From NCBI RefSeq assembly GCF_022788655.1, contig NZ_CP084951.1:2604001-2668000 (forward strand): a stretch of 64,000 nucleotides of DNA, read 5' to 3'. Source of the DNA: Sulfitobacter indolifex (GTDB lineage Bacteria > Pseudomonadota > Alphaproteobacteria > Rhodobacterales > Rhodobacteraceae). This document shows positions 1-64,000 of this stretch, in pieces. The translations under genes were made by a program, and so were the position numbers. How positions within the stretch are numbered: position 1 is the stretch's first letter; each line of letters opens with the position of its first letter. A model generated the notes under the pieces. That model did no database searches, was not told the DNA's origin, and was given only the letters and a program-made list of their open reading frames with translations.

Positions 1-89
1 CCCTGTCGGGACCCTAAGGTACGATGACGCGTAACCCCTTGTTAAACGCAGCCGTCCCGGCACATGGGCAATCTCAATACCGTTGCGGC

Positions 90-887
90 TTACAGCAAAT
101 GCTTGAACAGACCGAACAGATCACGCTGCGAGGAAATGTTCAGCTTGCGGTAGAGATTGCGGCGGTGAACCTTGCAAGTCTCGGTGGCGATCTCCAGCGT
201 TTTGGCGGCTGAACCGTTGGAGTGGCCCTGCAAAACCAGCCCCGCAATCTGCGCCTCGCGTGCGGTCAGGGCAAGGTGCAACACGTCCTTTGCATGATTG
301 CGGATCAGGTCTGTCAACGGCGGGCGCGTGGTAACCGTCCCAGCCTGTTGCGGCGGCACTAACAAACTGCAGTGTTGCGTCAGCAATTCGATCAAGATCG
401 GCGCATATTTACGCAGATATCGCAGCTCGGCCCGGCGAAACGGCCCTTGGGCATCACGCCTGCTCATCGACAAATGCGCCACCCCACCCTGCGCCAATGG
501 TGCCAGCAGCCCGACTTCGTCACACAGGCCCGACCCGCGGTAATATTGCAGGTAATATTCGCTGGAGAAGAACCGATCGGGCGCCACCTCTGCCAGGCGA
601 AAAACGCCGCCCCCCTCCGCGCGATCTCGATACTGAAAGAACGGGTCAAACGCATAGGTGCTATCAAGATATTCGTTCAGCGCCGTGGGACGCAGGCGGC
701 CCGGCTCGATCCAATTGTCCAAAAGGCTGGGCGGCTGGCCGGGATCGAAACGCATCATAAGAAAGGTGCTAAAGGCAACCCGCGCGCGAAAAAGTGCTTG
801 ATAGGTCTCGAAAAAGCCCGGGGTGCCGACCGCGCGCATGGCGTCGCGGAGCAGGGAAACTTCGCTCGCAGATAGATTATCGCTCAA
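90..887 (-). CDS. LuxR-family transcriptional regulator
   Basis: 265 aa. The last 60 residues form a LuxR/GerE helix-turn-helix ([15 protein letters not shown], then [13 protein letters not shown]), so this is a DNA-binding regulator. The first ~190 residues are a sensor region I cannot assign; it is not clearly an acyl-homoserine-lactone domain. The start chosen is TTG at 887, preceded by a strong AGGTGAG ribosome binding site; no in-frame ATG with a comparable site is nearby. It is transcribed away from the polyamine-type ABC operon at 1024, and the shared gap contains a palindrome, so it is the likely regulator of that operon. Family is certain; target and ligand are inferred. Confidence 0.85.
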
Positions 888-924
888 AAAATACTCACCT
901 TTCGGGCAATATGGTCAAATTTAC

Positions 925-940
925 TACCCCAGTGGGGGTA
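925..940. promoter_or_regulatory. Palindrome in divergent promoter, candidate LuxR-regulator operator
   Basis: TACCCC-AGTG-GGGGTA is a perfect 6-bp inverted repeat in the 136-bp gap between the LuxR-type gene (start 887) and the transporter operon (start 1024). Its place between two divergent starts and its symmetry suit a dimeric regulator. Function is inferred from position only. Confidence 0.45.
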
Positions 941-1023
941 TATATTGTCAGGCCCATTGCCGCAATCATGCGGGTGTGAGCTTGTTTGATCAAATAACGC
1001 AGGCCAAACAGACAGGGGGTTCA

Positions 1024-2097
1024 ATGACCAAGGCAATCACCGCGCAATCGCTGCGCAAGGTATATCCGGGCAATCCTCCGGTAGAAGCACTGGCAAGCAT
1101 TGATGTTGAGATCCATGACAACGAATTTTTCACGCTGCTTGGGCCGTCTGGTTGCGGCAAGACGACCCTACTCAGACTGATTGCGGGATTTGAACATCCG
1201 ACCTCCGGCAAGCTGGATATGTTCGGGGAAAGCCTGCTCGACGCGCCCCCTTATAAACGCCCGATCAATACGGTTTTTCAGAACTACGCGCTTTTCCCGC
1301 ATATGACGGTGTCCGAAAACATTGCCTTCGGGCTGCAAATGCTTGGCACGCCCAAAGCGTCCGTCAAAGCGACAGTGGGCGAGATGATGGAACTGGTGCA
1401 GATGTCGCATCTCGCCGACCGTCAGACCGGGCAAATTTCTGGTGGGCAGCAGCAGCGCGTGGCTCTTGCCCGTGCCTTGGCCCCCCGCCCCAAGATCCTT
1501 TTGCTGGATGAGCCGCTCAGCGCGCTCGATTTCAAACTGCGCAAACAGATGCAGTTGGAGTTGAAACGACTGCAAACCGAAACCGGCATCACCTTTATCT
1601 TTGTGACCCACGACCAAGAAGAAGCGCTAACCATGTCAGACCGGATCGCGGTTATGTCAAACGGCGCCATTCGACAGATTGGCCGCCCGCGCGAGATCTA
1701 TGACAGGCCCGCCGACCGTTTCGTTGCCGATTTCATTGGGGATACGAACTTCCTCCCCGCCGAGGTTATTTCAATCACCGGAGAAACCGCCCGTCTGCGC
1801 CTCGCCTCGGGTAAAGAAGTAGATGCCCATGCCAATGGTGGCGCGCAGAGCAAGGTCACGCTGGCGCTTCGGCCCGAGCACGCCGAGCTTACCCACGACG
1901 GAGCGGGGCTGCTTGCAGGCACGCTCCGCGAGGTGGTCTATTTCGGCACCGATACGCATTTTCATGTTACCCTCGACGACGGCAGCGATTTCGTGCTGCG
2001 TCGGCAGAACTCTCCGACCGAGGACATCAGCTTTGCAACCGGTGACCGGGTTGGGCTGACTTTCCCCGCCGGAGCCGCGCAAGTGTTGAAGGACTAA
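1024..2097 (+). CDS. potA: Polyamine-type ABC transporter, ATP-binding protein
   Basis: 357 aa ATPase that energises import through the two permeases encoded downstream. Walker [10 protein letters not shown] lies near residues 40-48, the signature ISGGQQQR near 138, Walker [12 protein letters not shown] near 160, and the H-loop VTHDQEEAL after that. The C-terminal ~80 residues form the TOBE-type regulatory domain typical of PotA-like subunits. The ATG at 1024 is chosen because the family begins there; the open frame runs further upstream into the promoter region. It is the first gene of an operon with two permeases, a binding protein and an amidohydrolase, with a 3-base gap to the next gene. 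Polyamine is the family assignment; a related cation cannot be excluded. Confidence 0.9.
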
Positions 2098-2100
2098 GCC

Positions 2101-3012
2101 ATGGCAGAGCTTTCCAACACCGTTTCTCAACGCGCTGCGCGCAACCGCTGGCTGCTGCTGACCCCGGCACTTATCATCCTAATCTTTGCCGCGAGCGGTC
2201 CGCTCCTGATCACGCTGTTTTATTCCTTCCTCACCCCCGGCGATTACGGCGGCGTGGAGTGGGAGTTTTCGACCGATGCTTGGTTTGGCGTCTTGATGCA
2301 GCGCGACATCTTTGACGACACGCTCGGCTGGTCTGACGCACATCTCAGCATCCTGTGGCGGTCGGTCAAACTGTCGGTCCTGACCACGATCGCCTGTCTC
2401 TTCTTTGGCTTTCCGACGGCCTATTTCATCGCCACCCGGCCCAAGAAACAGCGCGAATTTTGGATGCTGCTGATCATCATCCCGTTCTGGACAAACCTGC
2501 TAATCCGCACCTTTGCCATTCTGGAGTTGATCCGCAACGAAGGCACGATCAACAGCGTTCTGATGGGTCTGGGCATCATTGATGAGCCGATCCAGATGCT
2601 ATTCACTGAGTTCTCGATCATCCTTGGCATGGTCTATGTCTATCTGCCGCTGATGGTCTTGCCGATCTACGCTTCACTTGAGCGGTTGGACTTCCGGCTC
2701 GTGGAGGCGGGGTATGACCTTTATGCGACCCGGTTCAACGTGTTGCGCCGGGTGATCCTGCCACTGGTCAAACCGGGGGTCATCGCGGGGTCGATCTTGG
2801 TGCTGGTGCCGTCGCTGGGTGCCTATGTAACACCGCGCGTCATGGGGGGCGGCAACCAGTTGATGCTGGGCAATCTGATCGAGCTGCAGTTCGGACAGGG
2901 GCGCAACTGGCCCTTGGGCGCGGCGCTGTCGATTACGCTGCTGGCGATCGTGATGGTGGCGCTTCTGGCCTATGTCCGCGCGGCGGGGAATGAAGAGGTG
3001 AAACATGGCTAA
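2101..3012 (+). CDS. potB: Polyamine-type ABC transporter, permease 1
   Basis: 303 aa inner-membrane permease with an N-terminal membrane segment after residue ~18 and about six hydrophobic segments in all. The EAA loop that docks on the ATPase is visible near residue 201 (EAGYDLYAT, then LPLVKPG). It follows the ATPase gene by 3 bases and overlaps the next permease gene by 8 bases, so translation is probably coupled. It forms a heterodimeric channel with that second permease. PotB/PotH family by length and motif. Confidence 0.9.
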   Translation: MAELSNTVSQRAARNRWLLLTPALIILIFAASGPLLITLFYSFLTPGDYGGVEWEFSTDAWFGVLMQRDIFDDTLGWSDAHLSILWRSVKLSVLTTIACLFFGFPTAYFIATRPKKQREFWMLLIIIPFWTNLLIRTFAILELIRNEGTINSVLMGLGIIDEPIQMLFTEFSIILGMVYVYLPLMVLPIYASLERLDFRLVEAGYDLYATRFNVLRRVILPLVKPGVIAGSILVLVPSLGAYVTPRVMGGGNQLMLGNLIELQFGQGRNWPLGAALSITLLAIVMVALLAYVRAAGNEEVKHG

Positions 3013-3808
3013 GCGCGGTTTCGACATTCGCAAGCTCAGGGGCTTTTCCGGCATCGCCATGACCTGCTTTGTCATGCTTTACATGCCCATCGTCCTCTTG
3101 GTGGTCTATTCCTTCAACGCAGGCACCTCTATCGCGATTTGGGAGGGGTTTTCATGGCGCTGGTATGTCTCGGCGTGGGACAACGAGATGGTACAAGAGG
3201 CGACGATGCGCAGCCTGATTATCGCGCTGTCTGCTGCCGCCATCGCCACGACGGCGGCGGTTCTTGCGGCCCTCGCCACCACCCGCAACCGCAAATTCCG
3301 TGGGCAAACCGCGATTTTTGCGCTGATCCACCAGCCGCTCATGGTGCCCGAGATTGTGACAGCCGTGGCGCTGCTGATCTTCTTTGCCACGATCAAGGTC
3401 GCCACTGGCTACACGGGGCTGATGTATCTGATTATCGCGCATTCGGCCTTTTGCATCCCCTTCGCCTACCTACCGATCCGCGCACGACTGCAGGGGATGG
3501 ACCTGAGCCTAGAGCAAGCAGCAGCCGATCTTTACGCCACACCGTTTCAGGTTTTCCGCCGGGTGACACTGCCCCAGCTTTGGCCCGGCATCCTTGCCGG
3601 TGCGATGCTGGCCTTTGTGATCAGCCTCGACGATGTGGTGATTACAGAGTTTGTGAAATCAGCCGGGCAGGATACGCTGCCGACCTACATGCTGGGTCAA
3701 TTACGGCGGGTGGTGACGCCAGAGATCAACGCAATTTCGACCGTGTTGTTGATGATCTCGGTCTTGATGGTGATCGCCTACACTCTGCTCAGCAGAACCA
3801 AAAAATAA
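3005..3808 (+). CDS. potC: Polyamine-type ABC transporter, permease 2
   Basis: 267 aa inner-membrane permease, the partner of the preceding gene. The EAA loop is near residue 172 (QAAADLYAT, then LPQLWPG). Length and hydrophobic profile are those of PotC/PotI proteins. Its start lies within the 3' end of the first permease gene, and a 20-base gap leads to the binding-protein gene. Confidence 0.9.
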
Positions 3809-3828
3809 TCAACCAAAGGGAGCTTAAG

Positions 3829-4848
3829 ATGAAAAAGACACTGACAGCGATCGGCCTCGTCCTTGCCGGACCAGCCTTGGCCGAAGGGGAGCTGAACCTC
3901 TACAACTGGGGCAATTACACCAGCCCCGAGATGATCGAGAAGTTCGAGAAAGAGACCGGCATCAAGGTCACCATCACGGACTATGACAGCAACGACACCG
4001 CGCTGGCCAAGATCAAAGCGGGCGGGCATGGCTTTGACATCGTCGTGCCGTCGGGGACCTATGTGCCGATCTTCGTCGGTGAAGGGTTGCTGATGGAAAG
4101 CAAACCCAACGAGATGGAGAATTTTAAACATATGGACCCGCAGTGGGTCGATGTCGAATTCGATCCCGGCCGCAACTACACCGTGCCATGGCAGTGGGGC
4201 ACCGTTGGTGTGACGGTCAACACGTCAGTCTATAGCGGCGACATCAACACCGCCGCCGTGATCTTTGATCCACCGGAAGAGTTGAAAGGCAAGATCAACG
4301 TCGTGCCGGAAATGAACGACGTCATGGGCATGGCGATACATTATGCGGGTGGCGAGCAATGTACGGCAGACAAAGAGGTCTTGAAAAAGGTCCGCGACAT
4401 CCTGCGTGCCGCCAAGCCGAACTGGTTGTCGATGGACTATGGCAACATCGAGAAATACGCCAAGGGTGACCTTGCCGCTGGGGTGAACTGGAACGGCGCG
4501 TCCTTCCGTGCGCGCAACCAGAACGAAGACATCGCCTTTGGCTACCCACAAGAAGGCTACCCGGTCTGGATGGACAACGCCGCGATCCTCGCCGATGCGA
4601 CCAATGTGGAAGAAGCGAAGACCTTTCTCAACTTCGTGATGGACCCGGAAAATGCTGCGATGCTGTCTGAGTTCGCGCGCTATGCGAACGGCATCAAAGG
4701 CTCGGAAGAGTTCATGCCCGAAGACATGAAAAGCGCGCCCGAAGTTGTGGTTCCGGAAGAGCTGAAATCGGCGGCCTATGTCGCCAAGGTATGCCCGCCC
4801 GAGGCGCAAAAGCTCTACACCGCGATCTGGACTGACCTTCAGAAGTAA
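3829..4848 (+). CDS. potD: Polyamine-type ABC transporter, periplasmic binding protein
   Basis: 339 aa. A short signal peptide ([18 protein letters not shown]) is followed directly by the family hallmark [13 protein letters not shown], seen at the mature N-terminus of PotD/PotF proteins. The ATG at 3829 sits 7-8 bases after a GGGAG ribosome binding site. It delivers substrate to the permease pair encoded upstream. The operon continues, after a hairpin, into an amidohydrolase that may process the imported compound. Spermidine or putrescine is the family prediction. Confidence 0.9.
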
Positions 4849-4859
4849 GCGCAACACCA

Positions 4860-4887
4860 GTGCAGGCGGGCTTTGATCCGCCTGCAC
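4860..4887 (+). other. Intercistronic hairpin after binding-protein gene
   Basis: A perfect 10-bp stem GTGCAGGCGG / CCGCCTGCAC with an 8-base loop starts 11 bases after the binding-protein stop. There is no T-tract, so it looks like an mRNA-stabilising or attenuating hairpin that lets the binding protein be made in excess, not a full terminator. Confidence 0.6.
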
Positions 4888-4922
4888 CTCAACGACCCCA
4901 GACAAGACAAAGGAACATCTCC

Positions 4923-6599
4923 ATGTCGGCAGATATCGTCATCCACAACGGGGCTTTGATGACCTTTGATGACGCCCAGCCCAATGCGGCAGCGCTGGCC
5001 ATCAGTGGCGGTAAAATCACCCATGTCGGAACGGACGCCGAGGTGATGGCGCAGATCGGCCCTGATACCCGCGTTATCGACGCGCAGGGCGGCACCGTGT
5101 TGCCAGGGTTCATCGACAGCCATGTGCATCTCTTTGGCGGCTCGGTCGAATTGGAATACCTCAACCTTTATGGCGTCAAAGGTTTGGACGAAATGCGCCG
5201 TCTGATCCTACCCTATTCCGACGCGAACCCGAACGACGCGCTGCTGTTCTGCGTGATGGCCGACTACGGTATTCTTGGCACCGGCAGCACGCTGACCCGA
5301 CAGGATCTGGACACCATCCTGCCTGACCGTCCCCTTGCCATGTTTGCGCCTGACCATCACACCGTCTGGGCCAATACCGCCGCGCTGAAAGCCGCCGGGC
5401 TGCTGGAAGGCGGCACTGTCGATGCGGGCTCGGAAATCGTCATGGGCGCGGATGGACTGGCAAGTGGTGAACTGCTGGAACCCGGCGCCTATAGTCCGGT
5501 CCTCGAACTTACCCGCCACGGCGGCCGCGATATGCTGGGGCTGACCAGCGGCAAAGACCCGGTCCCCGCCCCAAGCGCCCAGCAGCGCGAGATGGACAAA
5601 GATGTCATTGCCCGCGGCCTGGCCCATTGCGCCGCGCAAGGCATCACCGGCTTGCACCTGATGGACGGCAACCGCTACCAGCTTGAGCTGCTGTCCGAGC
5701 TTGAGGCCGAAGGACGTCTGATCTGCCGCTGCACCGTGCCCTTTCACCTTAAAGGCACCGATCCCGTCACGCGGCTGACCGAAGAAGCCCCCGCCATGCG
5801 CGCCGATTACCAAGGCGACAAACTGCGCTGCATCCATGTAAAAATGTTCATCGACGGCGTGATCGAAAGCGGCACCGCGCTGATGCTGCGCCCCTACCCC
5901 GGCGATCTTGGTGCGGATGGCAACACCGGCGATGAAGTCTTTACCCAAGAGCATTTTATCGCCGCATGTGTGGAAGCGGATCGGCTCGGCTTTCAGATCG
6001 CGGTCCATGCGATCGGTGACGCTGCCGTACGGCGCACGATTGATGCTTTTGAAGCTGCACAAAAGGCCAATGGCACACGCGACAGCCGCCACCGGATTGA
6101 ACATATCGAGGTGATGCATCTTGATGACCTGCCCCGCTTATCTGAGTTGGGCATCGTCGCGTCGCTGCAACCGGGTCACGCCCCGCTTGGCCATATCTTC
6201 CCGCCCGAAGGCGTCACCAACTATCTGCACCCCGATCAGATCGCGGGCGCCTATGCATGGCAAACTATCCGTGAAAGCGGCGCTAAGGTCGTCTTTTCAA
6301 CCGATTGGCCGGTGATCCCCGTGGATGTCATGCGCACCATCAAGGCCGCGATTGCGCCGCTGGACCTTGGCAAAGAATGGGCGGATCAGAGCCAAAGCTT
6401 GGAAGACACGCTGGCAAGCTATACCCGCGATAACGCGTGGGTTGAGTTTGCCGAAGACACTCGTGGCAGGCTCAAACCCGGCATGGATGCCGATGTGGCC
6501 GTGCTGAGCCATGACTTGACCCAGTTGCCCCCCGCGCAGATCACCGATGCCAACGCCCGCGCGACCATCATGGGCGGTGAGCTGACGTTTCAGAGGTGA
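4923..6599 (+). CDS. Amidohydrolase, YtcJ-like (amidohydrolase family 3)
   Basis: 558 aa metal-dependent hydrolase of the amidohydrolase superfamily. The HxH metal site is in GFIDSHVHLFGG near residue 64. Later barrel motifs are HAIGDAAVRRTIDAFE, HRIEHIEVMH and STDWPV. It starts at ATG 4923; the open frame upstream includes the hairpin and is not coding. Last gene of the polyamine-type transporter operon, so it probably hydrolyses an amide or cyclic derivative of the imported amine. No signal peptide, so cytoplasmic. Substrate unknown. Confidence 0.85.
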   Translation: MSADIVIHNGALMTFDDAQPNAAALAISGGKITHVGTDAEVMAQIGPDTRVIDAQGGTVLPGFIDSHVHLFGGSVELEYLNLYGVKGLDEMRRLILPYSDANPNDALLFCVMADYGILGTGSTLTRQDLDTILPDRPLAMFAPDHHTVWANTAALKAAGLLEGGTVDAGSEIVMGADGLASGELLEPGAYSPVLELTRHGGRDMLGLTSGKDPVPAPSAQQREMDKDVIARGLAHCAAQGITGLHLMDGNRYQLELLSELEAEGRLICRCTVPFHLKGTDPVTRLTEEAPAMRADYQGDKLRCIHVKMFIDGVIESGTALMLRPYPGDLGADGNTGDEVFTQEHFIAACVEADRLGFQIAVHAIGDAAVRRTIDAFEAAQKANGTRDSRHRIEHIEVMHLDDLPRLSELGIVASLQPGHAPLGHIFPPEGVTNYLHPDQIAGAYAWQTIRESGAKVVFSTDWPVIPVDVMRTIKAAIAPLDLGKEWADQSQSLEDTLASYTRDNAWVEFAEDTRGRLKPGMDADVAVLSHDLTQLPPAQITDANARATIMGGELTFQR

Positions 6600-6689
6600 G
6601 TGTAAGTGATACCTAGGTTCAGAAGTCTGTGGAAAGACGTCTGAAGTAGGCCAACTCTCAACGATCTTATGACCGGCTGAGAAGGAATA

Positions 6690-6715
6690 GACGGGCGCGA
6701 GATTTCGCGCCCGTC
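6690..6715 (-). terminator. Likely terminator between convergent operons
   Basis: A perfect 11-bp stem GACGGGCGCGA / TCGCGCCCGTC with loop GATT lies just beyond the stop of the molybdenum hydroxylase gene and between convergent transcription units. The run of T on either side is poor, so it may act as a weak bidirectional terminator. Confidence 0.5.
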
Positions 6716-6721
6716 AAATGC

Positions 6722-9034
6722 TTAGCTTTCTTTTGCCGCGAGGATCGCATCAGAGGTGATCGGCAGATGCCGTACCCGCGCGCCCGTCGCGTTGAAGATC
6801 GCGTTGGCGATGGCAGGCGCGATGACCGTGGTGCCGGGCTCGCCAAGACCAACAGGCGCTTCCGTGCTTTCCACGAATGCGACTTCGACATCCGGCACAT
6901 CGACCATCCGCAGTGGCGTGTAGGAGCCGAGGTTGAGGTCAACAACATTGCCGCTTTCGATCCGCGTGCCTTCGTGCAGCGCCATGGACAGACCCCAAAG
7001 TGCCGCGCCAACGCATTGCGCGTGCGCCCCGTCGGGGTCGACAACCGTACCGCAATCGAACGCGAGCCACATCTTCTGCACAGCCACTTCACCCGTCTCG
7101 GCATCCACCGCCAGCTTGACAGCGGCAGCGGTCCACGTCGGCATGCTGCGCGATTGGCCAAAGGTCGTGGCAATGCCGATTGCCGTGCCCTCCGGCAGGT
7201 CGTTTGTGCCATAGCCCGACATCTCTGCCACGCGCTGCAGAACGGTCGCTTGGCGCGATGCGCCACCGACCGCGTTGGGCGCAGAGCCTGCGTTGATGCC
7301 TTCAGCCTTCAGGTGATCCAAACGGAACTGCAACGGATCGGCACCGACCTTATGCGCGGCCTCGTCCATGAAGCTTTCGACGGCAAAGTTGGTCCAGCCC
7401 GGCCCGACCGAACGCAGCCAGCCGGGGCGGAAGGTCGCGTTCGCCAGATCGTTCGAGATCGCCCGCACACGGTGTGCGCCGACGGTGTACCAGTGATCGG
7501 CACCGTCGATTGCAAAGGGATCGTAAGGCTCTTCGTTGACACCTTTGGGCATGAAGCCCGGTGCCATCACCTGCGTCGGCCAACCGGCGGCGGCGTGGTG
7601 TTCCATCCCTGTGACGGCCTTGGCATCGTCAAACGCCATGCGTAGCTTCTGTACTGAAGGCGACCGGATGCTGTCGAACTGGGCATCTTCCTCGCGGGAG
7701 AAGACCAGCTTGACGGGCTTGCCCACAGCTTTGGACGCAAGTGCTGCAGGCAGGATGTAGTCGCCATTCAAACGACGGCCAAAGCCACCGCCCAGCATAT
7801 AGCTGCGCATGACGATCTTGTCGGCAGGCACTTCAAGTGCCGTGGACAGTGTGGGCAGGATCAGCGATTGCCACTGGTTGCCCGCATGGGTTTCCCAGAT
7901 GCCATCGGCGTTTTGGAAGACGGTCGCGTTCACCGGCTCCATCTGGAAGTGCAGCACGGATTGCGTGGTGTACTCGGCCTCCAGCGTCTCGGCAGCGGCG
8001 TCGAAAACGGCGCTGGTCTCGGGCTGTTCGGTATGCAGGATCGACCCGGCATCGCTGCCGATCAATTCGCGCGAGCGGGCTTGGATGTCATCCTCTGACA
8101 CATCTGCCGTCTCGCCTGCGGTCCAATCAACGCTGATCTCATAGGTAGCCATCCGCGCGGCGTGGAGCGTTTTGCCCAACACCACGACCCAGCCCGGCAC
8201 GGTACCCGACGGATCATCCAGCACCACGGTCTCAAGGTAGCCTTTGACCTCTTTCGCGGCGCTGTCATCGACTGAATTGACCTTGGAGCCATAGCGCGTC
8301 GGCGGCAGCATCGGCACGCCGTAGACCATGCCGTCAACCTTGGCATCCAGACCATAGATCGCCTGACCGGTGGTTTTTGTATCCAGATCAAGCGGATGCA
8401 CATCCTGACCCACAAGACGCAGATCTGCGTGGGGTTTCAACGGCAGGGCTGCCAACTCGTCTTCGGTAAAGCTCCGGTCGAGCCCTTCGGCCACCAGATC
8501 GCCATAGCTGATGCTTTGCGTGCCATCGGTCACAGCACCGTCGCGGGCGGTGAGGCCAGAGGCATCAACGCCCCATTTGGTCGCTGCCGCTTCGATCAAG
8601 GCTGTGCGCCCGGCAGCGCCTGCCTGACGGTAGACCGGCCAGCTTTGCCAGATCGACCAGCTGCCGCCGGTGACCATCAGGCCCCATTTCTCAGCCGTAT
8701 CAACGTGGGTGATGTGAACATCTTCCCAGGCGACTTCCAGCTCATCCGCCAGAATACGCGCGATGGCGGTGCCGACGTGTTGGCCCATCTCGGCACGAAT
8801 GATGTTGACGTTGACCTGTCCGTCGGCGTCGATCCAGTACCACATCGACGGCTCAAACGTCTGGCCGTTGGGCGTGATCGGTGTGCCATCTGGCACGGCG
8901 GGGTTCATCGCGGCATTTGACGCCTGTGGGAAGCCAAAGGCAACGCCAGCGGCGGTCATCGACACCAGAAACCCACGGCGGGTCATTTGCGATTGAGTGT
9001 CGGAGCCTTTCAGGCGGGACATAAGATTAGCCAT
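6722..9034 (-). CDS. Molybdenum hydroxylase large subunit, isoquinoline 1-oxidoreductase beta type
   Basis: 770 aa catalytic subunit that binds the molybdopterin cofactor and hydroxylates N-heterocycles or oxidises aldehydes. A twin-arginine signal ([14 protein letters not shown]) near residues 17-30 predicts export of the folded enzyme to the periplasm. The catalytic glutamate motif GLGEPGTT is near the C-terminus, followed by [13 protein letters not shown]. The ATG at 9034 has a GGGAGG ribosome binding site and overlaps the stop of the small-subunit gene by 8 bases. IorB, CoxL-like and aldehyde dehydrogenase (AldH) relatives share this layout. No FAD subunit or cytochrome c gene is beside it, so the electron acceptor is unknown. 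Confidence 0.88.
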
Positions 9035-9497
9035 TGTCGGAGCCTCCCATAGCGGTGGCGGCATCGCGCACGGCTTGACGGATACGGGGATAGGTCATGC
9101 AGCGGCAAAGGTTGCCGGTCATCACCGCGTCGATGTCTTCGTCGCTGGGGTTCGGCGTGTCTTGCAACAGCGACGCTGCCTGCATGATCTGGCCCGACTG
9201 GCAGTAGCCGCATTGCGGCACGCGCAGGTTGCGCCATGCTTCTTGAACGGGGTGATTGCCCTTCTCGTCCAGCCCTTCGATGGTGGTGACCGACTGGCCC
9301 TCTACATCCGCGAGATAGGTGATGCAGGACCGTGTGGCGGTGCCGTCGATGTGCACGGTGCAAGCGCCACAGGCACCGATGCCGCAGCCGAACTTGGTGC
9401 CGGTAAGACCGATTTCATCGCGGATCGCCCACAACAGGGGCATATCCGGGTCAGCGTCGACAGAGATTTGCCGCCCGTTCAATTCGAATTTTATCAT
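9027..9497 (-). CDS. Molybdenum hydroxylase small subunit, 2Fe-2S protein (isoquinoline 1-oxidoreductase alpha type)
   Basis: 156 aa electron-transfer subunit. The plant-ferredoxin cluster ligands are Cys38, Cys43, Cys46 and Cys58; the second cluster uses Cys96, Cys99, Cys131 and Cys133 (QCGYCQSGQ and GNLCRCM). This is the complete two-cluster pattern of xanthine-dehydrogenase-type small subunits. It has no signal peptide, so it would be co-exported with the Tat-bearing large subunit encoded next. It is separated by 183 bases from the SDR gene upstream, so the pair probably has its own promoter there. Confidence 0.92.
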
Positions 9498-9680
9498 GAA
9501 GTGGTTGTCCCTTGGGGTATGCTTTGCCTGAGGGGAGCGCGCGTATAGCTGCCCTGACGTGAGGGGCTGTACATAAGTCCAATGCCCGGCAATGACAGCC
9601 GCAGACTGCCCCGATCACGGAATTGTCAGACCGGGCAACCGCGCGCAGTTCCCGGCCTTAGGGTAGCTCCTGCGCGCGTC

Positions 9681-10448
9681 TTAGACGTGCTGCCCGCCAT
9701 TGATCTCAATCTCGGTCCCCGAGACATAAGAGCTTTCTTCGCTGCATAGAAAATAGATCGCCCGCGCGACTTCTTCGGGTTGGCCAAGGCGGCGCATGGG
9801 AATGCTGCGCACGATCTTATCGGTGCCTTCGCTCAGGATTGCGGTTTCCACCTCACCCGGTGCGATTGCATTGACCCGAACGCCAAGCGGGCCGAAATCA
9901 TGGGCCATCTCACGGGTCAGCGCGGCAAGCGCCGCCTTTGACGTGGCATAGGCCGCCCCGGCGAATGGATGCACCCGGTACCCGGCAATTGACGTCACAT
10001 TCACCACCGACCCGCGCCCGGCTGACAGCTCATCCTGAAGCCCGCGCGCCAGCACCACGGAGGCAAAGAAATTCACATGAAACACCTGCCCCCACGTCCG
10101 CAGATCGGTGTCGAGCGTGCTAAGTCTTGCGCCGTCTTCGCCCTTTGGCGAAATACCTGCGTTGTTGACCAGCGCATGCAGCGGGTTGCCGTTCAGCAGC
10201 CTTTTGACCTGTGCCACGGCCTCAATCGTCTGGTTCGGGTCGCTTAGATCGACCTGAACATGATCCTGCGCCCCGCCCGGCCAAGGGCATTCGGGCGAGA
10301 ACGCCTGCCGCGAGCAGCCAATCACCCGCCATCCCTTGTTGGCGAAAGCCTTGGCCGTGGCATGGCCGATGCCCCGGCTCGCCCCGGTCAGAAGGAGCGT
10401 CTTTTGGTCTTGAGCCGCAGTATCCATCGCTTGATCCATATCTGGCAC
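9681..10448 (-). CDS. SDR-family oxidoreductase
   Basis: 255 aa NAD(P)-dependent short-chain dehydrogenase. The cofactor motif TGASRGIG is at residues 21-28, NNAG lies mid-protein, and the catalytic Ser-Tyr-Lys set appears as VTSIAGY, then AYATSK. The start is GTG at 10448 behind AGGG; ATG codons at 10439 and 10427 are alternatives. It ends the minus-strand transporter operon, 18 bases after the ATPase gene, so it probably acts on a metabolite of the imported compound. Substrate unknown. Confidence 0.88.
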   Translation of the reverse strand: MPDMDQAMDTAAQDQKTLLLTGASRGIGHATAKAFANKGWRVIGCSRQAFSPECPWPGGAQDHVQVDLSDPNQTIEAVAQVKRLLNGNPLHALVNNAGISPKGEDGARLSTLDTDLRTWGQVFHVNFFASVVLARGLQDELSAGRGSVVNVTSIAGYRVHPFAGAAYATSKAALAALTREMAHDFGPLGVRVNAIAPGEVETAILSEGTDKIVRSIPMRRLGQPEEVARAIYFLCSEESSYVSGTEIEINGGQHV

Positions 10449-10466
10449 AACGCCCTGAAAAGCGCT

Positions 10467-12089
10467 CTAGTCGGCAGCCGCCAGAGCGCGTTCGTACTCC
10501 TGCCCGGGAATAGCGTCGAGCAGGCTGCGCGTATAGGCGGTATCGGGATCGTGCAACACTTTGCTGACCGGCCCGGCTTCGACGATCTGGCCCTTTTGCA
10601 TGACGATGATCCGGTCGCAAATCCGCGCCGCGACGCGCAGGTCGTGGGTGATGAACAGCATCGACAGGTTCAGCCGTGTTTTCAACTCGGCCAGCAGATC
10701 AAGCACCTGCGCCTGAATGGACACATCGAGCGCCGAGACGGCCTCATCCGCGATGATGATCGACGGCTCTAGCGCCAGCGCACGGGCAATGCCGATCCGC
10801 TGCCGCTGTCCGCCTGAGAACTCATGCGGGAAACGTTTCATCGCGCTTTCGTCCAGCCCTACCAGTTCGAGCAATTCGCGCGCCTTGGCCTTGGCCTCTT
10901 TGTCCGGGGTGCCATAGGCGATCAGCCCCTCGGTGAGGATGCGCGACACCCGGGCGCGGGGGTTGAGCGAAGAAAACGGGTCTTGGAAGATCATCTGCAA
11001 CTTGCGCCGCTGCGCGCGCAGTTCCGCGCCGGACATATGCGCAATATCGACGTCATCCATCAGCACCCTGCCCCCATCAGGATCGAGCAGGCGCACCAGA
11101 CAACGCCCGACGGTGGATTTGCCCGAACCGGACTCTCCGACGATGCCAATCGTCTCACCTGCATAAAGCTCAAAGCTCACGTCTTGCACAGCCTTCACCA
11201 CGCGGCGCTTGCCAAAGAGCGTGCCGGAGCCGGTCGAAAATGTCTTTTGCAACCCTTCAACTTTCAGCAGCGCTGTGCGCTCGACCTGCTTGGGCGCATC
11301 GGTCTGGGTCAGCCGGGGGATCGCGTCGATCAGGGCGCGGGTATAGGGGTGCTGAGGTTTTAGCAGCACATCCTGCGCGGGGCCCGCCTCAACGATCTCA
11401 CCCTTTTTCATGACGATCACCCGGTCGGCGATATCGGCCACCACGCCAAAGTCATGGGTGATAAAGATCACTGCCATGCCACGCTTGCGGCGCAGGTCTT
11501 CGATCAGCTTGAGGATCTGCGCTTGGGTGGTCACATCAAGCGCGGTGGTCGGCTCATCCGCAATGAGGATGTCTGGCTCCAGCGCCAAGGCCATCGCGAT
11601 CATGACCCTTTGTCGCTGCCCGCCCGACAGTTGGAAAGGATAGGCCCGGATCGCCGCTTCGGGGTCGGGAATACCCACCTCTTCCAGCAGCTTCAGCGCG
11701 CGGGCGCGGCGTTCGGCCTTGGCAAGCGCGCCATGTGCCTCAAACACCTCAGCGATCTGCGCGCCGATACGCATCAGCGGGTTCAGCGCGCTGAGCGGCT
11801 CTTGAAAGATCATCGAAATGCGGCTGCCACGCAGGCTCAGCATCTCTTTTTCAGACAGGCCAAGGATCGATTGGCCGTCAAAGGTGATGCTGCCCTTGTC
11901 AGGCACAACCCCCTGCGGCAACAGCCCCATCACCGCATTGGCCGACATGGATTTGCCCGACCCGCTTTCGCCCACGATGCACAGGATCTCCCCCGGGGCG
12001 AGGTCAAAGTTGATGTCTTTGGCGGCATAGAGCCGGTCGGCGCCCACCGGCAGGGCGATAGACAGGTCACGGATGCGAAGCAGGGTCAT
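10467..12089 (-). CDS. Oligopeptide-type ABC transporter, single-chain double ATPase (DppD-DppF fusion)
   Basis: 540 aa with two complete ATPase domains in one chain. The first Walker A, GESGSGKS, is near residues 40-47 and the second near 316, each with an LSGGQ/FSGGQ signature and a Walker B. In E. coli these are separate proteins (DppD and DppF); the fused form is common in Rhizobiales and Rhodobacterales. The ATG at 12089 overlaps the permease stop by 4 bases (ATGA). The open frame continues 159 bases upstream, but that part lies inside the permease gene. Confidence 0.92.
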   Translation of the reverse strand: MTLLRIRDLSIALPVGADRLYAAKDINFDLAPGEILCIVGESGSGKSMSANAVMGLLPQGVVPDKGSITFDGQSILGLSEKEMLSLRGSRISMIFQEPLSALNPLMRIGAQIAEVFEAHGALAKAERRARALKLLEEVGIPDPEAAIRAYPFQLSGGQRQRVMIAMALALEPDILIADEPTTALDVTTQAQILKLIEDLRRKRGMAVIFITHDFGVVADIADRVIVMKKGEIVEAGPAQDVLLKPQHPYTRALIDAIPRLTQTDAPKQVERTALLKVEGLQKTFSTGSGTLFGKRRVVKAVQDVSFELYAGETIGIVGESGSGKSTVGRCLVRLLDPDGGRVLMDDVDIAHMSGAELRAQRRKLQMIFQDPFSSLNPRARVSRILTEGLIAYGTPDKEAKAKARELLELVGLDESAMKRFPHEFSGGQRQRIGIARALALEPSIIIADEAVSALDVSIQAQVLDLLAELKTRLNLSMLFITHDLRVAARICDRIIVMQKGQIVEAGPVSKVLHDPDTAYTRSLLDAIPGQEYERALAAAD

Positions 12090-12925
12090 TCGGATTTCCT
12101 CGTCAATCGCGGGTTCAGCGCGTCGTTCAGGCCTTCGCCGATCAGGTTCAGCGCCAGCACGGTCAATAGGATCGCCATCCCCGGCAGGAACGACAGCCAC
12201 CATGCGGTGCGGATCACAGTCCGCGCGGCCCCGATCATATAGCCCCAAGACATGATGTTCGGATCGCCCAGCCCCAGAAAGGACAGCGAGCTTTCGAGCA
12301 AGATCGCCTGCGCCACCATGAGCGAGGCCAGCACGATAATCGGCGGCAGCGCATTGGGCAGAATGTGGCGGGTGATGATCTGGAAGTTGCCCAAACCCGA
12401 CAGGCTCGCCGCTTCGACAAACTCACGGGTTCTGAGCGACAGCACTTCGCCGCGTACCAGACGCGCCACCGGGGGCCATGACACGATGGAGATCGCGATG
12501 ATGACGAAGGTCAGGCTGGGCTGGAAGATCGCCAAGAGCACGATCGCCAGCGCAAAGCTGGGGATGGTCTGAAAGAACTCGGTAAAGCGCATGAGCGCGT
12601 CGTCAATCCTACCTGCGAAATACCCAGCGGCTGCACCCACCGGCACGCCAATCGCCAGCGCCACGATGGTTGAGACTAGCCCGACCAGCAGGCTCACATA
12701 AGCCCCATGCGCCAGCCCCGCCAGCACGTTGCGGCCAAGCGCATCGGTGCCCAGCATCAGCCCCTCTTGGGTAAAGGGCGGCAGAAAGGGGCGCTGCACC
12801 ATCTTCCACGGGCTTTGCGGGAACAGGATGGGCGCAAGGATGGCAGCGGCGATGACGAAGGTCAGGATGACCAGACCAATCACCGCGCCACGATTATAGC
12901 TGAAACGTTTCCAAAAGCTCATCAT
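12086..12925 (-). CDS. Oligopeptide-type ABC transporter, permease 2 (DppC-like)
   Basis: 279 aa inner-membrane permease with an N-terminal membrane segment near residues 12-34 and the EAA loop EAASLSGLGNFQIITRHILPN in the C-terminal half. Length and motif order are those of DppC/OppC. It overlaps both neighbours by 4 bases, which implies translational coupling. It pairs with the DppB-like permease to form the channel. Confidence 0.92.
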   Translation of the reverse strand: MMSFWKRFSYNRGAVIGLVILTFVIAAAILAPILFPQSPWKMVQRPFLPPFTQEGLMLGTDALGRNVLAGLAHGAYVSLLVGLVSTIVALAIGVPVGAAAGYFAGRIDDALMRFTEFFQTIPSFALAIVLLAIFQPSLTFVIIAISIVSWPPVARLVRGEVLSLRTREFVEAASLSGLGNFQIITRHILPNALPPIIVLASLMVAQAILLESSLSFLGLGDPNIMSWGYMIGAARTVIRTAWWLSFLPGMAILLTVLALNLIGEGLNDALNPRLTRKSE

Positions 12926-13893
12926 GTTGTCAGCCTTATCCGCGGATCAACAATGACATAGATGACATCCGTGATCAGGTTGAACAGCAGCACCATGGCC
13001 GCCGAGATGTAAAAGACCCCAAGGATAACGTTGTAATCCCGCTGGTTGATCGCCTCAAACATCAGCCGCCCGATGCCCGGCCACGCGAATACCGTCTCGG
13101 TCAGGATCGCCCCGCCAAAGATTTGCCCCGCCTGAAGCCCGGCCAGCGTGATGACGGGCAGCAGCGCGTTGCGCAGGATGTGCCGCCGCTGGATCACACC
13201 GCGGGTCAGCCCCTTGGCGCGGGCGGTTTTGACGAAATCGAGCCGCGAGACTTCGAGCATCGAGGCCCGCGTCATACGCATGTAGATCGCCATGAAGAAC
13301 AGCCCCAACGTCGAGGCCGGGAGCACAAGGTGTTTCGCCACATCAAGCACGTGGGCCATGCCGGTATAGCCCGCGCCAATGGTCGAATAGCCAAAGCCCG
13401 GCAACCATTCGAGCCAGACGGAAAACACCAGCGTTGCCATCAGCGCCACCCAGAAAAGCGGCGTGGCATAAAACAGCAGCGCGAATGTAGAGATAAGCGT
13501 GTCACCCCACCGCCCCTGCCGGGCCGAGGCCGCCACACCCGCCGTTACGCCCAGCACCAGCGACAGCACAAAGGCCACCCCGGTCAGCAACAGCGTCGCA
13601 GGTAGGCGGTCGCCGATCATCTCTGCCACCGGCATTTGCTGGCGGAAGGAATAGCCCAGATCAAGCTGAACCGCGCCTTTGATGTAGAGCCACAGCTGCA
13701 TATACAGCGGTTGATCCAGCCCGAAACGGGCGCGCAGGTCCGCAAGGAATTTCTCGTCTGCCGCTCCGGCTTCGCCCGCCATGACCGCCGCAGGGTCACC
13801 CGGTGCCGCATGGATCAGCAGGAAATTGAAGACAAGGATCGCCAGCAGGATAAACACCGCCTTGACCAACCTGCCCAATATGAAACGTATCAC
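12922..13893 (-). CDS. Oligopeptide-type ABC transporter, permease 1 (DppB-like)
   Basis: 323 aa inner-membrane permease starting with the typical DppB N-terminal membrane helix. It has the HAAPGDPA motif near residue 30 and an EAA-like loop (KTARAKGLTRGVIQRRHILRN). It lies downstream of the binding-protein gene after a hairpin and overlaps the next permease by 4 bases. Confidence 0.92.
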   Translation of the reverse strand: MIRFILGRLVKAVFILLAILVFNFLLIHAAPGDPAAVMAGEAGAADEKFLADLRARFGLDQPLYMQLWLYIKGAVQLDLGYSFRQQMPVAEMIGDRLPATLLLTGVAFVLSLVLGVTAGVAASARQGRWGDTLISTFALLFYATPLFWVALMATLVFSVWLEWLPGFGYSTIGAGYTGMAHVLDVAKHLVLPASTLGLFFMAIYMRMTRASMLEVSRLDFVKTARAKGLTRGVIQRRHILRNALLPVITLAGLQAGQIFGGAILTETVFAWPGIGRLMFEAINQRDYNVILGVFYISAAMVLLFNLITDVIYVIVDPRIRLTT

Positions 13894-13922
13894 GCTATCC
13901 GCCCCGTGTTGTTCTAAATCGC

Positions 13923-13948
13923 GCCCGAGCCGCCGAAACGGCCCGGGC
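13923..13948 (-). other. Intercistronic hairpin between binding protein and permease genes
   Basis: GCCCGAGCCG / CGGCCCGGGC forms a 10-bp stem with one mismatch around the loop CCGAAA. It lies in the 75-base gap after the binding-protein stop. No T-tract is present, so it likely attenuates read-through or protects the upstream message. Confidence 0.5.
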
Positions 13949-13968
13949 CTTGAGCGTTGTCGCCCTGC

Positions 13969-15531
13969 TTATTTGTCGATCCAAACGTCGCGGAACCCGT
14001 CGTTCACCCCAAAGGCGGTGTTGACGGGGTTTTTGACGTCACAGCGGTAGATCGTGGGGAAGCCCAGTTCCAAGAGCCAGATGTTCGGCACGTCCTCGAC
14101 GATTTTGTCTTGGATTTCCTTGTATGCCGCCTTGCGCTCTTCGGGGCTGGCCATCAGCGCCGCTTCGGCGAACAGCTTGTCCGTCTCAGCGTTTTGATAA
14201 TTCGCCACGTTGTTCCAAGGCGAACCGGGAGCGGCATTGTCGCCCATATAGGTCCGCGAAACACCAAGTGCCGGGTCGCCGTATTGGTAGAGGTAGGTAA
14301 AGGCGAGATCAAAGTCGCGGTCCGCGACCTTCTGGTTCCAACCCGCCACGTCCGAGGGCACGATCTCGGTCGTCATGCCGATCTCGCTCAGGTTTTGTTT
14401 GACCGCTTCGGCCCAGCGCTGCCAAGTCTCACCGTAGGGCAGACCAAGAATGCGGATGGTTTCGCCGTCATAGCTGCTTTCTTCCAGCAGGGTTTTGGCT
14501 TTCTCTGGGTCAAAGGTGATGTCCGGTGTCTCACCGTCATAGAACCTGGTGGAGGACGACAGCGGCCCGGTCGAGACCTTGCCCAACCCATTCCAAAGCG
14601 CGTCCTTGGCGAACTGACGGTCGATGCCATGCATGATCGCCTTGCGCACCTTCACATCGTCGAGCGGCTTGTTGTCGTTGTTCACCCACATCCAAGACAG
14701 CGGGCCAAAGTATTCCCAGCCTTTGTCGGTGATGCAGGTGTTGTCCATCGCCTGAATACGCGCCACATCGAAGTTTTCGACCGAGCCGCCGGGCAGCACA
14801 TCAACTTTGCCGGTCTCATAAGCCACGGCGCGCGACGCCGCGTCGGGGATCACGTGGTAATAGACTTCGTCCACATAGGGTTTGCCCTCCATGTAGTAGT
14901 CGTCGTTCTTGACCAGATGGATGAAGCTGCCCTTTTCCCATTTGTCGAACTTGAAGGGGCCGGTGCCGATAGGCGTGTTGTTCGCCTCATTGTTGGCGAA
15001 ATCCGTGCCCTCATAGATGTGTTTTGGGATCATCGGCGCGGTGCCGGGCTCAAAGATACCGATGAAGGGGCCGAAGGGCTGCTTTAGGTTGAACACGACC
15101 GTGTGGTCATCAGGCGTCTCGATGCTCTCGACATGCTCCATATAGGTGCGCATCCGCGAGTGGCTTTCGCGCAGGAACTTATCCATGGAGAATTCAACAT
15201 CCGCCGAGGTAAACGGCTCTCCGTCATGGAAAACCACGCCTTCGCGGAGTTTGAAGGTATAGGTCTTGCCGTCTTCTGAAATCTCCCAAGATTCAGCCAA
15301 TTGGCCTTCGGGCTTCAGATCGAAATCATAACGCAGCAGGCTTTCATAGATATCGCCGCCGACCATCTGCGTTGGGCCGTTCTGCACGAGGCCGAGCATC
15401 AAGCTGGGCGGTTCTGGCTGGATCACAACGTTCAGCGTGCCGCCGGATTTGGGTGCGCCGTCTTGCGCCGCGAGTGGTCCGGCCATCGCCAGCGCCAAAA
15501 CGGCTGCCGTTAATTTAGTGGTGTTTAGCAT
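13969..15531 (-). CDS. Oligopeptide-type ABC transporter, periplasmic binding protein
   Basis: 520 aa family-5 solute-binding protein. A signal peptide (residues 1-22, ending ALAMAGPLAAQ) precedes GGTLNVVIQPEPPSL, the family's mature start. The LAESWEISEDGKTYTFKLREGV segment pattern near residues 80-100 is the family signature. These proteins bind peptides, opines or other amino-acid conjugates, so the fold alone does not identify the ligand. First transporter gene after the GntR-type regulator on the same strand. The divergent arm encodes deacylases, which suggests an acylated amine or amino acid ligand. Confidence 0.9.
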   Translation of the reverse strand: MLNTTKLTAAVLALAMAGPLAAQDGAPKSGGTLNVVIQPEPPSLMLGLVQNGPTQMVGGDIYESLLRYDFDLKPEGQLAESWEISEDGKTYTFKLREGVVFHDGEPFTSADVEFSMDKFLRESHSRMRTYMEHVESIETPDDHTVVFNLKQPFGPFIGIFEPGTAPMIPKHIYEGTDFANNEANNTPIGTGPFKFDKWEKGSFIHLVKNDDYYMEGKPYVDEVYYHVIPDAASRAVAYETGKVDVLPGGSVENFDVARIQAMDNTCITDKGWEYFGPLSWMWVNNDNKPLDDVKVRKAIMHGIDRQFAKDALWNGLGKVSTGPLSSSTRFYDGETPDITFDPEKAKTLLEESSYDGETIRILGLPYGETWQRWAEAVKQNLSEIGMTTEIVPSDVAGWNQKVADRDFDLAFTYLYQYGDPALGVSRTYMGDNAAPGSPWNNVANYQNAETDKLFAEAALMASPEERKAAYKEIQDKIVEDVPNIWLLELGFPTIYRCDVKNPVNTAFGVNDGFRDVWIDK

Positions 15532-15643
15532 TTAAATCCCCATTGGTTTTCAATGAATCCCGCCCCTTCAAAGCGTCCGATCTTTTGCCGGCTAATGCAT
15601 TCGACTGGTACGAGGCCCGCGCGACGCACGGGACTTTGCTCTC

Positions 15644-16303
15644 TCATTCGTTGGTGGTGAATGATGCGATGTATCTGATGATCCCCTCCTTTGCGTCATC
15701 AATGTCAGCGCGCATTCCCGCGGCTGCCGCAGCAGGGTCGCGGTTCTCGCAGGCTGCAATAATCGTCTGGTGGTGTCTAACCAGCCCGACCTGCTCGCGC
15801 GCGTAATACCCGGCAATCAGCGGCCCCATACGCAGCCATAGCCCGCTGAGAATAGCCAACAGGATTGGCATTTCAGCCGCTTCGACCAGCGCGAAATGGA
15901 ACTCTTGATTGTATTTAACCGCCTGCGGCCAGCGTCCGGCCTGTGCTGCGACCCCGTTGCGCTCCACGATCTTTTCCAGACGGCGGATTTCTTTTGGGCC
16001 CACCCTCTCGGCCGCACGGCCTGCGGCGAAACCTTCCAACTCGCGCCGGATGCTGGCGATCTCAAGATACTGCGCCTCGGTCAGCACGGGCACCCGCACA
16101 TCGCGGATGCTGCGCTGCTCCAGCGCTTCCTCGCGCAGCAGCCGCTGCACCGCATCCCGCACAGGGGTCGAACTGGTGCCCAGCCGCTCTGCCAACCCCC
16201 GAATGGTGACCTTTTCATTCGGTCGCAGCTTGCCACTAACCAAGTCTTGGCAAAGCCGCTCATAGATAGCATCGCCCAATGAAACTTGACTAATTTCGGC
16301 CAT
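15644..16303 (-). CDS. GntR-family regulator with FCD ligand domain
   Basis: 219 aa. An N-terminal winged helix (DAIYERLCQDLVSGKLRPNE, then RLGTSSTPVRDAVQRL) is followed by an all-helical FCD domain, the FadR-like ligand-binding fold. I chose ATG 16303, which has GAGGG 6 bases upstream. The longer frame from 16348 would begin inside a palindrome that looks like an operator. The gene sits between the transporter operon (same strand) and the divergent catabolic operon at 16426, so it probably controls both arms. FCD regulators usually respond to small carboxylic acids; the effector here is unknown. Confidence 0.9.
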   Translation of the reverse strand: MAEISQVSLGDAIYERLCQDLVSGKLRPNEKVTIRGLAERLGTSSTPVRDAVQRLLREEALEQRSIRDVRVPVLTEAQYLEIASIRRELEGFAAGRAAERVGPKEIRRLEKIVERNGVAAQAGRWPQAVKYNQEFHFALVEAAEMPILLAILSGLWLRMGPLIAGYYAREQVGLVRHHQTIIAACENRDPAAAAAGMRADIDDAKEGIIRYIASFTTNE

Positions 16304-16340
16304 TGCGCCCTCATTCTTGCCAGTTAATTTCGACCAGATT

Positions 16341-16357
16341 TGATGCATGATGCATCA
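16341..16357. promoter_or_regulatory. Palindrome, candidate GntR/FCD operator
   Basis: TGATGCAT-G-ATGCATCA is a perfect 8-bp inverted repeat with a one-base spacer, in the gap between the GntR-type regulator and the divergent amidohydrolase gene. Short TGAT...ATCA-like palindromes of this size suit FCD-family dimers. Position supports control of both directions. Confidence 0.6.
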
Positions 16358-16425
16358 TTTCTATTGAGCCTGCAAATTAAAACTGCAATGCTCCGCCGCA
16401 ATGACATCAGACCACAGGGAATGTG

Positions 16426-17454
16426 ATGAAAGTCTTTTTCGACGAACGCCAGCTTGGCCATGCGCCGACCCATTACTTTCGGCGCGGCGCAGCGATGCCG
16501 CATCAAGAACAGCCCCAACGTGCTGAAATTTTACGCGATATGTTAATCAGCGAAGGGTTTGAGATTACCAAACCCCAAGATCACGGGCTGGCCCCGATCA
16601 AGGCCGTGCACAACCCAGATTACGTCGACTTCCTGCCCGACGCCCACGCCCGTTTTGTCAAAAGCGCAGGCCCAGAGGCGCTGGCCATCCCAACCATGCA
16701 CCCCGGCGTGCGGCGCGGAAAGGAACCCAAGGACATTCACGGCCAATTGGGTTGGTGGATGACCGACACCTCGACCCCGTTGACCGAAGGATCATGGGAC
16801 GCGGCCTATTGGTCTGCCCAAACCGCCGTGGAGGCCGCTGAGACCGTAGCAGCAGGTGCCCGCGCCGCCTATGCGCTTTGCCGTCCGCCCGGCCACCACG
16901 CGATGCGCGATTGCTCAAACGGGTTTTGCTTTTTCAACAACGCCTGCATCGCCGCCCATCATCTAACCCAGACCTACAAGAAGGTCGCGCTGATCGACGT
17001 GGATGTGCATACGGGCAATGGCTCGCTCGACATCCTCTATGAACGCGGCGACATCTTCTTTTGCTCGCTCCACCCTGACCCCGCGACCTACCCCACCTTC
17101 TATCTCGGCCATGCCGATGAAACGGGCGAAGGCGACGGGGCGGGCAAATCGCTGAACCTGCTGCTGGAACAGGGCGCGAGCCAAGATGATGTGCTGGCGT
17201 TGCTGGATAAAGGCATCGCCGCGATCCGCGATTTCGGAGCCGAGGCGCTGGTGATCTCACTGGGCTTTGACATGGCGGCCGATGATCCGCTGGCGGCGGT
17301 GAACGTTTACCCCGATGGCTTTGCCGAAATGGCGCGGCGCTTGGCGGCGATGAACCTTCCCACGGCATTGGTTCAAGAGGGCGGCTATCTTGGCCCATCG
17401 CTGGCCGATAACGCAAAATCCTTTCTCACGACATTCCGCGAGGCCACAGCATGA
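16426..17454 (+). CDS. Histone-deacetylase-family amidohydrolase, acetylpolyamine amidohydrolase-like
   Basis: 342 aa zinc hydrolase of the arginase/deacetylase fold. RPPGHHA (near residue 153) carries the catalytic histidine pair. The zinc ligands are in IDVDVHTGNG (near 191) and GFDMAADDP (near 279). The C-terminal EGGY motif provides the transition-state tyrosine. Bacterial relatives remove acetyl or other acyl groups from polyamines. The ATG at 16426 follows AGGGA; a GTG one codon earlier is the only near alternative. First gene of the plus-strand arm; its stop overlaps the next start by 4 bases. Likely job: deacylation of the imported substrate. Confidence 0.88.
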   Translation: MKVFFDERQLGHAPTHYFRRGAAMPHQEQPQRAEILRDMLISEGFEITKPQDHGLAPIKAVHNPDYVDFLPDAHARFVKSAGPEALAIPTMHPGVRRGKEPKDIHGQLGWWMTDTSTPLTEGSWDAAYWSAQTAVEAAETVAAGARAAYALCRPPGHHAMRDCSNGFCFFNNACIAAHHLTQTYKKVALIDVDVHTGNGSLDILYERGDIFFCSLHPDPATYPTFYLGHADETGEGDGAGKSLNLLLEQGASQDDVLALLDKGIAAIRDFGAEALVISLGFDMAADDPLAAVNVYPDGFAEMARRLAAMNLPTALVQEGGYLGPSLADNAKSFLTTFREATA

Positions 17455-19013
17455 GCAAGACACCCAAAGAGATGAACGGCGCAGAAAGCGTTGTCCGCAG
17501 TCTGCACGCGGGCGGGGTCGACGTTTGTTTTGCCAATCCCGGCACGTCAGAGATGCAGTTTGTCGATGCGCTGGACCGCACCAAGTTGATGCGCTGCGTC
17601 TTGGGCCTGTTCGAAGGCGTGGTGACCGGCGCCGCCGATGGCTATGCGCGCATGGCCGGGAAACCGGCGGTGACCCTGCTGCACCTCGCGCCCGGCTTTG
17701 CCAATGCCGCCGCCAATCTGCACAACGCCCGCAAGGCGCGGGTGCCGATAGTCAATCTTGTGGGCGATCATGCCCTGCGGCACCAGAAATACGACGCCCC
17801 CCTGTCGGCAGATGTCGAAGGCGCCTGTGCGCCGTTTAGCGATTGGGTGCGCTCTGGCCGCGATGCGGGCAGTTTTGCCGCGGACGCGATGACAGCATTG
17901 GCCGTGGCGCAAAGCAAGCCGGGCAAGGTTGCAACGCTGATCGCACCAGCCGATATCGGCTGGGACGCGGGCGGCAAAATGGCCGAGACCGTGGCCCCCG
18001 CCGCCCCTGCCCCGTTAGATGAACGCGCCCTAGATGCGGCAATCAACGCTTTGGAGAGCGATGAGAAAACCGTTTTGCTGATCGGCAGCGCGGTGCTGGA
18101 AAGCCAAGAAGCGATGGCGCTGCTGCATGGCATCGCAGCAAAGACTGGGGCCGACATCCTCGCCCCAACCTCGAACCGCCGGATGGAGCGTGGGCAGGGC
18201 CGTTTTGCGATCAACAAAGTCCCCTACCCGATCAACGCGGCCCTTGAATGTCTTGCCCCCTACAGCCGTGCGATCCTGATCGAGACGCCACCCCCCGTGG
18301 CCTTCTTTGCCTATCCCGGCAAGCCGAGCCTGCTGCTGCCAGTCGATTGTCACACCGTCACATTGGCCGCCGTTGATGCGGATGGCCCGACCGCGCTGGC
18401 CGCACTTGCCGACCGTATTGGTGCGAAACCAGCCACGCCCCAAGATCACGAACGGCCCGCCGCACCGCAGGCAGGCGGCATCACCCTGCAAAACCTCGGC
18501 GCGGCTTTGGCCAATGCGCTGCCGGAGGATGCGATTGTGGTGGATGAAGCCGTCTCCTCGGGCGGGGCCACCTTCCCCGCGGGCGATAGTGCTGCGCCGA
18601 ACACCTGGCTCGCGCTGACCGGCGGGTCGATTGGTATCGGAATCCCCCTCTCCGCCGGGGCCGCCATTGCCTGCCCCGACCGCCCGGTGATCACCCTGCA
18701 AGCTGATGGGTCGGCGATGTACACCATTCAGGGGCTTTGGACCCAAGCGCGGGAGAACTCCAACGTCACCACCATCATCCTTGCCAACCAATCCTATGAG
18801 ATCCTCAAAGGCGAGCTGCACAACGTCGGCGCGCAGCCCGGCCCTGACGCGCTGAGCATGTTGAACCTTGATCGCCCGCAGTTGGATTTCGTCGCAATGG
18901 CCAAGGGCATGGGCGTGCCGGGCAAACGTGTCGAAGACATCACCGAGCTGATGCGTGCCATCGAAGACGCGGCGAAAGAGCCCGGCCCCTTCCTCATCGA
19001 AGCGATGCTCTAA
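17451..19013 (+). CDS. ThDP-dependent enzyme of the acetolactate synthase large-subunit family
   Basis: 520 aa with the three-domain layout of ThDP decarboxylases and ligases. The N-terminal domain has FANPGTSEM and the catalytic glutamate in LFEGV (near residue 53). The C-terminal cofactor motif is ADGSAMYT, ending ANQSY, in place of the classical GDGS...NN. That variant fits the MdlC/IlvX-like branch whose reactions are largely unknown, so a true acetolactate synthase role is unlikely. It overlaps the HDAC-like gene by 4 bases and precedes the M20 deacylase gene by 18. It probably acts on a 2-oxo acid or acyl intermediate of the same pathway. Confidence 0.85.
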   Translation: MSKTPKEMNGAESVVRSLHAGGVDVCFANPGTSEMQFVDALDRTKLMRCVLGLFEGVVTGAADGYARMAGKPAVTLLHLAPGFANAAANLHNARKARVPIVNLVGDHALRHQKYDAPLSADVEGACAPFSDWVRSGRDAGSFAADAMTALAVAQSKPGKVATLIAPADIGWDAGGKMAETVAPAAPAPLDERALDAAINALESDEKTVLLIGSAVLESQEAMALLHGIAAKTGADILAPTSNRRMERGQGRFAINKVPYPINAALECLAPYSRAILIETPPPVAFFAYPGKPSLLLPVDCHTVTLAAVDADGPTALAALADRIGAKPATPQDHERPAAPQAGGITLQNLGAALANALPEDAIVVDEAVSSGGATFPAGDSAAPNTWLALTGGSIGIGIPLSAGAAIACPDRPVITLQADGSAMYTIQGLWTQARENSNVTTIILANQSYEILKGELHNVGAQPGPDALSMLNLDRPQLDFVAMAKGMGVPGKRVEDITELMRAIEDAAKEPGPFLIEAML

Positions 19014-19031
19014 CCCCCGAAAGGACACGAC

Positions 19032-20321
19032 ATGACCCTCGATCCTGATCTGAAATCCCGCATCCTTCAGGCTGTTGAAGATGGGTTTGCCGAGCAAGTG
19101 AGCTTTACCCAGCAGCTGGTGCAGACCCCTTCCCAGCGCGGCCAAGAACATGCGATCCAAGACCTGCTGTTTCGCGGCTTGCAGAGCCGTGGCTATGCGA
19201 TGGATCGCTTCAAAATGGACCGCGCCGCGATTGAGGCGCACCCCGGCGGCTCGAAATATTCCGACGATCACTCCGACGCGCCCATCGTTGTCGGCATCCA
19301 CCGCCCGCGCGATGAGACGGGCCGCTCGCTGATCCTGCAATCGCATCTCGATGTGGTCCCCGAAGGGCTGCACGACATGTGGGATGACCCGCCCCTGTCG
19401 GCCAAGATCGACGGCGATTGGATGTATGGCCGCGGCGCAGGCGACATGAAGGCGGGTGCTGCGGCGAATATCTTTGCCCTAGACGCGCTGCGCCGCATTG
19501 GGCTGCAACCAGCGGCGACCGTCTATGTGCAATCCGTGGTGGAGGAGGAATCCACTGGCAACGGCGCGTTGCAGACCTTCCTACAAGGCTACACCGCCGA
19601 TGCGGTTTTTATCCCCGAGCCGGAGGAAGAGATGCTGGTGCGCACCAACACCGGCGTCATCTGGTTTCAGGTGCAGGTGCGTGGCGTACCCGTCCATGTG
19701 CGCGAAATGGGCGAAGGGGCCAATGCGATTGATGCGGCCACCCGGGTTATGACCGCCCTGCGCGAGATGGAGGAAGACTGGAACGCCGAGAAAGGCGAGC
19801 ACCCGCATTTCGAAGACGAAGCGCATCCGATCAACCTCAACATCGGTAAGATCGAAGGCGGCGATTGGGCGTCCTCCGTGCCGTCATGGTGCAACATCGA
19901 CTGCCGCGTTTCCATCTATCCGGGCCGCAGCGCGGAGGACGCCGCACGCGAGATCACCGAGCGGGTCAAAGCCTTTGCCCAGACCGACAGCTTCCTGTCC
20001 AACAACCCGCCCGAAGTGGTCTTTAACGGCTTTCACGCTGAAGGCTATGTGCTGGAGCCCGGCAGCGATGCCGAAGCCGTGCTGGAACGCGCCCATGAAA
20101 GTGCCATCGGCGCGCCGTTGCAGTCGTTTATGACAGCGGGCTATCTCGATACGCGGGTCTATGCGCTTTACAACAAGATCCCCGCACTCTGCTACGGGCC
20201 AAAATCGCGCAACATCCATGGGATCAACGAGTCCGTCAGTCTCAGTTCGGTCAAAAAAATTACCCAAGCCATGGCGCTGTTCATCGCCGAATGGTGCGGG
20301 ACCGAGGACATCACCCCATGA
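19032..20321 (+). CDS. ArgE/DapE-family deacylase (M20 peptidase)
   Basis: 429 aa dinuclear-zinc hydrolase. The first metal ligand is in LQSHLDVVPEG (near residue 104), the bridging aspartate in GRGAGDMKAG, and the catalytic and ligand glutamates in VVEEESTGNGAL. A dimerisation domain lies in the middle. Members remove acyl groups from amino acids (acetylornithine, succinyl-diaminopimelate and others). It is a second deacylase beside the HDAC-like enzyme, so the imported compound may carry more than one acyl group. Its stop overlaps the kinase start (ATGA). Confidence 0.9.
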   Translation: MTLDPDLKSRILQAVEDGFAEQVSFTQQLVQTPSQRGQEHAIQDLLFRGLQSRGYAMDRFKMDRAAIEAHPGGSKYSDDHSDAPIVVGIHRPRDETGRSLILQSHLDVVPEGLHDMWDDPPLSAKIDGDWMYGRGAGDMKAGAAANIFALDALRRIGLQPAATVYVQSVVEEESTGNGALQTFLQGYTADAVFIPEPEEEMLVRTNTGVIWFQVQVRGVPVHVREMGEGANAIDAATRVMTALREMEEDWNAEKGEHPHFEDEAHPINLNIGKIEGGDWASSVPSWCNIDCRVSIYPGRSAEDAAREITERVKAFAQTDSFLSNNPPEVVFNGFHAEGYVLEPGSDAEAVLERAHESAIGAPLQSFMTAGYLDTRVYALYNKIPALCYGPKSRNIHGINESVSLSSVKKITQAMALFIAEWCGTEDITP

Positions 20322-21430
20322 CCGAGGTCGGGATCACGCCACAGGGCGGCTTGCCCCCCTTCCTCAGCGGCGTGCGGGTCGAAGAGAGCGGCAACAAGAC
20401 CGATCTTCTGGCGCAAGACCCGCCCGCCTTTGACGCGGCACTCGCGGCAGAGGTTGCCTTGCAGCGCTATGGTATCTCGGGTGAGATCAAGCCACTGGCG
20501 GCAGAGAAGGACGCGAACTTCCTAATCACCCTGCCAAGCGGCGAAGAGGCGCTGCTGAAGATCACCAATGCCGCCGAAGAGCGTACCGTGACCGATATGC
20601 AGACCGCCGCTTTGATGCATTTGGCCGCCGCTGATCCCGACCTGCCCGTGCAGCGTATCTGCGCCAGCCTTAGCGGCAAGGCCGCTGAGATCGCCACCGC
20701 CGCCGATGGTCAGTCGCATGTCGTGCGTTTGATGACCTTCCTTGGCGGCACTGTCCTCAGCAATGCCGCGCCCCAGCCCGGCCTTCACCGCGCTTTGGGG
20801 GATTTCCACGCGCGGGTGGCACTGGGTTTGCGCGGATTTTTCCATCCCGCGGGCGGGCATTTTCTGCAGTGGGACATCAAACAGGCGGGCCATTTGCGCC
20901 CTCTGCTGGCGGATGTGCAGGACGCCGCATTGCGCGCCCAACTGGGGCGCACCCTTGATCACTTCGATGCAGAAGTCGCGCCGCAATTGCCGCATCTACG
21001 GGCACAGGTCGTGCATAACGACTTCAATCCGCACAATATTCTGGTCGATGGCCCACAGGCGCAGCATCCCGTCGGCCTGATTGATTTCGGCGACATGGTG
21101 CATACCCCGCTGGCCTGCGATCTGGCGGTGGCATGCTCCTATCAACTCGGCCAAGGCGGTGAGCCGCTGCAAGATGTCTGCGAGATGGTCGCGGGATTTG
21201 CCAGACGCTTGCCGCTGGAGCCGGATGAGATCGCGCTGCTGCCCAGCCTGATCCGTCTGCGCCACGCCACCACATTGGCCATCGGCGCGTCCCGCGCGCG
21301 GCGCTATCCCGACAACGCCCCCTATATCCTGCGCAACGCCGCCGCCTCTCAACGTGGGCTGGCCGCATTGGACCATGTCGGCGACGCCGCCGCGATCGAA
21401 ACACTGCACCGCGCTGCGGGAACGGAGTGA
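20318..21430 (+). CDS. APH-fold phosphotransferase, hydroxylysine-kinase-like
   Basis: 370 aa small-molecule kinase. The catalytic loop is VHNDFNPHNIL (near residue 232) and the metal-binding motif is LIDFGDM (near 255); DFN...IDFGDM is the form found in hydroxylysine kinase (HYKK/AGPHD1) proteins. The ATG at 20318 overlaps the deacylase stop. The next gene, 4 bases on, encodes a class III PLP enzyme. In other bacteria the two are fused, and the human counterparts act in sequence. It probably phosphorylates a hydroxyl group so that the next enzyme can eliminate phosphate. Antibiotic resistance is a poor alternative in this setting. Confidence 0.85.
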   Translation: MTEVGITPQGGLPPFLSGVRVEESGNKTDLLAQDPPAFDAALAAEVALQRYGISGEIKPLAAEKDANFLITLPSGEEALLKITNAAEERTVTDMQTAALMHLAAADPDLPVQRICASLSGKAAEIATAADGQSHVVRLMTFLGGTVLSNAAPQPGLHRALGDFHARVALGLRGFFHPAGGHFLQWDIKQAGHLRPLLADVQDAALRAQLGRTLDHFDAEVAPQLPHLRAQVVHNDFNPHNILVDGPQAQHPVGLIDFGDMVHTPLACDLAVACSYQLGQGGEPLQDVCEMVAGFARRLPLEPDEIALLPSLIRLRHATTLAIGASRARRYPDNAPYILRNAAASQRGLAALDHVGDAAAIETLHRAAGTE

Positions 21431-21434
21431 CCCC

Positions 21435-22766
21435 ATGACCATGATCAACGCCTACGACAGCGCTCAGGCGGATGCCCTCAGCCCAGCCGACCGCGCCCTG
21501 ATCGACCGCCGCGCCAAGGCGCTCGGCCCCGCTTACCGGCTATTCTATGACCAGCCGCTGCACATCCAGCGCAGCGAAGGCGTTTGGCTCTGGGACAAGG
21601 ACGGGCGCAAATACCTTGATGCCTATAACAACGTCGCCTCGGTCGGCCATTGCCACCCCCGCGTTGTCGAGGCGATCACACAGCAGTTGGGCGTGCTGAA
21701 CACCCATACCCGCTATCTACATGAAAACGTTGTGGCTTATGCAGAACGGCTGCTGGCCACCATGCCCGACGCGCTTGGCCATGTGATGTTCACCTGCACC
21801 GGGTCAGAGGCGAATGACATCGCCCTGCGCATGGCCCGCAGCTATACCCGGCGCGAGGGCGTGATCGTCACCCGGCTTGCCTATCACGGGCTGACCGAGG
21901 CGGTGGCGGAACTGTCCCCTTCCTTGGGCGACTTCACCCCGCGCAGCCCGCGGATCCGGCTGATTGACGCGCCCGACACGCTGCGCATCCCGGCTGCAGA
22001 ACAAGGCGCAAAACTCGCCGCTGATCTGGCCCAAGCGATTGCCGAAATGCGCGCCGATGGGATCGAGCCTGCAGCCTTCATCGTCGACACAGTCTTTTCC
22101 AGCGATGGGCTACACCCTGATCCGGCGGGATTCTTGCAACCGGCGGTCGAACTGATCCGCGCCGAAGGTGGGCTTTTCATCGCGGACGAGGTGCAAGCCG
22201 GTTTTGCCCGCACAGGGGATGCCTTCTGGGGATTTCAGCGGCATGGGTTGGTGCCCGATTTGGTCACCATGGGCAAACCGATGGGCAATGGCTTCCCTCT
22301 CTCCGGCACCGCGATGCGGCCGGAACTGGTGAAAGAATTTGGTGAGAAGGCCCGCTATTTCAACACCTTCGGTGGCAACCCGGTGGCCGCTGCGGCAGGC
22401 ATGGCGGTGCTCGACGTAATCGCGGATGAGGGATTGCAGAACAATTCCGCAAAGGTCGGCGGGTTCCTGAAAGACGGATTGCAAGAGATCGCCACGCGCT
22501 ATCCCGAGATCGGTCATGTACGCGGCGCGGGGCTGTTTCTAGCGGTCGAATGCGTCACCTCGCGCGAGACCAACGCGCCTGACGCTGCTCGGGCAAAGTT
22601 TGTCGTCAATCATCTGCGCGAGAATGGCGTTTTGATCAGCGCCACGGGACCGGGCGCGAATATCTTGAAAATCCGCCCGCCGCTTGTGTTGCAGCAGGCA
22701 GAGGCGCAAGTGTTTCTTGATGCGGTAGAGGTCGCCCTTGCCGCGGCTGGGGCCGAAGGCAGTTAG
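21435..22766 (+). CDS. Class III PLP enzyme, phospholyase-like
   Basis: 443 aa fold-type I PLP enzyme. The cofactor lysine is in VTMGKPMGNGFPLSG (near residue 280), preceded by FIADEVQAGFARTG. GKPMGNG is shared with ethanolamine-phosphate and 5-phosphohydroxylysine phospholyases (AGXT2L family) as well as with some aminotransferases. Pairing with the APH-fold kinase favours a lyase that releases ammonia and phosphate to give an aldehyde. Last gene of the plus-strand arm. A true transaminase remains possible. Confidence 0.87.
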   Translation: MTMINAYDSAQADALSPADRALIDRRAKALGPAYRLFYDQPLHIQRSEGVWLWDKDGRKYLDAYNNVASVGHCHPRVVEAITQQLGVLNTHTRYLHENVVAYAERLLATMPDALGHVMFTCTGSEANDIALRMARSYTRREGVIVTRLAYHGLTEAVAELSPSLGDFTPRSPRIRLIDAPDTLRIPAAEQGAKLAADLAQAIAEMRADGIEPAAFIVDTVFSSDGLHPDPAGFLQPAVELIRAEGGLFIADEVQAGFARTGDAFWGFQRHGLVPDLVTMGKPMGNGFPLSGTAMRPELVKEFGEKARYFNTFGGNPVAAAAGMAVLDVIADEGLQNNSAKVGGFLKDGLQEIATRYPEIGHVRGAGLFLAVECVTSRETNAPDAARAKFVVNHLRENGVLISATGPGANILKIRPPLVLQQAEAQVFLDAVEVALAAAGAEGS

Positions 22767-22778
22767 CGCCAAACTGCC
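22758..22778 (+). terminator. Weak hairpin at end of catabolic operon
   Basis: GGCAGTT / AACTGCC is a 7-bp stem with a 7-base loop overlapping the stop of the PLP-enzyme gene. There is no T-run after it. It is the only terminator-like structure seen at the end of the operon. Confidence 0.3.
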
Positions 22779-22961
22779 TGCTCCCTCACCGCCTCTCGCG
22801 TAATTCCCGCTCTCGGGCATTGGTGAGCAATTCGGGGCCCATCTGCGGCAAGGAAGCCAAGCTGTTTGACAAGCGGTGGCCCGTTCATTCCCCTTCGGTT
22901 TAGCACGCGCCTACAACAGCAAGTGATTGACACGCCCAGCTGCAAACCGCACCACCTGTGT

Positions 22962-23843
22962 ATGAGAGTTTGGTTCATCATTACCGCGCTGGTCTGGGCG
23001 CAGGCGGCATGGTCCGAGCCGCCGGACCGTCAGTGTTCCAGCACCAAGTGGGGGCAATCTCATTGTATCCGCAGCGCCCATTTCGTTTACGACACTTGCA
23101 ATGCCATCGCTGTGTTCTCCGAACGCCACGGACTGAACACCGACTTTTTCGCGCGCCTGATCTGGCAGGAAAGCCGGTTTGATCCCAATGCACTAAGCCA
23201 CGCGAATGCCCGTGGTATCGCACAGTTCATCCCGTCAACTGCCGCTCTGCGCGGTCTCAATGATCCCTATAACGCCGCTGATGCGCTGGAACATTCCGCG
23301 CAGTATCTGGCCGAAATGTCGCGCCGTTATGGCAACGAAGGGCTGGCTGCAATCGGCTACAACGGCGGCGAGCGTCGGGTCGAAGGCTTTTTGCAAGGGG
23401 GCGGCTTGGCTGGTGAGACAATCGCTTACGTCCCCATCATCACAGGGTCGGACGCCGAAATATGGCGCGATGCACCGCCAAAGAACCCAGACTTCCGCCT
23501 GTCCAAAACCGAAGACTTTCTGCCCGCCTGCTACGCCATGGGAAAGGGCCGCCGCCTGACCCCGCTCAAACTGCCGGAACCGCCGCTGAAATCTTGGGGC
23601 GTGCAGATCGCCTTCGGCAAATCAAAGACGCTGGCGCAGGCCGCCTATGCGCGGCGCGTGGCCCTATGCCCCTCTACCCTCGCGGGCGAGAGGGCTGATT
23701 ACATCAAGGTCAAACACCGCGCCAGCGGACAAAAGGGTTTCGTTATGGCCCGTGTCGGGCGCAACAGCCGCACAGCGGCGGATAAGCTTTGCAAAACAGT
23801 GCGGGCTTCGGGCTGCCCATGCGCCGTCTACGCCAATAATTAG
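22962..23843 (+). CDS. Lytic transglycosylase, SLT domain
   Basis: 293 aa exported muramidase. A signal peptide (MRVWFIITALVWAQAAWS) is followed by an SLT domain with catalytic glutamate in IWQESRFDP (near residue 69), then ANARGIAQFIPSTA and AIGYNGGERRV. The C-terminal ~100 residues contain several cysteines and no domain I recognise. The ATG at 22962 is chosen because the signal peptide starts there; upstream frame residues are not signal-like. Stands alone between the catabolic operon and a decayed region. Role: peptidoglycan remodelling. Confidence 0.85.
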   Translation: MRVWFIITALVWAQAAWSEPPDRQCSSTKWGQSHCIRSAHFVYDTCNAIAVFSERHGLNTDFFARLIWQESRFDPNALSHANARGIAQFIPSTAALRGLNDPYNAADALEHSAQYLAEMSRRYGNEGLAAIGYNGGERRVEGFLQGGGLAGETIAYVPIITGSDAEIWRDAPPKNPDFRLSKTEDFLPACYAMGKGRRLTPLKLPEPPLKSWGVQIAFGKSKTLAQAAYARRVALCPSTLAGERADYIKVKHRASGQKGFVMARVGRNSRTAADKLCKTVRASGCPCAVYANN

Positions 23844-23916
23844 AAATGCCCGCAGTTTGCGCTGTGCGCTGACTGGACGACGCCACGCTTTGATGCCGGG
23901 CATGCAGATGTAGAGA

Positions 23917-24086
23917 TCAGGGGGCACGCCGCCCTTTGAAGCCTTTAGGACCTCCGGCGAAATCGGCTTCGATCAGCGGCATCGCGGGCAGCACCCCGTC
24001 GATGGCCAAGGCGGTCATCACCGTCAGCGCGACATATAGGGCAAAGCGCTCAGTCCTGTGCAACGGTTGGTCCCAAAATCGTTCTT
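23917..24086 (-). pseudogene. Remnant of a Bcr/CflA-type MFS efflux protein
   Basis: One minus-strand frame reads TERFALYVALTVMTALAIDG followed by VLPAMPLIEADFAGG, then stops. This matches the start of the first membrane helix and loop of Bcr/CflA drug transporters (ALSIDxxLPALPxIxADL). Only about 55 codons remain, with no start and no later helices. It is part of a roughly 1-kb stretch of decayed sequence. Confidence 0.45.
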
Positions 24087-24244
24087 TTTATGGTCGCAGT
24101 TTCAGCATAGCGGCTTTGGGGCGAGGCTGCAGCATCCGTTTTTGTTGGCTTTGGATCATACGTCGGCTGGTACATCTGCAGGCTCAGCAGCGTATGATGT
24201 GGCAAGCGCTTAGTCTGCGGTACTTTTCGCATCTCCAGTCCTTA

Positions 24245-24645
24245 ATCCATATGCGATGATCCGCGCGTCAGAACCTTCCGTCGCCACACACGCATCTCAT
24301 TTGAAGGCAGGCATTCCGCACCAAGACGGCTGGGTGGTTCGATAAAGCGTCTTCGGCTTCTTGCGGATAAATGTTTACGCCACCGGAGATAATCATGAAT
24401 GATTTTCTGTCGGTTAGATAAAGATAGCCCTGAGTCTCGACCCTGCCGATGTCTCCCAAGGTCGTCCAGCCTTTCTGCCACTGAGCGCAATATCCCGGCG
24501 AGGGTGGAATTGTATTTGAAGATTGGGCACGCGCAATTTGAGGTTGGGTTAAACGGGTCCCAGATTGCCCGGGGTTTCTGGATCAGCCGAGACCGTGCCG
24601 CCGACATGTTGGCGTGCTCGGACCCCACCGAACTGCACCTATCTC
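24245..24645 (-). pseudogene. Remnant of an acyl-CoA synthetase gene (C-terminal part)
   Basis: A minus-strand frame reads QWQKGWTTLGDIGRVETQGY followed by LYLTDRKSFMIISGGVNIYPQEAEDALSNHPAV, the hinge and C-terminal core of acyl-CoA synthetases. Upstream (24500-24645) weak similarity continues in other frames, and after HPAV the match moves to another frame (CLPSNEMR). At least two frameshifts and several stops make it inactive. The rest of the ligase is missing, so it is a deletion relic, unrelated in position to the intact ligase at 36174. Confidence 0.65.
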
Positions 24646-24849
24646 GGGTTTCCGTGCTCGATCTTTACACGATTTGGTTGACTATTGGATGATCAGCTTA
24701 CCTTCTGCACTGTCTGCTCAACTGCGTTCATTGCAACCAAAGATTGAACAGATACAGACCATAGCAGTCGCAGAACGTTCCCCTAAGAGGGTAGCGGGCA
24801 CCCGCGCGACCGAGTAGCGTAGCGCTTAGAAAAGAACGGTGAAGACTAT

Positions 24850-26667
24850 ATGGCACTAGCAGAAACAGCAGGGTTGGCCCCCGTCTTGGCATTTGCGCTT
24901 GTGGGCGCTCTGGGTGTGGGGAGCCAATGGCTGGCGTGGCGGCTGCGGATGCCATCGATCGTGCTGATGTTGCTTGCCGGGCTGATTGTTGGCCCGGTGT
25001 TGGGCATTCTCAACCCGGCGGAACAATTCGGGGATATGTTGGGGCCGGTGATTGCCATTGCGGTGGCCATCATCCTTTTCGAAGGCGGGATTACCCTGAA
25101 TTTCCACACGCTGCGCGACGCTGCGACCGGCGTCAAACGGCTGGTGGTGTTAGGGGCGCCGCTGGGCTGGCTCGCCTCCGCCTTGACGCTGCACTTCGTC
25201 GCCGGGTTAAGTTGGGCCACGTCAGCCGTGTTTGGCGGGATCATGATCGTCACCGGCCCAACGGTCATCGCGCCCTTGTTGCGACAAGCCAAATTACAAA
25301 AACGCCCCGCTGCCCTGCTGCAATGGGAGGCTATCGTCAACGATCCGGTTGGCGCATTAGCGGCCGTGCTGGCGTTCCAAGTGGTAATGGTGCTTGAAAC
25401 CGCCAGTTCCGCGGGCGGGGCGGCGCAGGAATTGGCCATTGGCATTGCTGTGGCAACGCTGCTTGGCATTGCGGGCGGCTGGGGCATCGCCCGCGCCTTC
25501 CGTCTGGCCTATGTGCCTGAATATATGAAGGTTCCGGTGCTTTTCGTCGTCCTGCTCGCGGTCTTTGCCCTGGCGGACTTCGTGTTGCACGAATCTGGTC
25601 TGCTCGCGGTCACGATTATGGGCATTTGGATCGCCAATGCCCACCTGCCCAGCTACACAGAGTTGCGGCGTTTCAAGGAACAGGCGACTGTCCTGCTCGT
25701 CTCGGGTGTCTTCATCCTTCTGGCCGCCAATATGAGTTGGGCCGCGCTGCGGTCGTTGGATATGACCGCTCTTCTATTTGTGCTTGCGGTAATTTTGATC
25801 GCCCGGCCTTTGCCGGTGCTTATCGCCTTAGCATTTTCTGACGTGCCGTGGCGCGAGCGCCTTTTGGTCGCGTTTACCGGCCCCCGCGGGGTGGTGTTGG
25901 TTGCGGTCGCGGGGCTGTTCGGCGAACGGCTGGTCGAGATCGGCATCACCGATGCTGCCAGCATTGCCCCCCTCGCCTTTGCGCTTGTTGCGGCCACGGT
26001 CGTTCTGCACGGTTTTACACTGACACCTTTGGCCCGGCTGCTTGGGCTTACCGCGTCCGCAAGTCCGGGCGTTATCATCTTGGGCGGATCGCGCTGGTCT
26101 GTCGCCTTGGCCGAAGCGCTCAAGAAAATGGATTTGCAGGTGATCATTGCTGATCCAAACCATGCCCATCTGCGCAGTGCGCGAGATGCCGGAGTGCAGA
26201 CGTACTTTGGCGATATTCTGTCTAAAGAAGCCGAAGAACGGCTCGACCTGGTGGCCTATGACAAGATCATCTGTGCCACCGACAACGACGCCTATAACAC
26301 ACTCGTCGCCACTGATTTGGCACCAGAATTCGGTCGGGAGAACGTGTTTCAGTTAAAACGTGTTCGAGAGTCCAGCGCGCGCCACGCCTTGCCAGCCACA
26401 TTGGGCGGTCAAGCGATTGGCGGCGACAAGACCTATTTCGAAGCCAATGCGCTTATTTCCGATGGATGGGAATTTCGTGTGACCGGATTATCGGAAGAGT
26501 TCACCCTAGAACAATGGCGCGTGAAGAACCCCGAAGCGATCCCAATTGCCGAGCTTGAAAAAGGCGGCGAACCACGTTTCTTACGGCCGGACTCCGCGCC
26601 GAGAAACACCACTGATGTGGAGCTTCTATCCCTATCGCCACCCAAGCCGGTGCAGCGTGACAGCTGA
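24850..26667 (+). CDS. Cation/proton antiporter with C-terminal TrkA-N domain
   Basis: 605 aa. The first ~390 residues are a 12-13-helix sodium/hydrogen exchanger domain (GPTVIAPLL and the TGPRGVVLVAV region typical of NhaP-type transporters). From about residue 407 a Rossmann-type TrkA-N domain follows (VIILGGSRWSVALAEAL), with the Asp-containing nucleotide-binding strand VIIADPNH. This fits a nucleotide-gated Na+/H+ or K+/H+ antiporter for pH and ion homeostasis. No operon partner is obvious; the copper genes start 147 bases later. Confidence 0.88.
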   Translation: MALAETAGLAPVLAFALVGALGVGSQWLAWRLRMPSIVLMLLAGLIVGPVLGILNPAEQFGDMLGPVIAIAVAIILFEGGITLNFHTLRDAATGVKRLVVLGAPLGWLASALTLHFVAGLSWATSAVFGGIMIVTGPTVIAPLLRQAKLQKRPAALLQWEAIVNDPVGALAAVLAFQVVMVLETASSAGGAAQELAIGIAVATLLGIAGGWGIARAFRLAYVPEYMKVPVLFVVLLAVFALADFVLHESGLLAVTIMGIWIANAHLPSYTELRRFKEQATVLLVSGVFILLAANMSWAALRSLDMTALLFVLAVILIARPLPVLIALAFSDVPWRERLLVAFTGPRGVVLVAVAGLFGERLVEIGITDAASIAPLAFALVAATVVLHGFTLTPLARLLGLTASASPGVIILGGSRWSVALAEALKKMDLQVIIADPNHAHLRSARDAGVQTYFGDILSKEAEERLDLVAYDKIICATDNDAYNTLVATDLAPEFGRENVFQLKRVRESSARHALPATLGGQAIGGDKTYFEANALISDGWEFRVTGLSEEFTLEQWRVKNPEAIPIAELEKGGEPRFLRPDSAPRNTTDVELLSLSPPKPVQRDS

Positions 26668-26814
26668 CCCGACGCTTTATATAAGAGCGTTATCAGAACG
26701 TTTCGTAGACGCGCACCCATCTCAGCCAACACTTCCCCCCCCCGCCCTATGACATCACGTCGCAGATCGCCGCGCGCACTGGCGTTGCAGCATCCGCGGC
26801 GATATCACCCCTCT

Positions 26815-27186
26815 ATGACCGTCGCTTCGCGCATATCTTCGCTGTGGGTTTCTATGACCCTATTGCTGGTTCTGGCCCTTGCCAGCCTGCCTTTCGCGCA
26901 CCGCGCGACCGCGCAGACACAACAAGACCCGGCATTCATCGCCTTTATCCAAGCTGGCGGCACGCTGAGTGACCTTTGCGATGGCCCGCTCGACGGTCAA
27001 AGCCATGCCGCATTAGATTGCGAAACCTGCCGGATCGTCAATGCGTTGATCCTGCCCGCGCGGGCAGATGTTTTGCTGCCCTCAGAGCAGGCAGGCTTTG
27101 CAGCGCCGCAGGCTGTGCGCCCGCGTTGGATTCCGCGCAGCCCAGCCGGAGCGCCCCCACCCCTTCGGGGTCCGCCGATGATCTGA
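26815..27186 (+). CDS. DUF2946-like small protein upstream of copper chaperone
   Basis: 123 aa. A signal or membrane segment (residues ~12-30) is followed by a motif with two close cysteines, DCETCRIVNAL, and a proline-rich C-terminus ending PLRGPP. That pattern matches the DUF2946 family, often found next to copper-transport genes. ATG 26815 gives a sensible signal peptide; an ATG at 26749 would add a basic extension. It precedes the PCu(A)C gene by 43 bases. A copper-related role is inferred from context. Confidence 0.65.
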   Translation: MTVASRISSLWVSMTLLLVLALASLPFAHRATAQTQQDPAFIAFIQAGGTLSDLCDGPLDGQSHAALDCETCRIVNALILPARADVLLPSEQAGFAAPQAVRPRWIPRSPAGAPPPLRGPPMI

Positions 27187-27229
27187 TCTGTCGCCCTCAC
27201 AAGCACTTAATCAGACATTGGAAACTCAC

Positions 27230-27721
27230 ATGAAAACTTTCTACACCGCAGTTTTGGCTGCTCTCCTCGCGCTGCCCGCCGCCGCGCATGAATATACCGC
27301 AGGGGACATTGTCGTCGATCACCCGATGGCATTTGAAACCCCAAAAACCGCCCGCGTCGGTGGCGGCTACTTGACGATTACCAATGGCGGAGACACCGCC
27401 GACCGTCTGGTCAGCATCACCGCCGAAGGCTTTGACGAAGTGTCGATCCATGAGACCACAACCGACGACATGGGCGTGGCGCGCATGTCGCATGTTGATG
27501 GCGTCGAACTGCTCGCGGGTGAGACGGTTACGCTGGTGCCCGGCGGGCTCCACATCATGTTTATGGGCCTTGACGGTGATCCGTTTGAGGTCGGTGAGAA
27601 AATCCCTGCGACCCTGACCTTTGAGAAGGCTGGCACGCTCGACGTTACCTTCAACGTTGAAAGCCGCCGGGGCCATAATGCGGATGAGATGGAACACTCA
27701 AACCATGAGATGAACCACTAA
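27230..27721 (+). CDS. Periplasmic copper chaperone PCu(A)C
   Basis: 163 aa exported protein. A signal peptide (MKTFYTAVLAALLALPAAAH) is followed by a cupredoxin-like domain. The copper ligands fit the PCu(A)C pattern: His in VSIHE, Met in VARMSHV, and His/Met in GGLHIMFMG. The C-terminus is rich in His and Met (HNADEMEHSNHEMNH) and may be a second copper site. It delivers Cu(I) to the CuA or CuB centre of cytochrome oxidase. ATG 27230 chosen; TTG 27218 is unlikely. Confidence 0.92.
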   Translation: MKTFYTAVLAALLALPAAAHEYTAGDIVVDHPMAFETPKTARVGGGYLTITNGGDTADRLVSITAEGFDEVSIHETTTDDMGVARMSHVDGVELLAGETVTLVPGGLHIMFMGLDGDPFEVGEKIPATLTFEKAGTLDVTFNVESRRGHNADEMEHSNHEMNH

Positions 27722-27938
27722 GTCCGTCGATCCTAATGAGGTGCCGCAAGGCGTGGATCGGCCCGCTTCAGCGCCTCTGCCTCTCGGGCAGTGGCGCTGT
27801 TGTCGGTGGCGCTCGCGGCCCATACGCGGGGCGAGCAGACCATGACTCCACGTGTTTGTTCGGGCTTTTATAGAGCGCCTAATGGCGCAGGTCGTGGCGG
27901 TGCTTTGGTGTCCCTGCGGGCGGGCGCTGGCCCGCGTG

Positions 27939-28745
27939 CTAGACCCGCCAGCTCAACACCCGCCGCTCAATCGCGGCAACGACCGAAGACACCGCGACGC
28001 CGAGCAGCGACAGGATCACCACACCCGCAAACAAACGCTCCAGATCATAAAGGCTCCCGGCCTGCAGGATATACGCCCCGATGCCATATTCCGCGCCCAG
28101 CATCTCTGCCGCGACCAGCAGAATGATTGCAATCGTCAGCGAAATCCGCAGCCCCGAAAGGATCCCCGGCATCGCGCCGGGCACCACGATCTTCGACACG
28201 ATCGACCACCAGCCAAGGCCAAAGCTTTGCCCCATACGGATCAGCACCCGGTCCACATTGTCGACCGCCGCATAGGTGGCGACCACCGTGGGCGTGAAAG
28301 TGCCAAAGGCGATGAGGGCATATTTGCTCATTTCATCAATGCCAAACCAGATGACAAACAGCGGCAGCAGCGCGATCTTGGGAATGGGAAAGATTGCCGC
28401 CACCAAGGGCACCAGCCCCGCGCGGGCCAAGGAAAACAGCCCGATCAGCACGCCGATCCCGATCCCCAACGAAGCACCGATCAGCGCGCCTATGGCCAAA
28501 CGAGACAGCGAGGGGCCGAGATGTTTGAACAGCATCCCTGACTGGTAAAGCTCCTGAAACGTCAGCAACACATCGCTGGGCCGGGGCAGTGTCAGGGCCG
28601 AGATAAAGTCACTACGCGTGCCCCATTCTGCCAGCAGGATCAGCACGACAAAAACCGCAAGCCCTACGCCGCGCCGCGTGCCGGGCTGGAAACCACCGCC
28701 GCGAAACGTGACTTCGCGGGCGTTTGCATCTGTCATCTCAACCAT
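27939..28745 (-). CDS. NitT/TauT-type ABC transporter, permease
   Basis: 268 aa inner-membrane permease of the SsuC/TauC type with about six helices and the loop RMGQSFGLGWWSIVSKIVVPG near residues 165-185. The ATG at 28745 lies 7 bases after GGAG and overlaps the ATPase stop by 8 bases; ATG 28736 is an alternative. Last gene of the operon binding protein - antiporter - ATPase - permease. Substrates of the family are sulfonates, nitrate, taurine, riboflavin precursors or aromatic acids. Confidence 0.9.
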   Translation of the reverse strand: MVEMTDANAREVTFRGGGFQPGTRRGVGLAVFVVLILLAEWGTRSDFISALTLPRPSDVLLTFQELYQSGMLFKHLGPSLSRLAIGALIGASLGIGIGVLIGLFSLARAGLVPLVAAIFPIPKIALLPLFVIWFGIDEMSKYALIAFGTFTPTVVATYAAVDNVDRVLIRMGQSFGLGWWSIVSKIVVPGAMPGILSGLRISLTIAIILLVAAEMLGAEYGIGAYILQAGSLYDLERLFAGVVILSLLGVAVSSVVAAIERRVLSWRV

Positions 28746-29505
28746 CAATCAACTCCGCATCCGCCGCCGCGGCCTCATCGCGCATCAGCCCCCAAAGGTG
28801 CTGTTGCTGTGCCTCCAACACCGGGTCGCCATGGCGGCGCTCGGCCAGAGGCATGTCTAACTCCACCACTTCGCGAATCTCTCCCGGACGGCGCGAGAGC
28901 ACGACGATCTTATGCCCCAGCCGCACCGCTTCGGCGAGGTTGTGGGTCACATAAACCGCCGTGAAAGGCTGCCGCGTCCAGAGTGCCACGAGGTCATCCA
29001 TCAAGAGCTCGCGGGTCTGACTGTCGAGCGCGCTCAACGGCTCGTCCATCAGCATCACCGCCGGGTTGACCGCCAGTGCACGGGCAATCGCCACACGCTG
29101 CTTCATCCCGCCCGAGAGTTGCTTGGGCAGGGCATCGGCAAAATCGGTGAGCTTGGTCCGCGCCAGCACGTCGGCGATGATCGCCTCGCGCTGCGCCTTG
29201 CCCAGCCCATGATCCTCTAGCACCAGCGCCACATTGCCGCGCACCGTGCGCCACGGCAGCAGGGCAAAATCCTGAAAGATGTAAGTGAGCGGGTTCAGAC
29301 AGCCCTCAGGCGCATCGCCCATTTGCAGCACGCGGCCTTCGCTGGGCCGTTCCAACCCGCCGAGCATGCGCAGTAGGGTGGATTTGCCACAGCCCGAGGG
29401 ACCGACGATGCAAACGATCTGACCAGAGGGAATGTCGAGCGTGATGTCACGCAGCACTTGGCTGTCGCCATAGTAATGGCTGACGGAGGAAAGCTTGAGG
29501 TCCAT
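28738..29505 (-). CDS. NitT/TauT-type ABC transporter, ATP-binding protein
   Basis: 255 aa ATPase. Walker A is GPSGCGKSTLL, the Q-loop is FQDFALLPW, the signature is LSGGMKQR and Walker B is [12 protein letters not shown]: the full SsuB/TauB set. ATG 29505 follows AAGGG at normal spacing; the TTG at 29523 is less likely. It lies 81 bases downstream of the Na+/H+ antiporter gene in the same transcription unit. Confidence 0.92.
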   Translation of the reverse strand: MDLKLSSVSHYYGDSQVLRDITLDIPSGQIVCIVGPSGCGKSTLLRMLGGLERPSEGRVLQMGDAPEGCLNPLTYIFQDFALLPWRTVRGNVALVLEDHGLGKAQREAIIADVLARTKLTDFADALPKQLSGGMKQRVAIARALAVNPAVMLMDEPLSALDSQTRELLMDDLVALWTRQPFTAVYVTHNLAEAVRLGHKIVVLSRRPGEIREVVELDMPLAERRHGDPVLEAQQQHLWGLMRDEAAAADAELIDG

Positions 29506-29586
29506 GCCGCCCTTTTCCGGCAAAATCGCCCCACGCGCAATGTGCGATCCGCGCGCCGGGGCAGTCGCCCTCCGCCAGTGGCGCGC

Positions 29587-30846
29587 TTAAGGCTGCTCAC
29601 CCTCTTTACTGCTTAGCCCATCCACCGCGATTCCGGCGGTAAAGCCATGCACCAAGGTCGAGACGAGGATCGCAAACCCCACCATTGCCCAAAGCGGCTC
29701 TTCATCCAGAAACTCCACCTTCCCCGCCGCATAGGCCAGATAGTAGATCGAACCGATCCCGCGGATGCCATAAAGTGCCACGACCCAGCGGGGGCGCGTC
29801 TCAAGGGGCGATCCCAAAAGCGCCACCCACCCCGCCAAGGGGCGCACGACAAAGATCAATGCCAGCACGATCACCGCGCCGGCGAGGGTCAGATCGGCCA
29901 GCAAGGTGGGCAGCACCGCGCCGATTGCCACCAGCAGCAGCGCCGTCAGCGCGTGTTCAACGGCAGCGGTAAAGTCATGCAAACGGCGGTGGAATTCGTG
30001 GTCTGCCTCAACCCGCCGGATCACCAGACCGGCCACTGCCACGGCGATAAAGCCATAGCCTTCGACCAGTTCCGTGGTGCCATAGCACAAAAGCACGCCC
30101 GCCAAGGCCACCACGCCCGAGGAAGTCTCGGCCAAAACCGCCTTACGCGGCACGACGAACAAGACCTGCCCCAAGGCCCAACCGCCCGCCGCACCCATCG
30201 CGGTGCCGACAGCGATGCGCCAAAAGACATCGCGCGCCAACCACTCGACGCCCCAAGACGCCGGGGCCAGCCCTTCTGCCGCGACCAATATCCCAAGGTA
30301 GACAAAGGGGAACGCCAAACCGTCGTTCAGCGCCGCCTCGGTCGTCAGGGCAAAGCGCACAGGATGCTCGCCCCCCTCTTGCGGCGGGCCAACCTGCACG
30401 TCCGCGGCCAGCACGGGATCGGTCGGGGCCATCACTGCGCCCAGCAAAATGGCCCCGGCAGCGGTCATCCCGGCAAACGCCCAGCCCATCACCGCGACCG
30501 ATAGGATCGTCAGCGGCATCGTCAGGGCCAAAAGCCGCGCCGTAGGCCCCCAGCGGGACCAGTCCGAAAGCTTGTCAATCCGCAGCCCCGTCGCAAACAG
30601 AGCAACGATCACGCAAAGCTCCGATACGATCTCCCAAGGGAAAGGATACGCGCGTGGGTCAGGAAAAGCTGGCATGCCGGGGACAAGCGCAAAGATCCCC
30701 ATGCCTAAAAGGATCAAAAGCCCCGATGCCGCGGGCTCACGTCGGCTGACGAAGCGCGGCAGCCAATGGGCGAGGATCACGACCATCCCGACGGCTCCCA
30801 AAGCGATATGATAGCCGTCTAGGGCGAAAAAGCTGCCGTCGCTCAC
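29587..30846 (-). CDS. Na+/H+ antiporter, CPA1/NhaP type
   Basis: 419 aa with about 12-13 membrane helices and no cytoplasmic regulatory domain. ALTTEAALNDGLAFPFVYLG carries the conserved Asn-Asp pair of the ion site, and MAPTDPVLAADVQVG is the unwound-helix TDP motif. Start is GTG at 30846. Oddly, it lies between the binding-protein gene and the ATPase gene of an ABC transporter. It may offset proton or sodium changes linked to the transport or catabolism encoded here. Exchanged ion is inferred from family. Confidence 0.88.
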   Translation of the reverse strand: MSDGSFFALDGYHIALGAVGMVVILAHWLPRFVSRREPAASGLLILLGMGIFALVPGMPAFPDPRAYPFPWEIVSELCVIVALFATGLRIDKLSDWSRWGPTARLLALTMPLTILSVAVMGWAFAGMTAAGAILLGAVMAPTDPVLAADVQVGPPQEGGEHPVRFALTTEAALNDGLAFPFVYLGILVAAEGLAPASWGVEWLARDVFWRIAVGTAMGAAGGWALGQVLFVVPRKAVLAETSSGVVALAGVLLCYGTTELVEGYGFIAVAVAGLVIRRVEADHEFHRRLHDFTAAVEHALTALLLVAIGAVLPTLLADLTLAGAVIVLALIFVVRPLAGWVALLGSPLETRPRWVVALYGIRGIGSIYYLAYAAGKVEFLDEEPLWAMVGFAILVSTLVHGFTAGIAVDGLSSKEGEQP

Positions 30847-30964
30847 TGCAAATTCCCGTTTTCTGGTCAGGGCTTTGACCCCGCATTAGCATCAAAGGTA
30901 TCTTGGCCCGACGGCATTGCCAGTCATAGCTGCCGGAAATCGCCCCGCGCCCGGCCAAAGACAA

Positions 30965-30990
30965 AGGCGCGCCCGTATTGGACGCGCCCT
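30965..30990 (-). other. Hairpin after NitT/TauT binding-protein gene
   Basis: Inverted GC-rich arms (AGGCGCGCCC and GGACGCGCCCT, one bulge) around GTATT lie about 30 bases after the binding-protein stop. Like the other post-binding-protein hairpins in this window it lacks a T-tract, and probably reduces read-through into the antiporter gene. Confidence 0.45.
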
Positions 30991-31021
30991 GCAAAGCGAT
31001 CTGTTATGCCTAAGGCGGCGT

Positions 31022-32041
31022 TTAGCTGCCCATCGTCTCAACATAAGAAGTGTCGATCAGCGTCTCTAGCGTGATGTCGGCATCAACCAGCCCTTCGGAC
31101 TGGAACCACTCCAACTGATCCCGCACCGAAGCAACATTGAGCATCGCACCTTCGTTCAGGCGCATGGTGCCATTGATGATCGACGGCGCTGCCTTGTCGC
31201 GCGGGCGGTCGGTGTAGACGTATTTATGGATCAGATCGACCATTTCATCCACGCCCGCATCACCGCCGTCCTTGGCGATCATCGCGGCGTTATAATCGGC
31301 CACGCCCTTGGAATACCCGGCGAGGAAATTCTTGGTCATTTCCTGCTCATCACTGGCGTTCTTGGTCGAGGTAAAGACCGTGGTGACCTGATAATCCGGC
31401 AGATAAGTCGCCACATCGCCGATGATATGCACGGCACCTGAGCCTGCCAGCGGCTTGGCGATATGCGGCACGATGGACCAGGCATCAATCTGCCCCGTCT
31501 TCAGCGCGCCAATGACTGCGCCGACCTTTTGCAGCGGTTTGAATTTGAGGCTGATCCCCTCGGCCGCGGCCATTTTGGCGCCCATATAGTGGAAGGACGA
31601 CCCGGCCTGCGTCATGCCAAAGCTTTTGCCATCCAGCATGCCCGGTTCGGTAATCCCCGCCTGATAGGCGGCGTCGGAGACAAGAAACTTCTGCCCGTCG
31701 ATGCCCTGCTCTTCTTGCAACGCGCCACCGATAACCTTGACCGCGCCCTTTTGTGCCAAGGACACCAGACCGCCGGAGATCGCCGTTACAGCATAGTCCA
31801 CATCTCCGCTGGCAATCGCCACGGCCATCGGTTGCGCCGCCTCAAAGAACCGCAGCTCAACGTCGAGCCCGGCCTCTTTGAAATAGTCCCGCTCAAAAGC
31901 GACAAAGCTGCCCGCGTGGCTGGTGAAACGCAGCGCGCCCACGGTGATCTTGCGGTTCTGCGCCAGTGCCGGAGCAGCCAGCCCCACGGCCGTTGCAGCG
32001 CCCAAAGTTGCGATGGCCTGACGGCGGTTGAATAGGGTCAT
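31022..32041 (-). CDS. NitT/TauT-type ABC transporter, periplasmic binding protein
   Basis: 339 aa. A signal peptide with NRRQAIATLGAAT, possibly Tat-dependent (Arg-Arg present, motif imperfect), ends at ALAQ. The mature protein begins KITVGALRFTSHAGSFVA and has the family pattern FFEAAQPMAVAIASGDVDYA. The ATG at 32041 has a near-perfect GGAGGAG site 7 bases upstream, so the longer frame is discarded. Divergent from the reductive dehalogenase gene, 123 bases apart, which makes a halogenated aromatic acid or sulfonate a reasonable but unproven ligand. Confidence 0.88.
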   Translation of the reverse strand: MTLFNRRQAIATLGAATAVGLAAPALAQNRKITVGALRFTSHAGSFVAFERDYFKEAGLDVELRFFEAAQPMAVAIASGDVDYAVTAISGGLVSLAQKGAVKVIGGALQEEQGIDGQKFLVSDAAYQAGITEPGMLDGKSFGMTQAGSSFHYMGAKMAAAEGISLKFKPLQKVGAVIGALKTGQIDAWSIVPHIAKPLAGSGAVHIIGDVATYLPDYQVTTVFTSTKNASDEQEMTKNFLAGYSKGVADYNAAMIAKDGGDAGVDEMVDLIHKYVYTDRPRDKAAPSIINGTMRLNEGAMLNVASVRDQLEWFQSEGLVDADITLETLIDTSYVETMGS

Positions 32042-32164
32042 GATTTCACTCCTCCAATTTTGCCGCAGCATGGTCGGCGGCTATGCCGAAAGTCAAGCGA
32101 GAGCGCCTTTTGTGGCTGCGGGCGGGGGCTGGTATATCAATTCAAAGCGTGGCATCGATTTGCC

Positions 32165-35100
32165 ATGAAGCTCTTCTCATCCAAGACCCGCCCCATGCAC
32201 CTCGGCCCCTTTCCTTTGGAGCGGCTGCGCCGGTTGCATGCACCCCATGACCAACTGCCGGATGCGCCCATGCCGGTACTGCGTTTTGAGCGGCCCGAGA
32301 CGCCCCAAAGCATCTGCAACGCCATGGCCCCCTTCCAAGCGATGATGGACGTGCTGCGCGACGGGCCGGTCAACACGGCGGGCGCGGTGATCCCCGAAAG
32401 CCCGGTGGAACGGGCCAATCACCTTAAATCATTTGGTTATTACAACGACGCTTCGATGATGGGCGTCTGCGCCCTACCGCAGAAGGCGCATCTTGCCACG
32501 CCCCGGCGCAGCGAAGGCACCGCGCAACTGGCCGAATTTCTTCGCAGCCGTCAGACCAAGACGCTCGCCGCTGGGGTGGATGTCATCATGGCGAACCTGC
32601 GCGATGCGGTGGACGCGCCCGAGACCTCGATCGACGCTCACAGCCACGCGCTGGTGCTTCTCACCGCCCACCCCCGCGACCCGCGCGAAGATGAGCCGGG
32701 CAGCGATTGGATCATGGACGCCCAAGCCGAGCGCGCCTGCCTGCGCGGGACTGAAAATGCCACCGTGCTGGCCGAATATATCCGCCAGTTGGGCTTCGCG
32801 GCCAAGGTGCATTCAGGCACCACCTCTGATGTGAACCTCGGCCAATTGGCCGTGGCGGCGGGGCTGGCGGTTTGGGAAGACGGCACACTGCAAGCGCCGT
32901 GGATCGGGCCGCGCTTCGGGCTTGCTGTGGTGACGACTGACATGGAGCTTGCGCCCGATATGCCGCTCGCCCCGCTCTCCGAACAACCGTGGTCGGTGAT
33001 CAAAGGTCCGCACTGGCAGCTTGGCACCCACGGCGGCGTCAGCGCCCGCGATGTCGATCCTTATGCACGGCGCGACTATGCCGCAGGCCCGCACCCATTC
33101 GAGACGCTTAAACGGGTAGAAGAGCCGACCACCTATATCGACGCGCCGAATGTGCCGCGCGTGCCAAAGCGCGGCGATCTTTTCGCACGCGGGCAGTTCG
33201 GCGACATGGGGCCAAAGGTGCAGAACGCGATGAAAGGCGGCCACCATGTGGTGAAATCCGCCCCCTCCGCCGCGCAGCGCCGCTTGCTGGGCGCGCTGAT
33301 CTTGCTGCAAGATGGCCCGGTGAACGACGCCGCGCCCGCAATGACGGACAGCGCCCGCAATGCCGCGAACCTCAAGGCGGCAAGCTATTTCCTCGGCGCC
33401 GATGCCGCGGGCCTCTCGGCCTGCCCCGATTGGACATGGTACAGCCATGACGCCACCGGCACCCCGATCACCCCGCCGCATGACCAAGCGCTGAGCCTAA
33501 TCATTGACCAAGGGTTCGACACGATGGAGGGGTCTTCGGGCGACGACTGGATTGCCGTCTCGCAATCCATGCGCGCCTATCTGCGGTTTTCCATGTTGGG
33601 TGGCGTGATGGCCCAGCATCTGCGCAACCTCGGCCATTCCGCCAAAGCGCATACGGTGATGGACGGCGATGTGCTGCAACCGCCGCTGCTGTTGCTCGCG
33701 GGCTTGGGCGAAGTCTCTCGCATCGGCGAAGTGATCCTCAATCCCTTCCTCGGCCCGCGCCTGAAATCTGGCGTGGTCAGCACGACACTGCCTGTGACCC
33801 ACGACAGACCCATCGACTTCGGCCTGCAAAAATTCTGCGAAGCCTGCAACAAATGCGCCCGCGAATGCCCCTCGGGCGCGATCACCGCTGGGCCAAAACG
33901 CATGTTCAATGGCTATGAAATCTGGAAATCCGACAGCCAGAAATGCGCCACCTACAGGATCACCAATCAAGGCGGCGCGATGTGCGGACGCTGCATGAAG
34001 ACCTGCCCGTGGAACCTCGAAGGGCTGTTCGCCGAAGCGCCCTTCCGTTGGGCCGCGTCCAACATCCCCGCCGCCGCACCGCTGCTGGCCAAGCTGGACG
34101 ACAAGGTCGGCAAGGGCCGCCTTAACCCGGTGAAAAAATGGTGGTGGGACATCGAGCGCAAGCCCTCGGGCCAATTCGACACCCCTGCCCAGCCCGTTAA
34201 CGCCCGTGACCTACAGCCCGATCTTGACCTCAAGTTCAAAGACCAAACGCTCGCCGTTTACCCCGCTCCGCTGGCCCCGCACCCTTGGCCCTACCCCGAT
34301 CCGATGAACCGCGAAGCCGGGATTGCCGCCCATGCCGCGCTGCTGAGCGCCGATGAACACCGCCGCAAAACGGCCGCTGGCGACACCGATCACCTCCATC
34401 TCTACAAGGTCGGCAGCGACACCCCCGTGCTCGACCTGCGGATCACCGAGGTGACCCGGCTGAACGCGACCACCGCCCTTTATGACATTGCCCACCCCGA
34501 AGGCCACGACCTGCCCGAATGGACCGCAGGCGCGCATCTCGATCTGGTCGTCGCGCCCGAATTCCTGCGCCCCTATTCGCTGCTGGGCGACCCGAGTGAC
34601 CGCAAACGCTACCGCATCGCGGTATTGCGCGAAGACGCGGGCCGGGGCGGCTCGGCGTTGCTGCACCGGGTCTTTACCAAAGGGCGGCGGATCTTTGTTG
34701 GCAAGCCGGTGAACCACTTTGAACTGGTCGAGGACGCGCCGCATAGCCTGCTCATGGGCGGCGGCATCGGCATCACGCCAATGATCGCCTTTGCCTATCG
34801 ATTGCACGCCCTTGGGCGACCCTTTGACCTGCATTATTCCGCCTCTACCCGCGAAGCCGCGGCCTTTGCCGAGGAACTTGCGCAAGCGCCTTGGGCCGAC
34901 CGGGTACACCTGCATATCTCGTCCGAGAACACCCGCGCCGACCTATCTGCAATCATGGAACGCGCAGCACCGGGCACCCATGTCTACACCTGCGGGGCGG
35001 ATGCTTACATGCAAGCGGTCATGGCCGCTGCCGAGGCTGCGGGCATCCCCGAGGACGCCCGGCATCTGGAGTATTTTTCGACCCCCGAAGTGCCGGATTA

Positions 35101-35371
35101 CGTCAATCACCCCTTCACGCTGAAACTCACCTCGGGCCGCGAAATTCCCGTCTCGAAGGACGAGACCGCCGCCGACGCCCTCATTGCGGCAGGCGTGGCA
35201 GTGGACCTAAAATGCAGCGATGGCATCTGCGGCGTCTGCAAATGCGGACTGCGCGGTGGCGAAGTCGAACACCGCGACTTCGTGCTCTCGGCCAAGCAGC
35301 GCGAGGGCGCAATCATCCTGTGCCAATCCCGCGCGGCCAAGCCGGATGGCGTGCTGGAGGTCGATCTCTAG
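32165..35371 (+). CDS. Self-sufficient reductive dehalogenase (RdhA fused to flavin/2Fe-2S reductase)
   Basis: 1068 aa, cytoplasmic: no Tat or other signal. Residues ~40-300 and ~355-555 are two RdhA-like halves that repeat each other (DGPVN, ANLK and LGPRL landmarks). Residues ~556-625 hold two 4Fe-4S motifs: FCEACNKCARECP, then a Cys 12 residues before CGRCMKTCP. From ~748 comes a phthalate-dioxygenase-reductase-like unit: FMN-binding RPYSL, nucleotide-binding GGGIGITPM, and a plant-type 2Fe-2S site CSDGICGVCKCG near 1017. The same architecture is known for BhbA of Comamonas, related to NpRdhA. It should remove halogen from an aromatic using cobalamin and NAD(P)H. ATG 32165 lacks a clear ribosome binding site; ATG 32195 is possible. 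Confidence 0.9.
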   Translation: MKLFSSKTRPMHLGPFPLERLRRLHAPHDQLPDAPMPVLRFERPETPQSICNAMAPFQAMMDVLRDGPVNTAGAVIPESPVERANHLKSFGYYNDASMMGVCALPQKAHLATPRRSEGTAQLAEFLRSRQTKTLAAGVDVIMANLRDAVDAPETSIDAHSHALVLLTAHPRDPREDEPGSDWIMDAQAERACLRGTENATVLAEYIRQLGFAAKVHSGTTSDVNLGQLAVAAGLAVWEDGTLQAPWIGPRFGLAVVTTDMELAPDMPLAPLSEQPWSVIKGPHWQLGTHGGVSARDVDPYARRDYAAGPHPFETLKRVEEPTTYIDAPNVPRVPKRGDLFARGQFGDMGPKVQNAMKGGHHVVKSAPSAAQRRLLGALILLQDGPVNDAAPAMTDSARNAANLKAASYFLGADAAGLSACPDWTWYSHDATGTPITPPHDQALSLIIDQGFDTMEGSSGDDWIAVSQSMRAYLRFSMLGGVMAQHLRNLGHSAKAHTVMDGDVLQPPLLLLAGLGEVSRIGEVILNPFLGPRLKSGVVSTTLPVTHDRPIDFGLQKFCEACNKCARECPSGAITAGPKRMFNGYEIWKSDSQKCATYRITNQGGAMCGRCMKTCPWNLEGLFAEAPFRWAASNIPAAAPLLAKLDDKVGKGRLNPVKKWWWDIERKPSGQFDTPAQPVNARDLQPDLDLKFKDQTLAVYPAPLAPHPWPYPDPMNREAGIAAHAALLSADEHRRKTAAGDTDHLHLYKVGSDTPVLDLRITEVTRLNATTALYDIAHPEGHDLPEWTAGAHLDLVVAPEFLRPYSLLGDPSDRKRYRIAVLREDAGRGGSALLHRVFTKGRRIFVGKPVNHFELVEDAPHSLLMGGGIGITPMIAFAYRLHALGRPFDLHYSASTREAAAFAEELAQAPWADRVHLHISSENTRADLSAIMERAAPGTHVYTCGADAYMQAVMAAAEAAGIPEDARHLEYFSTPEVPDYVNHPFTLKLTSGREIPVSKDETAADALIAAGVAVDLKCSDGICGVCKCGLRGGEVEHRDFVLSAKQREGAIILCQSRAAKPDGVLEVDL

Positions 35372-35437
35372 CCCCTCTTTCCCCGAGCGCAGTCAAGGGT
35401 TAAGAGGGGCCAACCCCTGCAACAAAGGCCCTGCCCC

Positions 35438-36127
35438 ATGACCTTCGACCGTTCGATCAAGATCGCCCCCTCCATCCTCGCCGCTGATTTCGCCAATTTT
35501 GGTGCCGAATGCGAAGCCATTGAGGCCCAAGGCGCGGACTGGGTGCATGTGGACGTGATGGACGGGCATTTTGTGCCCAATATCACCTTCGGCCCTGCCA
35601 TGTGCGCGGCGATCCGGCCCCATATCAAGGGCGTGATGGACGTGCATCTGATGATCTCGCCCGTCGATCCCTATATCGACGCTTTCGCCAAGGCCGGTGC
35701 CGATGTGATCACCGCCCATGTTGAGGCTGGCCCCCACATCCACCGCACCCTGCAAGCGATCCGTGGCGCAGGCGTAAAAGCGGGCGTGGCGCTGAATCCC
35801 GGCACGCCAGCGAGCGCCGTGGCAGACATCCTCGACATGACCGATCTGATCTGTGTCATGACCGTGAACCCCGGCTTCGGCGGGCAAAAGTTCATCGATA
35901 TGACTGCCAAGATCCGCACCCTGCGCGAGATGATCGGCGACCGCCCAATCCACATCGAAATCGACGGCGGCGTTGACCCCAAGACCGCGCCGCTGGTGGC
36001 GCAGGCCGGGGCCGATGTGCTGGTGGCAGGCTCGGCGGCCTTTAAGGGTGGTTCGGTCAGCAATCCCGCGCCTTACGGCGAGAACATCCGCGCGATCCGC
36101 GCCGCTGCCGAAGGCACCTACGCTTAA
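35438..36127 (+). CDS. rpe: Ribulose-phosphate 3-epimerase
   Basis: 229 aa TIM-barrel enzyme that interconverts ribulose 5-phosphate and xylulose 5-phosphate in the pentose phosphate and Calvin cycles. Metal-site motifs are all present: HVDVMDGHFVPN near residue 33, MTVNPGFGGQKF near 145 and IEIDGGV near 177. Full family length. It starts 66 bases after the dehalogenase stop and is followed by a terminator. It is a housekeeping enzyme and its place beside the dehalogenase looks accidental. Confidence 0.95.
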   Translation: MTFDRSIKIAPSILAADFANFGAECEAIEAQGADWVHVDVMDGHFVPNITFGPAMCAAIRPHIKGVMDVHLMISPVDPYIDAFAKAGADVITAHVEAGPHIHRTLQAIRGAGVKAGVALNPGTPASAVADILDMTDLICVMTVNPGFGGQKFIDMTAKIRTLREMIGDRPIHIEIDGGVDPKTAPLVAQAGADVLVAGSAAFKGGSVSNPAPYGENIRAIRAAAEGTYA

Positions 36128-36137
36128 AAGCACCTCG

Positions 36138-36175
36138 GGGCGCGGAGCAAACCGCGCCCTCCCCCCCCCCTTTTT
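36138..36175 (+). terminator. Terminator after rpe
   Basis: GGGCGCGG / CCGCGCCC is a perfect 8-bp stem with loop AGCAAA. After it come a T, ten C and five T (36160-36175). It lies between convergent rpe and the acyl-CoA ligase gene and probably serves rpe. The C10 run is unusual and prone to slippage. Confidence 0.6.
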
Positions 36176-37673
36176 ACGTCAGTTGATCGGCGAAGGCCGT
36201 CAGGAGACGATGCTTGAGGATCTTGCCCGTGGGCGCTGCGGGCAAGTCCGTCGCGATGATGATCTGCGCGGGGCGCTTGTAGCCGGTCAGCCGTTCTTTG
36301 ACAAAGCTGCGCAACTCTTCAACCGTCACGTCGTCGCCGGGGGCTACCTGCACAAAGGCCAGCACTTCCTCATCCCCGTCCCGCTGCCGTCCGACCACCG
36401 CCGATTGCACCACACGCGGGTGATCATTCAGCGCGGCCTCGACTTCGGGCGGATAGACGTTAAAGCCGCCGTGGATGATCAGCTCTTTGCTGCGCCCTAG
36501 AATATGCAGCCGCCCATCCTCATCAAGCTTGCCCAGATCGCCGGTGTGCAGCCACCCTTCGGCGTCGATCGTTTTGTCGGTCTCTGTCGGGTTGCGGTAG
36601 TAGCCCTTCATCACATGCGGGCCGCGCACCAGCACCTCACCTTCGCCCGCGCCATTGCCGCCGGGGGCTTGGTCGTCGATCTTGCATTCGGTGCCGGGTG
36701 TGACCGGCCCGACAGAGGTGTCGGGCGAACCGAGCGCGTTGCTGGTCGCCGACGCGCCGGAACAGGTTTCGGTCATGCCAAAGCCGTTTTGCAGGGGCAG
36801 TTCATAGAATCCTTCCGCTTTGCGCTTCCACGCAGGATCCAGCGGCGCACCTCCCGAAGAAACATAGCGCAAGGTCGGGCTCGCAAGCTTCGCCATGCCG
36901 CCTTCGCGGGAATACTGCATTACCAGCGCATGCATCTGCGGCACCGCCGGCAGGATCGTGACATCTTCGTGGGTCGCGGCATGAAGCTTGGCTGCGGAGA
37001 AACGCGACTCCTGCCGCACTTTCGCACCCGCGCTCACTGCCGCCATCAACACAGAAACCAGCCCGAAAACATGGGTCATCGGCAAGACGCCGTAGACCAC
37101 ATCGCCCGGCACCATGTGCCGCAGGTCCGCCGAGGCCCGCGCGCCGAAGCGCAGGTTCTGATGGGTCAGCATCACGCCCTTGGGGTCGCCCGTGGTGCCG
37201 GTGGTATAGAGCAGTACAGCCACGTCATGCAGATCAGCGTCCGGGCTGCTGGGCAGCGGCGTGGCAAGGTGCAAGCTGCCAAAAGCGCCGGAGACCTCAC
37301 GCGCGTTCAGCCGCGCCGCATGAGCCGCCGCGTCGGGGGAGACATCACAGGTCAGCAGCACCGCTGCGGGGGTGGCATGGTCGATGATGCGGGTGACTTC
37401 GGCTTCGGTCTGCCGGGCGTTCACGGGGATCGCCACCGCGTCCAACTCCCAACAGGCATAGAGCGAGGCAACCGCCGCGACACAGTTTTCCACCATCAAA
37501 AGCACGCGGTCGCCCGCCTGCACACCCGCGCTGCGCAGCTCAGCGGCCAAAGCCACCCGCGCGCGGTCCAGATCGGCGTAGTTCCAATCGGCACCGCTGG
37601 CGTCACTCAGCGCAGGCGCGTCTGGGCGGGTCGCCAATTGCTCCGCTAGAAAATCCTGTACCCTGGCGTTCAT
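36174..37673 (-). CDS. Acyl-CoA ligase (AMP-forming)
   Basis: 499 aa adenylate-forming enzyme that activates a carboxylic acid with ATP and CoA. The P-loop is YTTGTTGDPKGV, the A5 region is NGFGMTETCSG, the hinge is HTGDLGKLDEDGRLHILGRSK, and the C-terminal catalytic lysine is in PTGKILKH. Last gene of the long beta-oxidation operon, 54 bases after the enoyl-CoA hydratase gene. By analogy to pimA it would activate a dicarboxylate or ring-derived acid brought in by the TRAP system. Exact substrate not deducible. Confidence 0.9.
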   Translation of the reverse strand: MNARVQDFLAEQLATRPDAPALSDASGADWNYADLDRARVALAAELRSAGVQAGDRVLLMVENCVAAVASLYACWELDAVAIPVNARQTEAEVTRIIDHATPAAVLLTCDVSPDAAAHAARLNAREVSGAFGSLHLATPLPSSPDADLHDVAVLLYTTGTTGDPKGVMLTHQNLRFGARASADLRHMVPGDVVYGVLPMTHVFGLVSVLMAAVSAGAKVRQESRFSAAKLHAATHEDVTILPAVPQMHALVMQYSREGGMAKLASPTLRYVSSGGAPLDPAWKRKAEGFYELPLQNGFGMTETCSGASATSNALGSPDTSVGPVTPGTECKIDDQAPGGNGAGEGEVLVRGPHVMKGYYRNPTETDKTIDAEGWLHTGDLGKLDEDGRLHILGRSKELIIHGGFNVYPPEVEAALNDHPRVVQSAVVGRQRDGDEEVLAFVQVAPGDDVTVEELRSFVKERLTGYKRPAQIIIATDLPAAPTGKILKHRLLTAFADQLT

Positions 37674-37727
37674 GGGTGTCTCCTCCTGCCTAAAAGCGCT
37701 ACCCCTCCCCGGGTGGCGCTGCCCGGT

Positions 37728-38495
37728 CTAAAACCGGGGCTTACGTTTTTCCAAAAAGGCCGCGATCCCTTCGGCGGCCTCATCTCCGCCAGCAGCACGC
37801 GCCATAGCGTCGCGTTCGGCGTCAAGCTGATCGGCCTCGTTGGTTTCATAGGCTTGCGCCACCAACTGCCGGATCACACCCTGCGCCGCACGCGGGCCAG
37901 CGGCCAACGTATCGGCCAGCATCATCGCTTCGTCCAAGGCTTTGCCATTGGCGCAGATGCGGTTCACCGCGCCCAGTTCAGCAAAGCGCATGGCCATGAC
38001 GGGGCGGCCCAAAAGGCACATCTCTGCCGCTAGCGGGCGCGGCAAAAGCCGGGCGAGCGACGCGGTAAGCCCCGCATCCGGCACCAAGCCAGCTTTGACA
38101 TAGGCGGCGGTAAACTGCGCCTCTTCGCAGGCCACGATCATATCGCAAGCCAGCGCCAACGAGAGCCCCGCCCCGGCAGCGCCCCCTTCAATGGCCGCGA
38201 TGATGGGCACCGGGCAGGCGCGCATGGCGCGGACCAGATCATGTAGCGCATCGACCCGTTCGCGGCGCACCTCCTCGGTGAGCTTGCGCCGCTCGATCAG
38301 CACGTTGAGGTCGCCCCCCGCGCAAAAGAACCGCCCCTCAGACGTCAGGATCACCGCACGAATGCGCGGCTCCTCGGCAAGGGTCATGGCTTCGGCGATT
38401 GCCTCGTAAAGCGCAGGCGTCAGCGCGCCGCGTTTCTCGGCGTTGCCGTTCCAGACGATCAGCCGGTCGCCCCGGTCTTCGATCCGCGCACTCAT
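37728..38495 (-). CDS. Enoyl-CoA hydratase/isomerase family protein
   Basis: 255 aa crotonase-fold enzyme. The oxyanion-hole segments are FFCAGGDLNVL and EGGAAGAGLSLALACD. The first catalytic glutamate position of true hydratases reads Ala/Gly here; the C-terminal FLEKRKPRF is close to the group labelled oxepin-CoA hydrolase, alternative type. So isomerase or hydrolase activity is as likely as hydration. Overlaps the thioesterase stop by 4 bases (ATGA), within the beta-oxidation operon. Confidence 0.85.
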   Translation of the reverse strand: MSARIEDRGDRLIVWNGNAEKRGALTPALYEAIAEAMTLAEEPRIRAVILTSEGRFFCAGGDLNVLIERRKLTEEVRRERVDALHDLVRAMRACPVPIIAAIEGGAAGAGLSLALACDMIVACEEAQFTAAYVKAGLVPDAGLTASLARLLPRPLAAEMCLLGRPVMAMRFAELGAVNRICANGKALDEAMMLADTLAAGPRAAQGVIRQLVAQAYETNEADQLDAERDAMARAAGGDEAAEGIAAFLEKRKPRF

Positions 38496-38899
38496 GTTTT
38501 CGCCCTTTTGAAAACGCCCGTGGCCCGCGACAGCAGCTTGCCTTCGGCGTCGTGCAACTGCGCCTCGGCATAGAGGATTTTATACCCCCCACCTGTCACG
38601 CGCCCTGTCGCGACAACCTGCCCATCGCGCACCGCCAAAATGTAATCGGTGGTCAGCGACAGGGTCAGCATTGGCACGAAGGGCCCGCTCATCGCGCAGT
38701 GCCGCGCGCAGGCAAAGCCTGTGGCCACATCCAAGAGCAGCGTATGCAAACCACCGTGCAGCACACCTGAGACGTTCAGGTGCTGCGGACCAAGGTCGAG
38801 GGTTACGCGGGTGCTGCCATCGGGGTTCGACAGATCGGGATGAAACCCGATGAGCTGCTGAACCCCGCTGGTCGGTGCCTCATGCGGCGGATAGTGCAA
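38492..38899 (-). CDS. PaaI-family hotdog thioesterase
   Basis: 135 aa. The hotdog fold is seen in HLNVSGVLHGGLHTLLLDVATGFA and LTLSLTTDYILAV; the HGG motif is that of PaaI/YbgC-type acyl-CoA thioesterases. The frame is open further upstream, but that part lies in the acyl-CoA dehydrogenase gene. The first reasonable start is TTG at 38899, with GGAG 7 bases before it. This gives an ordinary family length and a 20-base overlap with the previous gene. Likely role: releasing CoA from dead-end acyl-CoA intermediates. Confidence 0.8.
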   Translation of the reverse strand: MHYPPHEAPTSGVQQLIGFHPDLSNPDGSTRVTLDLGPQHLNVSGVLHGGLHTLLLDVATGFACARHCAMSGPFVPMLTLSLTTDYILAVRDGQVVATGRVTGGGYKILYAEAQLHDAEGKLLSRATGVFKRAKT

Positions 38900-40013
38900 T
38901 GAACCGCTCCAAATGATGATCAACGTCGCCAAAGCGGTGGTCCGCCATGGTGATGCGTTTGGCGATATGGGCCAGCTCATATTCCTGCGTCATGGCAATC
39001 CCGCCATGCATCTGGATCGTGTCCTCGGAGACCAGGCGGCCTACGCGACCCATCAGGTTCTTGGCGGCAGAGACATGGCGCTCGCGGCTGGCGCGGTCGT
39101 CGGCCAGATGCCCTGCGGCGTTGATGACGGCAGAGCGGGCCTGTTCGAGGTCGATGAGCAGGTCCGACATGCGGTGCGCCAAGGCTTGGAAGCTGCCGAT
39201 GGGGCGGCCAAACTGCTTGCGCGTTCCAAGGTACTCGCGGGTCAGCGTGCAGGCGGTTTCCATGGCACCGAGCGTCTCCGCGCAGAGCGCGGTGGTCGCG
39301 ACTGCGGTGCGGGCTTCAATGGCGTCGAAAGCCTTGCCCGCGGCACCCAGACGGGCACTTTCGGGCAGGGTCACATCGTCCAGCGTCACTTCGGCGGCAC
39401 GGCCCCCGGCCAACAGCGCGTAGCCCGTGACGGTCAGCCCTTTGGCGTCGGCGGGCACGAGGAACAGAGAGATGCCTGCCTCGTCACCGGCCTCCCCGCT
39501 TTCGCGGGCAGAGACGACGATCATGTCGGCAGCCTCAGCATTCGCCACCACGGCCTTGCGGCCATTCAGCACGATGTCGCTGCCATTCTGCGCGGCGGTG
39601 GTGGTGACGCGATTGAGGTCATAACGGCTGCCCGGCTCGCCATGCGCAAAAGCCAGTTGCAACGCGCCGCCGATCAGCGCTTCGACATGCTCTTGCTGCG
39701 TCTCATTGCCGAGGTCAGCGATCAAACCGCCCGCCAGCACAGCGGAATCGAGCAGCGGCTCGACCACGCCAGCGCGGCCCAGTTCTTCGAACACGGTGGT
39801 CACGTCAAAGCCAGCGCCGCCAAAGCCGCCCTGCTCTTCGGTGAAGAGCGCGCCGATCACGCCCAGTTCGGCCAAGCCGTTCCAGATGTCAGCAGAGAAG
39901 CCTGCATCGCTTTCCAAGATGCCATTGCGCGTGGCGGTATCGTATTTGTCGCGCAGGAAACGGCGCAGGCTGTCTTGCAGCATCTGGCGTTCTTCGGTCA
40001 GGTCGAAGTTCAT
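38880..40013 (-). CDS. Acyl-CoA dehydrogenase, PimD-like small subunit
   Basis: 377 aa flavoprotein. It opens MNFDLTEERQMLQDSLRRFL and ends with the acyl-CoA dehydrogenase C-terminal helices (QMHGGIAMTQEYELAHIAKR). It resembles the pimeloyl-CoA dehydrogenase small subunit and lies immediately after a second, different acyl-CoA dehydrogenase, overlapping by 4 bases. The pair probably forms a heteromer, as in dicarboxylate and steroid side-chain oxidation. Electrons would pass to ETF, which is not encoded here. Confidence 0.88.
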   Translation of the reverse strand: MNFDLTEERQMLQDSLRRFLRDKYDTATRNGILESDAGFSADIWNGLAELGVIGALFTEEQGGFGGAGFDVTTVFEELGRAGVVEPLLDSAVLAGGLIADLGNETQQEHVEALIGGALQLAFAHGEPGSRYDLNRVTTTAAQNGSDIVLNGRKAVVANAEAADMIVVSARESGEAGDEAGISLFLVPADAKGLTVTGYALLAGGRAAEVTLDDVTLPESARLGAAGKAFDAIEARTAVATTALCAETLGAMETACTLTREYLGTRKQFGRPIGSFQALAHRMSDLLIDLEQARSAVINAAGHLADDRASRERHVSAAKNLMGRVGRLVSEDTIQMHGGIAMTQEYELAHIAKRITMADHRFGDVDHHLERFIALSAA

Positions 40014-41209
40014 TTTGCACCTCCCAGCATGGTCTTGGCAATGATCTGTCGCTGGATCTCATTCGAGCCGCCAAAGATCGACAGTTTGCGGTTGTTGAAA
40101 TACTGCGCGGCCACTGGCCCCGCTTCATTCGGGTCAGGCAGCGCGTCGTTGCTGCCCGCGACCGCTTCCGAGGCGAAGGGCATCGCATAGACACCCGCCG
40201 CACGGCGCGCGAGGTCATTGATCTCTTGCCGGATGATTGTGCCCTTGACCTTGAGCATGGAGCTTTCCACCCCCGGTGCCTGCCCTGCGGCGGCCTTGGA
40301 GATGATGCGCAAATTGGTTGTCGCCATCGCCATCAGGTCGATCTCGGCCTGAGCAACGCGTGCGGCGAAATGCGGGTTCTCGATCAGCGGGCGGCCCCCA
40401 GCCATTTCGGATTTGGCGATGCGTTTAACCGCCGAAAGACCAGCCTGAGAGAACCCAACACCCGCGATGTTGGTGCGCTCATGGGTCAGCAGGTACTTGG
40501 CGTAGGTCCAGCCCTTGTTCTCTTCGCCAACAAGGTTCTCGGCAGGCACCTTCACATCGTCAAAGAACACCTCGTTCACCTCAGCGCCGCCATCCAAAAG
40601 GATGATCGGGCGCACGGTGATGCCGGGGGTGTCCATGTCGATCAAGAGGAAGGAAATCCCTTCCTGCTGCTTCACGTCCTTGTCGGTGCGCACGAGGCAG
40701 AAGATCATGTTGGCGTGCTGGCCGAGGGTGGTCCACGTCTTCTGACCATTGACGATGTAGTGGTCGCCGTCCTTGACCGCCGCGCATTTCAGCGAGGCGA
40801 GGTCCGACCCGGCGCCCGGCTCGGAATAGCCCTGACACCACCAGTCTTCGCCCGACAGAATGCGCGGCAGCCAGTAGTCCTGCTGCTCTTTCGAGCCGAA
40901 TTTTTGCAGCACCGGCGCCAGCATCGACAGGCCAAAAGGCACGATGCGCGGCGCGTGATGGGCGGCGGCCTCTTCTTCGAAGATATGGCGCTGCACGGCG
41001 TTCCACGCGGCCCCGCCGAACTCCTTGGGCCAGTTCGTTGCCAGCCAGCTCTGATCGTTCAGGATCGCGTGCCAGCGCTCGTGGCCTTCCTTGCCCAGTT
41101 CTTCGCCGCGCTTGACCTTGTCAGACAGGTCTTTGGGCAGTTTCTCGGCCAGAAAGGCCCGCACGTCTTCGCGAAAGGCGCGTTCTTCGTCAGAATAGCT
41201 CAGGTCCAT
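40010..41209 (-). CDS. Acyl-CoA dehydrogenase, PimC-like large subunit
   Basis: 399 aa flavoprotein. WWCQGYSEPGAGSDLASL is the FAD/substrate signature and LSIFGGSNEIQRQIIAKTML the C-terminal signature. Overall sequence pattern is that of pimeloyl-CoA dehydrogenase large subunits. ATG 41209 follows AGGGGG; the 9 extra codons upstream overlap the thiolase stop. Forms a tandem pair with the next gene. Predicted to introduce the alpha,beta double bond in a dicarboxyl- or ring-derived acyl-CoA. Confidence 0.9.
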   Translation of the reverse strand: MDLSYSDEERAFREDVRAFLAEKLPKDLSDKVKRGEELGKEGHERWHAILNDQSWLATNWPKEFGGAAWNAVQRHIFEEEAAAHHAPRIVPFGLSMLAPVLQKFGSKEQQDYWLPRILSGEDWWCQGYSEPGAGSDLASLKCAAVKDGDHYIVNGQKTWTTLGQHANMIFCLVRTDKDVKQQEGISFLLIDMDTPGITVRPIILLDGGAEVNEVFFDDVKVPAENLVGEENKGWTYAKYLLTHERTNIAGVGFSQAGLSAVKRIAKSEMAGGRPLIENPHFAARVAQAEIDLMAMATTNLRIISKAAAGQAPGVESSMLKVKGTIIRQEINDLARRAAGVYAMPFASEAVAGSNDALPDPNEAGPVAAQYFNNRKLSIFGGSNEIQRQIIAKTMLGGAK

Positions 41210-41222
41210 GTCGGCCCCCTTT

Positions 41223-42398
41223 TCAGTAGATTTCAAAGAGGCCAGCCGCCCCCATGCCGCCGCCGATACACATCGTCACGACACCCAGCTTTGCGCCCCG
41301 GCGGTTGCCTTCGCGCAGGAGGTGGCCCGTCATCCGCGCGCCGGTCATGCCGAAGGGGTGACCGATGGCGATGGAGCCGCCGTTGACGTTGCATTTGTCG
41401 GGGTCGATCCCCAGCTTGTCGCGACAGTAAAGCGCTTGGCTGGCGAAAGCTTCGTTCAATTCCCACAGGTCGATGTCATTGACGGTCAGGCCATGGCGCT
41501 CCAGCAGACGCGGCACGGCAAAGACCGGGCCGATGCCCATCTCGTCCGGCTCGCAACCTGCGACGGCGAAGCCTTTGAACGCGCCCATGGCTTGCAGACC
41601 TTTCTGCTCAGCCTCTTTGCTGTCCATCAAGACCAATGCGGCGGCCCCATCAGAAAGCTGGCTGGCGTTGCCTGCGGTGATGAAAGCACCATCGCCGCGC
41701 ACGGGCGTCAGGCCTGCGAGACCTTCCAGCGTGGTTGTGGGGCGGTTGCATTCGTCGCGGTCCACGGTGACTTCGCGGGTGGAAATCTCTTTGGTTTCCT
41801 TGTCCTGCACGCCCATTGTGGTTTGCATCGGCGCGATCTCATCGTCGAAGAGGCCGGCTTCCTGCGCGGCGGCGATCAGCTGTTGGCTGCGCAACCCGTA
41901 AGCGTCTTGGTCCTCTCGGGAGATGCCATAGCGTTTCGCCACGATGTCGGCGGTGTCGATCATCGCCATATAGACGTCGGGCTTATGCTCCATCAGCCAC
42001 GCCTCTTTCACCGATTTGGCGTCGGGCTGCACCATCGAGATGCTTTCGACCCCGCCTGCAACCATCGGGCCTGCGCCCTCTTGGCAGATGGCGTTGGCGG
42101 CCATGGCGACGGTTTGCAGGCCGGACGAACAGAAGCGGTTCACGGTCACACCAGACGCGGTGACCGGCAGGCCCGCACGCAGGGCGATCTGCCGCGCGAT
42201 GTTCGAGCCCGTAGCCCCTTCGGGGTAGCCACAGCCGATCATCACATCTTCGATGGCCGACGGATCGACGCCCGAGCGTTTGACCGCTTCGGCAACGACA
42301 TGGCCGCCCATGGTGGCGCCGTGGGTCATGTTGAATGACCCGCGGAAGGATTTGGCCAGCCCGGTGCGGACGGCAGAGACGATGACAGCCTGTTTCAT
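41223..42398 (-). CDS. Acetyl-CoA acyltransferase (thiolase)
   Basis: 391 aa thiolase. The nucleophilic cysteine is in [16 protein letters not shown] (near residue 89), [13 protein letters not shown] is the middle signature, and the second cysteine is in [16 protein letters not shown] near the end, with the catalytic histidine in [11 protein letters not shown]. Cleaves a 3-oxoacyl-CoA with CoA. The start overlaps the stop of the FadJ-type gene by 4 bases. Functions with the multifunctional enzyme upstream; equivalent to pimB in content. Confidence 0.93.
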
Positions 42399-44491
42399 TT
42401 GGCAGCTTCCTTGTTCAGATCATCAAATGTGCGGTTGGTCTTGACCAAATCGACCAGCAGCGGCGCTGGTTTCCAGAACCACGGGTCTTTCTCGGCAAAG
42501 CCTTCGATCGCGGCGAGGACATTGGGCAGGCCCTGAATGTCGGCCCATTTCATCGGGCCGCCCCAGTAGCGCGGGAAACCGTAGCCAAAGAGCAGCGTCA
42601 TATCGATGTCGAGCGGGCGTTTGGCGATGCCCTCTTCGAGCACCTTGGCGGCCTCGTTGACCATAGCGGACATGTAGCGGCGCACGATCTCTGCATCGGT
42701 AAATTCACGCGGGGTGATGCCGCGCTCTTTCTGCTCTTCTTCGATCAGGCGGGTGATTTCAGGGTTCGGCGTGCCGCCGCGTTTGCCTTTTTCGTAGATG
42801 TAATAGCCTTGGCCGGTCTTCTGGCCAAAGTGTCCCTGCTCACACAGACGGTCGATATAGGTCGGCACCCGCTCTTCGGGGTGGCGCGTGGCGGCCTTGC
42901 GCTTGCGCGTGGCCCAGCCGATGTCGAGCCCGGCAAGGTCGGCCACCGCGAAGGGACCCATGGCAAAGCCGAATTTCTCAAGCGCCGCGTCGATCTTATA
43001 GGGGCTGGCGCCGTCGAGCACCATGTGGTCCGCGGCCGTGCGGTATGTGGCGAGGATGCGGTTGCCGATGAAGCCGTCGCAGACGCCCGCGCGGACGCTG
43101 ATCTTGCCCAGAGCCTTGCCGAGCGCAAAGCCGGTGGCGACAACATCTGGTGCGGTTTTGTCGGCGACGACGACTTCAAGCAGTTTCATCACATGGGCAG
43201 GTGAGAAGAAGTGCAGCCCGATCACATCCGCGGGGCGCGAGGTGCTGTCGGCGATTTCGTCAACGTCCAGATAGGAGGTGTTAGAGGCCAGCACGCAGCC
43301 CGGTTTGCAGACGGCGTCAAGCTTGCCGAAGACCTGCTTTTTGACGTCCATGTCCTCGAACACGGCTTCGACAACGAGATCGACGTCCGACAGGCTGGCG
43401 TAATCGGTGGAAACTGTCAGCGCCTCGCCGGTCAGCGTGTCAAACTTGGCTTGGTCAATCTTGCCGCGCTTCAGCGCGCCTTGCAGATTGCCCGAAATGC
43501 GGTCGTGCGCGGCCTTAGCGGCCTCGTCCTTCATCTCAATCAGCACAACGTTGAAGCCCGACAGCAGCGCCGCCGTGGCGATCCCCGCACCCATCGTCCC
43601 GCCGCCGATTACGCCGATGGCTTTCAGCGTACGCGGCTCGACGCCTTTGAGTTCGGGCAGATTGCTAACGGCACGCTCAGAGAAGAACGCGTGGATCATG
43701 CCTTGGCGCTGGTCGGTGTTCATCAGTTCCGAGAAGATGCGGCGCTCGGCTTTCATGCCCTCTTCGAAGGGTTTTTCTACGCCAGCCTGCACGGCACGCA
43801 CGGCCTCGGCAGGGGAAATTTGGCCGCGGCCTTTTTTCAGCGTCGCCTCATAGGCAGCGTCCCAGTCGATGGGCGCAGGCGCAGGCATGTCGCAGATCGG
43901 GCGGCGCTCGGCACCGCTGTCGAGCAACTCGCGCACATAGGCCAGACCGACTTCTTGCGGATCGCCCTCTTCCACACGGTCGACGATGCCCATCTCAAGC
44001 GCCTGCGGTGCCTTGATGTGGCGGCCCGTTGTGATGGCATCCAGCGCGGGCTCAACGCCGATGAGACGCGGCAAACGCTGGGTGCCGCCTGCACCGGGGA
44101 TCAGGCCAAGGTGCACTTCGGGCAGGCCCACGCGGGCCGTTGGCTGAGCGATGCGGTAATGCGCCGAGAGTGCGACTTCGAGACCGCCGCCGAGGCTGAC
44201 GCCATGCATGGAGGCGACGACCAGAAGCGGCGAGGCTTCGATGCGGTTGCAGAGGTTCGGCAGATGCGGCTCCATCGGGGGCTTGCCGAATTCGGTGATG
44301 TCAGCGCCCGCGATAAAGGCACGGCCCTCGCCCACGATCATCACGGCGCGCACGCCCTCTTCGGCCTCGGCGCGGTCCATTCCCTCGGCTAGACCTTGCC
44401 GCACGGCTTGGCTCAGCGCGTTGACGGGCGGGTTTTCGATGCGCAGCACGACGATGTCGTCATGGCGGGAATAGGCAATCTTGTCGGTCAT
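42395..44491 (-). CDS. Multifunctional 3-hydroxyacyl-CoA dehydrogenase/enoyl-CoA hydratase (FadJ/PimF type)
   Basis: 698 aa. Residues ~1-190 are an enoyl-CoA hydratase domain with oxyanion motif [15 protein letters not shown] and the catalytic glutamates in [21 protein letters not shown]. From ~290 follows an NAD-binding domain ([18 protein letters not shown]), then the two dehydrogenase C-terminal domains with the catalytic His in [13 protein letters not shown]. It catalyses two successive beta-oxidation steps. It starts 17 bases after the IclR gene and overlaps thiolase by 4 bases. Confidence 0.93.
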
Positions 44492-44508
44492 TTTAGTAAC
44501 TCCTTGTT

Positions 44509-45297
44509 CTATCCGCGCCGGGACAGGGCCGGTGCCCGTCCGGTGCGTTGTTCGATGCCGCTGACCACGTCACGCAGCGCTGGCCCCACTTGTGACAGAA
44601 TGCGGCTGTCGGGCAAGTCGCCCGGCAAAGCGCCGCAGGTAAAGGCCACAGGTTCGCCGAATTCCCCTGCGTAATAGGGCACGCTCACGGCGTTGATGCT
44701 GCGGGCATAGCGGGTTTCAGGCGGGGCGAGGACAAAGCCCTGCGCCAGCAGTTGTTCATAGCCATCGCGGCGGAAATCGCGCAGTTGGTCGTCGGGGTCG
44801 AGCGCGCCGAAACGGTCTTCGTCAAGGCTGGCCAATGTGGCAAGGCCCGAGGACGAGCCATAGACGGGAATGCGGTGCCCCGGCTCTAGCCAGATGGTCG
44901 AGGCGGTATGCGGTCGCCATGTGCGCACCAGCATCATTCGGTCGCCGTCACGCACGGCGATGAGTGCCAGCGTGCGGGTCTCATCCGCCAACTGCTGCAT
45001 CGCGTCTGAGGCCATGTCGACGAAACTAACCGCGACCGAGGCGACCGAGCCGAGCGCAATCGCCGCAGGGCCAAGGCGAAACTTGTCGTTGCGCCCGCCG
45101 TGGGCCAGATAGCCCAATTCACACAGCGTATAGGTCAGCCGTGATACCGTGGGTTTCGGCAGCCCTGTCCGCTCGGCAATCTGCGCGTGGCTCAGCCCGC
45201 TGTCACTTGCGCGAAAGGCCCGCAGAATCCCGAGGCCCCGCGCCAGTGTGTTGGCGAACTTGCGGTCGGTGACAGTATCTGACGCCGTCTGAATCAT
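44509..45297 (-). CDS. IclR-family transcriptional regulator
   Basis: 262 aa. An N-terminal winged helix (LGILRAFRASDSGLSHAQIAERTGLPKPTVSRLTYTL, positions ~18-55) is followed by the IclR effector domain with RYARSINAVSVPYY in its C-terminal part. Members often respond to aromatic or short carboxylic acids. The gene lies inside the operon, between the TRAP permease and the beta-oxidation genes, and its start overlaps the DctM stop by 4 bases. It is thus co-transcribed with its likely targets. A palindrome near 48288 is a candidate site. Confidence 0.9.
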   Translation of the reverse strand: MIQTASDTVTDRKFANTLARGLGILRAFRASDSGLSHAQIAERTGLPKPTVSRLTYTLCELGYLAHGGRNDKFRLGPAAIALGSVASVAVSFVDMASDAMQQLADETRTLALIAVRDGDRMMLVRTWRPHTASTIWLEPGHRIPVYGSSSGLATLASLDEDRFGALDPDDQLRDFRRDGYEQLLAQGFVLAPPETRYARSINAVSVPYYAGEFGEPVAFTCGALPGDLPDSRILSQVGPALRDVVSGIEQRTGRAPALSRRG

Positions 45298-46634
45298 CGC
45301 GCGGCCATCGGGATCAGGAGCGAGATCATCGGGAAGGACATGATGAGGATCAGCACGATGAAGTCGACGCTAAGGAACCGCGTGATCCCGGCGAAGATCT
45401 TATCAATCGGTGCCTCGCGGCCCACCACATTGGCGATGACAAAGACATTCAAGCCGACAGGCGGTGTGATCAGCCCAATCTCCAGCAGTTTGATGACCAC
45501 CACGCCGAACCAGATCAGGTTGAGGTCATAGCTTTCCACCAGTGGGATCATCAGCGGCAGGGTCAGAACCATGATGCCGATAGGGTCAAGGAACATGCCC
45601 AGCAGCAGATAGATCAACGCGATACAGATCATCAGCACGACAAGCGACATCTGCGCATCCGACACGAAACCAACGATAGTGCCCGCTACGCCAGTCAGCG
45701 CCACAAAAGCCACGAAGATCTTAGCGGCGGCAGCGATGAGGAAGATCGCGGAAGTCTGTACGCAAGTCTCTTTGACCGCCTCCCATAGACCCGCCCAATC
45801 CAGCTTGCCCTGCACGAACCCAATCAGCGTGGCCGAGACGACGCAGACGGCGGCGGCTTCGGTTGCGGTGAAGATACCGCCGTAGATACCGCCGATGATC
45901 AGCACGAAAAGCAGGATCGCGGGCCAGCTGTCTAAGGCCGCGCGCCAGCGTTCCGCCACACTGTAGCGTTGGTCGGTCGAGGGTGCGATTGCCGGATCAC
46001 GCCAGACCCAGACGGCGATGACCAGCACAAAGCCCGCCAGCGTCAGTAAGCCCGGCAGGATACCTGCAAGGAACAGCGACGAGATCGAAGTCTCGGTAAA
46101 AATACCGTAGATGATGAACAGCACCGAGGGCGGGATCAGCGAGCCAAGCGTGCCGCCCGCTGCGACGCTGGCGGTGGCCAGTCGCGGGTCGTAGCCCATG
46201 CGCAGCATCTCAGGCGTGCAGATTTTCCCCATGGTCGAGGCGCAGGCAATGGAGGAGCCGGTGATCGCGGAGAAGCCACCGCAGCCCATGACGCTGGCCA
46301 TGGCAACGCCGCCCGGTAGGCGCGTCAGCCAGACCTTGGCCGCGTGGTAGATTTTCGTCGTGATATCAGCCCGATACGCGATGTGACCTAGCGCCACAAA
46401 AAGCGGGATCATCGACAGATCGTAAGAGTGAATGAGGTCGAAGGAGTTGGAGAACACCATCGAGGTGGTCGCCCGGATCGCACGTTCGGGCATGAAAGTG
46501 CCGGTGCGGAAGGCGAAGATAAAGAAGGTGGCGACTGTCGCGACGGCGGCCAGCGTAAAGGCGATTGGCACGCGCAGGGCAAGCAGGATCAGGACCGCAG
46601 CAAAGGCGATCATTCCGATGGTCGAGGCATCCAT
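45294..46634 (-). CDS. TRAP transporter large permease (DctM type)
   Basis: 446 aa very hydrophobic protein with about 12 membrane helices. GCGGFSAITGSSIACASTMG and ASVAAGGTLGSLIPPSVLFIIYG are the family's Na+-site and substrate motifs. Its ATG overlaps the TAA stop of the small permease gene by one base, so the two are coupled. With the small subunit and binding protein it makes a sodium-driven importer of carboxylates. Confidence 0.93.
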   Translation of the reverse strand: MDASTIGMIAFAAVLILLALRVPIAFTLAAVATVATFFIFAFRTGTFMPERAIRATTSMVFSNSFDLIHSYDLSMIPLFVALGHIAYRADITTKIYHAAKVWLTRLPGGVAMASVMGCGGFSAITGSSIACASTMGKICTPEMLRMGYDPRLATASVAAGGTLGSLIPPSVLFIIYGIFTETSISSLFLAGILPGLLTLAGFVLVIAVWVWRDPAIAPSTDQRYSVAERWRAALDSWPAILLFVLIIGGIYGGIFTATEAAAVCVVSATLIGFVQGKLDWAGLWEAVKETCVQTSAIFLIAAAAKIFVAFVALTGVAGTIVGFVSDAQMSLVVLMICIALIYLLLGMFLDPIGIMVLTLPLMIPLVESYDLNLIWFGVVVIKLLEIGLITPPVGLNVFVIANVVGREAPIDKIFAGITRFLSVDFIVLILIMSFPMISLLIPMAAR

Positions 46635-47167
46635 TACAGCACGTCCTTTTCGACCATCAGGTCAGCAGCATGTTGTTGTTCGTCTGAGACGACCCCACCC
46701 GAAAGAACAGTACGTCCGTCGCGCCACGTAAGCTCAGCCAGCCGCAGGAAAGTGGCGATCATCCCGACAAGGAACAGCAGCCGTCCGGGCCATTTCGGCA
46801 GGTTCAGGTCGCCGTAGAAAAAGCTGCCTTTCTCGACCACGGCAAAGAATTCGCGTCCGCCGGAATAGATCAGCGGGGCCAGTGCCAGCATACCGATGGC
46901 AGAGCCTGCAACGATCAGCACCGAGCGGGCGCGGTCCGGAAACCGGTCCGTCACGAAGGCCACGGAAACATGCGCGCGTGCGGCTGTGGCGGCGGCGAGG
47001 GGCAGCAGGATGGCGGCGACCATGAGCTCTCGCACCATGGTCACACTATCGGGCACCTGACTGGCAAAGAGCGCGCGGGCGATCACGTTGGAGGTGATCA
47101 ACACCCCCAAGGCGATCACCGCCAAAGCCCCCAGTCCCAACAGGATTTTTTCCAGATTTACCAACAT
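46634..47167 (-). CDS. TRAP transporter small permease (DctQ type)
   Basis: 177 aa with four hydrophobic helices in the first ~150 residues and a polar tail, as in DctQ proteins (LLGLGALAVIALGVLITSNV at the start; RELMVAAILLPLAAATA in the second). It lies 25 bases after the binding-protein gene. Needed with the large permease for function. Confidence 0.88.
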   Translation of the reverse strand: MLVNLEKILLGLGALAVIALGVLITSNVIARALFASQVPDSVTMVRELMVAAILLPLAAATAARAHVSVAFVTDRFPDRARSVLIVAGSAIGMLALAPLIYSGGREFFAVVEKGSFFYGDLNLPKWPGRLLFLVGMIATFLRLAELTWRDGRTVLSGGVVSDEQQHAADLMVEKDVL

Positions 47168-47192
47168 ATGCTGCCCCTCCCCAAGTTAGCGA

Positions 47193-48248
47193 TCAGTTGC
47201 TTTTAGCTTCCCAAGGGTAGCCGTTCGCATCGCGCGCTTCGGTGTATTTGGTGATCAGCCCCTGATACTCCTCAAGCAGTTGCGCGCCTGGCAGGCCGGT
47301 GGAATCGGCGGTTTGCACCCATTCGTCGAGGAACTTTTTGCCCGCATCGACCAGCGTGGCACGATCTTCTTCCGGCAGCGTGATGATTTCGACGCCCTGC
47401 TCTTTCATCGAAGCGATGGCCTTTTCGTTGGCTTCAGTAATCAGACGACCGAACTCATCAGCCATGTCTGAACCAACAGATGCCAGCGTCTCCTGCTGCT
47501 CGGATGTCAGGCTGTCGTGCATATCCTTGTTCATAAAGATGCCAAGGCCGCCGACCTGACCCCAATCAAGGATCGTGTAGCTGTCCATCACTTCGGCCTG
47601 CTTGAGCGCGGCAACGGCATAGCTGTAGCCCTGCGAACAGTCGATCAATCCGGTGTCGAGCCCTTGGTAGGCGTCATAGATCGACATGTTGACCATGTTC
47701 GCGCCCTGCTCACCGAAGACCTTGCCATATGCGCCCACGCCGCGGACTTTCTTGCCCGAAATGTCGCCCACAGATTTGATCGCGCCGCCCTTGCAGCCGA
47801 TGTTTACCTGAGAGGTCGTCCAAGTGCCAATATAGACGAGGTTTTTGTCGGCCAGATCGTCTTGGATTGCTTGGCTAGAGCGCATCAGCTCATCCGTAGC
47901 GCGCATGCCGACCCACGCATCGGGGTTGTTTACGGGCAGATCGGCGATGCCGTAGCCAGCCATTTCCTGCGGATAATAAACGGCGATGACCGACCCGGTG
48001 TCTGCCACGCCATCGGCGATGGATTGCACGGCGGCGTTGGACTTGAACAGCGCCCCACCCCACTGGATATCGAATCGTATGTCGCCGTCCGAGCGTTCGG
48101 CAACCTGATCGGCGAACCACTGCAAAGCGTCGGCGCGTGCGCCACGGTTTGGCCCGGCTTCACCATGAATCAATACGGTTTCAGCGCTCAACGCGCCACC
48201 AGCCAGCGCCAGAGCTGCGGCGCAGCTCAGGTGTTTGAAAATTGTCAT
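47193..48248 (-). CDS. TRAP transporter periplasmic binding protein (DctP type)
   Basis: 351 aa. A signal peptide (MTIFKHLSCAAALALAGGALSAE) precedes the DctP fold: ALQWFADQVAERSDG near the start and a central segment containing SVGDISGKKVRGVGAYGKVF, the usual ligand-contact strand. ATG 48248 follows GGAGCC at good spacing; the upstream 16 codons are in the leader. First gene of the long operon, so the ligand it captures is probably what the acyl-CoA enzymes degrade. Ligand not deducible; a carboxylate is expected. Confidence 0.9.
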   Translation of the reverse strand: MTIFKHLSCAAALALAGGALSAETVLIHGEAGPNRGARADALQWFADQVAERSDGDIRFDIQWGGALFKSNAAVQSIADGVADTGSVIAVYYPQEMAGYGIADLPVNNPDAWVGMRATDELMRSSQAIQDDLADKNLVYIGTWTTSQVNIGCKGGAIKSVGDISGKKVRGVGAYGKVFGEQGANMVNMSIYDAYQGLDTGLIDCSQGYSYAVAALKQAEVMDSYTILDWGQVGGLGIFMNKDMHDSLTSEQQETLASVGSDMADEFGRLITEANEKAIASMKEQGVEIITLPEEDRATLVDAGKKFLDEWVQTADSTGLPGAQLLEEYQGLITKYTEARDANGYPWEAKSN

Positions 48249-48277
48249 GTAGGCTCCTCCCAGAGACTTGTTTCGCA

Positions 48278-48298
48278 ATGTGAACCATTGTTTCACAT
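48278..48298. promoter_or_regulatory. Palindrome upstream of TRAP/beta-oxidation operon, candidate IclR operator
   Basis: ATGTGAA-CCATTGT-TTCACAT is a perfect 7-bp inverted repeat, about 30 bases upstream of the DctP start codon. Its size and place in the leader fit a repressor site, and the only regulator gene in the operon is of the IclR family. Confidence 0.5.
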
Positions 48299-48459
48299 AT
48301 GTCGCAGGTCACGCTAGTCTGCAGGTCCGAACCAATCAAGCAAAACTTCGTACACACCGGGCCATAAGCCATAGGCGCCTGAAAACGCTGTATGAAAAGA
48401 TCTAGCAGGGAGAAATAGCACCGCTTGCGCGGAACGCTGCAGCACGGCAGGCTGTCTAT

Positions 48460-49104
48460 ATGACTCAAGAGAGCGCCCCCTGCTTTGCCCACCTTATGGT
48501 GAACGGCCAACCTGTCGACCCGCAAACTCGGCGCGACGTGGCCCGCTTTCGCCGTGCGGAACGTGCGCGATTGATGGCCGCGCGGCGGGCGCTGTCGACG
48601 AACGACCTGATCGCGCAGTCGGGACGGGTGGCGCAGACGTTAGGGCAGTTGATCGCAATCGACCCGCCCCTGACCATCGCCGCCTATTGGCCAATCCGGG
48701 GGGAGTTGGACCTGCGCGGCTGGATGACAGAGATGCACGATCACGGTGCACAGATCGCGCTGCCTGTTGTAGAAGTCAAAGACGCGCCAGTAGTGTTTCA
48801 CCGCTGGACGCCAGCGGGTGAGATGACACGTGGGGTGTGGAATATTCCGGTGCCTAGGACCGCCAGCCCAGTTGTTCCCGATGTGGTGATAACGCCGCTT
48901 TTGGGCCTTGATGCCGCAGGCTACCGGCTTGGCAACGGCGGCGGGTATTATGATCGCACGCTTGCCGCCCTACCCCAAATGCCGCGCTTCATTGGGGTGG
49001 GCCACGACTTCTGCCGCATGGAGACGATCTTCCCCATGCCGTGGGACATACCTATGCAACAGTCGGCGCTTGGGGATGGCACTGTGATCGACCACGCCCG
49101 TTAA
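48460..49104 (+). CDS. 5-formyltetrahydrofolate cyclo-ligase
   Basis: 214 aa. RRAERARLMAARRAL is the ATP/phosphate-contact N-terminal helix and GYRLGNGGGYYDRTLA the family signature near residue 160. Converts 5-formyl-THF to 5,10-methenyl-THF with ATP. Divergent from the TRAP operon across a 211-base gap. The N-terminus is slightly longer than usual; ATG 48496 would trim 12 residues. Housekeeping folate repair. Confidence 0.93.
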   Translation: MTQESAPCFAHLMVNGQPVDPQTRRDVARFRRAERARLMAARRALSTNDLIAQSGRVAQTLGQLIAIDPPLTIAAYWPIRGELDLRGWMTEMHDHGAQIALPVVEVKDAPVVFHRWTPAGEMTRGVWNIPVPRTASPVVPDVVITPLLGLDAAGYRLGNGGGYYDRTLAALPQMPRFIGVGHDFCRMETIFPMPWDIPMQQSALGDGTVIDHAR

Positions 49105-49121
49105 GACGTGGCCGAGAGGGC

Positions 49122-49898
49122 TTAGCTGCCGTACCAGTCGCCGAATTTGACCTCGACATCGGTGCCGACCCGTTTGGCGAACGCCTCTGGATCCTGCGTG
49201 CCGCCATCTTTGCCCCGGAAGTGATAGGGGTAGACGTAGGTCGGCTTGAACTCAGACACAGCAGAGGCCGCCGCGTTGGAATCCATGGTAAACGGCAGGT
49301 TCATGCAGACAAAGGCCAGCGAGATGTTGGTCAGCTCGCGCATCTCTGGCGTGTCTTCGGTGTCGCCCGAGATATACACGCGGAAGCCGTCGAAGCCGAG
49401 GATATAGCCGTTGTCGCGCCCCACGGGGTGGAACTTCTTGCGCTCTTCGGTCGTGTTATAGGCCGGGATCGCGTTGATCGGCAGGCCGTTGAACTCAGTA
49501 TTCTCACCATTGGCGATCTTGCTGGCCTTGGCGGCAAGCGCTTCGGGCAGCATGTCGAAAACGGCGGGGTTGGTGATGATCTGCACGTCATCCCCGGCCA
49601 ATGCGGCAAGCGTGTCGGCGTTGTAGTGGTCGCCATGCTCATGGGTGATGAGGATCAGATCGGCAGCGGGGAATTCGCTGTATTGTGCGGGCTCGCCCAC
49701 CGGATCGACATAGATCACGCCCGCCGGTGTCTCCAACACGATGGAGGCGTGATCGACGGGGTGTACCGTGATCGGGCCGGCATCCGTGTCGAATGTATCA
49801 CCGCTGTGCGCGGCGGCGTGGGCGGCAAAGGGCAACAGCGTCACGATGCCGGCAGCGGCAGCGGAGGTTGCAAGGAAATGGCGGCGGGTGTGGGACAT
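49122..49898 (-). CDS. Exported MBL-fold metal-dependent hydrolase
   Basis: 258 aa. An N-terminal signal with RRHFLATSAAAAG, Tat-like, ends near AHA. The metallo-beta-lactamase metal motif is THEHGDHYN (near residue 85), with ISGDTEDTPEM supplying the later Asp. ATG 49898 follows GGAG; the 26 upstream codons are discarded. Related to UlaG/YtnP-like hydrolases; substrate unknown. It is convergent with the cyclo-ligase gene 17 bases away. Confidence 0.85.
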   Translation of the reverse strand: MSHTRRHFLATSAAAAGIVTLLPFAAHAAAHSGDTFDTDAGPITVHPVDHASIVLETPAGVIYVDPVGEPAQYSEFPAADLILITHEHGDHYNADTLAALAGDDVQIITNPAVFDMLPEALAAKASKIANGENTEFNGLPINAIPAYNTTEERKKFHPVGRDNGYILGFDGFRVYISGDTEDTPEMRELTNISLAFVCMNLPFTMDSNAAASAVSEFKPTYVYPYHFRGKDGGTQDPEAFAKRVGTDVEVKFGDWYGS

Positions 49899-50111
49899 TT
49901 CAGGCTCCTGTTGGTTGCTGATACGGGACATAGCTGCCCCGACCTGCATTTCAACGCAGCGTTGATGGTGCGGCAAGCTTATGCCGGGCGGAGATTGAGG
50001 ACCTCACGCGGTTGTGCGAGTGGCGCGGCGGCGCGGCGGCGCGTGGGAGGGTTTGGCGCGGAACGCCCCATAATGCTCCCCCGGCAGCACACACGGCCCG
50101 CGGGTGTCGGC

Positions 50112-50624
50112 TTAGCGCTTTTTCACAAACTCGGTCAGGATCACGATGCGCTGGCCCTCGACCCGGCCCTCAATATGGGCGGGGTTGTCGGCGACCAGCG
50201 AGATGCGGTGCACGGCGGTGCCGCGTTTGGCGGTGAAGCCCGCGCCTTTGACGGTGAGATCCTTGATCAGCACCACGGTATCGCCTGAGGCCAGCGGCAC
50301 GCCGTTGCTGTCGCGGTGGGCGGAGGGCTGGGGGACGTTCTCGGCCCAAGCTCTCGTCTCGTCGTCGAGGTAGAGCTGCTCGGCTAGGTCGCGGGCCCAA
50401 GGCTCGGGGATTTTGGCGAGGGTGCGGGCGGCGAGCACCTGAATGGCGGGGTCTTCGGACCACATGGTGGAGGCCAAGGCGCGGAAGTGGGCAGGGTCTG
50501 GCGTGTCGCTGGCGGTCTGCTCGGCACAGGTGGCGCAGATCTCGGCGCTGGCGTCAGCGGGGCCACCGGGGACCGGGGTTTGGGTGAGCGGGGCGTTGGC
50601 TGTGGCGCAGAGGGGGCATGTCAT
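50112..50624 (-). CDS. PhnA-domain (YjdM-like) zinc-ribbon protein
   Basis: 170 aa. An N-terminal zinc ribbon with CPLCATAN and ICATCAEQ supplies four cysteines. The C-terminal SH3-like PhnA/YjdM domain follows (SGDTVVLIKDLTVKGAGFTAKRGT). The middle ~50 residues are a helical insert. Despite the historical name it is not a phosphonatase; the role of the family is unsettled. Stands alone, 213 bases from the MBL gene. Confidence 0.88.
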   Translation of the reverse strand: MTCPLCATANAPLTQTPVPGGPADASAEICATCAEQTASDTPDPAHFRALASTMWSEDPAIQVLAARTLAKIPEPWARDLAEQLYLDDETRAWAENVPQPSAHRDSNGVPLASGDTVVLIKDLTVKGAGFTAKRGTAVHRISLVADNPAHIEGRVEGQRIVILTEFVKKR

Positions 50625-50647
50625 GGGGGTGGTTTAGGGTGGTGCGA

Positions 50648-50990
50648 CCGGATTGAACAGTCCGGGGGGCTGTTTAAAATGCTGAACGCGTAATTCGCGA
50701 GAATTGGGCCGGGGATATATTGGGTGTGGTTGATTGGGACCGCCGCGCCCGAACCGAGGGGCGAGGAAAAGCGAAGCGCCCGCCCCGTGTGGGGGTGAGA
50801 CATGGTCCGGCGCAGCCGGATTGAACAGTCCGGGGGACTGTTCAAAGTGCCGAACGCACAATTCGCGAGAATTGGGCCGGGGATACATTGGGTGTGTTTG
50901 ATTGGGACTGCCGCGCCCGAACCGAGGGGCGGGGATTAAGCGAAGCGCCCGCCCCGTGGGGGCGGTTCGGGCGCAGCCCAAACCCTTGGG
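50648..50990. repeat. Two-copy 168-bp tandem repeat with conserved hairpins
   Basis: Copy A begins at 50648 and copy B at 50816, both with CCGGATTGAACAGTCCGGGG; the similarity runs to about 50990. Each copy has two hairpins. The first is AACAGTC / GACTGTT (50824-50842 in B; one pair becomes G-T in A at 50656-50674). The second is AATTC-GCGA-GAATT (50692-50705 and 50860-50873). Conserved pairing suggests selection or a folded mobile intergenic element. This covers most of the 444-base gap before the P63C gene; the rest is the octamer array. Confidence 0.8.
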
Positions 50991-51002
50991 GTTTAGCAGC
51001 CA

Positions 51003-51055
51003 TGCTTGCACTCGCCGCACTGCAAGCATATGCTTGCATTACGGGTGTGCAAGCA
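51003..51055. promoter_or_regulatory. Array of four inverted octamers, candidate operator
   Basis: TGCTTGCA (51003-51010), TGCAAGCA (51021-51028), TGCTTGCA (51031-51038) and TGCAAGCA (51048-51055) alternate in orientation, about 10-18 bases apart. The middle two form a perfect 18-bp palindrome. The array ends 13 bases before the P63C start codon, where a repressor or autoregulator would bind. Confidence 0.65.
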
Positions 51056-51068
51056 AAGGAAGATTCGT

Positions 51069-52067
51069 ATGGCTGAAGATCATCACTCAAAGGGCGGTCA
51101 TTCGCGCGCAGAGAAACTATCAGCGGAACGGCGTTCTGATATTGCGCGGAAAGCAGCGGCGAGCCGCTGGGGAAACCTTCGTGAAGCGATTGGCCACGAA
51201 GGTTCATTAAAAATCGGAAACGCGGAGCTAGCTTGTTATGTGTTAGATGATGAGACGCGTGTGTTATCGCGCGCCAGCTTCGTTCGCGCTATAGGACGGA
51301 CCGGGAAAGTCAAAGGCGGACGCAAGTTTGACGATGAATTTCAAACGCCCGTATTCTTGTCTGCGGAGAATTTGCGGCCGTTCTTCCCATCTGACATAGA
51401 GGATAATTCAAAGCCTATATTTTTTTCTGACGGCGCTTCAGAAATGATTGGGTACCGAGCCGAACTCTTACCTGATGTCTGTGATATTTTTGCGGATGCG
51501 GAACGAGCTGGGGAATTAAGATCCAATCAAAAACATATTGCTGAAGCCTGCCGAATTCTAAGCCGGGGTCTAACGCGAGTTGGAATCATCGGCCTCATTG
51601 ATGAGGCCACAGGATACCAAAACTACAGGGCAGCAAATGCGCTCGCTCGCGTGCTGGAAAAGTTTATTGCTAAGGAGCTTCAACCGTGGGTAAAAACTTT
51701 CCCCGAAGATTTTTATAGGGAACTGTTTAGACTTCGCGGGATCAAGAATCCGGGGACAACCTTCAAAAAACCCCAATACTTTGGACATTTGACCAATGAC
51801 GTAATTTACAGTCGGTTGGCACCTGGTGTGAAAGATGAACTCTCGAGAACGACGCCAAAGCTACCGTCTGGACGACGAAAACATCATCTTCATCGAAATT
51901 TGACACCGGAGCTGGGGCATCCGAAATTGCGAGAGCATTTAGCGTCGGTGACGACCATTATGAAATTGAGCAATGGATACGGAGATTTCATTCGCAAGCT
52001 AGATCAAATTCATCCTCGATTTGGAGAAACTATTCCGATGAACCTTAATGATTGGGATTCCGATTGA
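51069..52067 (+). CDS. P63C-domain protein
   Basis: 332 aa. The N-terminal ~40 residues are basic (AERRSDIARKAAASRWG), a segment seen in several phage- and plasmid-associated proteins. The C-terminal half matches the P63C domain (RAANALARVLEKFIAKELQPW, then FPEDFYRELFRLRG and YFGHLTNDVIYSRLAPGV). Function of the domain is not established; it is found on mobile elements. ATG 51069 follows AAGGAA. The gene is visibly richer in A+T than its neighbours and sits alone between a repeat array and lepA, so it was probably acquired by transfer. Confidence 0.8.
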   Translation: MAEDHHSKGGHSRAEKLSAERRSDIARKAAASRWGNLREAIGHEGSLKIGNAELACYVLDDETRVLSRASFVRAIGRTGKVKGGRKFDDEFQTPVFLSAENLRPFFPSDIEDNSKPIFFSDGASEMIGYRAELLPDVCDIFADAERAGELRSNQKHIAEACRILSRGLTRVGIIGLIDEATGYQNYRAANALARVLEKFIAKELQPWVKTFPEDFYRELFRLRGIKNPGTTFKKPQYFGHLTNDVIYSRLAPGVKDELSRTTPKLPSGRRKHHLHRNLTPELGHPKLREHLASVTTIMKLSNGYGDFIRKLDQIHPRFGETIPMNLNDWDSD

Positions 52068-52177
52068 AGGGAGCTCAATTTTTCATGCCAGAGGCTTAAT
52101 TCCTAAGTGCGTTGGAATTGGGTGCCCCAAATCGCTTTCGCCGACAGTCTTTCAACAGCCCTGAAGATGGCCAGCTT

Positions 52178-53977
52178 TTAGCCGTCCATCTTCAAGGCCG
52201 AGATGAAAGCCTCCTGCGGAATGTCCACCTTCCCGAACTGGCGCATTTTCTTCTTACCAGCCTTCTGCTTCTCCAGCAGCTTCTTCTTCCGCGTCGCATC
52301 CCCGCCGTAGCACTTCGCGGTCACGTCTTTGCGCATCGCAGACAGCGTCTCGCGCGCAATCACTTTGCCGCCGATGGCCGCTTGGATCGGGATCTTGAAC
52401 ATGTGGCGGGGGATCAGGTCTTTGAGCTTTTCGACCATCGCACGGCCCCGCGTCTCGGCCCGGTCGCGGTGGACCATGGTCGACAGCGCGTCGACCGGCT
52501 CATCGTTCACGAGGATCGACATTTTCACCAGCGCGTCGGTGCGGTAGCCGATCATCGCGTAGTCAAAGCTGGCGTAGCCCTTGGTGACCGATTTCAGGCG
52601 GTCGTAGAAGTCGAACACCACCTCGTTGAGCGGCAGATCGTAAACCACCATCGCGCGGGAGCCGGCGTAGGTGAGGTCCAACTGCATACCGCGGCGGTCT
52701 TGGCAGAGCTTCAACACATCACCGAGGTATTCGTCAGGCACGAGGATCGTCGCCTTGATGCGCGGCTCTTCGATGTGGTCGACATAGGTGAGGTCGGGCA
52801 TGTCGGCGGGGTTGTGCAGCTGCTCGACGGTGCCGTCTTTCATATGGATATCGTAGATAACGCTCGGCGCGGTGGTGATCAGGTCGATGTCATATTCGCG
52901 CTCAATCCGGTCGCGGATCACTTCGAGGTGCAGCAGGCCCAGAAAACCGCAGCGGAAGCCGAAGCCGAGGGCGGCGGAGGTTTCCATCTCAAAAGAGAAG
53001 CTGGCGTCGTTAAGGGCGAGTTTCTCGATGCTGTCGCGCAGGTCTTCGAACTCGGCCGCGTCGACGGGGAAGAGGCCACAGAAGACCACGGGTTGCGCGG
53101 GTTTGAAGCCCGGCAGCGCTTTGTCGGTGCCTTTTTTCTCATGCGTGATGGTGTCACCCACGCGGGTGTCGCGGACCTGTTTGATCGAGGCGGTCAGGAA
53201 GCCGATCTCGCCGGGGCCGAGCACGTCGATCTCTGTCATCGCGGGGCGGAAGACGCCGATGCGGTCGACGTGGTGGACGGAGCCGTTTTGCATCATGCGG
53301 ACGCGGTCGCCCTTTTTCAGCTGCCCGTCCATGATGCGGACAAGGACGATGACGCCGAGGTAGCTGTCGTACCACGAATCCACCAGCATGGCCTTGAGCG
53401 GCGCGTCGAGCGAGCCTTTGGGCGCGGGGAGACGGGTGACGATGGCTTCGAGTGTTTCTTTGATGCCGATGCCGGTTTTGGCGGAGACGCGGATCGCCTC
53501 GGAGGCGTCGATGCCGATGACGTCTTCGATCTGCTCGGCCACGCGGTCGCAATCGGCGGCAGGCAGGTCGATCTTGTTGAGGACGGGGACAATCTCGTGA
53601 TCAGCGTCGATGGCGTGATAGACGTTGGCCAACGTCTGGGCCTCAACGCCCTGGGTGCTGTCGACGACAAGCAACGAGCCTTCGACCGCCCGCATGGAGC
53701 GGGAGACTTCGTAGGCGAAATCGACGTGGCCGGGGGTGTCGATCAGGTTGAGGACATAGTCCTGCCCGTCGTCAGCGGTGTAGTTGATCCGGACGGTCTG
53801 GGCCTTGATCGTGATACCGCGCTCGCGCTCGATATCCATGCTGTCAAGCATCTGTTCTTTCATATCCCGGTCGGCCACCGTTTTGGTGGATTGGATCAGC
53901 CGGTCGGCGAGCGTGGATTTCCCGTGGTCGATATGCGCGACGATGGAGAAATTGCGGATGTTTTCAAGCGGTGTCAT
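52178..53977 (-). CDS. lepA: Elongation factor 4 (LepA)
   Basis: 599 aa, the same length as E. coli LepA. GTPase motifs are AHIDHGKST (near residue 14), [11 protein letters not shown] and NKIDLPAAD. The LepA-specific C-terminal domain ends with [25 protein letters not shown] 53977 gives the standard [12 protein letters not shown] start; the 12 upstream codons are not conserved. It promotes back-translocation or late ribosome steps under stress. Convergent with the P63C gene. Confidence 0.97.
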
Positions 53978-54191
53978 GCAGGGGGATATGGCGCAGAGCC
54001 GCGCCTGCGTCAATTGGCCTTGAGCGTGTCAGACGCCCCTACCCGCCCCACATGGCGCTTTATCGCAACGTCCTGCGCGTTCGACCCCAAAGGAGAATTG
54101 CGCGACGGCCCCTTTTGCGGCATAAAGGCAGGCAGAGCAGACCGGGCCGACAAGGGGAAAACCCCATGGTCCAAAACAATAGGGCAAATCA

Positions 54192-54554
54192 ATGCGGACA
54201 GTTGTAAGTTTGATGGCGCTCGTCGTCTTGGCGGGCTGTGGCGGGTCGCGGTATTCCAGCGATGCGGCCGTGGGGCGTTTTTCGCCCTCTCCGGTGCTTT
54301 TCGCGACCGGACCAATCCAAAAGGCATGTTTGGCCGATGGGCGGCGGGAATCGAGCCATACGCGCTGTGGCTGCGTGCAGGCTGTGGCGGATCAGACCTT
54401 GTCCCGCTCAGATCAGCGCCAAGGGGCCAAAATCTTCCGCGATCCGCATCAGTTGCAGGAAATGCGCCAATCCGACAACAAAAGCCACAACGCTTTCTGG
54501 AGCACGTGGAAGGCCTTCGGCCAAAGCGCCGCGGCGGCCTGCTCCAACACCTAA
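54192..54554 (+). CDS. Small lipoprotein of unknown function
   Basis: 120 aa. MRTVVSLMALVVLAGCGG is a lipoprotein signal with lipobox LAGC (Cys16). The mature part has four more cysteines, two of them close together (TRCGCVQAVAD), and a helical C-terminus. Roseobacter-group homologues are sometimes labelled arginine transporter without support. Convergent with the phosphatase gene, 4 bases apart. Function unknown. Confidence 0.75.
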   Translation: MRTVVSLMALVVLAGCGGSRYSSDAAVGRFSPSPVLFATGPIQKACLADGRRESSHTRCGCVQAVADQTLSRSDQRQGAKIFRDPHQLQEMRQSDNKSHNAFWSTWKAFGQSAAAACSNT

Positions 54555-54558
54555 TCGC

Positions 54559-55020
54559 TTAGTTTTCTTCTAACGGCGCGCCAAAACGGTCAATCAGCCG
54601 CCCGACGATCTGATCGCGGGCGGCGCGGAACTGCGTGAGCTTCGCCTCCCGCCCCTCGCCCAGCCCCGTGGGATCTAGGATCGGCCAATATTCCACGTCG
54701 AGATGATAAAACCGCGTCAGCTCCAGCGCCCGGCGTTGGCTGGCGGGGCTAAGCGCGATTACCAGATCGAATGACCCCAGATCGTCGCCCCATTCCTCCA
54801 TCTCGTCAAAGCTGCGGCTGCGGTGGCGGGCCAGTTCCACGTCCAATTCGGCGCAGACGGCGATGGAAAAGCCGTCAATCTCCATGTCATTCTTGACACC
54901 CACGGATTGCACATAGGTGCCGGTGCCGTAGAATTTCTTCATCAACCCCTCGGCCATGGGCGAGCGGACGGCGTTATGGTCGCAGCAAAAGAGAACGGAT
55001 TGAGGCAGCTGCTGCGTCAT
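54559..55020 (-). CDS. Low-molecular-weight phosphatase family protein
   Basis: 153 aa. The P-loop CDHNAVRSPMAEG (Cys13, Arg19) is the CX5R(S/T) signature of low-molecular-weight tyrosine phosphatases, and ILDPTGLGEG provides the general-acid aspartate. It lies directly after the UPF0262 gene with no gap. Substrate unknown; the fold is shared with arsenate reductases, but no ars genes are nearby. Confidence 0.87.
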   Translation of the reverse strand: MTQQLPQSVLFCCDHNAVRSPMAEGLMKKFYGTGTYVQSVGVKNDMEIDGFSIAVCAELDVELARHRSRSFDEMEEWGDDLGSFDLVIALSPASQRRALELTRFYHLDVEYWPILDPTGLGEGREAKLTQFRAARDQIVGRLIDRFGAPLEEN

Positions 55021-55500
55021 TTATCCGCCGAAATGCAAAACGCAGATCAGGGTAAAAAGCCGCCGTGCGGTGTCGGTGTCGATCTCGGCTTTGCCAGAGA
55101 GGCGTTCTTGCAGCACGCGGGAGCCTTCGTTGTGGATGCCGCGCCGGGCCATGTCGATCGTCTCGATCTGGCTGGGGGGCAGTTTCTTGACCGCCTCAAA
55201 ATAGCTTTCGCAGATTTGGAAGTAATCCTTCACCACCTGCCGAAACGGCCCGAGGGACAGGTGAAATTCCGCCGCTTTTTCAGCGGCTTCAGTCTCCACA
55301 TCAAATACCAGCCGCTTGTCGCGGATCGACAGGGACAAGTGGTAAGGGCCCGATGGCACCGGGCCTTTTTCGCGCTCTGGCAGAACAAAGCTGTTCTCTT
55401 CCAGCAGGTCGAACATCGCCACCTTACGCTCTTGATCGATTTCGGGCGTGGGGGGCGGCATGTTCGCGTCATCAAGCGCGATATGGGTGATGCGGGTCAT
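55021..55500 (-). CDS. UPF0262 family protein
   Basis: 159 aa without signal or membrane segments, matching the UPF0262 family found in alphaproteobacteria (LVFDVETEAAEKAAEFHLSL in the centre). Its stop is directly next to the phosphatase start. It follows hisD by 102 bases. Function unknown; conserved position next to hisD and the phosphatase supports a linked transcript. Confidence 0.88.
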   Translation of the reverse strand: MTRITHIALDDANMPPPTPEIDQERKVAMFDLLEENSFVLPEREKGPVPSGPYHLSLSIRDKRLVFDVETEAAEKAAEFHLSLGPFRQVVKDYFQICESYFEAVKKLPPSQIETIDMARRGIHNEGSRVLQERLSGKAEIDTDTARRLFTLICVLHFGG

Positions 55501-55602
55501 CGACGCATCCTTTTTGCTGGCGATACGTCGTCTTGGATAGCGCAGCCCCGAGGGCGGGGCAATGCGAGATGGGAAAGGCAGTACATATGCACGCCCACGA
55601 CC

Positions 55603-56904
55603 CTAGTCGTTCAACTTGCGCAGGCGCGCGGTCACCGACAACCCATGCGCTTCAAGGCTCTCCGATTGGGCCAGCCGCTCTGCCGCGGGGCCGATGGCCC
55701 TGAGCGCCGCAGGGGTCATTTGCGCGAGCGTGGTCCGCTTCATGAAATCGAGCACCGACAGGCCCGATGAGAACCGCGCCGAGCGCGCCGTCGGCAGCAC
55801 GTGGTTCGGCCCGCCGACGTAGTCGCCAATCGCTTCAGGCGTCCACTGGCCAAGGAAAATCGCCCCCGCATGGGTGATCTTTTCTGACAGCGCTTTCGGG
55901 TCGGCGACGCACAACTCAAGGTGTTCTGGTGCGATGCGGTTGCTGAGCGCGGCAGCGACGTCCAGATCGGCCACGGTGATGATCGCCCCATTGTCGCGCC
56001 AGCTGGCCCCCGCAATCGCACGGCGTTCAAGGGTCAGCAGGCGCTTCTCCACCGCTTCCTCCACCGCGCGGGCGAAGGCGGGATCGGTGGTGATCAGAAT
56101 GCTTTGTGCGCTTTCGTCGTGTTCGGCTTGGCTGAGCAAATCAAGCGCGATGAAATCCGGGTCGTTGTCGCCATCCGCAATCACAAGGATCTCCGACGGC
56201 CCTGCGATCATGTCGATGCCCACCTTGCCAAAAACACGCCGTTTGGCGGCGGCGACGAAGGCGTTGCCCGGCCCGGTGATCTTGTCCACCGGCGGAATCG
56301 TTTCGGTGCCATAGGCCAGCGCGGCCACAGCCTGCGCGCCACCAATGCGGTAAATCTCATCCACCCCAGCAATGCGGGCCGCCAGCAGCACCAGCGGGTT
56401 CAACACGCCATCGGGCGTCGGCACGACCATGGCCAGACGCTCCACCCCCGCCACCTTGGCCGGGACCGCATTCATCAAGACCGACGAAGGGTAGCTCGCC
56501 AATCCGCCCGGTACATAAAGCCCCGCCGCCGAGACAGGCGTCCAGCGCCAGCCCAAGGTCGCGCCATCTGGATCGGTCCACTCGGCGTCCTCGGGCAATT
56601 GCCGCGCGTGGTAGGCGCGAATGCGGTCGGCGGCGAGCTCTAGGGCTTTGCGATCTTCGGGGGAGACTTCGGCGACGGCTGCGTCGACCTCTGCCGCGCT
56701 GATGCGTAACGTGTCTGGCGTCAGGGTCACGCGGTCGAATTTCTGCGACAGGTCGATCACAGCGGCGTCGCCCCGTGCGCGGACATCGGCGATGATATCG
56801 GCCACCACGGCGTCGACATCGGGGCTGTCTTCGCGTTTGGCGTTCAGAAGTTTATCGAACGCAGCTTCGAAATCGGCAGCGGAGGCATCGAGCGTGACAG
56901 GCAT
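55603..56904 (-). CDS. hisD: Histidinol dehydrogenase
   Basis: 433 aa NAD-dependent zinc enzyme for the last two steps of histidine synthesis. IDMIAGPSEILVIADG is the NAD-site signature; LLSQAEHDESAQSILIT carries the catalytic Glu-His-Asp and zinc-binding residues; GGPNHVLPTARSARF contains the second catalytic His. Full length. Other his genes are not in the window, as is common in this order. Confidence 0.97.
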   Translation of the reverse strand: MPVTLDASAADFEAAFDKLLNAKREDSPDVDAVVADIIADVRARGDAAVIDLSQKFDRVTLTPDTLRISAAEVDAAVAEVSPEDRKALELAADRIRAYHARQLPEDAEWTDPDGATLGWRWTPVSAAGLYVPGGLASYPSSVLMNAVPAKVAGVERLAMVVPTPDGVLNPLVLLAARIAGVDEIYRIGGAQAVAALAYGTETIPPVDKITGPGNAFVAAAKRRVFGKVGIDMIAGPSEILVIADGDNDPDFIALDLLSQAEHDESAQSILITTDPAFARAVEEAVEKRLLTLERRAIAGASWRDNGAIITVADLDVAAALSNRIAPEHLELCVADPKALSEKITHAGAIFLGQWTPEAIGDYVGGPNHVLPTARSARFSSGLSVLDFMKRTTLAQMTPAALRAIGPAAERLAQSESLEAHGLSVTARLRKLND

Positions 56905-56955
56905 GGGTTCAGGCTTTCGAAAAAGGGGGCAACCGCAACGGGCTGCCCAAAGGTA

Positions 56956-57285
56956 TCAAGGCGCGGATGGTCGGCGCAGGCTGGGCTCAGCACGCAGGCC
57001 CGAGGTTTTGGCGGCGGCACTGGGGGCGGACCGCTGCGCGAGGCGCATGGCGCGGGTGTCTTGAGCGTTGTCGAAAACGGCCCGCGCAACATGGGCCGCA
57101 AGAATGGCAAAGAGCCCGCCTGCAATCGCTGCCGCAGGCGCCAACAAGCCCGGCAATGTGACGGTGCCCAAGAGGTGCCGCACCGCCAACGCCACCCCAA
57201 GCAACAAAAGCGCCCAGCCGGTCGCTTCGGTCATCAGGGCCGCCACGCGACCACGGGTAAATCTATTCTGTTTAAGTTCAGGCAT
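56956..57285 (-). CDS. Small two-helix membrane protein
   Basis: 109 aa. Two hydrophobic helices (about residues 20-40 and 48-70) are followed by a basic, alanine-rich tail. ATG 57285 follows AAGGA; a GTG at 57318 would overlap the DUF2948 stop and is the alternative. It lies between DUF2948 and hisD in a conserved order. Function unknown. Confidence 0.65.
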   Translation of the reverse strand: MPELKQNRFTRGRVAALMTEATGWALLLLGVALAVRHLLGTVTLPGLLAPAAAIAGGLFAILAAHVARAVFDNAQDTRAMRLAQRSAPSAAAKTSGLRAEPSLRRPSAP

Positions 57286-57314
57286 CTCGCGATCCTTGGC
57301 ACCGTGACGCGATG

Positions 57315-57785
57315 TCACTCGGGGTGAACGGGCCGTTTCTTGGACGGGGCAACATAGGGGCGCGTTACGTCCTTGAGGGTCACTTCTAACGCTTCGACCT
57401 CCAGCCGGATCGCGCCGTCGCCGGCAAGGGTAAGCGTGACTTGGCCCGAAGGCGCATCGCTCTCCTCGAAGGTGATGTCGAGCAGCGACAGGATCGTGTC
57501 GGCGTCACCTTTGGGCACGCCTTGGCTGGCCACACGCTGCACATTATTGAACATCAGTATCGATTGCACACGTTCGGGCGCGTGCCGTGCAGCGCCCGTA
57601 TCCTCATGCCGCAACCGGTTCAGCAGCAGCGCAAAACGCGCGCCGGTGCGGTGCCAGCGCATTTCCGAGGCAGGAAAGACCGCGTCTTGGGTCAGCGACG
57701 CGATCACCGTCAGATCCTCGACATCGAATGCGCCGAGGTTCAACGGCGCTTCGCGGCCATCTTCGAAACGTGCATCTTCGGTCAT
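57315..57785 (-). CDS. DUF2948 family protein
   Basis: 156 aa soluble protein of the alphaproteobacterial DUF2948 family ([19 protein letters not shown], then [13 protein letters not shown], and a C-terminal [15 protein letters not shown]). The start overlaps the murA stop by 4 bases, so it is co-translated with murA. Function unknown. Confidence 0.87.
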
Positions 57786-59053
57786 TTGCTGCTGATCCTT
57801 TCGATATCCGCACCCACACCGCGCAACTTGGACACCACATGCTCATAGCCGCGATCAAGGTGGTAGACGCGGCTTACCGTTGTCTCTCCGGTTGCCGCCA
57901 GCCCTGCAAGAATGAGCGAAATCGAAGCCCGCAGATCGGTCGCCATGACCGGCGCACCTTTGAGCTTTTCAACTCCAGTGACCTTGGCCGTGCCGCCATG
58001 CACGTCAATCCGTGCGCCCATGCGGATCAGCTCTGGCGCGTGCATAAAGCGGTTTTCGAAGATCTTCTCTTCCAGCACCGAGGTGCCTTCCGCCGTGCAA
58101 AGCAGCGCCATCATCTGCGCCTGCAGGTCGGTCGGGAAGCCGGGGAATGGTTCGGTGGTCACGTCGACCGCCGAGATGCGCCCGTTGCGGCGCGCTACTT
58201 TCAGGCCCGCTTCAGTCTCGGTCACTTCAATGCCCGCCGCGTCGAGCTTTTCGCAGAACGCCTGCAACAGGTCGATCCGCCCGCCCAGCAGTTCGACTTC
58301 GCCGCCGCAGAAGGCGGGCGCCAGCATATAGGTGCCAAGCTCGATTCGGTCGGTCACTACCTTGTGGGTCGCGCCATGCAGGCTATCGACGCCCTGAATT
58401 GTGATGCTCGACGTGCCATCGCCCTCAATCTGTGCCCCCATGGCGCGCAGGCAGTCCGCCAGATCGACGATCTCGGGCTCGCGTGCGGCATTGTTGATGA
58501 CGGTTGTGCCCTTGGCAAGCGTCGCGGCCATCAGGATGTTCTCGGTCGCACCAACCGAGGCGAAGGGGAAGTCGATCACCGCCCCCTTGAGCTTGCCGCC
58601 GTCGGCTTTGGCGTAAAGATACCCGTCACGCAGATCAATCTCGGCGCCCATTTTGGCCAGACCGTCAGTGTGAATATCCATTGGCCGCGCGCCAATTGCA
58701 CAGCCACCGGGCAGCGAAACTTCGGCATGGCCTTCGCGCGCCAGCAGCGGCCCAAGCACAAGGTTCGACGCGCGCATCTTGCGCACAATGTCATATTCCG
58801 CACGGGTGTTGATCGGCCCATGGCTGGCCATCGTGATGACTTTGCCGTCTTGCATGGAGGCCACTTCGGCACCCAGAGAGCGCAGCAGTTCGGTCATGGT
58901 GCGAATGTCGCTCAGACGTGGCGCATTGGTCAGCGTCAGCGGCTCCTCGCTCAGCAATGTAGCCGGCATCAGCGCCAGACAGGCGTTCTTGGCCCCCGCA
59001 ATGGGAATTTGCCCGTTCAGCTCGCCGCCGCCTCTGACCAGAATCGAATCCAT
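57782..59053 (-). CDS. murA: UDP-N-acetylglucosamine 1-carboxyvinyltransferase
   Basis: 423 aa enzyme for the first committed step of peptidoglycan synthesis, PEP transfer to UDP-GlcNAc. The catalytic cysteine is in [13 protein letters not shown] (near residue 117) and the substrate-binding lysine in IAGAKNACL (Lys22). Ends with [20 protein letters not shown]. Cysteine present, so fosfomycin-sensitive type. A 58-residue gene ends 3 bases upstream. Confidence 0.97.
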
Positions 59054-59056
59054 CGT

Positions 59057-59233
59057 TCAGCTGTCCTTTTCCGACCCTTCGGGGTCATTGCCTGTATCCT
59101 GCGCCACATCCTCGGCCCGCGCACGCGCCTGAGCCTTGCGCCGGCCCATATTGGCCTTAAGCGCAGCCTTCAACCGCGCCTCACGAGCGCTCGGCGTTTT
59201 TACGGTCTTTTCTGGGGCGTTTTGCTTTGCCAT
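59057..59233 (-). CDS. Small basic protein upstream of murA
   Basis: 58 aa: starts MAKQNAPEKTVKTPSAREAR, has the basic helix LKAALKANMGRRKAQARARA and an acidic tail. Its stop is 3 bases before the murA start. A similar short gene occupies this position in related genomes as far as I recall. Size and charge suggest a nucleic-acid or ribosome-associated helper, but nothing specific can be said. Confidence 0.65.
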   Translation of the reverse strand: MAKQNAPEKTVKTPSAREARLKAALKANMGRRKAQARARAEDVAQDTGNDPEGSEKDS

Positions 59234-59318
59234 GCCGCCTATCTAGCGCAGGGTGCACGAAGCGTCCAGATCAGGGGTTGCGCCCCTTTTCGATTGCGGC
59301 TAATCACCCGCCCACGGC

Positions 59319-59890
<572 letters not shown>

Positions 59891-59938
59891 CGCACGGGCC
59901 ATAGACGCCTGCGCAGTAGCGCGGAGCCTACGAAAGTT

Positions 59939-62791
59939 TCATGCAGCGAGCGTCGGGAGCGGCACGTCACATAGTTTAGCAAAGGGACGTGCGGTGGGAC
60001 CATAGGCAGTTTCAGCCGGGTCACCCTGCCCTGCCGTCTCCGCGTTGGCCAAAGCGGGCATCAGGCGGTCGAACGTGGCCCGCGCTTCGGGCGACAGCAT
60101 CCGCAATGCGGTGCGACCGGGGTAGAAGCTCTCGCTCGGGATGCCTTCGGCAAAGATGATCTCATGCTGGGCAAAGAACAGATGCACATAGGTGACCTCG
60201 CGTTTGCCGTGGGCGATACGCACGCCGGGCATATCGCGGGCCAGATGGATCGCGCGCACGAGGTGGTCACTCCCGATCATCATTCCATGCTGGCGCGACA
60301 CGAACATCGCGCGGTGGTTGCCCAAGGCACCCTTGGCAATTCGGATCGGGCGCAACTCTTCGTTGGCGGTGAGTTCGCCATCGTTGACATGACGTTGACC
60401 GATCCACAAAAGCGGCTGCGGCCCGTGGTCCAAGGTCTCAACCAGATCGCCGGGTTTGAGCGTCTCGATCGCCACTGGACCCTGCGGGGTCATCACCTCG
60501 GTACCGGCAGCGAAACAGACAATTCCGGTGTTGTCATAGGTGTAGCTGTCACCCGTAGCATTCTTCACAGTGAGTGAGCTGTCCTGAAACCGCGTGTTGT
60601 CGGTGTAATCGACAGCATTGCCCTCATCGTCGTGGGTGTTGGACTGGTTCAGTATGCCGTCGTCGGCTTGGTCAGCGCGCAGTTCATCAAGGCTGTCGTA
60701 ATAGGCCCCCAGATCGAGAACATCGTTGTTGCTGGAATCACCATCGCCGGTGCGTCCGGTATTTCCGAAACCAAAATCGCTGACAGTATCATGGCCCTCG
60801 CTGACGCGGAAAAGGTCATTGCCGTCCCCGCCGATCAGTTGATCGTTGCCCGCGCCACCATCCAACGTGTCGTTTCCGGCCCCGCCTACAAGGGTGTCGT
60901 GGCCACCGCCCGCACCCCTGCCATCGCCCGAAAGGTAATCGTCGCCGTAGCCCCCATCGACATAATCATTTCCCTCGCCGCCACTGATGCGATCCGAGCC
61001 TGCGTCGCCAAAGAGCTTGTCGTTGCCAGCGCCGCCTGAGATCACATCCGCTCCAGCGCCGCCATGGACGATATCGTCCCCCCCGCCGCCCTCAAGCTGG
61101 TCGTCACCTGCACCGCCGTAGAGCAGGTCATTGCCCGCCCCGCCGTCAAGCAAGTCATTCTCAGCCCCGCCGTCAATCGTATCATTCCCGATGCCGCCGT
61201 AGACCGTGTCGTCCCCCGCGCCGCCCTCTAGAGAATCGTCGCCCGCGTCACCGTAGATCAGGTCATTGCCCGTCCCACCGTCGATGACATCCGCACCGTC
61301 ACCGCCATAAAGCGTGTCGCCGTCTGCACCGCCTTGCAGTGTGTCATCCCCCGCACCGCCGTAGATCAGGTCTGCCCCGTCGCCGCCGCTGATGCTGTCG
61401 TGACCTTCCTCACCATCAAGCAAGTCATTCCCGGCCCCGCCGTCAATCGTATCGTCCCCGAGGCCGCCATAGATCGTGTCGTTCCCCTCACCGCCCGCAA
61501 GCTGGTCGTTGCCACCCTCACCCAGAAGATAGTCATCACCAGAGCCGCCAAGCACAGTATCGTCCCCGTCGCCGGCACTGACGCCTAAGTCTCCGCTGTT
61601 GGCAGAGCCGTCGAGCTGGTCAGACTGCCCGGACAAAAAGAAGGCTTCGATGTCGGTGAAGGTGATTTGATCGCGGCCCGCGCTTGCGGTGCCTTGTTCG
61701 AACCCTGTGAAGGTGACTTCGACGCTTTGGCCGTGGCCGCGAAAATCGATGTAGTCGTGGTCGCCATCACCGCTGCCGCCATCGACCGTATCGCTGCCAA
61801 AACCGTCACTGGCCACGAAACTGTCCCTGCCTGTGCCGCCATGGAGCGTGTCACTGCCTGCGCCCATATAGAAGATATCATCGCCCGCGCCGCCGTCAGC
61901 ATAGTCGTCGCCCGCGCCGTCCCAAAGGTGGTCGTCGCCGCTGCCGCCGTCGAGAACATCGTTACCCGCCCCGCCGTTGAGCACGTCGTTGCATGCGCCG
62001 CCTTCAAGCGTGTCTGCCCCATCGCCCCCGACCAAGGTGTCACTGCCCCCGCCCCCTTGAAGTGAGTCGTCACCTGCCCCACCTCGAATGTAATCACGGC
62101 CTTCCTCGCCAAAGACGGTATCATTGCCCGCGCCCGCATCAATCTTGTCTGTACCGTCGCCGCCATAGACCACGTCGTCATTGCCCTCAGCGCCGCCACC
62201 ACGCCCGTCATCGATGCTGTCGCCATCGGCGTCGGTGTAGTGCGCATCCATGCTGTCATTGCCCGAGGTGCCATCAACAACACCGGGCCGCGTGTCGGTT
62301 TCGGCATAGCGAACCGAAGAGCTTTCCCCATCGGCGCTGTCCATCGCGTCGCCGTTGCGAGAGGATGTGGCTGAAAAGCTTTCGCCAGCCTTGGGTTGCT
62401 CCTCAGCCGGGTAGACAAAACCTACATTCTGCCCATCGATGCGCAGGACGTAGACCTCTTTACCGGATGCATCAATCAGGGAGAATTCATTCTCAAGAAC
62501 CGCCCCAGCCGGATAGGTGACCCCATTGATCGTCGCTGGCTGTGCAAGGGTCTGTGCGCCGCCCTCTTCGACATAGCCGTCTTCGAAATGGCTGTCATCG
62601 TCGTTGATGACGATATTTGTGCCGTCACCGCCTTCAAATTTGAAATCCTGGTTCACCCAGCTGGGCTTTGACGCATCATAGTGCCGCGCCGCGCTGTCAT
62701 TGGCCTGCACATCGCCGGTCAGATTGGCTTCTGACAAATCCGATGGGGTCTTAAACATAGACCAATCATAGACGGTAAACTGATAACCCAC
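59939..62791 (-). CDS. RTX-type calcium-binding protein with C-terminal Hint domain
   Basis: 950 aa, very acidic. Residues 1-~170 are a non-repeat head. From ~170 to ~650 come many nonapeptide GGxGxDxLx repeats (for example GGAGNDLLDGGAGNDLLYG), which bind calcium and form parallel beta-rolls after type I secretion. From ~755 a Hint domain begins CFAAGTEVMTPQGP with HGMMIGSDHLV later, as in the Hint_2 group. The conserved asparagine of a splicing intein is absent at the end. No secretion genes are adjacent. It probably acts at the cell surface or in biofilm; specific function unknown. Confidence 0.88.
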   Translation of the reverse strand: MGYQFTVYDWSMFKTPSDLSEANLTGDVQANDSAARHYDASKPSWVNQDFKFEGGDGTNIVINDDDSHFEDGYVEEGGAQTLAQPATINGVTYPAGAVLENEFSLIDASGKEVYVLRIDGQNVGFVYPAEEQPKAGESFSATSSRNGDAMDSADGESSSVRYAETDTRPGVVDGTSGNDSMDAHYTDADGDSIDDGRGGGAEGNDDVVYGGDGTDKIDAGAGNDTVFGEEGRDYIRGGAGDDSLQGGGGSDTLVGGDGADTLEGGACNDVLNGGAGNDVLDGGSGDDHLWDGAGDDYADGGAGDDIFYMGAGSDTLHGGTGRDSFVASDGFGSDTVDGGSGDGDHDYIDFRGHGQSVEVTFTGFEQGTASAGRDQITFTDIEAFFLSGQSDQLDGSANSGDLGVSAGDGDDTVLGGSGDDYLLGEGGNDQLAGGEGNDTIYGGLGDDTIDGGAGNDLLDGEEGHDSISGGDGADLIYGGAGDDTLQGGADGDTLYGGDGADVIDGGTGNDLIYGDAGDDSLEGGAGDDTVYGGIGNDTIDGGAENDLLDGGAGNDLLYGGAGDDQLEGGGGDDIVHGGAGADVISGGAGNDKLFGDAGSDRISGGEGNDYVDGGYGDDYLSGDGRGAGGGHDTLVGGAGNDTLDGGAGNDQLIGGDGNDLFRVSEGHDTVSDFGFGNTGRTGDGDSSNNDVLDLGAYYDSLDELRADQADDGILNQSNTHDDEGNAVDYTDNTRFQDSSLTVKNATGDSYTYDNTGIVCFAAGTEVMTPQGPVAIETLKPGDLVETLDHGPQPLLWIGQRHVNDGELTANEELRPIRIAKGALGNHRAMFVSRQHGMMIGSDHLVRAIHLARDMPGVRIAHGKREVTYVHLFFAQHEIIFAEGIPSESFYPGRTALRMLSPEARATFDRLMPALANAETAGQGDPAETAYGPTARPFAKLCDVPLPTLAA

Positions 62792-62978
62792 TGCGCGCGC
62801 CCTATAGATGCCGAGGCCTTAAGACCTTCGTTTTCGTAAGAGCCCGATGTCGCCTGGAAATATGGCGAAGATGAGACAGGAATTAGGAGGGCGTGAGCAG
62901 CGTTGCAAATATGTGACCGCAAAACACCCCCGCCCGAGGTAACGGACAAGGGTGCTTAACTTTTCGTAATCGGGCGTT

Positions 62979-63500
62979 TTAGGACGCCTCAAACACACCG
63001 CAGGCAATGCGTGAGCCGGCATCACCAGCGGGTTGCGACGTGTAATCGTCTGCGCCGTCGTGGATGACAAAAGCAGCGCCGTCATCGTCTTTGATCATGC
63101 CGTCGATGTCGAGCAGATCAAGGAACACTTCGGCCTGAAGCACGCCGTCATCACCAACAACCATGTTGGGCATGTCACCCGGATGCGGCCCGCCTTCGAC
63201 AAGCACGCCATGTTGATGGTCGCCCGCGATATGACCACCAGCCGAGGTGAAATCATCTGCAGAGCAGTCGCCGGTTTCATGGAGGTGCACGCCATGCGTC
63301 CCTGTTGGCACGCCTGTTACATCAATCTTGACCAGCATCCGGCCTGAGGCCGTCGTGTTCAATGTAACGCTCCCAGTGATATCATCGGATTTGCCAGCCA
63401 CCTGAGCGGTCGCCGCCGTTTGCATGTGGCCTTCGGCCTGCGCCGCTACGGCGCCAGTTGTGACCAATGCGGCCCCGAGTAGGATATTGCACAGATACAT
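62979..63500 (-). CDS. sodC: Superoxide dismutase [Cu-Zn]
   Basis: 173 aa periplasmic enzyme. A signal peptide (residues ~1-21) is followed by metal ligands in GVHLHETGDC (His-x-His), GGHIAGDHQHGV and FVIHDGADDY. The disulfide cysteines are in ETGDCS and SRIACGV, and the C-terminal PAGDAGSRIACG is the family signature. Removes superoxide outside the cytoplasm. Flanked by a 187-base gap to the RTX gene and 105 bases to tRNA-Arg; no terminator with a T-run was seen. Confidence 0.95.
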   Translation of the reverse strand: MYLCNILLGAALVTTGAVAAQAEGHMQTAATAQVAGKSDDITGSVTLNTTASGRMLVKIDVTGVPTGTHGVHLHETGDCSADDFTSAGGHIAGDHQHGVLVEGGPHPGDMPNMVVGDDGVLQAEVFLDLLDIDGMIKDDDGAAFVIHDGADDYTSQPAGDAGSRIACGVFEAS

Positions 63501-63605
63501 GGCGTTCCTCCGTTGGGTTCTATGTCAGATGAAACCACAACCCCTCCGGCCCAGGTCGGGTTCCTCTTGATGCGACCCAAAGCTTGGCCCTATAAGCGGC
63601 CGAGT

Positions 63606-63682
63606 GCTCCCTTAGCTCAGCTGGATAGAGCAGCCGACTTCTAATCGGCAGGTCGAGGGTTCGAATCCTTCAGGGAGCGCCA
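63606..63682 (+). tRNA. tRNA-Arg (anticodon TCT)
   Basis: 77 bases. The acceptor stem GCTCCCT pairs with AGGGAGC, the anticodon arm GCCGA-CTTCTAA-TCGGC gives anticodon TCT (reads AGA), the T-arm is GAGGG-TTCGAAT-CCTTC with one G-T pair, and CCA is encoded. Confidence 0.95.
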
Positions 63683-63809
63683 TTTTCGCAAGGCCGAACA
63701 ACAGGCCGTCAGCAAAATTTGCGAGGCCACCAGATAGACCGGTTCCGATTTGGCCGAAAGGCAGCTTTGGCGTCGAGCCTATCACGCAGGACACCGCCGC
63801 TTTGGTCAA

Positions 63810-64000
63810 CTAAGCCGCGACACGCGCCTTCTCCACCTCTACGATGAAGGCACAATTTGGCAAATCCACGGTGAATTTTGTCCCGGACCCGATAGTGCTT
63901 TCTACATGAATGTCCCCATCATGCGCCGCGGCAAGCTTTTTGCTGATCGCGAGACCCAGACCGGTGCCACCGTCCGCACTTTTTGTTGCAGATTCGGCTT
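63810..64000 (-). CDS. Sensor histidine kinase, C-terminal fragment (runs off the window)
   Basis: The visible ~62 codons read [20 protein letters not shown] followed by [18 protein letters not shown] and end [13 protein letters not shown] is the G2 box of the HATPase_c domain, so this is the end of a two-component sensor kinase whose start lies beyond 64000. The missing part would show its sensor and receiver domains. Confidence 0.85.

Follow-up and report, generated by a model that had tools for sequence, protein, structure and literature searches.

The window, a stretch of 64,000 nucleotides from Sulfitobacter indolifex, harbors an rdhA gene whose product of 1068 amino acids carries a reductive dehalogenase (RdhA) part followed by a fused reductase (Table 1). 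A longer frame would be possible from a TTG at position 32060; we favor the ATG at position 32165, because it matches the N-termini of the homologs and of NpRdhA from Nitratireductor pacificus.

Table 1 Features of the rdhA locus (positions in the window).
Feature	Position	Strand	Basis
ABC permease gene (TauC/SsuC-like; below every NCBIfam cut-off)	27939..28748	-	profile matches
ABC ATPase gene (SsuB/TauB-like; below every NCBIfam cut-off)	28738..29523	-	profile matches
Divergent ABC substrate-binding protein gene (NMT1/SsuA-like)	31022..32071	-	profile matches
rdhA, ATG to end of stop codon; very probable self-sufficient catabolic reductive dehalogenase, RdhA-PDOR fusion	32165..35371	+	profiles, homologs, trees, model
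N-terminal half with copy 1 of the duplicated RdhA/cobalamin-binding module, residue 1 to approximately residue 407	32165..33385	+	second TIGR02486 stretch, NpRdhA alignment
RdhA catalytic core, residues 441-649	33485..34111	+	best TIGR02486 stretch
Y472	33578-33580	+	mapping onto NpRdhA
K534	33764-33766	+	mapping onto NpRdhA
R598	33956-33958	+	mapping onto NpRdhA
[4Fe-4S] cysteines C558, C561, C564, C568, C594, C607, C610, C614 (residues 558-614)	33836..34006	+	motifs, alignment
Phthalate-dioxygenase-reductase-like module, residues 757-1065	34433..35359	+	2PIA match, Fer2, motifs
Ribulose-phosphate 3-epimerase gene (rpe)	35438..36127	+	TIGR01163, 271.5 bits (cut-off 212.6)

A profile search of the protein recovered the RdhA core as two separate stretches (NCBIfam TIGR02486, 194.4 bits; cut-off 160.35). 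In a six-frame search of the genome these scored 149.8 and 44.4 bits separately, neither above the cut-off alone, and weak TIGR02486 matches appeared in 11 of 14 control genomes in this type of search. The presence of both stretches in one frame shows that the RdhA or cobalamin-binding module is duplicated, with the second stretch at genome positions 2636396-2636965 (32396-32965 in the window). NpRdhA matched the protein with an E-value of 3e-158 and aligned in two blocks, residues 1-105 and 157-745, which leaves residues 106-156 without a counterpart. The position of this segment appears to fit the insert that has been described, together with a duplicated cobalamin-binding domain, for RdhA-PDOR fusions (PMC10463259). 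E-values of 0.001 or below were obtained for 3049 homologs among 7995 scored candidates, and the RdhA identity of the protein is far beyond chance. It could still be asked whether the protein is a class III cobalamin enzyme that does not dehalogenate, such as an epoxyqueuosine reductase. A weak TIGR00276 match of 20.9 bits points that way; the cut-off of this profile is 200 bits, a separate QueG of 434.8 bits is encoded elsewhere in the genome (C1:243533-244531), and the published dehalogenase residues are all kept in the S. indolifex protein. We therefore rejected this assignment, which is exceedingly improbable.

Two [4Fe-4S] motifs, C558xxC561xxC564xxxC568P and C594...C607xxC610xxxC614P, follow in the catalytic half, and all eight cysteines are invariant in 45 homologs. 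The C-terminal module matches phthalate dioxygenase reductase (2PIA, E 1.6e-47), contains Pfam Fer2 at residues 990-1057 and displays the motifs RPYS (from residue 802), which we take to be the FMN motif, GGGIGITP (from 865) and YTCG (from 941). Its [2Fe-2S] cysteines are C1017, C1022, C1025 and C1053. Residues F291, S422, M423, Y426, K488 and R552 of NpRdhA correspond to F340, S468, M469, Y472, K534 and R598, which are likewise invariant in the 45 homologs; the lysine column of the alignment was marked by the K488Q variant of NpRdhA (6zy0). A predicted model matches the NpRdhA fold with a TM-score of 0.86-0.87 by target length. Its mean pLDDT is 74.3, and many of residues 569-618 fall below 50, so that the model is weak where the clusters lie; its only fair quality perhaps stems from a shallow alignment. 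Judged by eye, the N-terminus MKLFSSKTRPMHLGPF contains no twin-arginine (Tat) motif. Likewise, no rdhB adjoins rdhA, as the gaps of 93 bases to the substrate-binding protein gene and 66 bases to rpe, both unrelated neighbors, leave no room for one. A respiratory RdhA, considered as a candidate, was rejected on these two grounds. The RdhA-type core in a 1068-residue chain, the two cluster motifs, the fused FMN/NAD(P)H/2Fe-2S reductase and the lack of both a Tat signal and a neighboring rdhB had all been named in the preliminary description, and each was recovered here. The comparisons that it had suggested, of the catalytic residues and fold with NpRdhA and of RdhA with epoxyqueuosine reductase, also came out in favor of a dehalogenase.

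Its placement of the protein among self-sufficient enzymes of the NpRdhA/BhbA type agrees with the closest characterized relatives. NpRdhA (PDB 4RAS and others) shares the RdhA fold, the named active-site residues and 37-39% identity over the RdhA part, but lacks the fused reductase. BhbA from Comamonas sp. 7D-2 (WP_015585978) has the fusion and the catalytic residues and is about 50% identical over the full length, yet belongs to a separate clade. Moreover, bhbA is located on plasmid pBHB, of conjugative type, and has genes for protocatechuate 4,5-dioxygenase as neighbors, whereas rdhA of S. indolifex lies on a 3.27 Mb contig where no such neighbors were found. Closest is JtRdhA from Jhaorihella thermophila, which resembles the S. 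indolifex protein in domain order, length, named active-site residues, RdhA-PDOR fusion and membership of a Roseobacter-type clade. The J. thermophila protein compared here (P0090), equated with JtRdhA by organism name, is 67% identical over the full length. In midpoint-rooted drawings it shares a 24-row clade with the S. indolifex protein in a 27-row tree (100/99), with BhbA outside, and a 43-row clade in a 45-row tree (100/100), with BhbA apart. JtRdhA was produced in E. coli together with BtuCEDFB. The purified enzyme accepts NADPH, is active in air and removes bromine or iodine from ortho-halophenols, and base-off cobalamin with NADPH-dependent dehalogenation in air is known for it (PMC10463259). 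The two sequences have diverged, however, and the measured substrate range is that of JtRdhA. Judging from these relatives, the protein is very probably a cytoplasmic reductive dehalogenase of the JtRdhA type, catabolic, self-sufficient and probably oxygen-tolerant, which most likely debrominates or deiodinates phenols. As an enzyme it belongs to a known kind and adds little to what JtRdhA has shown.

Not every Roseobacter reductive dehalogenase tolerates air, since the debrominase Ros_A3X954 of a Roseobacter sp. is described as oxygen-sensitive (PMC13101508). According to the same source, this enzyme reduces bromophenol and resembles the S. indolifex protein in its marine Roseobacter origin and lack of a Tat signal. 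The positions given there for its cluster motifs, 283-294 (CDICTKCADACP) and 337-345 (CAICMRVCP), set it apart and would point to a different subfamily whose RdhA part is shorter.

By analogy, the activity of the S. indolifex enzyme would be the same as that of JtRdhA. A hydride would pass from NAD(P)H to FMN in the C-terminal module, and electrons would then move in one-electron steps, via the [2Fe-2S] cluster and both [4Fe-4S] clusters, until they reach the base-off cobalamin of the second RdhA module. There, cobalt would take off bromide or iodide at the position ortho to the phenolic hydroxyl. The putative proton donor is Tyr472, which Lys534 and Arg598 would tune. Dehalogenation of e.g. 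3-bromo-4-hydroxybenzoate or 3-bromo-4-hydroxyphenylacetate would thus yield products usable by ordinary aerobic aromatic pathways. Bromo- and iodo-phenols are most likely the expected substrates, because no chlorinated compound assayed with JtRdhA was converted; these were inhibitory instead, with competitive inhibition measured for one of them (PMC10463259). The same observations make a chlorophenol or chlorohydroxybenzoate dehalogenase very unlikely, although the JtRdhA paper credits the more distant NpRdhA with the reduction of chlorinated substrates (PMC10463259). The six named active-site residues are identical in all three proteins and therefore give no verdict on chloro substrates.

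The gene neighborhood offers no common clue to the substrate; neighborhoods differ between genera and between Sulfitobacter gene lineages. Among the listed matches of 18 distinct neighboring ORFs scanned, no ring-cleaving family appears, and no halogen-related gene was found beside rdhA. The substrate-binding protein is a possible but unproven partner of rdhA: a homolog occurs within five genes upstream in 8 of the 17 Sulfitobacter-type loci (L004-L020), and ABC ATPase and permease genes are found near rdhA in 10 of these. Among 80 loci, homologs of both the substrate-binding protein and the permease within five genes are confined to the Sulfitobacter type; general ABC ATPase homologs also occur near rdhA in L027, L037, L044, L063 and L082. 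Downstream, rpe follows rdhA in 15/17 Sulfitobacter-type loci, the remaining two ending before its position. It is a conserved neighbor in this gene lineage only and is probably unrelated to rdhA in function. Elsewhere among the 80 loci, a divergent LysR gene accompanies 24 Ruegeria-type loci and CoxMSL-like genes lie near rdhA in about 22 (both names read from sequence by eye), and many other loci have no neighbor in common.

The preliminary description had implied that such a gene is a rarity in an aerobic Roseobacter-type genome. This did not hold: a self-sufficient RdhA of the Roseobacter group, JtRdhA, was characterized in 2023 (PMC10463259), and of 62 genomes of the genus, 53 carry an RdhA-PDOR-type gene, as do 113 of 295 genomes of the family, so that the gene type is common. 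The 113 genomes were hand-picked from a table of 139 matched genomes. Left out were 26, namely three with fragments only (G156, G220, G272) and 23 matched through the reductase part only or listed by a weak E-value only; the RdhA-only G094, the truncated G162 and the split G159 and G329 were kept. Within the genus, 28 of the 53 genomes carry genes 72-100% identical to the S. indolifex gene and 25 only genes of 59-64% identity. The latter group is further from the S. indolifex protein than that of J. thermophila. Of its 25 genes, 20 were sampled for tree and neighborhood: 19 make up a clade (97/93) separate from that of S. indolifex, and one (G054) groups with J. thermophila. In none of these 20 do rpe, the substrate-binding protein, the permease or a CoA ligase lie within 4 kb; general ABC ATPase matches (35-40%) do in six. 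The genus thus has at least two gene lineages of rdhA, and the identity split together with the separate clades indicates that inheritance was not simply vertical. For the S. indolifex copy itself, a plasmid-borne or recently mobile origin was considered. Recent arrival is unlikely, because the contig (C1) measures 3,271,523 bases, the Sulfitobacter rows closest to it group in a single starred clade in both the 27-row and the 45-row tree, and rpe linkage is conserved as described. Relatives occur on 8 of 72,556 plasmid records.

In the host genome, homogentisate dioxygenase (hmgA) and fumarylacetoacetase are present, CobN, a marker of cobalamin synthesis, scores above its cut-off, PobA gave no match above the cut-off and PcaH no match at all. 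Of the earlier proposal that the enzyme dehalogenates a halogenated phenol or hydroxybenzoate with NAD(P)H, the NAD(P)H-driven reaction thus stands by analogy with JtRdhA; chlorinated substrates find no support in the JtRdhA results, and a hydroxybenzoate degradation route none in the genome searches for PobA and PcaH. This gene complement would also suit a more particular physiological role for the same chemistry, in which halogenated tyrosine breakdown products feed homogentisate, or in which the enzyme serves detoxification and not carbon supply. Such a role accords with the turnover of 3-bromo-4-hydroxyphenylacetate by JtRdhA at 99% of its best rate (PMC10463259), and with the co-occurrence of rdhA and hmgA, which is found in 101/113 rdhA-positive and 101/182 other genomes of the family (p 2.8e-10, uncorrected for ancestry). 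No clear link was seen for pcaH (76/113 versus 105/182, p 0.11, also uncorrected). However, paaA co-occurs with rdhA too (77/113 versus 64/182, p 5e-8), and among paaA-positive genomes the hmgA link is gone (73/77 with and 58/64 without rdhA, p 0.51), while it holds among paaA-negative ones (28/36 versus 43/118, p 1.7e-5), all uncorrected for ancestry. These counts comprise all 202 genomes with hmgA at E ≤ 0.001 (194 above cut-off), 181 with pcaH at E ≤ 1e-50 (216 at E ≤ 0.001; 180 above cut-off) and 141 with paaA (143 at E ≤ 0.001). As the statistics ignore shared ancestry, co-occurrence is no proof of a pathway, and the two genes are not physically linked, as about 377 kb of C1 separates rdhA from hmgA. 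We consider this particular role somewhat unlikely.

More broadly, RdhA-PDOR may be a recurrent trait of nearly the whole genus Sulfitobacter, in at least two gene lineages at different sites, and of a sizeable part of the marine Rhodobacteraceae, which would remove natural bromo- and iodo-phenols under oxic conditions, the products in PcaH-less genomes such as that of S. indolifex going to homogentisate, as in a salvage of halogenated tyrosine-type compounds, and not to protocatechuate; taken as a whole, this proposal is decidedly unlikely. Phenol debromination is usually credited to anaerobes. If the genes are active, the debromination of phenols in oxic water could be within reach of common marine aerobes, and the possible importance of the finding would lie in the spread of this gene type rather than in the enzyme itself.

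The gene of interest is a single open frame of 1068 codons plus a stop. Its product scored 194.4 bits against the reductive dehalogenase model TIGR02486 (NCBIfam cut-off 160.35) and 20.9 bits against that of epoxyqueuosine reductase, QueG (NCBIfam cut-off 200), placing it nearer to RdhA; a QueG identity was thus rejected. Among solved structures, the top match was NpRdhA, the Nitratireductor pacificus RdhA without a fused reductase (4RAS; E 3e-158; residues 1-105 and 157-745). The C-terminal third (residues 757-1065) matched phthalate dioxygenase reductase 2PIA (E 1.6e-47) and also the P450 entries 6laa and 6kbh, and Pfam recognised a 2Fe-2S domain and a double 4Fe-4S domain. These matches confirm the architecture given in the preliminary description, an RdhA core, two 4Fe-4S motifs and a fused reductase in one chain.

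To inspect the active site, we aligned the query with 44 of its best 120 homologues. Residues F291, S422, M423, Y426, K488 and R552 of NpRdhA, which are retained in the purified Jhaorihella thermophila enzyme JtRdhA according to the Discussion of PMC10463259, correspond to F340, S468, M469, Y472, K534 and R598 of the query. All six, together with eight 4Fe-4S and four 2Fe-2S cysteines, are invariant across the 45 sequences, so that the catalytic Tyr, Lys and Arg are kept. An AlphaFold2 model built from this alignment (mean pLDDT 74.3, pTM 0.67) found its best matches in 14 NpRdhA chains, with target-length TM scores of 0.86-0.87; P450-fused and free phthalate-dioxygenase-reductase-type proteins followed. 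The proposed likeness to NpRdhA therefore holds for the fold; owing to low confidence near the cluster region, pocket details lie beyond the model's reach.

The query is 67% identical over its full length to J. thermophila P0090, taken as JtRdhA by organism name, and about 50% identical to BhbA, the fusion enzyme on the Comamonas plasmid pBHB. In a 27-row tree, midpoint-rooted for drawing, it stands beside other Sulfitobacter rows inside a 24-row clade that also holds P0090 (100/99); Aminobacter sp. SS-2016 is the next row, and BhbA lies apart, together with Nitratireductor sp. OM-1. PMC10463259 reports that JtRdhA debrominates and deiodinates ortho-halophenols in air, driven by NADPH, that the chlorinated compounds tested were not turned over, and that E. 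coli W carrying JtRdhA grows on 3-bromo-4-hydroxyphenylacetate. Its tree legend already names Ruegeria pomeroyi and Tropicibacter proteins; thus, the occurrence of such an enzyme in aerobic Roseobacter, at first considered surprising, had been published. Judging from these relatives, the query is a new member of a characterised kind, which the preliminary description had mostly right, and its activity and substrates are predicted. By homology, NAD(P)H would reduce FMN, and electrons would pass from the [2Fe-2S] cluster through the two [4Fe-4S] clusters to cobalamin, a wiring order taken from JtRdhA and NpRdhA work. By the same analogy, the halide ortho to the phenol hydroxyl would be removed, with Tyr472 donating a proton.

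Features around the RdhA gene (window coordinates)
Feature	Position	Strand	Remark
Potassium/proton-antiporter-like gene	29587-30846	-	between substrate-binding protein and ABC ATPase genes
NMT1/SsuA-like substrate-binding protein gene	31022-32071	-	upstream, divergent, 93 bases from rdhA
ABC ATPase and permease genes			upstream of rdhA, beyond antiporter-like gene
RdhA fused to reductase (query)	32165-35371	+
Ribulose-phosphate 3-epimerase gene (rpe)			downstream, 66 bases from rdhA
Long block	36174-48296	-	acyl-CoA ligase, enoyl-CoA hydratase-type genes, acyl-CoA dehydrogenases, thiolase, IclR-type regulator, TRAP transporter; thiolase and one dehydrogenase assigned by eye
Oxepin-CoA hydrolase, alternative type	37728-38495		358.4 against cut-off 300

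We compared the neighbourhood across 17 Sulfitobacter-type loci (L004-L020; 16 named Sulfitobacter and one Roseobacter sp.). The ABC ATPase and permease genes lie upstream in ten and the substrate-binding protein gene in eight; rpe follows in 15, the other two loci ending before its position. Neighbours differ in other genera. By eye, the substrate-binding protein begins with a Tat-like N-terminus (NRRQAIATLG...). Among the loci compared, the antiporter-like gene is restricted to the window and its close relatives L004, L005 and L016, and in L006 and L007, for example, the ABC genes are adjacent without it, so from gene order it looks like a recent insertion. No ring-cleaving family was among the matches listed for 18 distinct neighbouring ORFs, two of them matchless, whereas the BhbA gene adjoins protocatechuate 4,5-dioxygenase genes and the Nitratireductor OM-1 gene lies near pobA. 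Separately, the Ruegeria sp. TM1040 megaplasmid locus (L095) carries a haloacid dehalogenase type II gene (506-1195) ~7 kb from its gene for the RdhA-reductase fusion.

Elsewhere in the query's genome, PobA gave nothing above cut-off (best 32.5 bits versus 538.7) and PcaH no match. Homogentisate dioxygenase (654.6 bits), encoded next to fumarylacetoacetase (548.8 bits), the phenylacetyl-CoA epoxidase subunit PaaA (528.9 bits) and the cobalt chelatase CobN were found. Across 295 genomes, with shared ancestry ignored, rdhA co-occurs with the homogentisate dioxygenase gene hmgA and with paaA, and not clearly with pcaH. As the link is unspecific and takes no account of ancestry, we regard this co-occurrence as a lead only towards the pathway.

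The rarity implied earlier was not borne out. A protein search found at least 3049 homologues (E <= 0.001) among 7995 candidates scored; the best 120 of these share 65-95% identity with the query across 87-100% of its length, and those with a name stem mostly from Sulfitobacter, Ruegeria and other members of the Roseobacter group. In a genome-contig scan, which yielded 413 relatives of which 80 were kept, Sulfitobacter dubius (95%), S. maritimus (94%) and S. delicatus (92%) came closest among the named ones by their best segment, pointing to Sulfitobacter as the query's genus. By hand count, an RdhA-type gene occurs in 113 of 295 family genomes (the automatic tally of 139 contains reductase-only matches and fragments) and in 53 of 62 genomes of the genus, including three split genes (G008, G014, G017) and one cut-off gene (G042) and leaving out G053, which matches in the reductase part only (automatic tally 54). 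The query's genome holds a single such gene; 11 of 14 control genomes gave weak matches to the family model, none above cut-off. In five genomes the gene lies in two overlapping or adjacent pieces (G008:C1:888719-891921, G014:C31:115046-118023, G017:C4:98448-101649, G159:C4:333239-336426, G329:C1:2006484-2009686), and in S. noctilucae (L020) its longest open frame has just 903 codons; such copies may be genuinely split genes, pseudogenes or products of sequencing error.

Within the genus, 28 of the 53 genes are 72-100% identical to the query and 25 are 59-64% identical. Twenty of the latter (L098-L117) entered a 45-row tree, where 19 form their own clade (97/93) and the query belongs to a different, nine-row Sulfitobacter clade (100/100); the G054 gene groups with the J. 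thermophila group. This second lineage occupies chromosomal sites other than that of the query, and neither rpe nor the substrate-binding protein gene lies within 4 kb of any of the 20. Thus, the enzyme is near-universal in the genus, yet the two identity sets, separate clades and differing neighbours suggest that plain vertical inheritance of a single copy does not account for this; the lineages possibly arose through transfer, replacement or the sorting-out of old duplicates.
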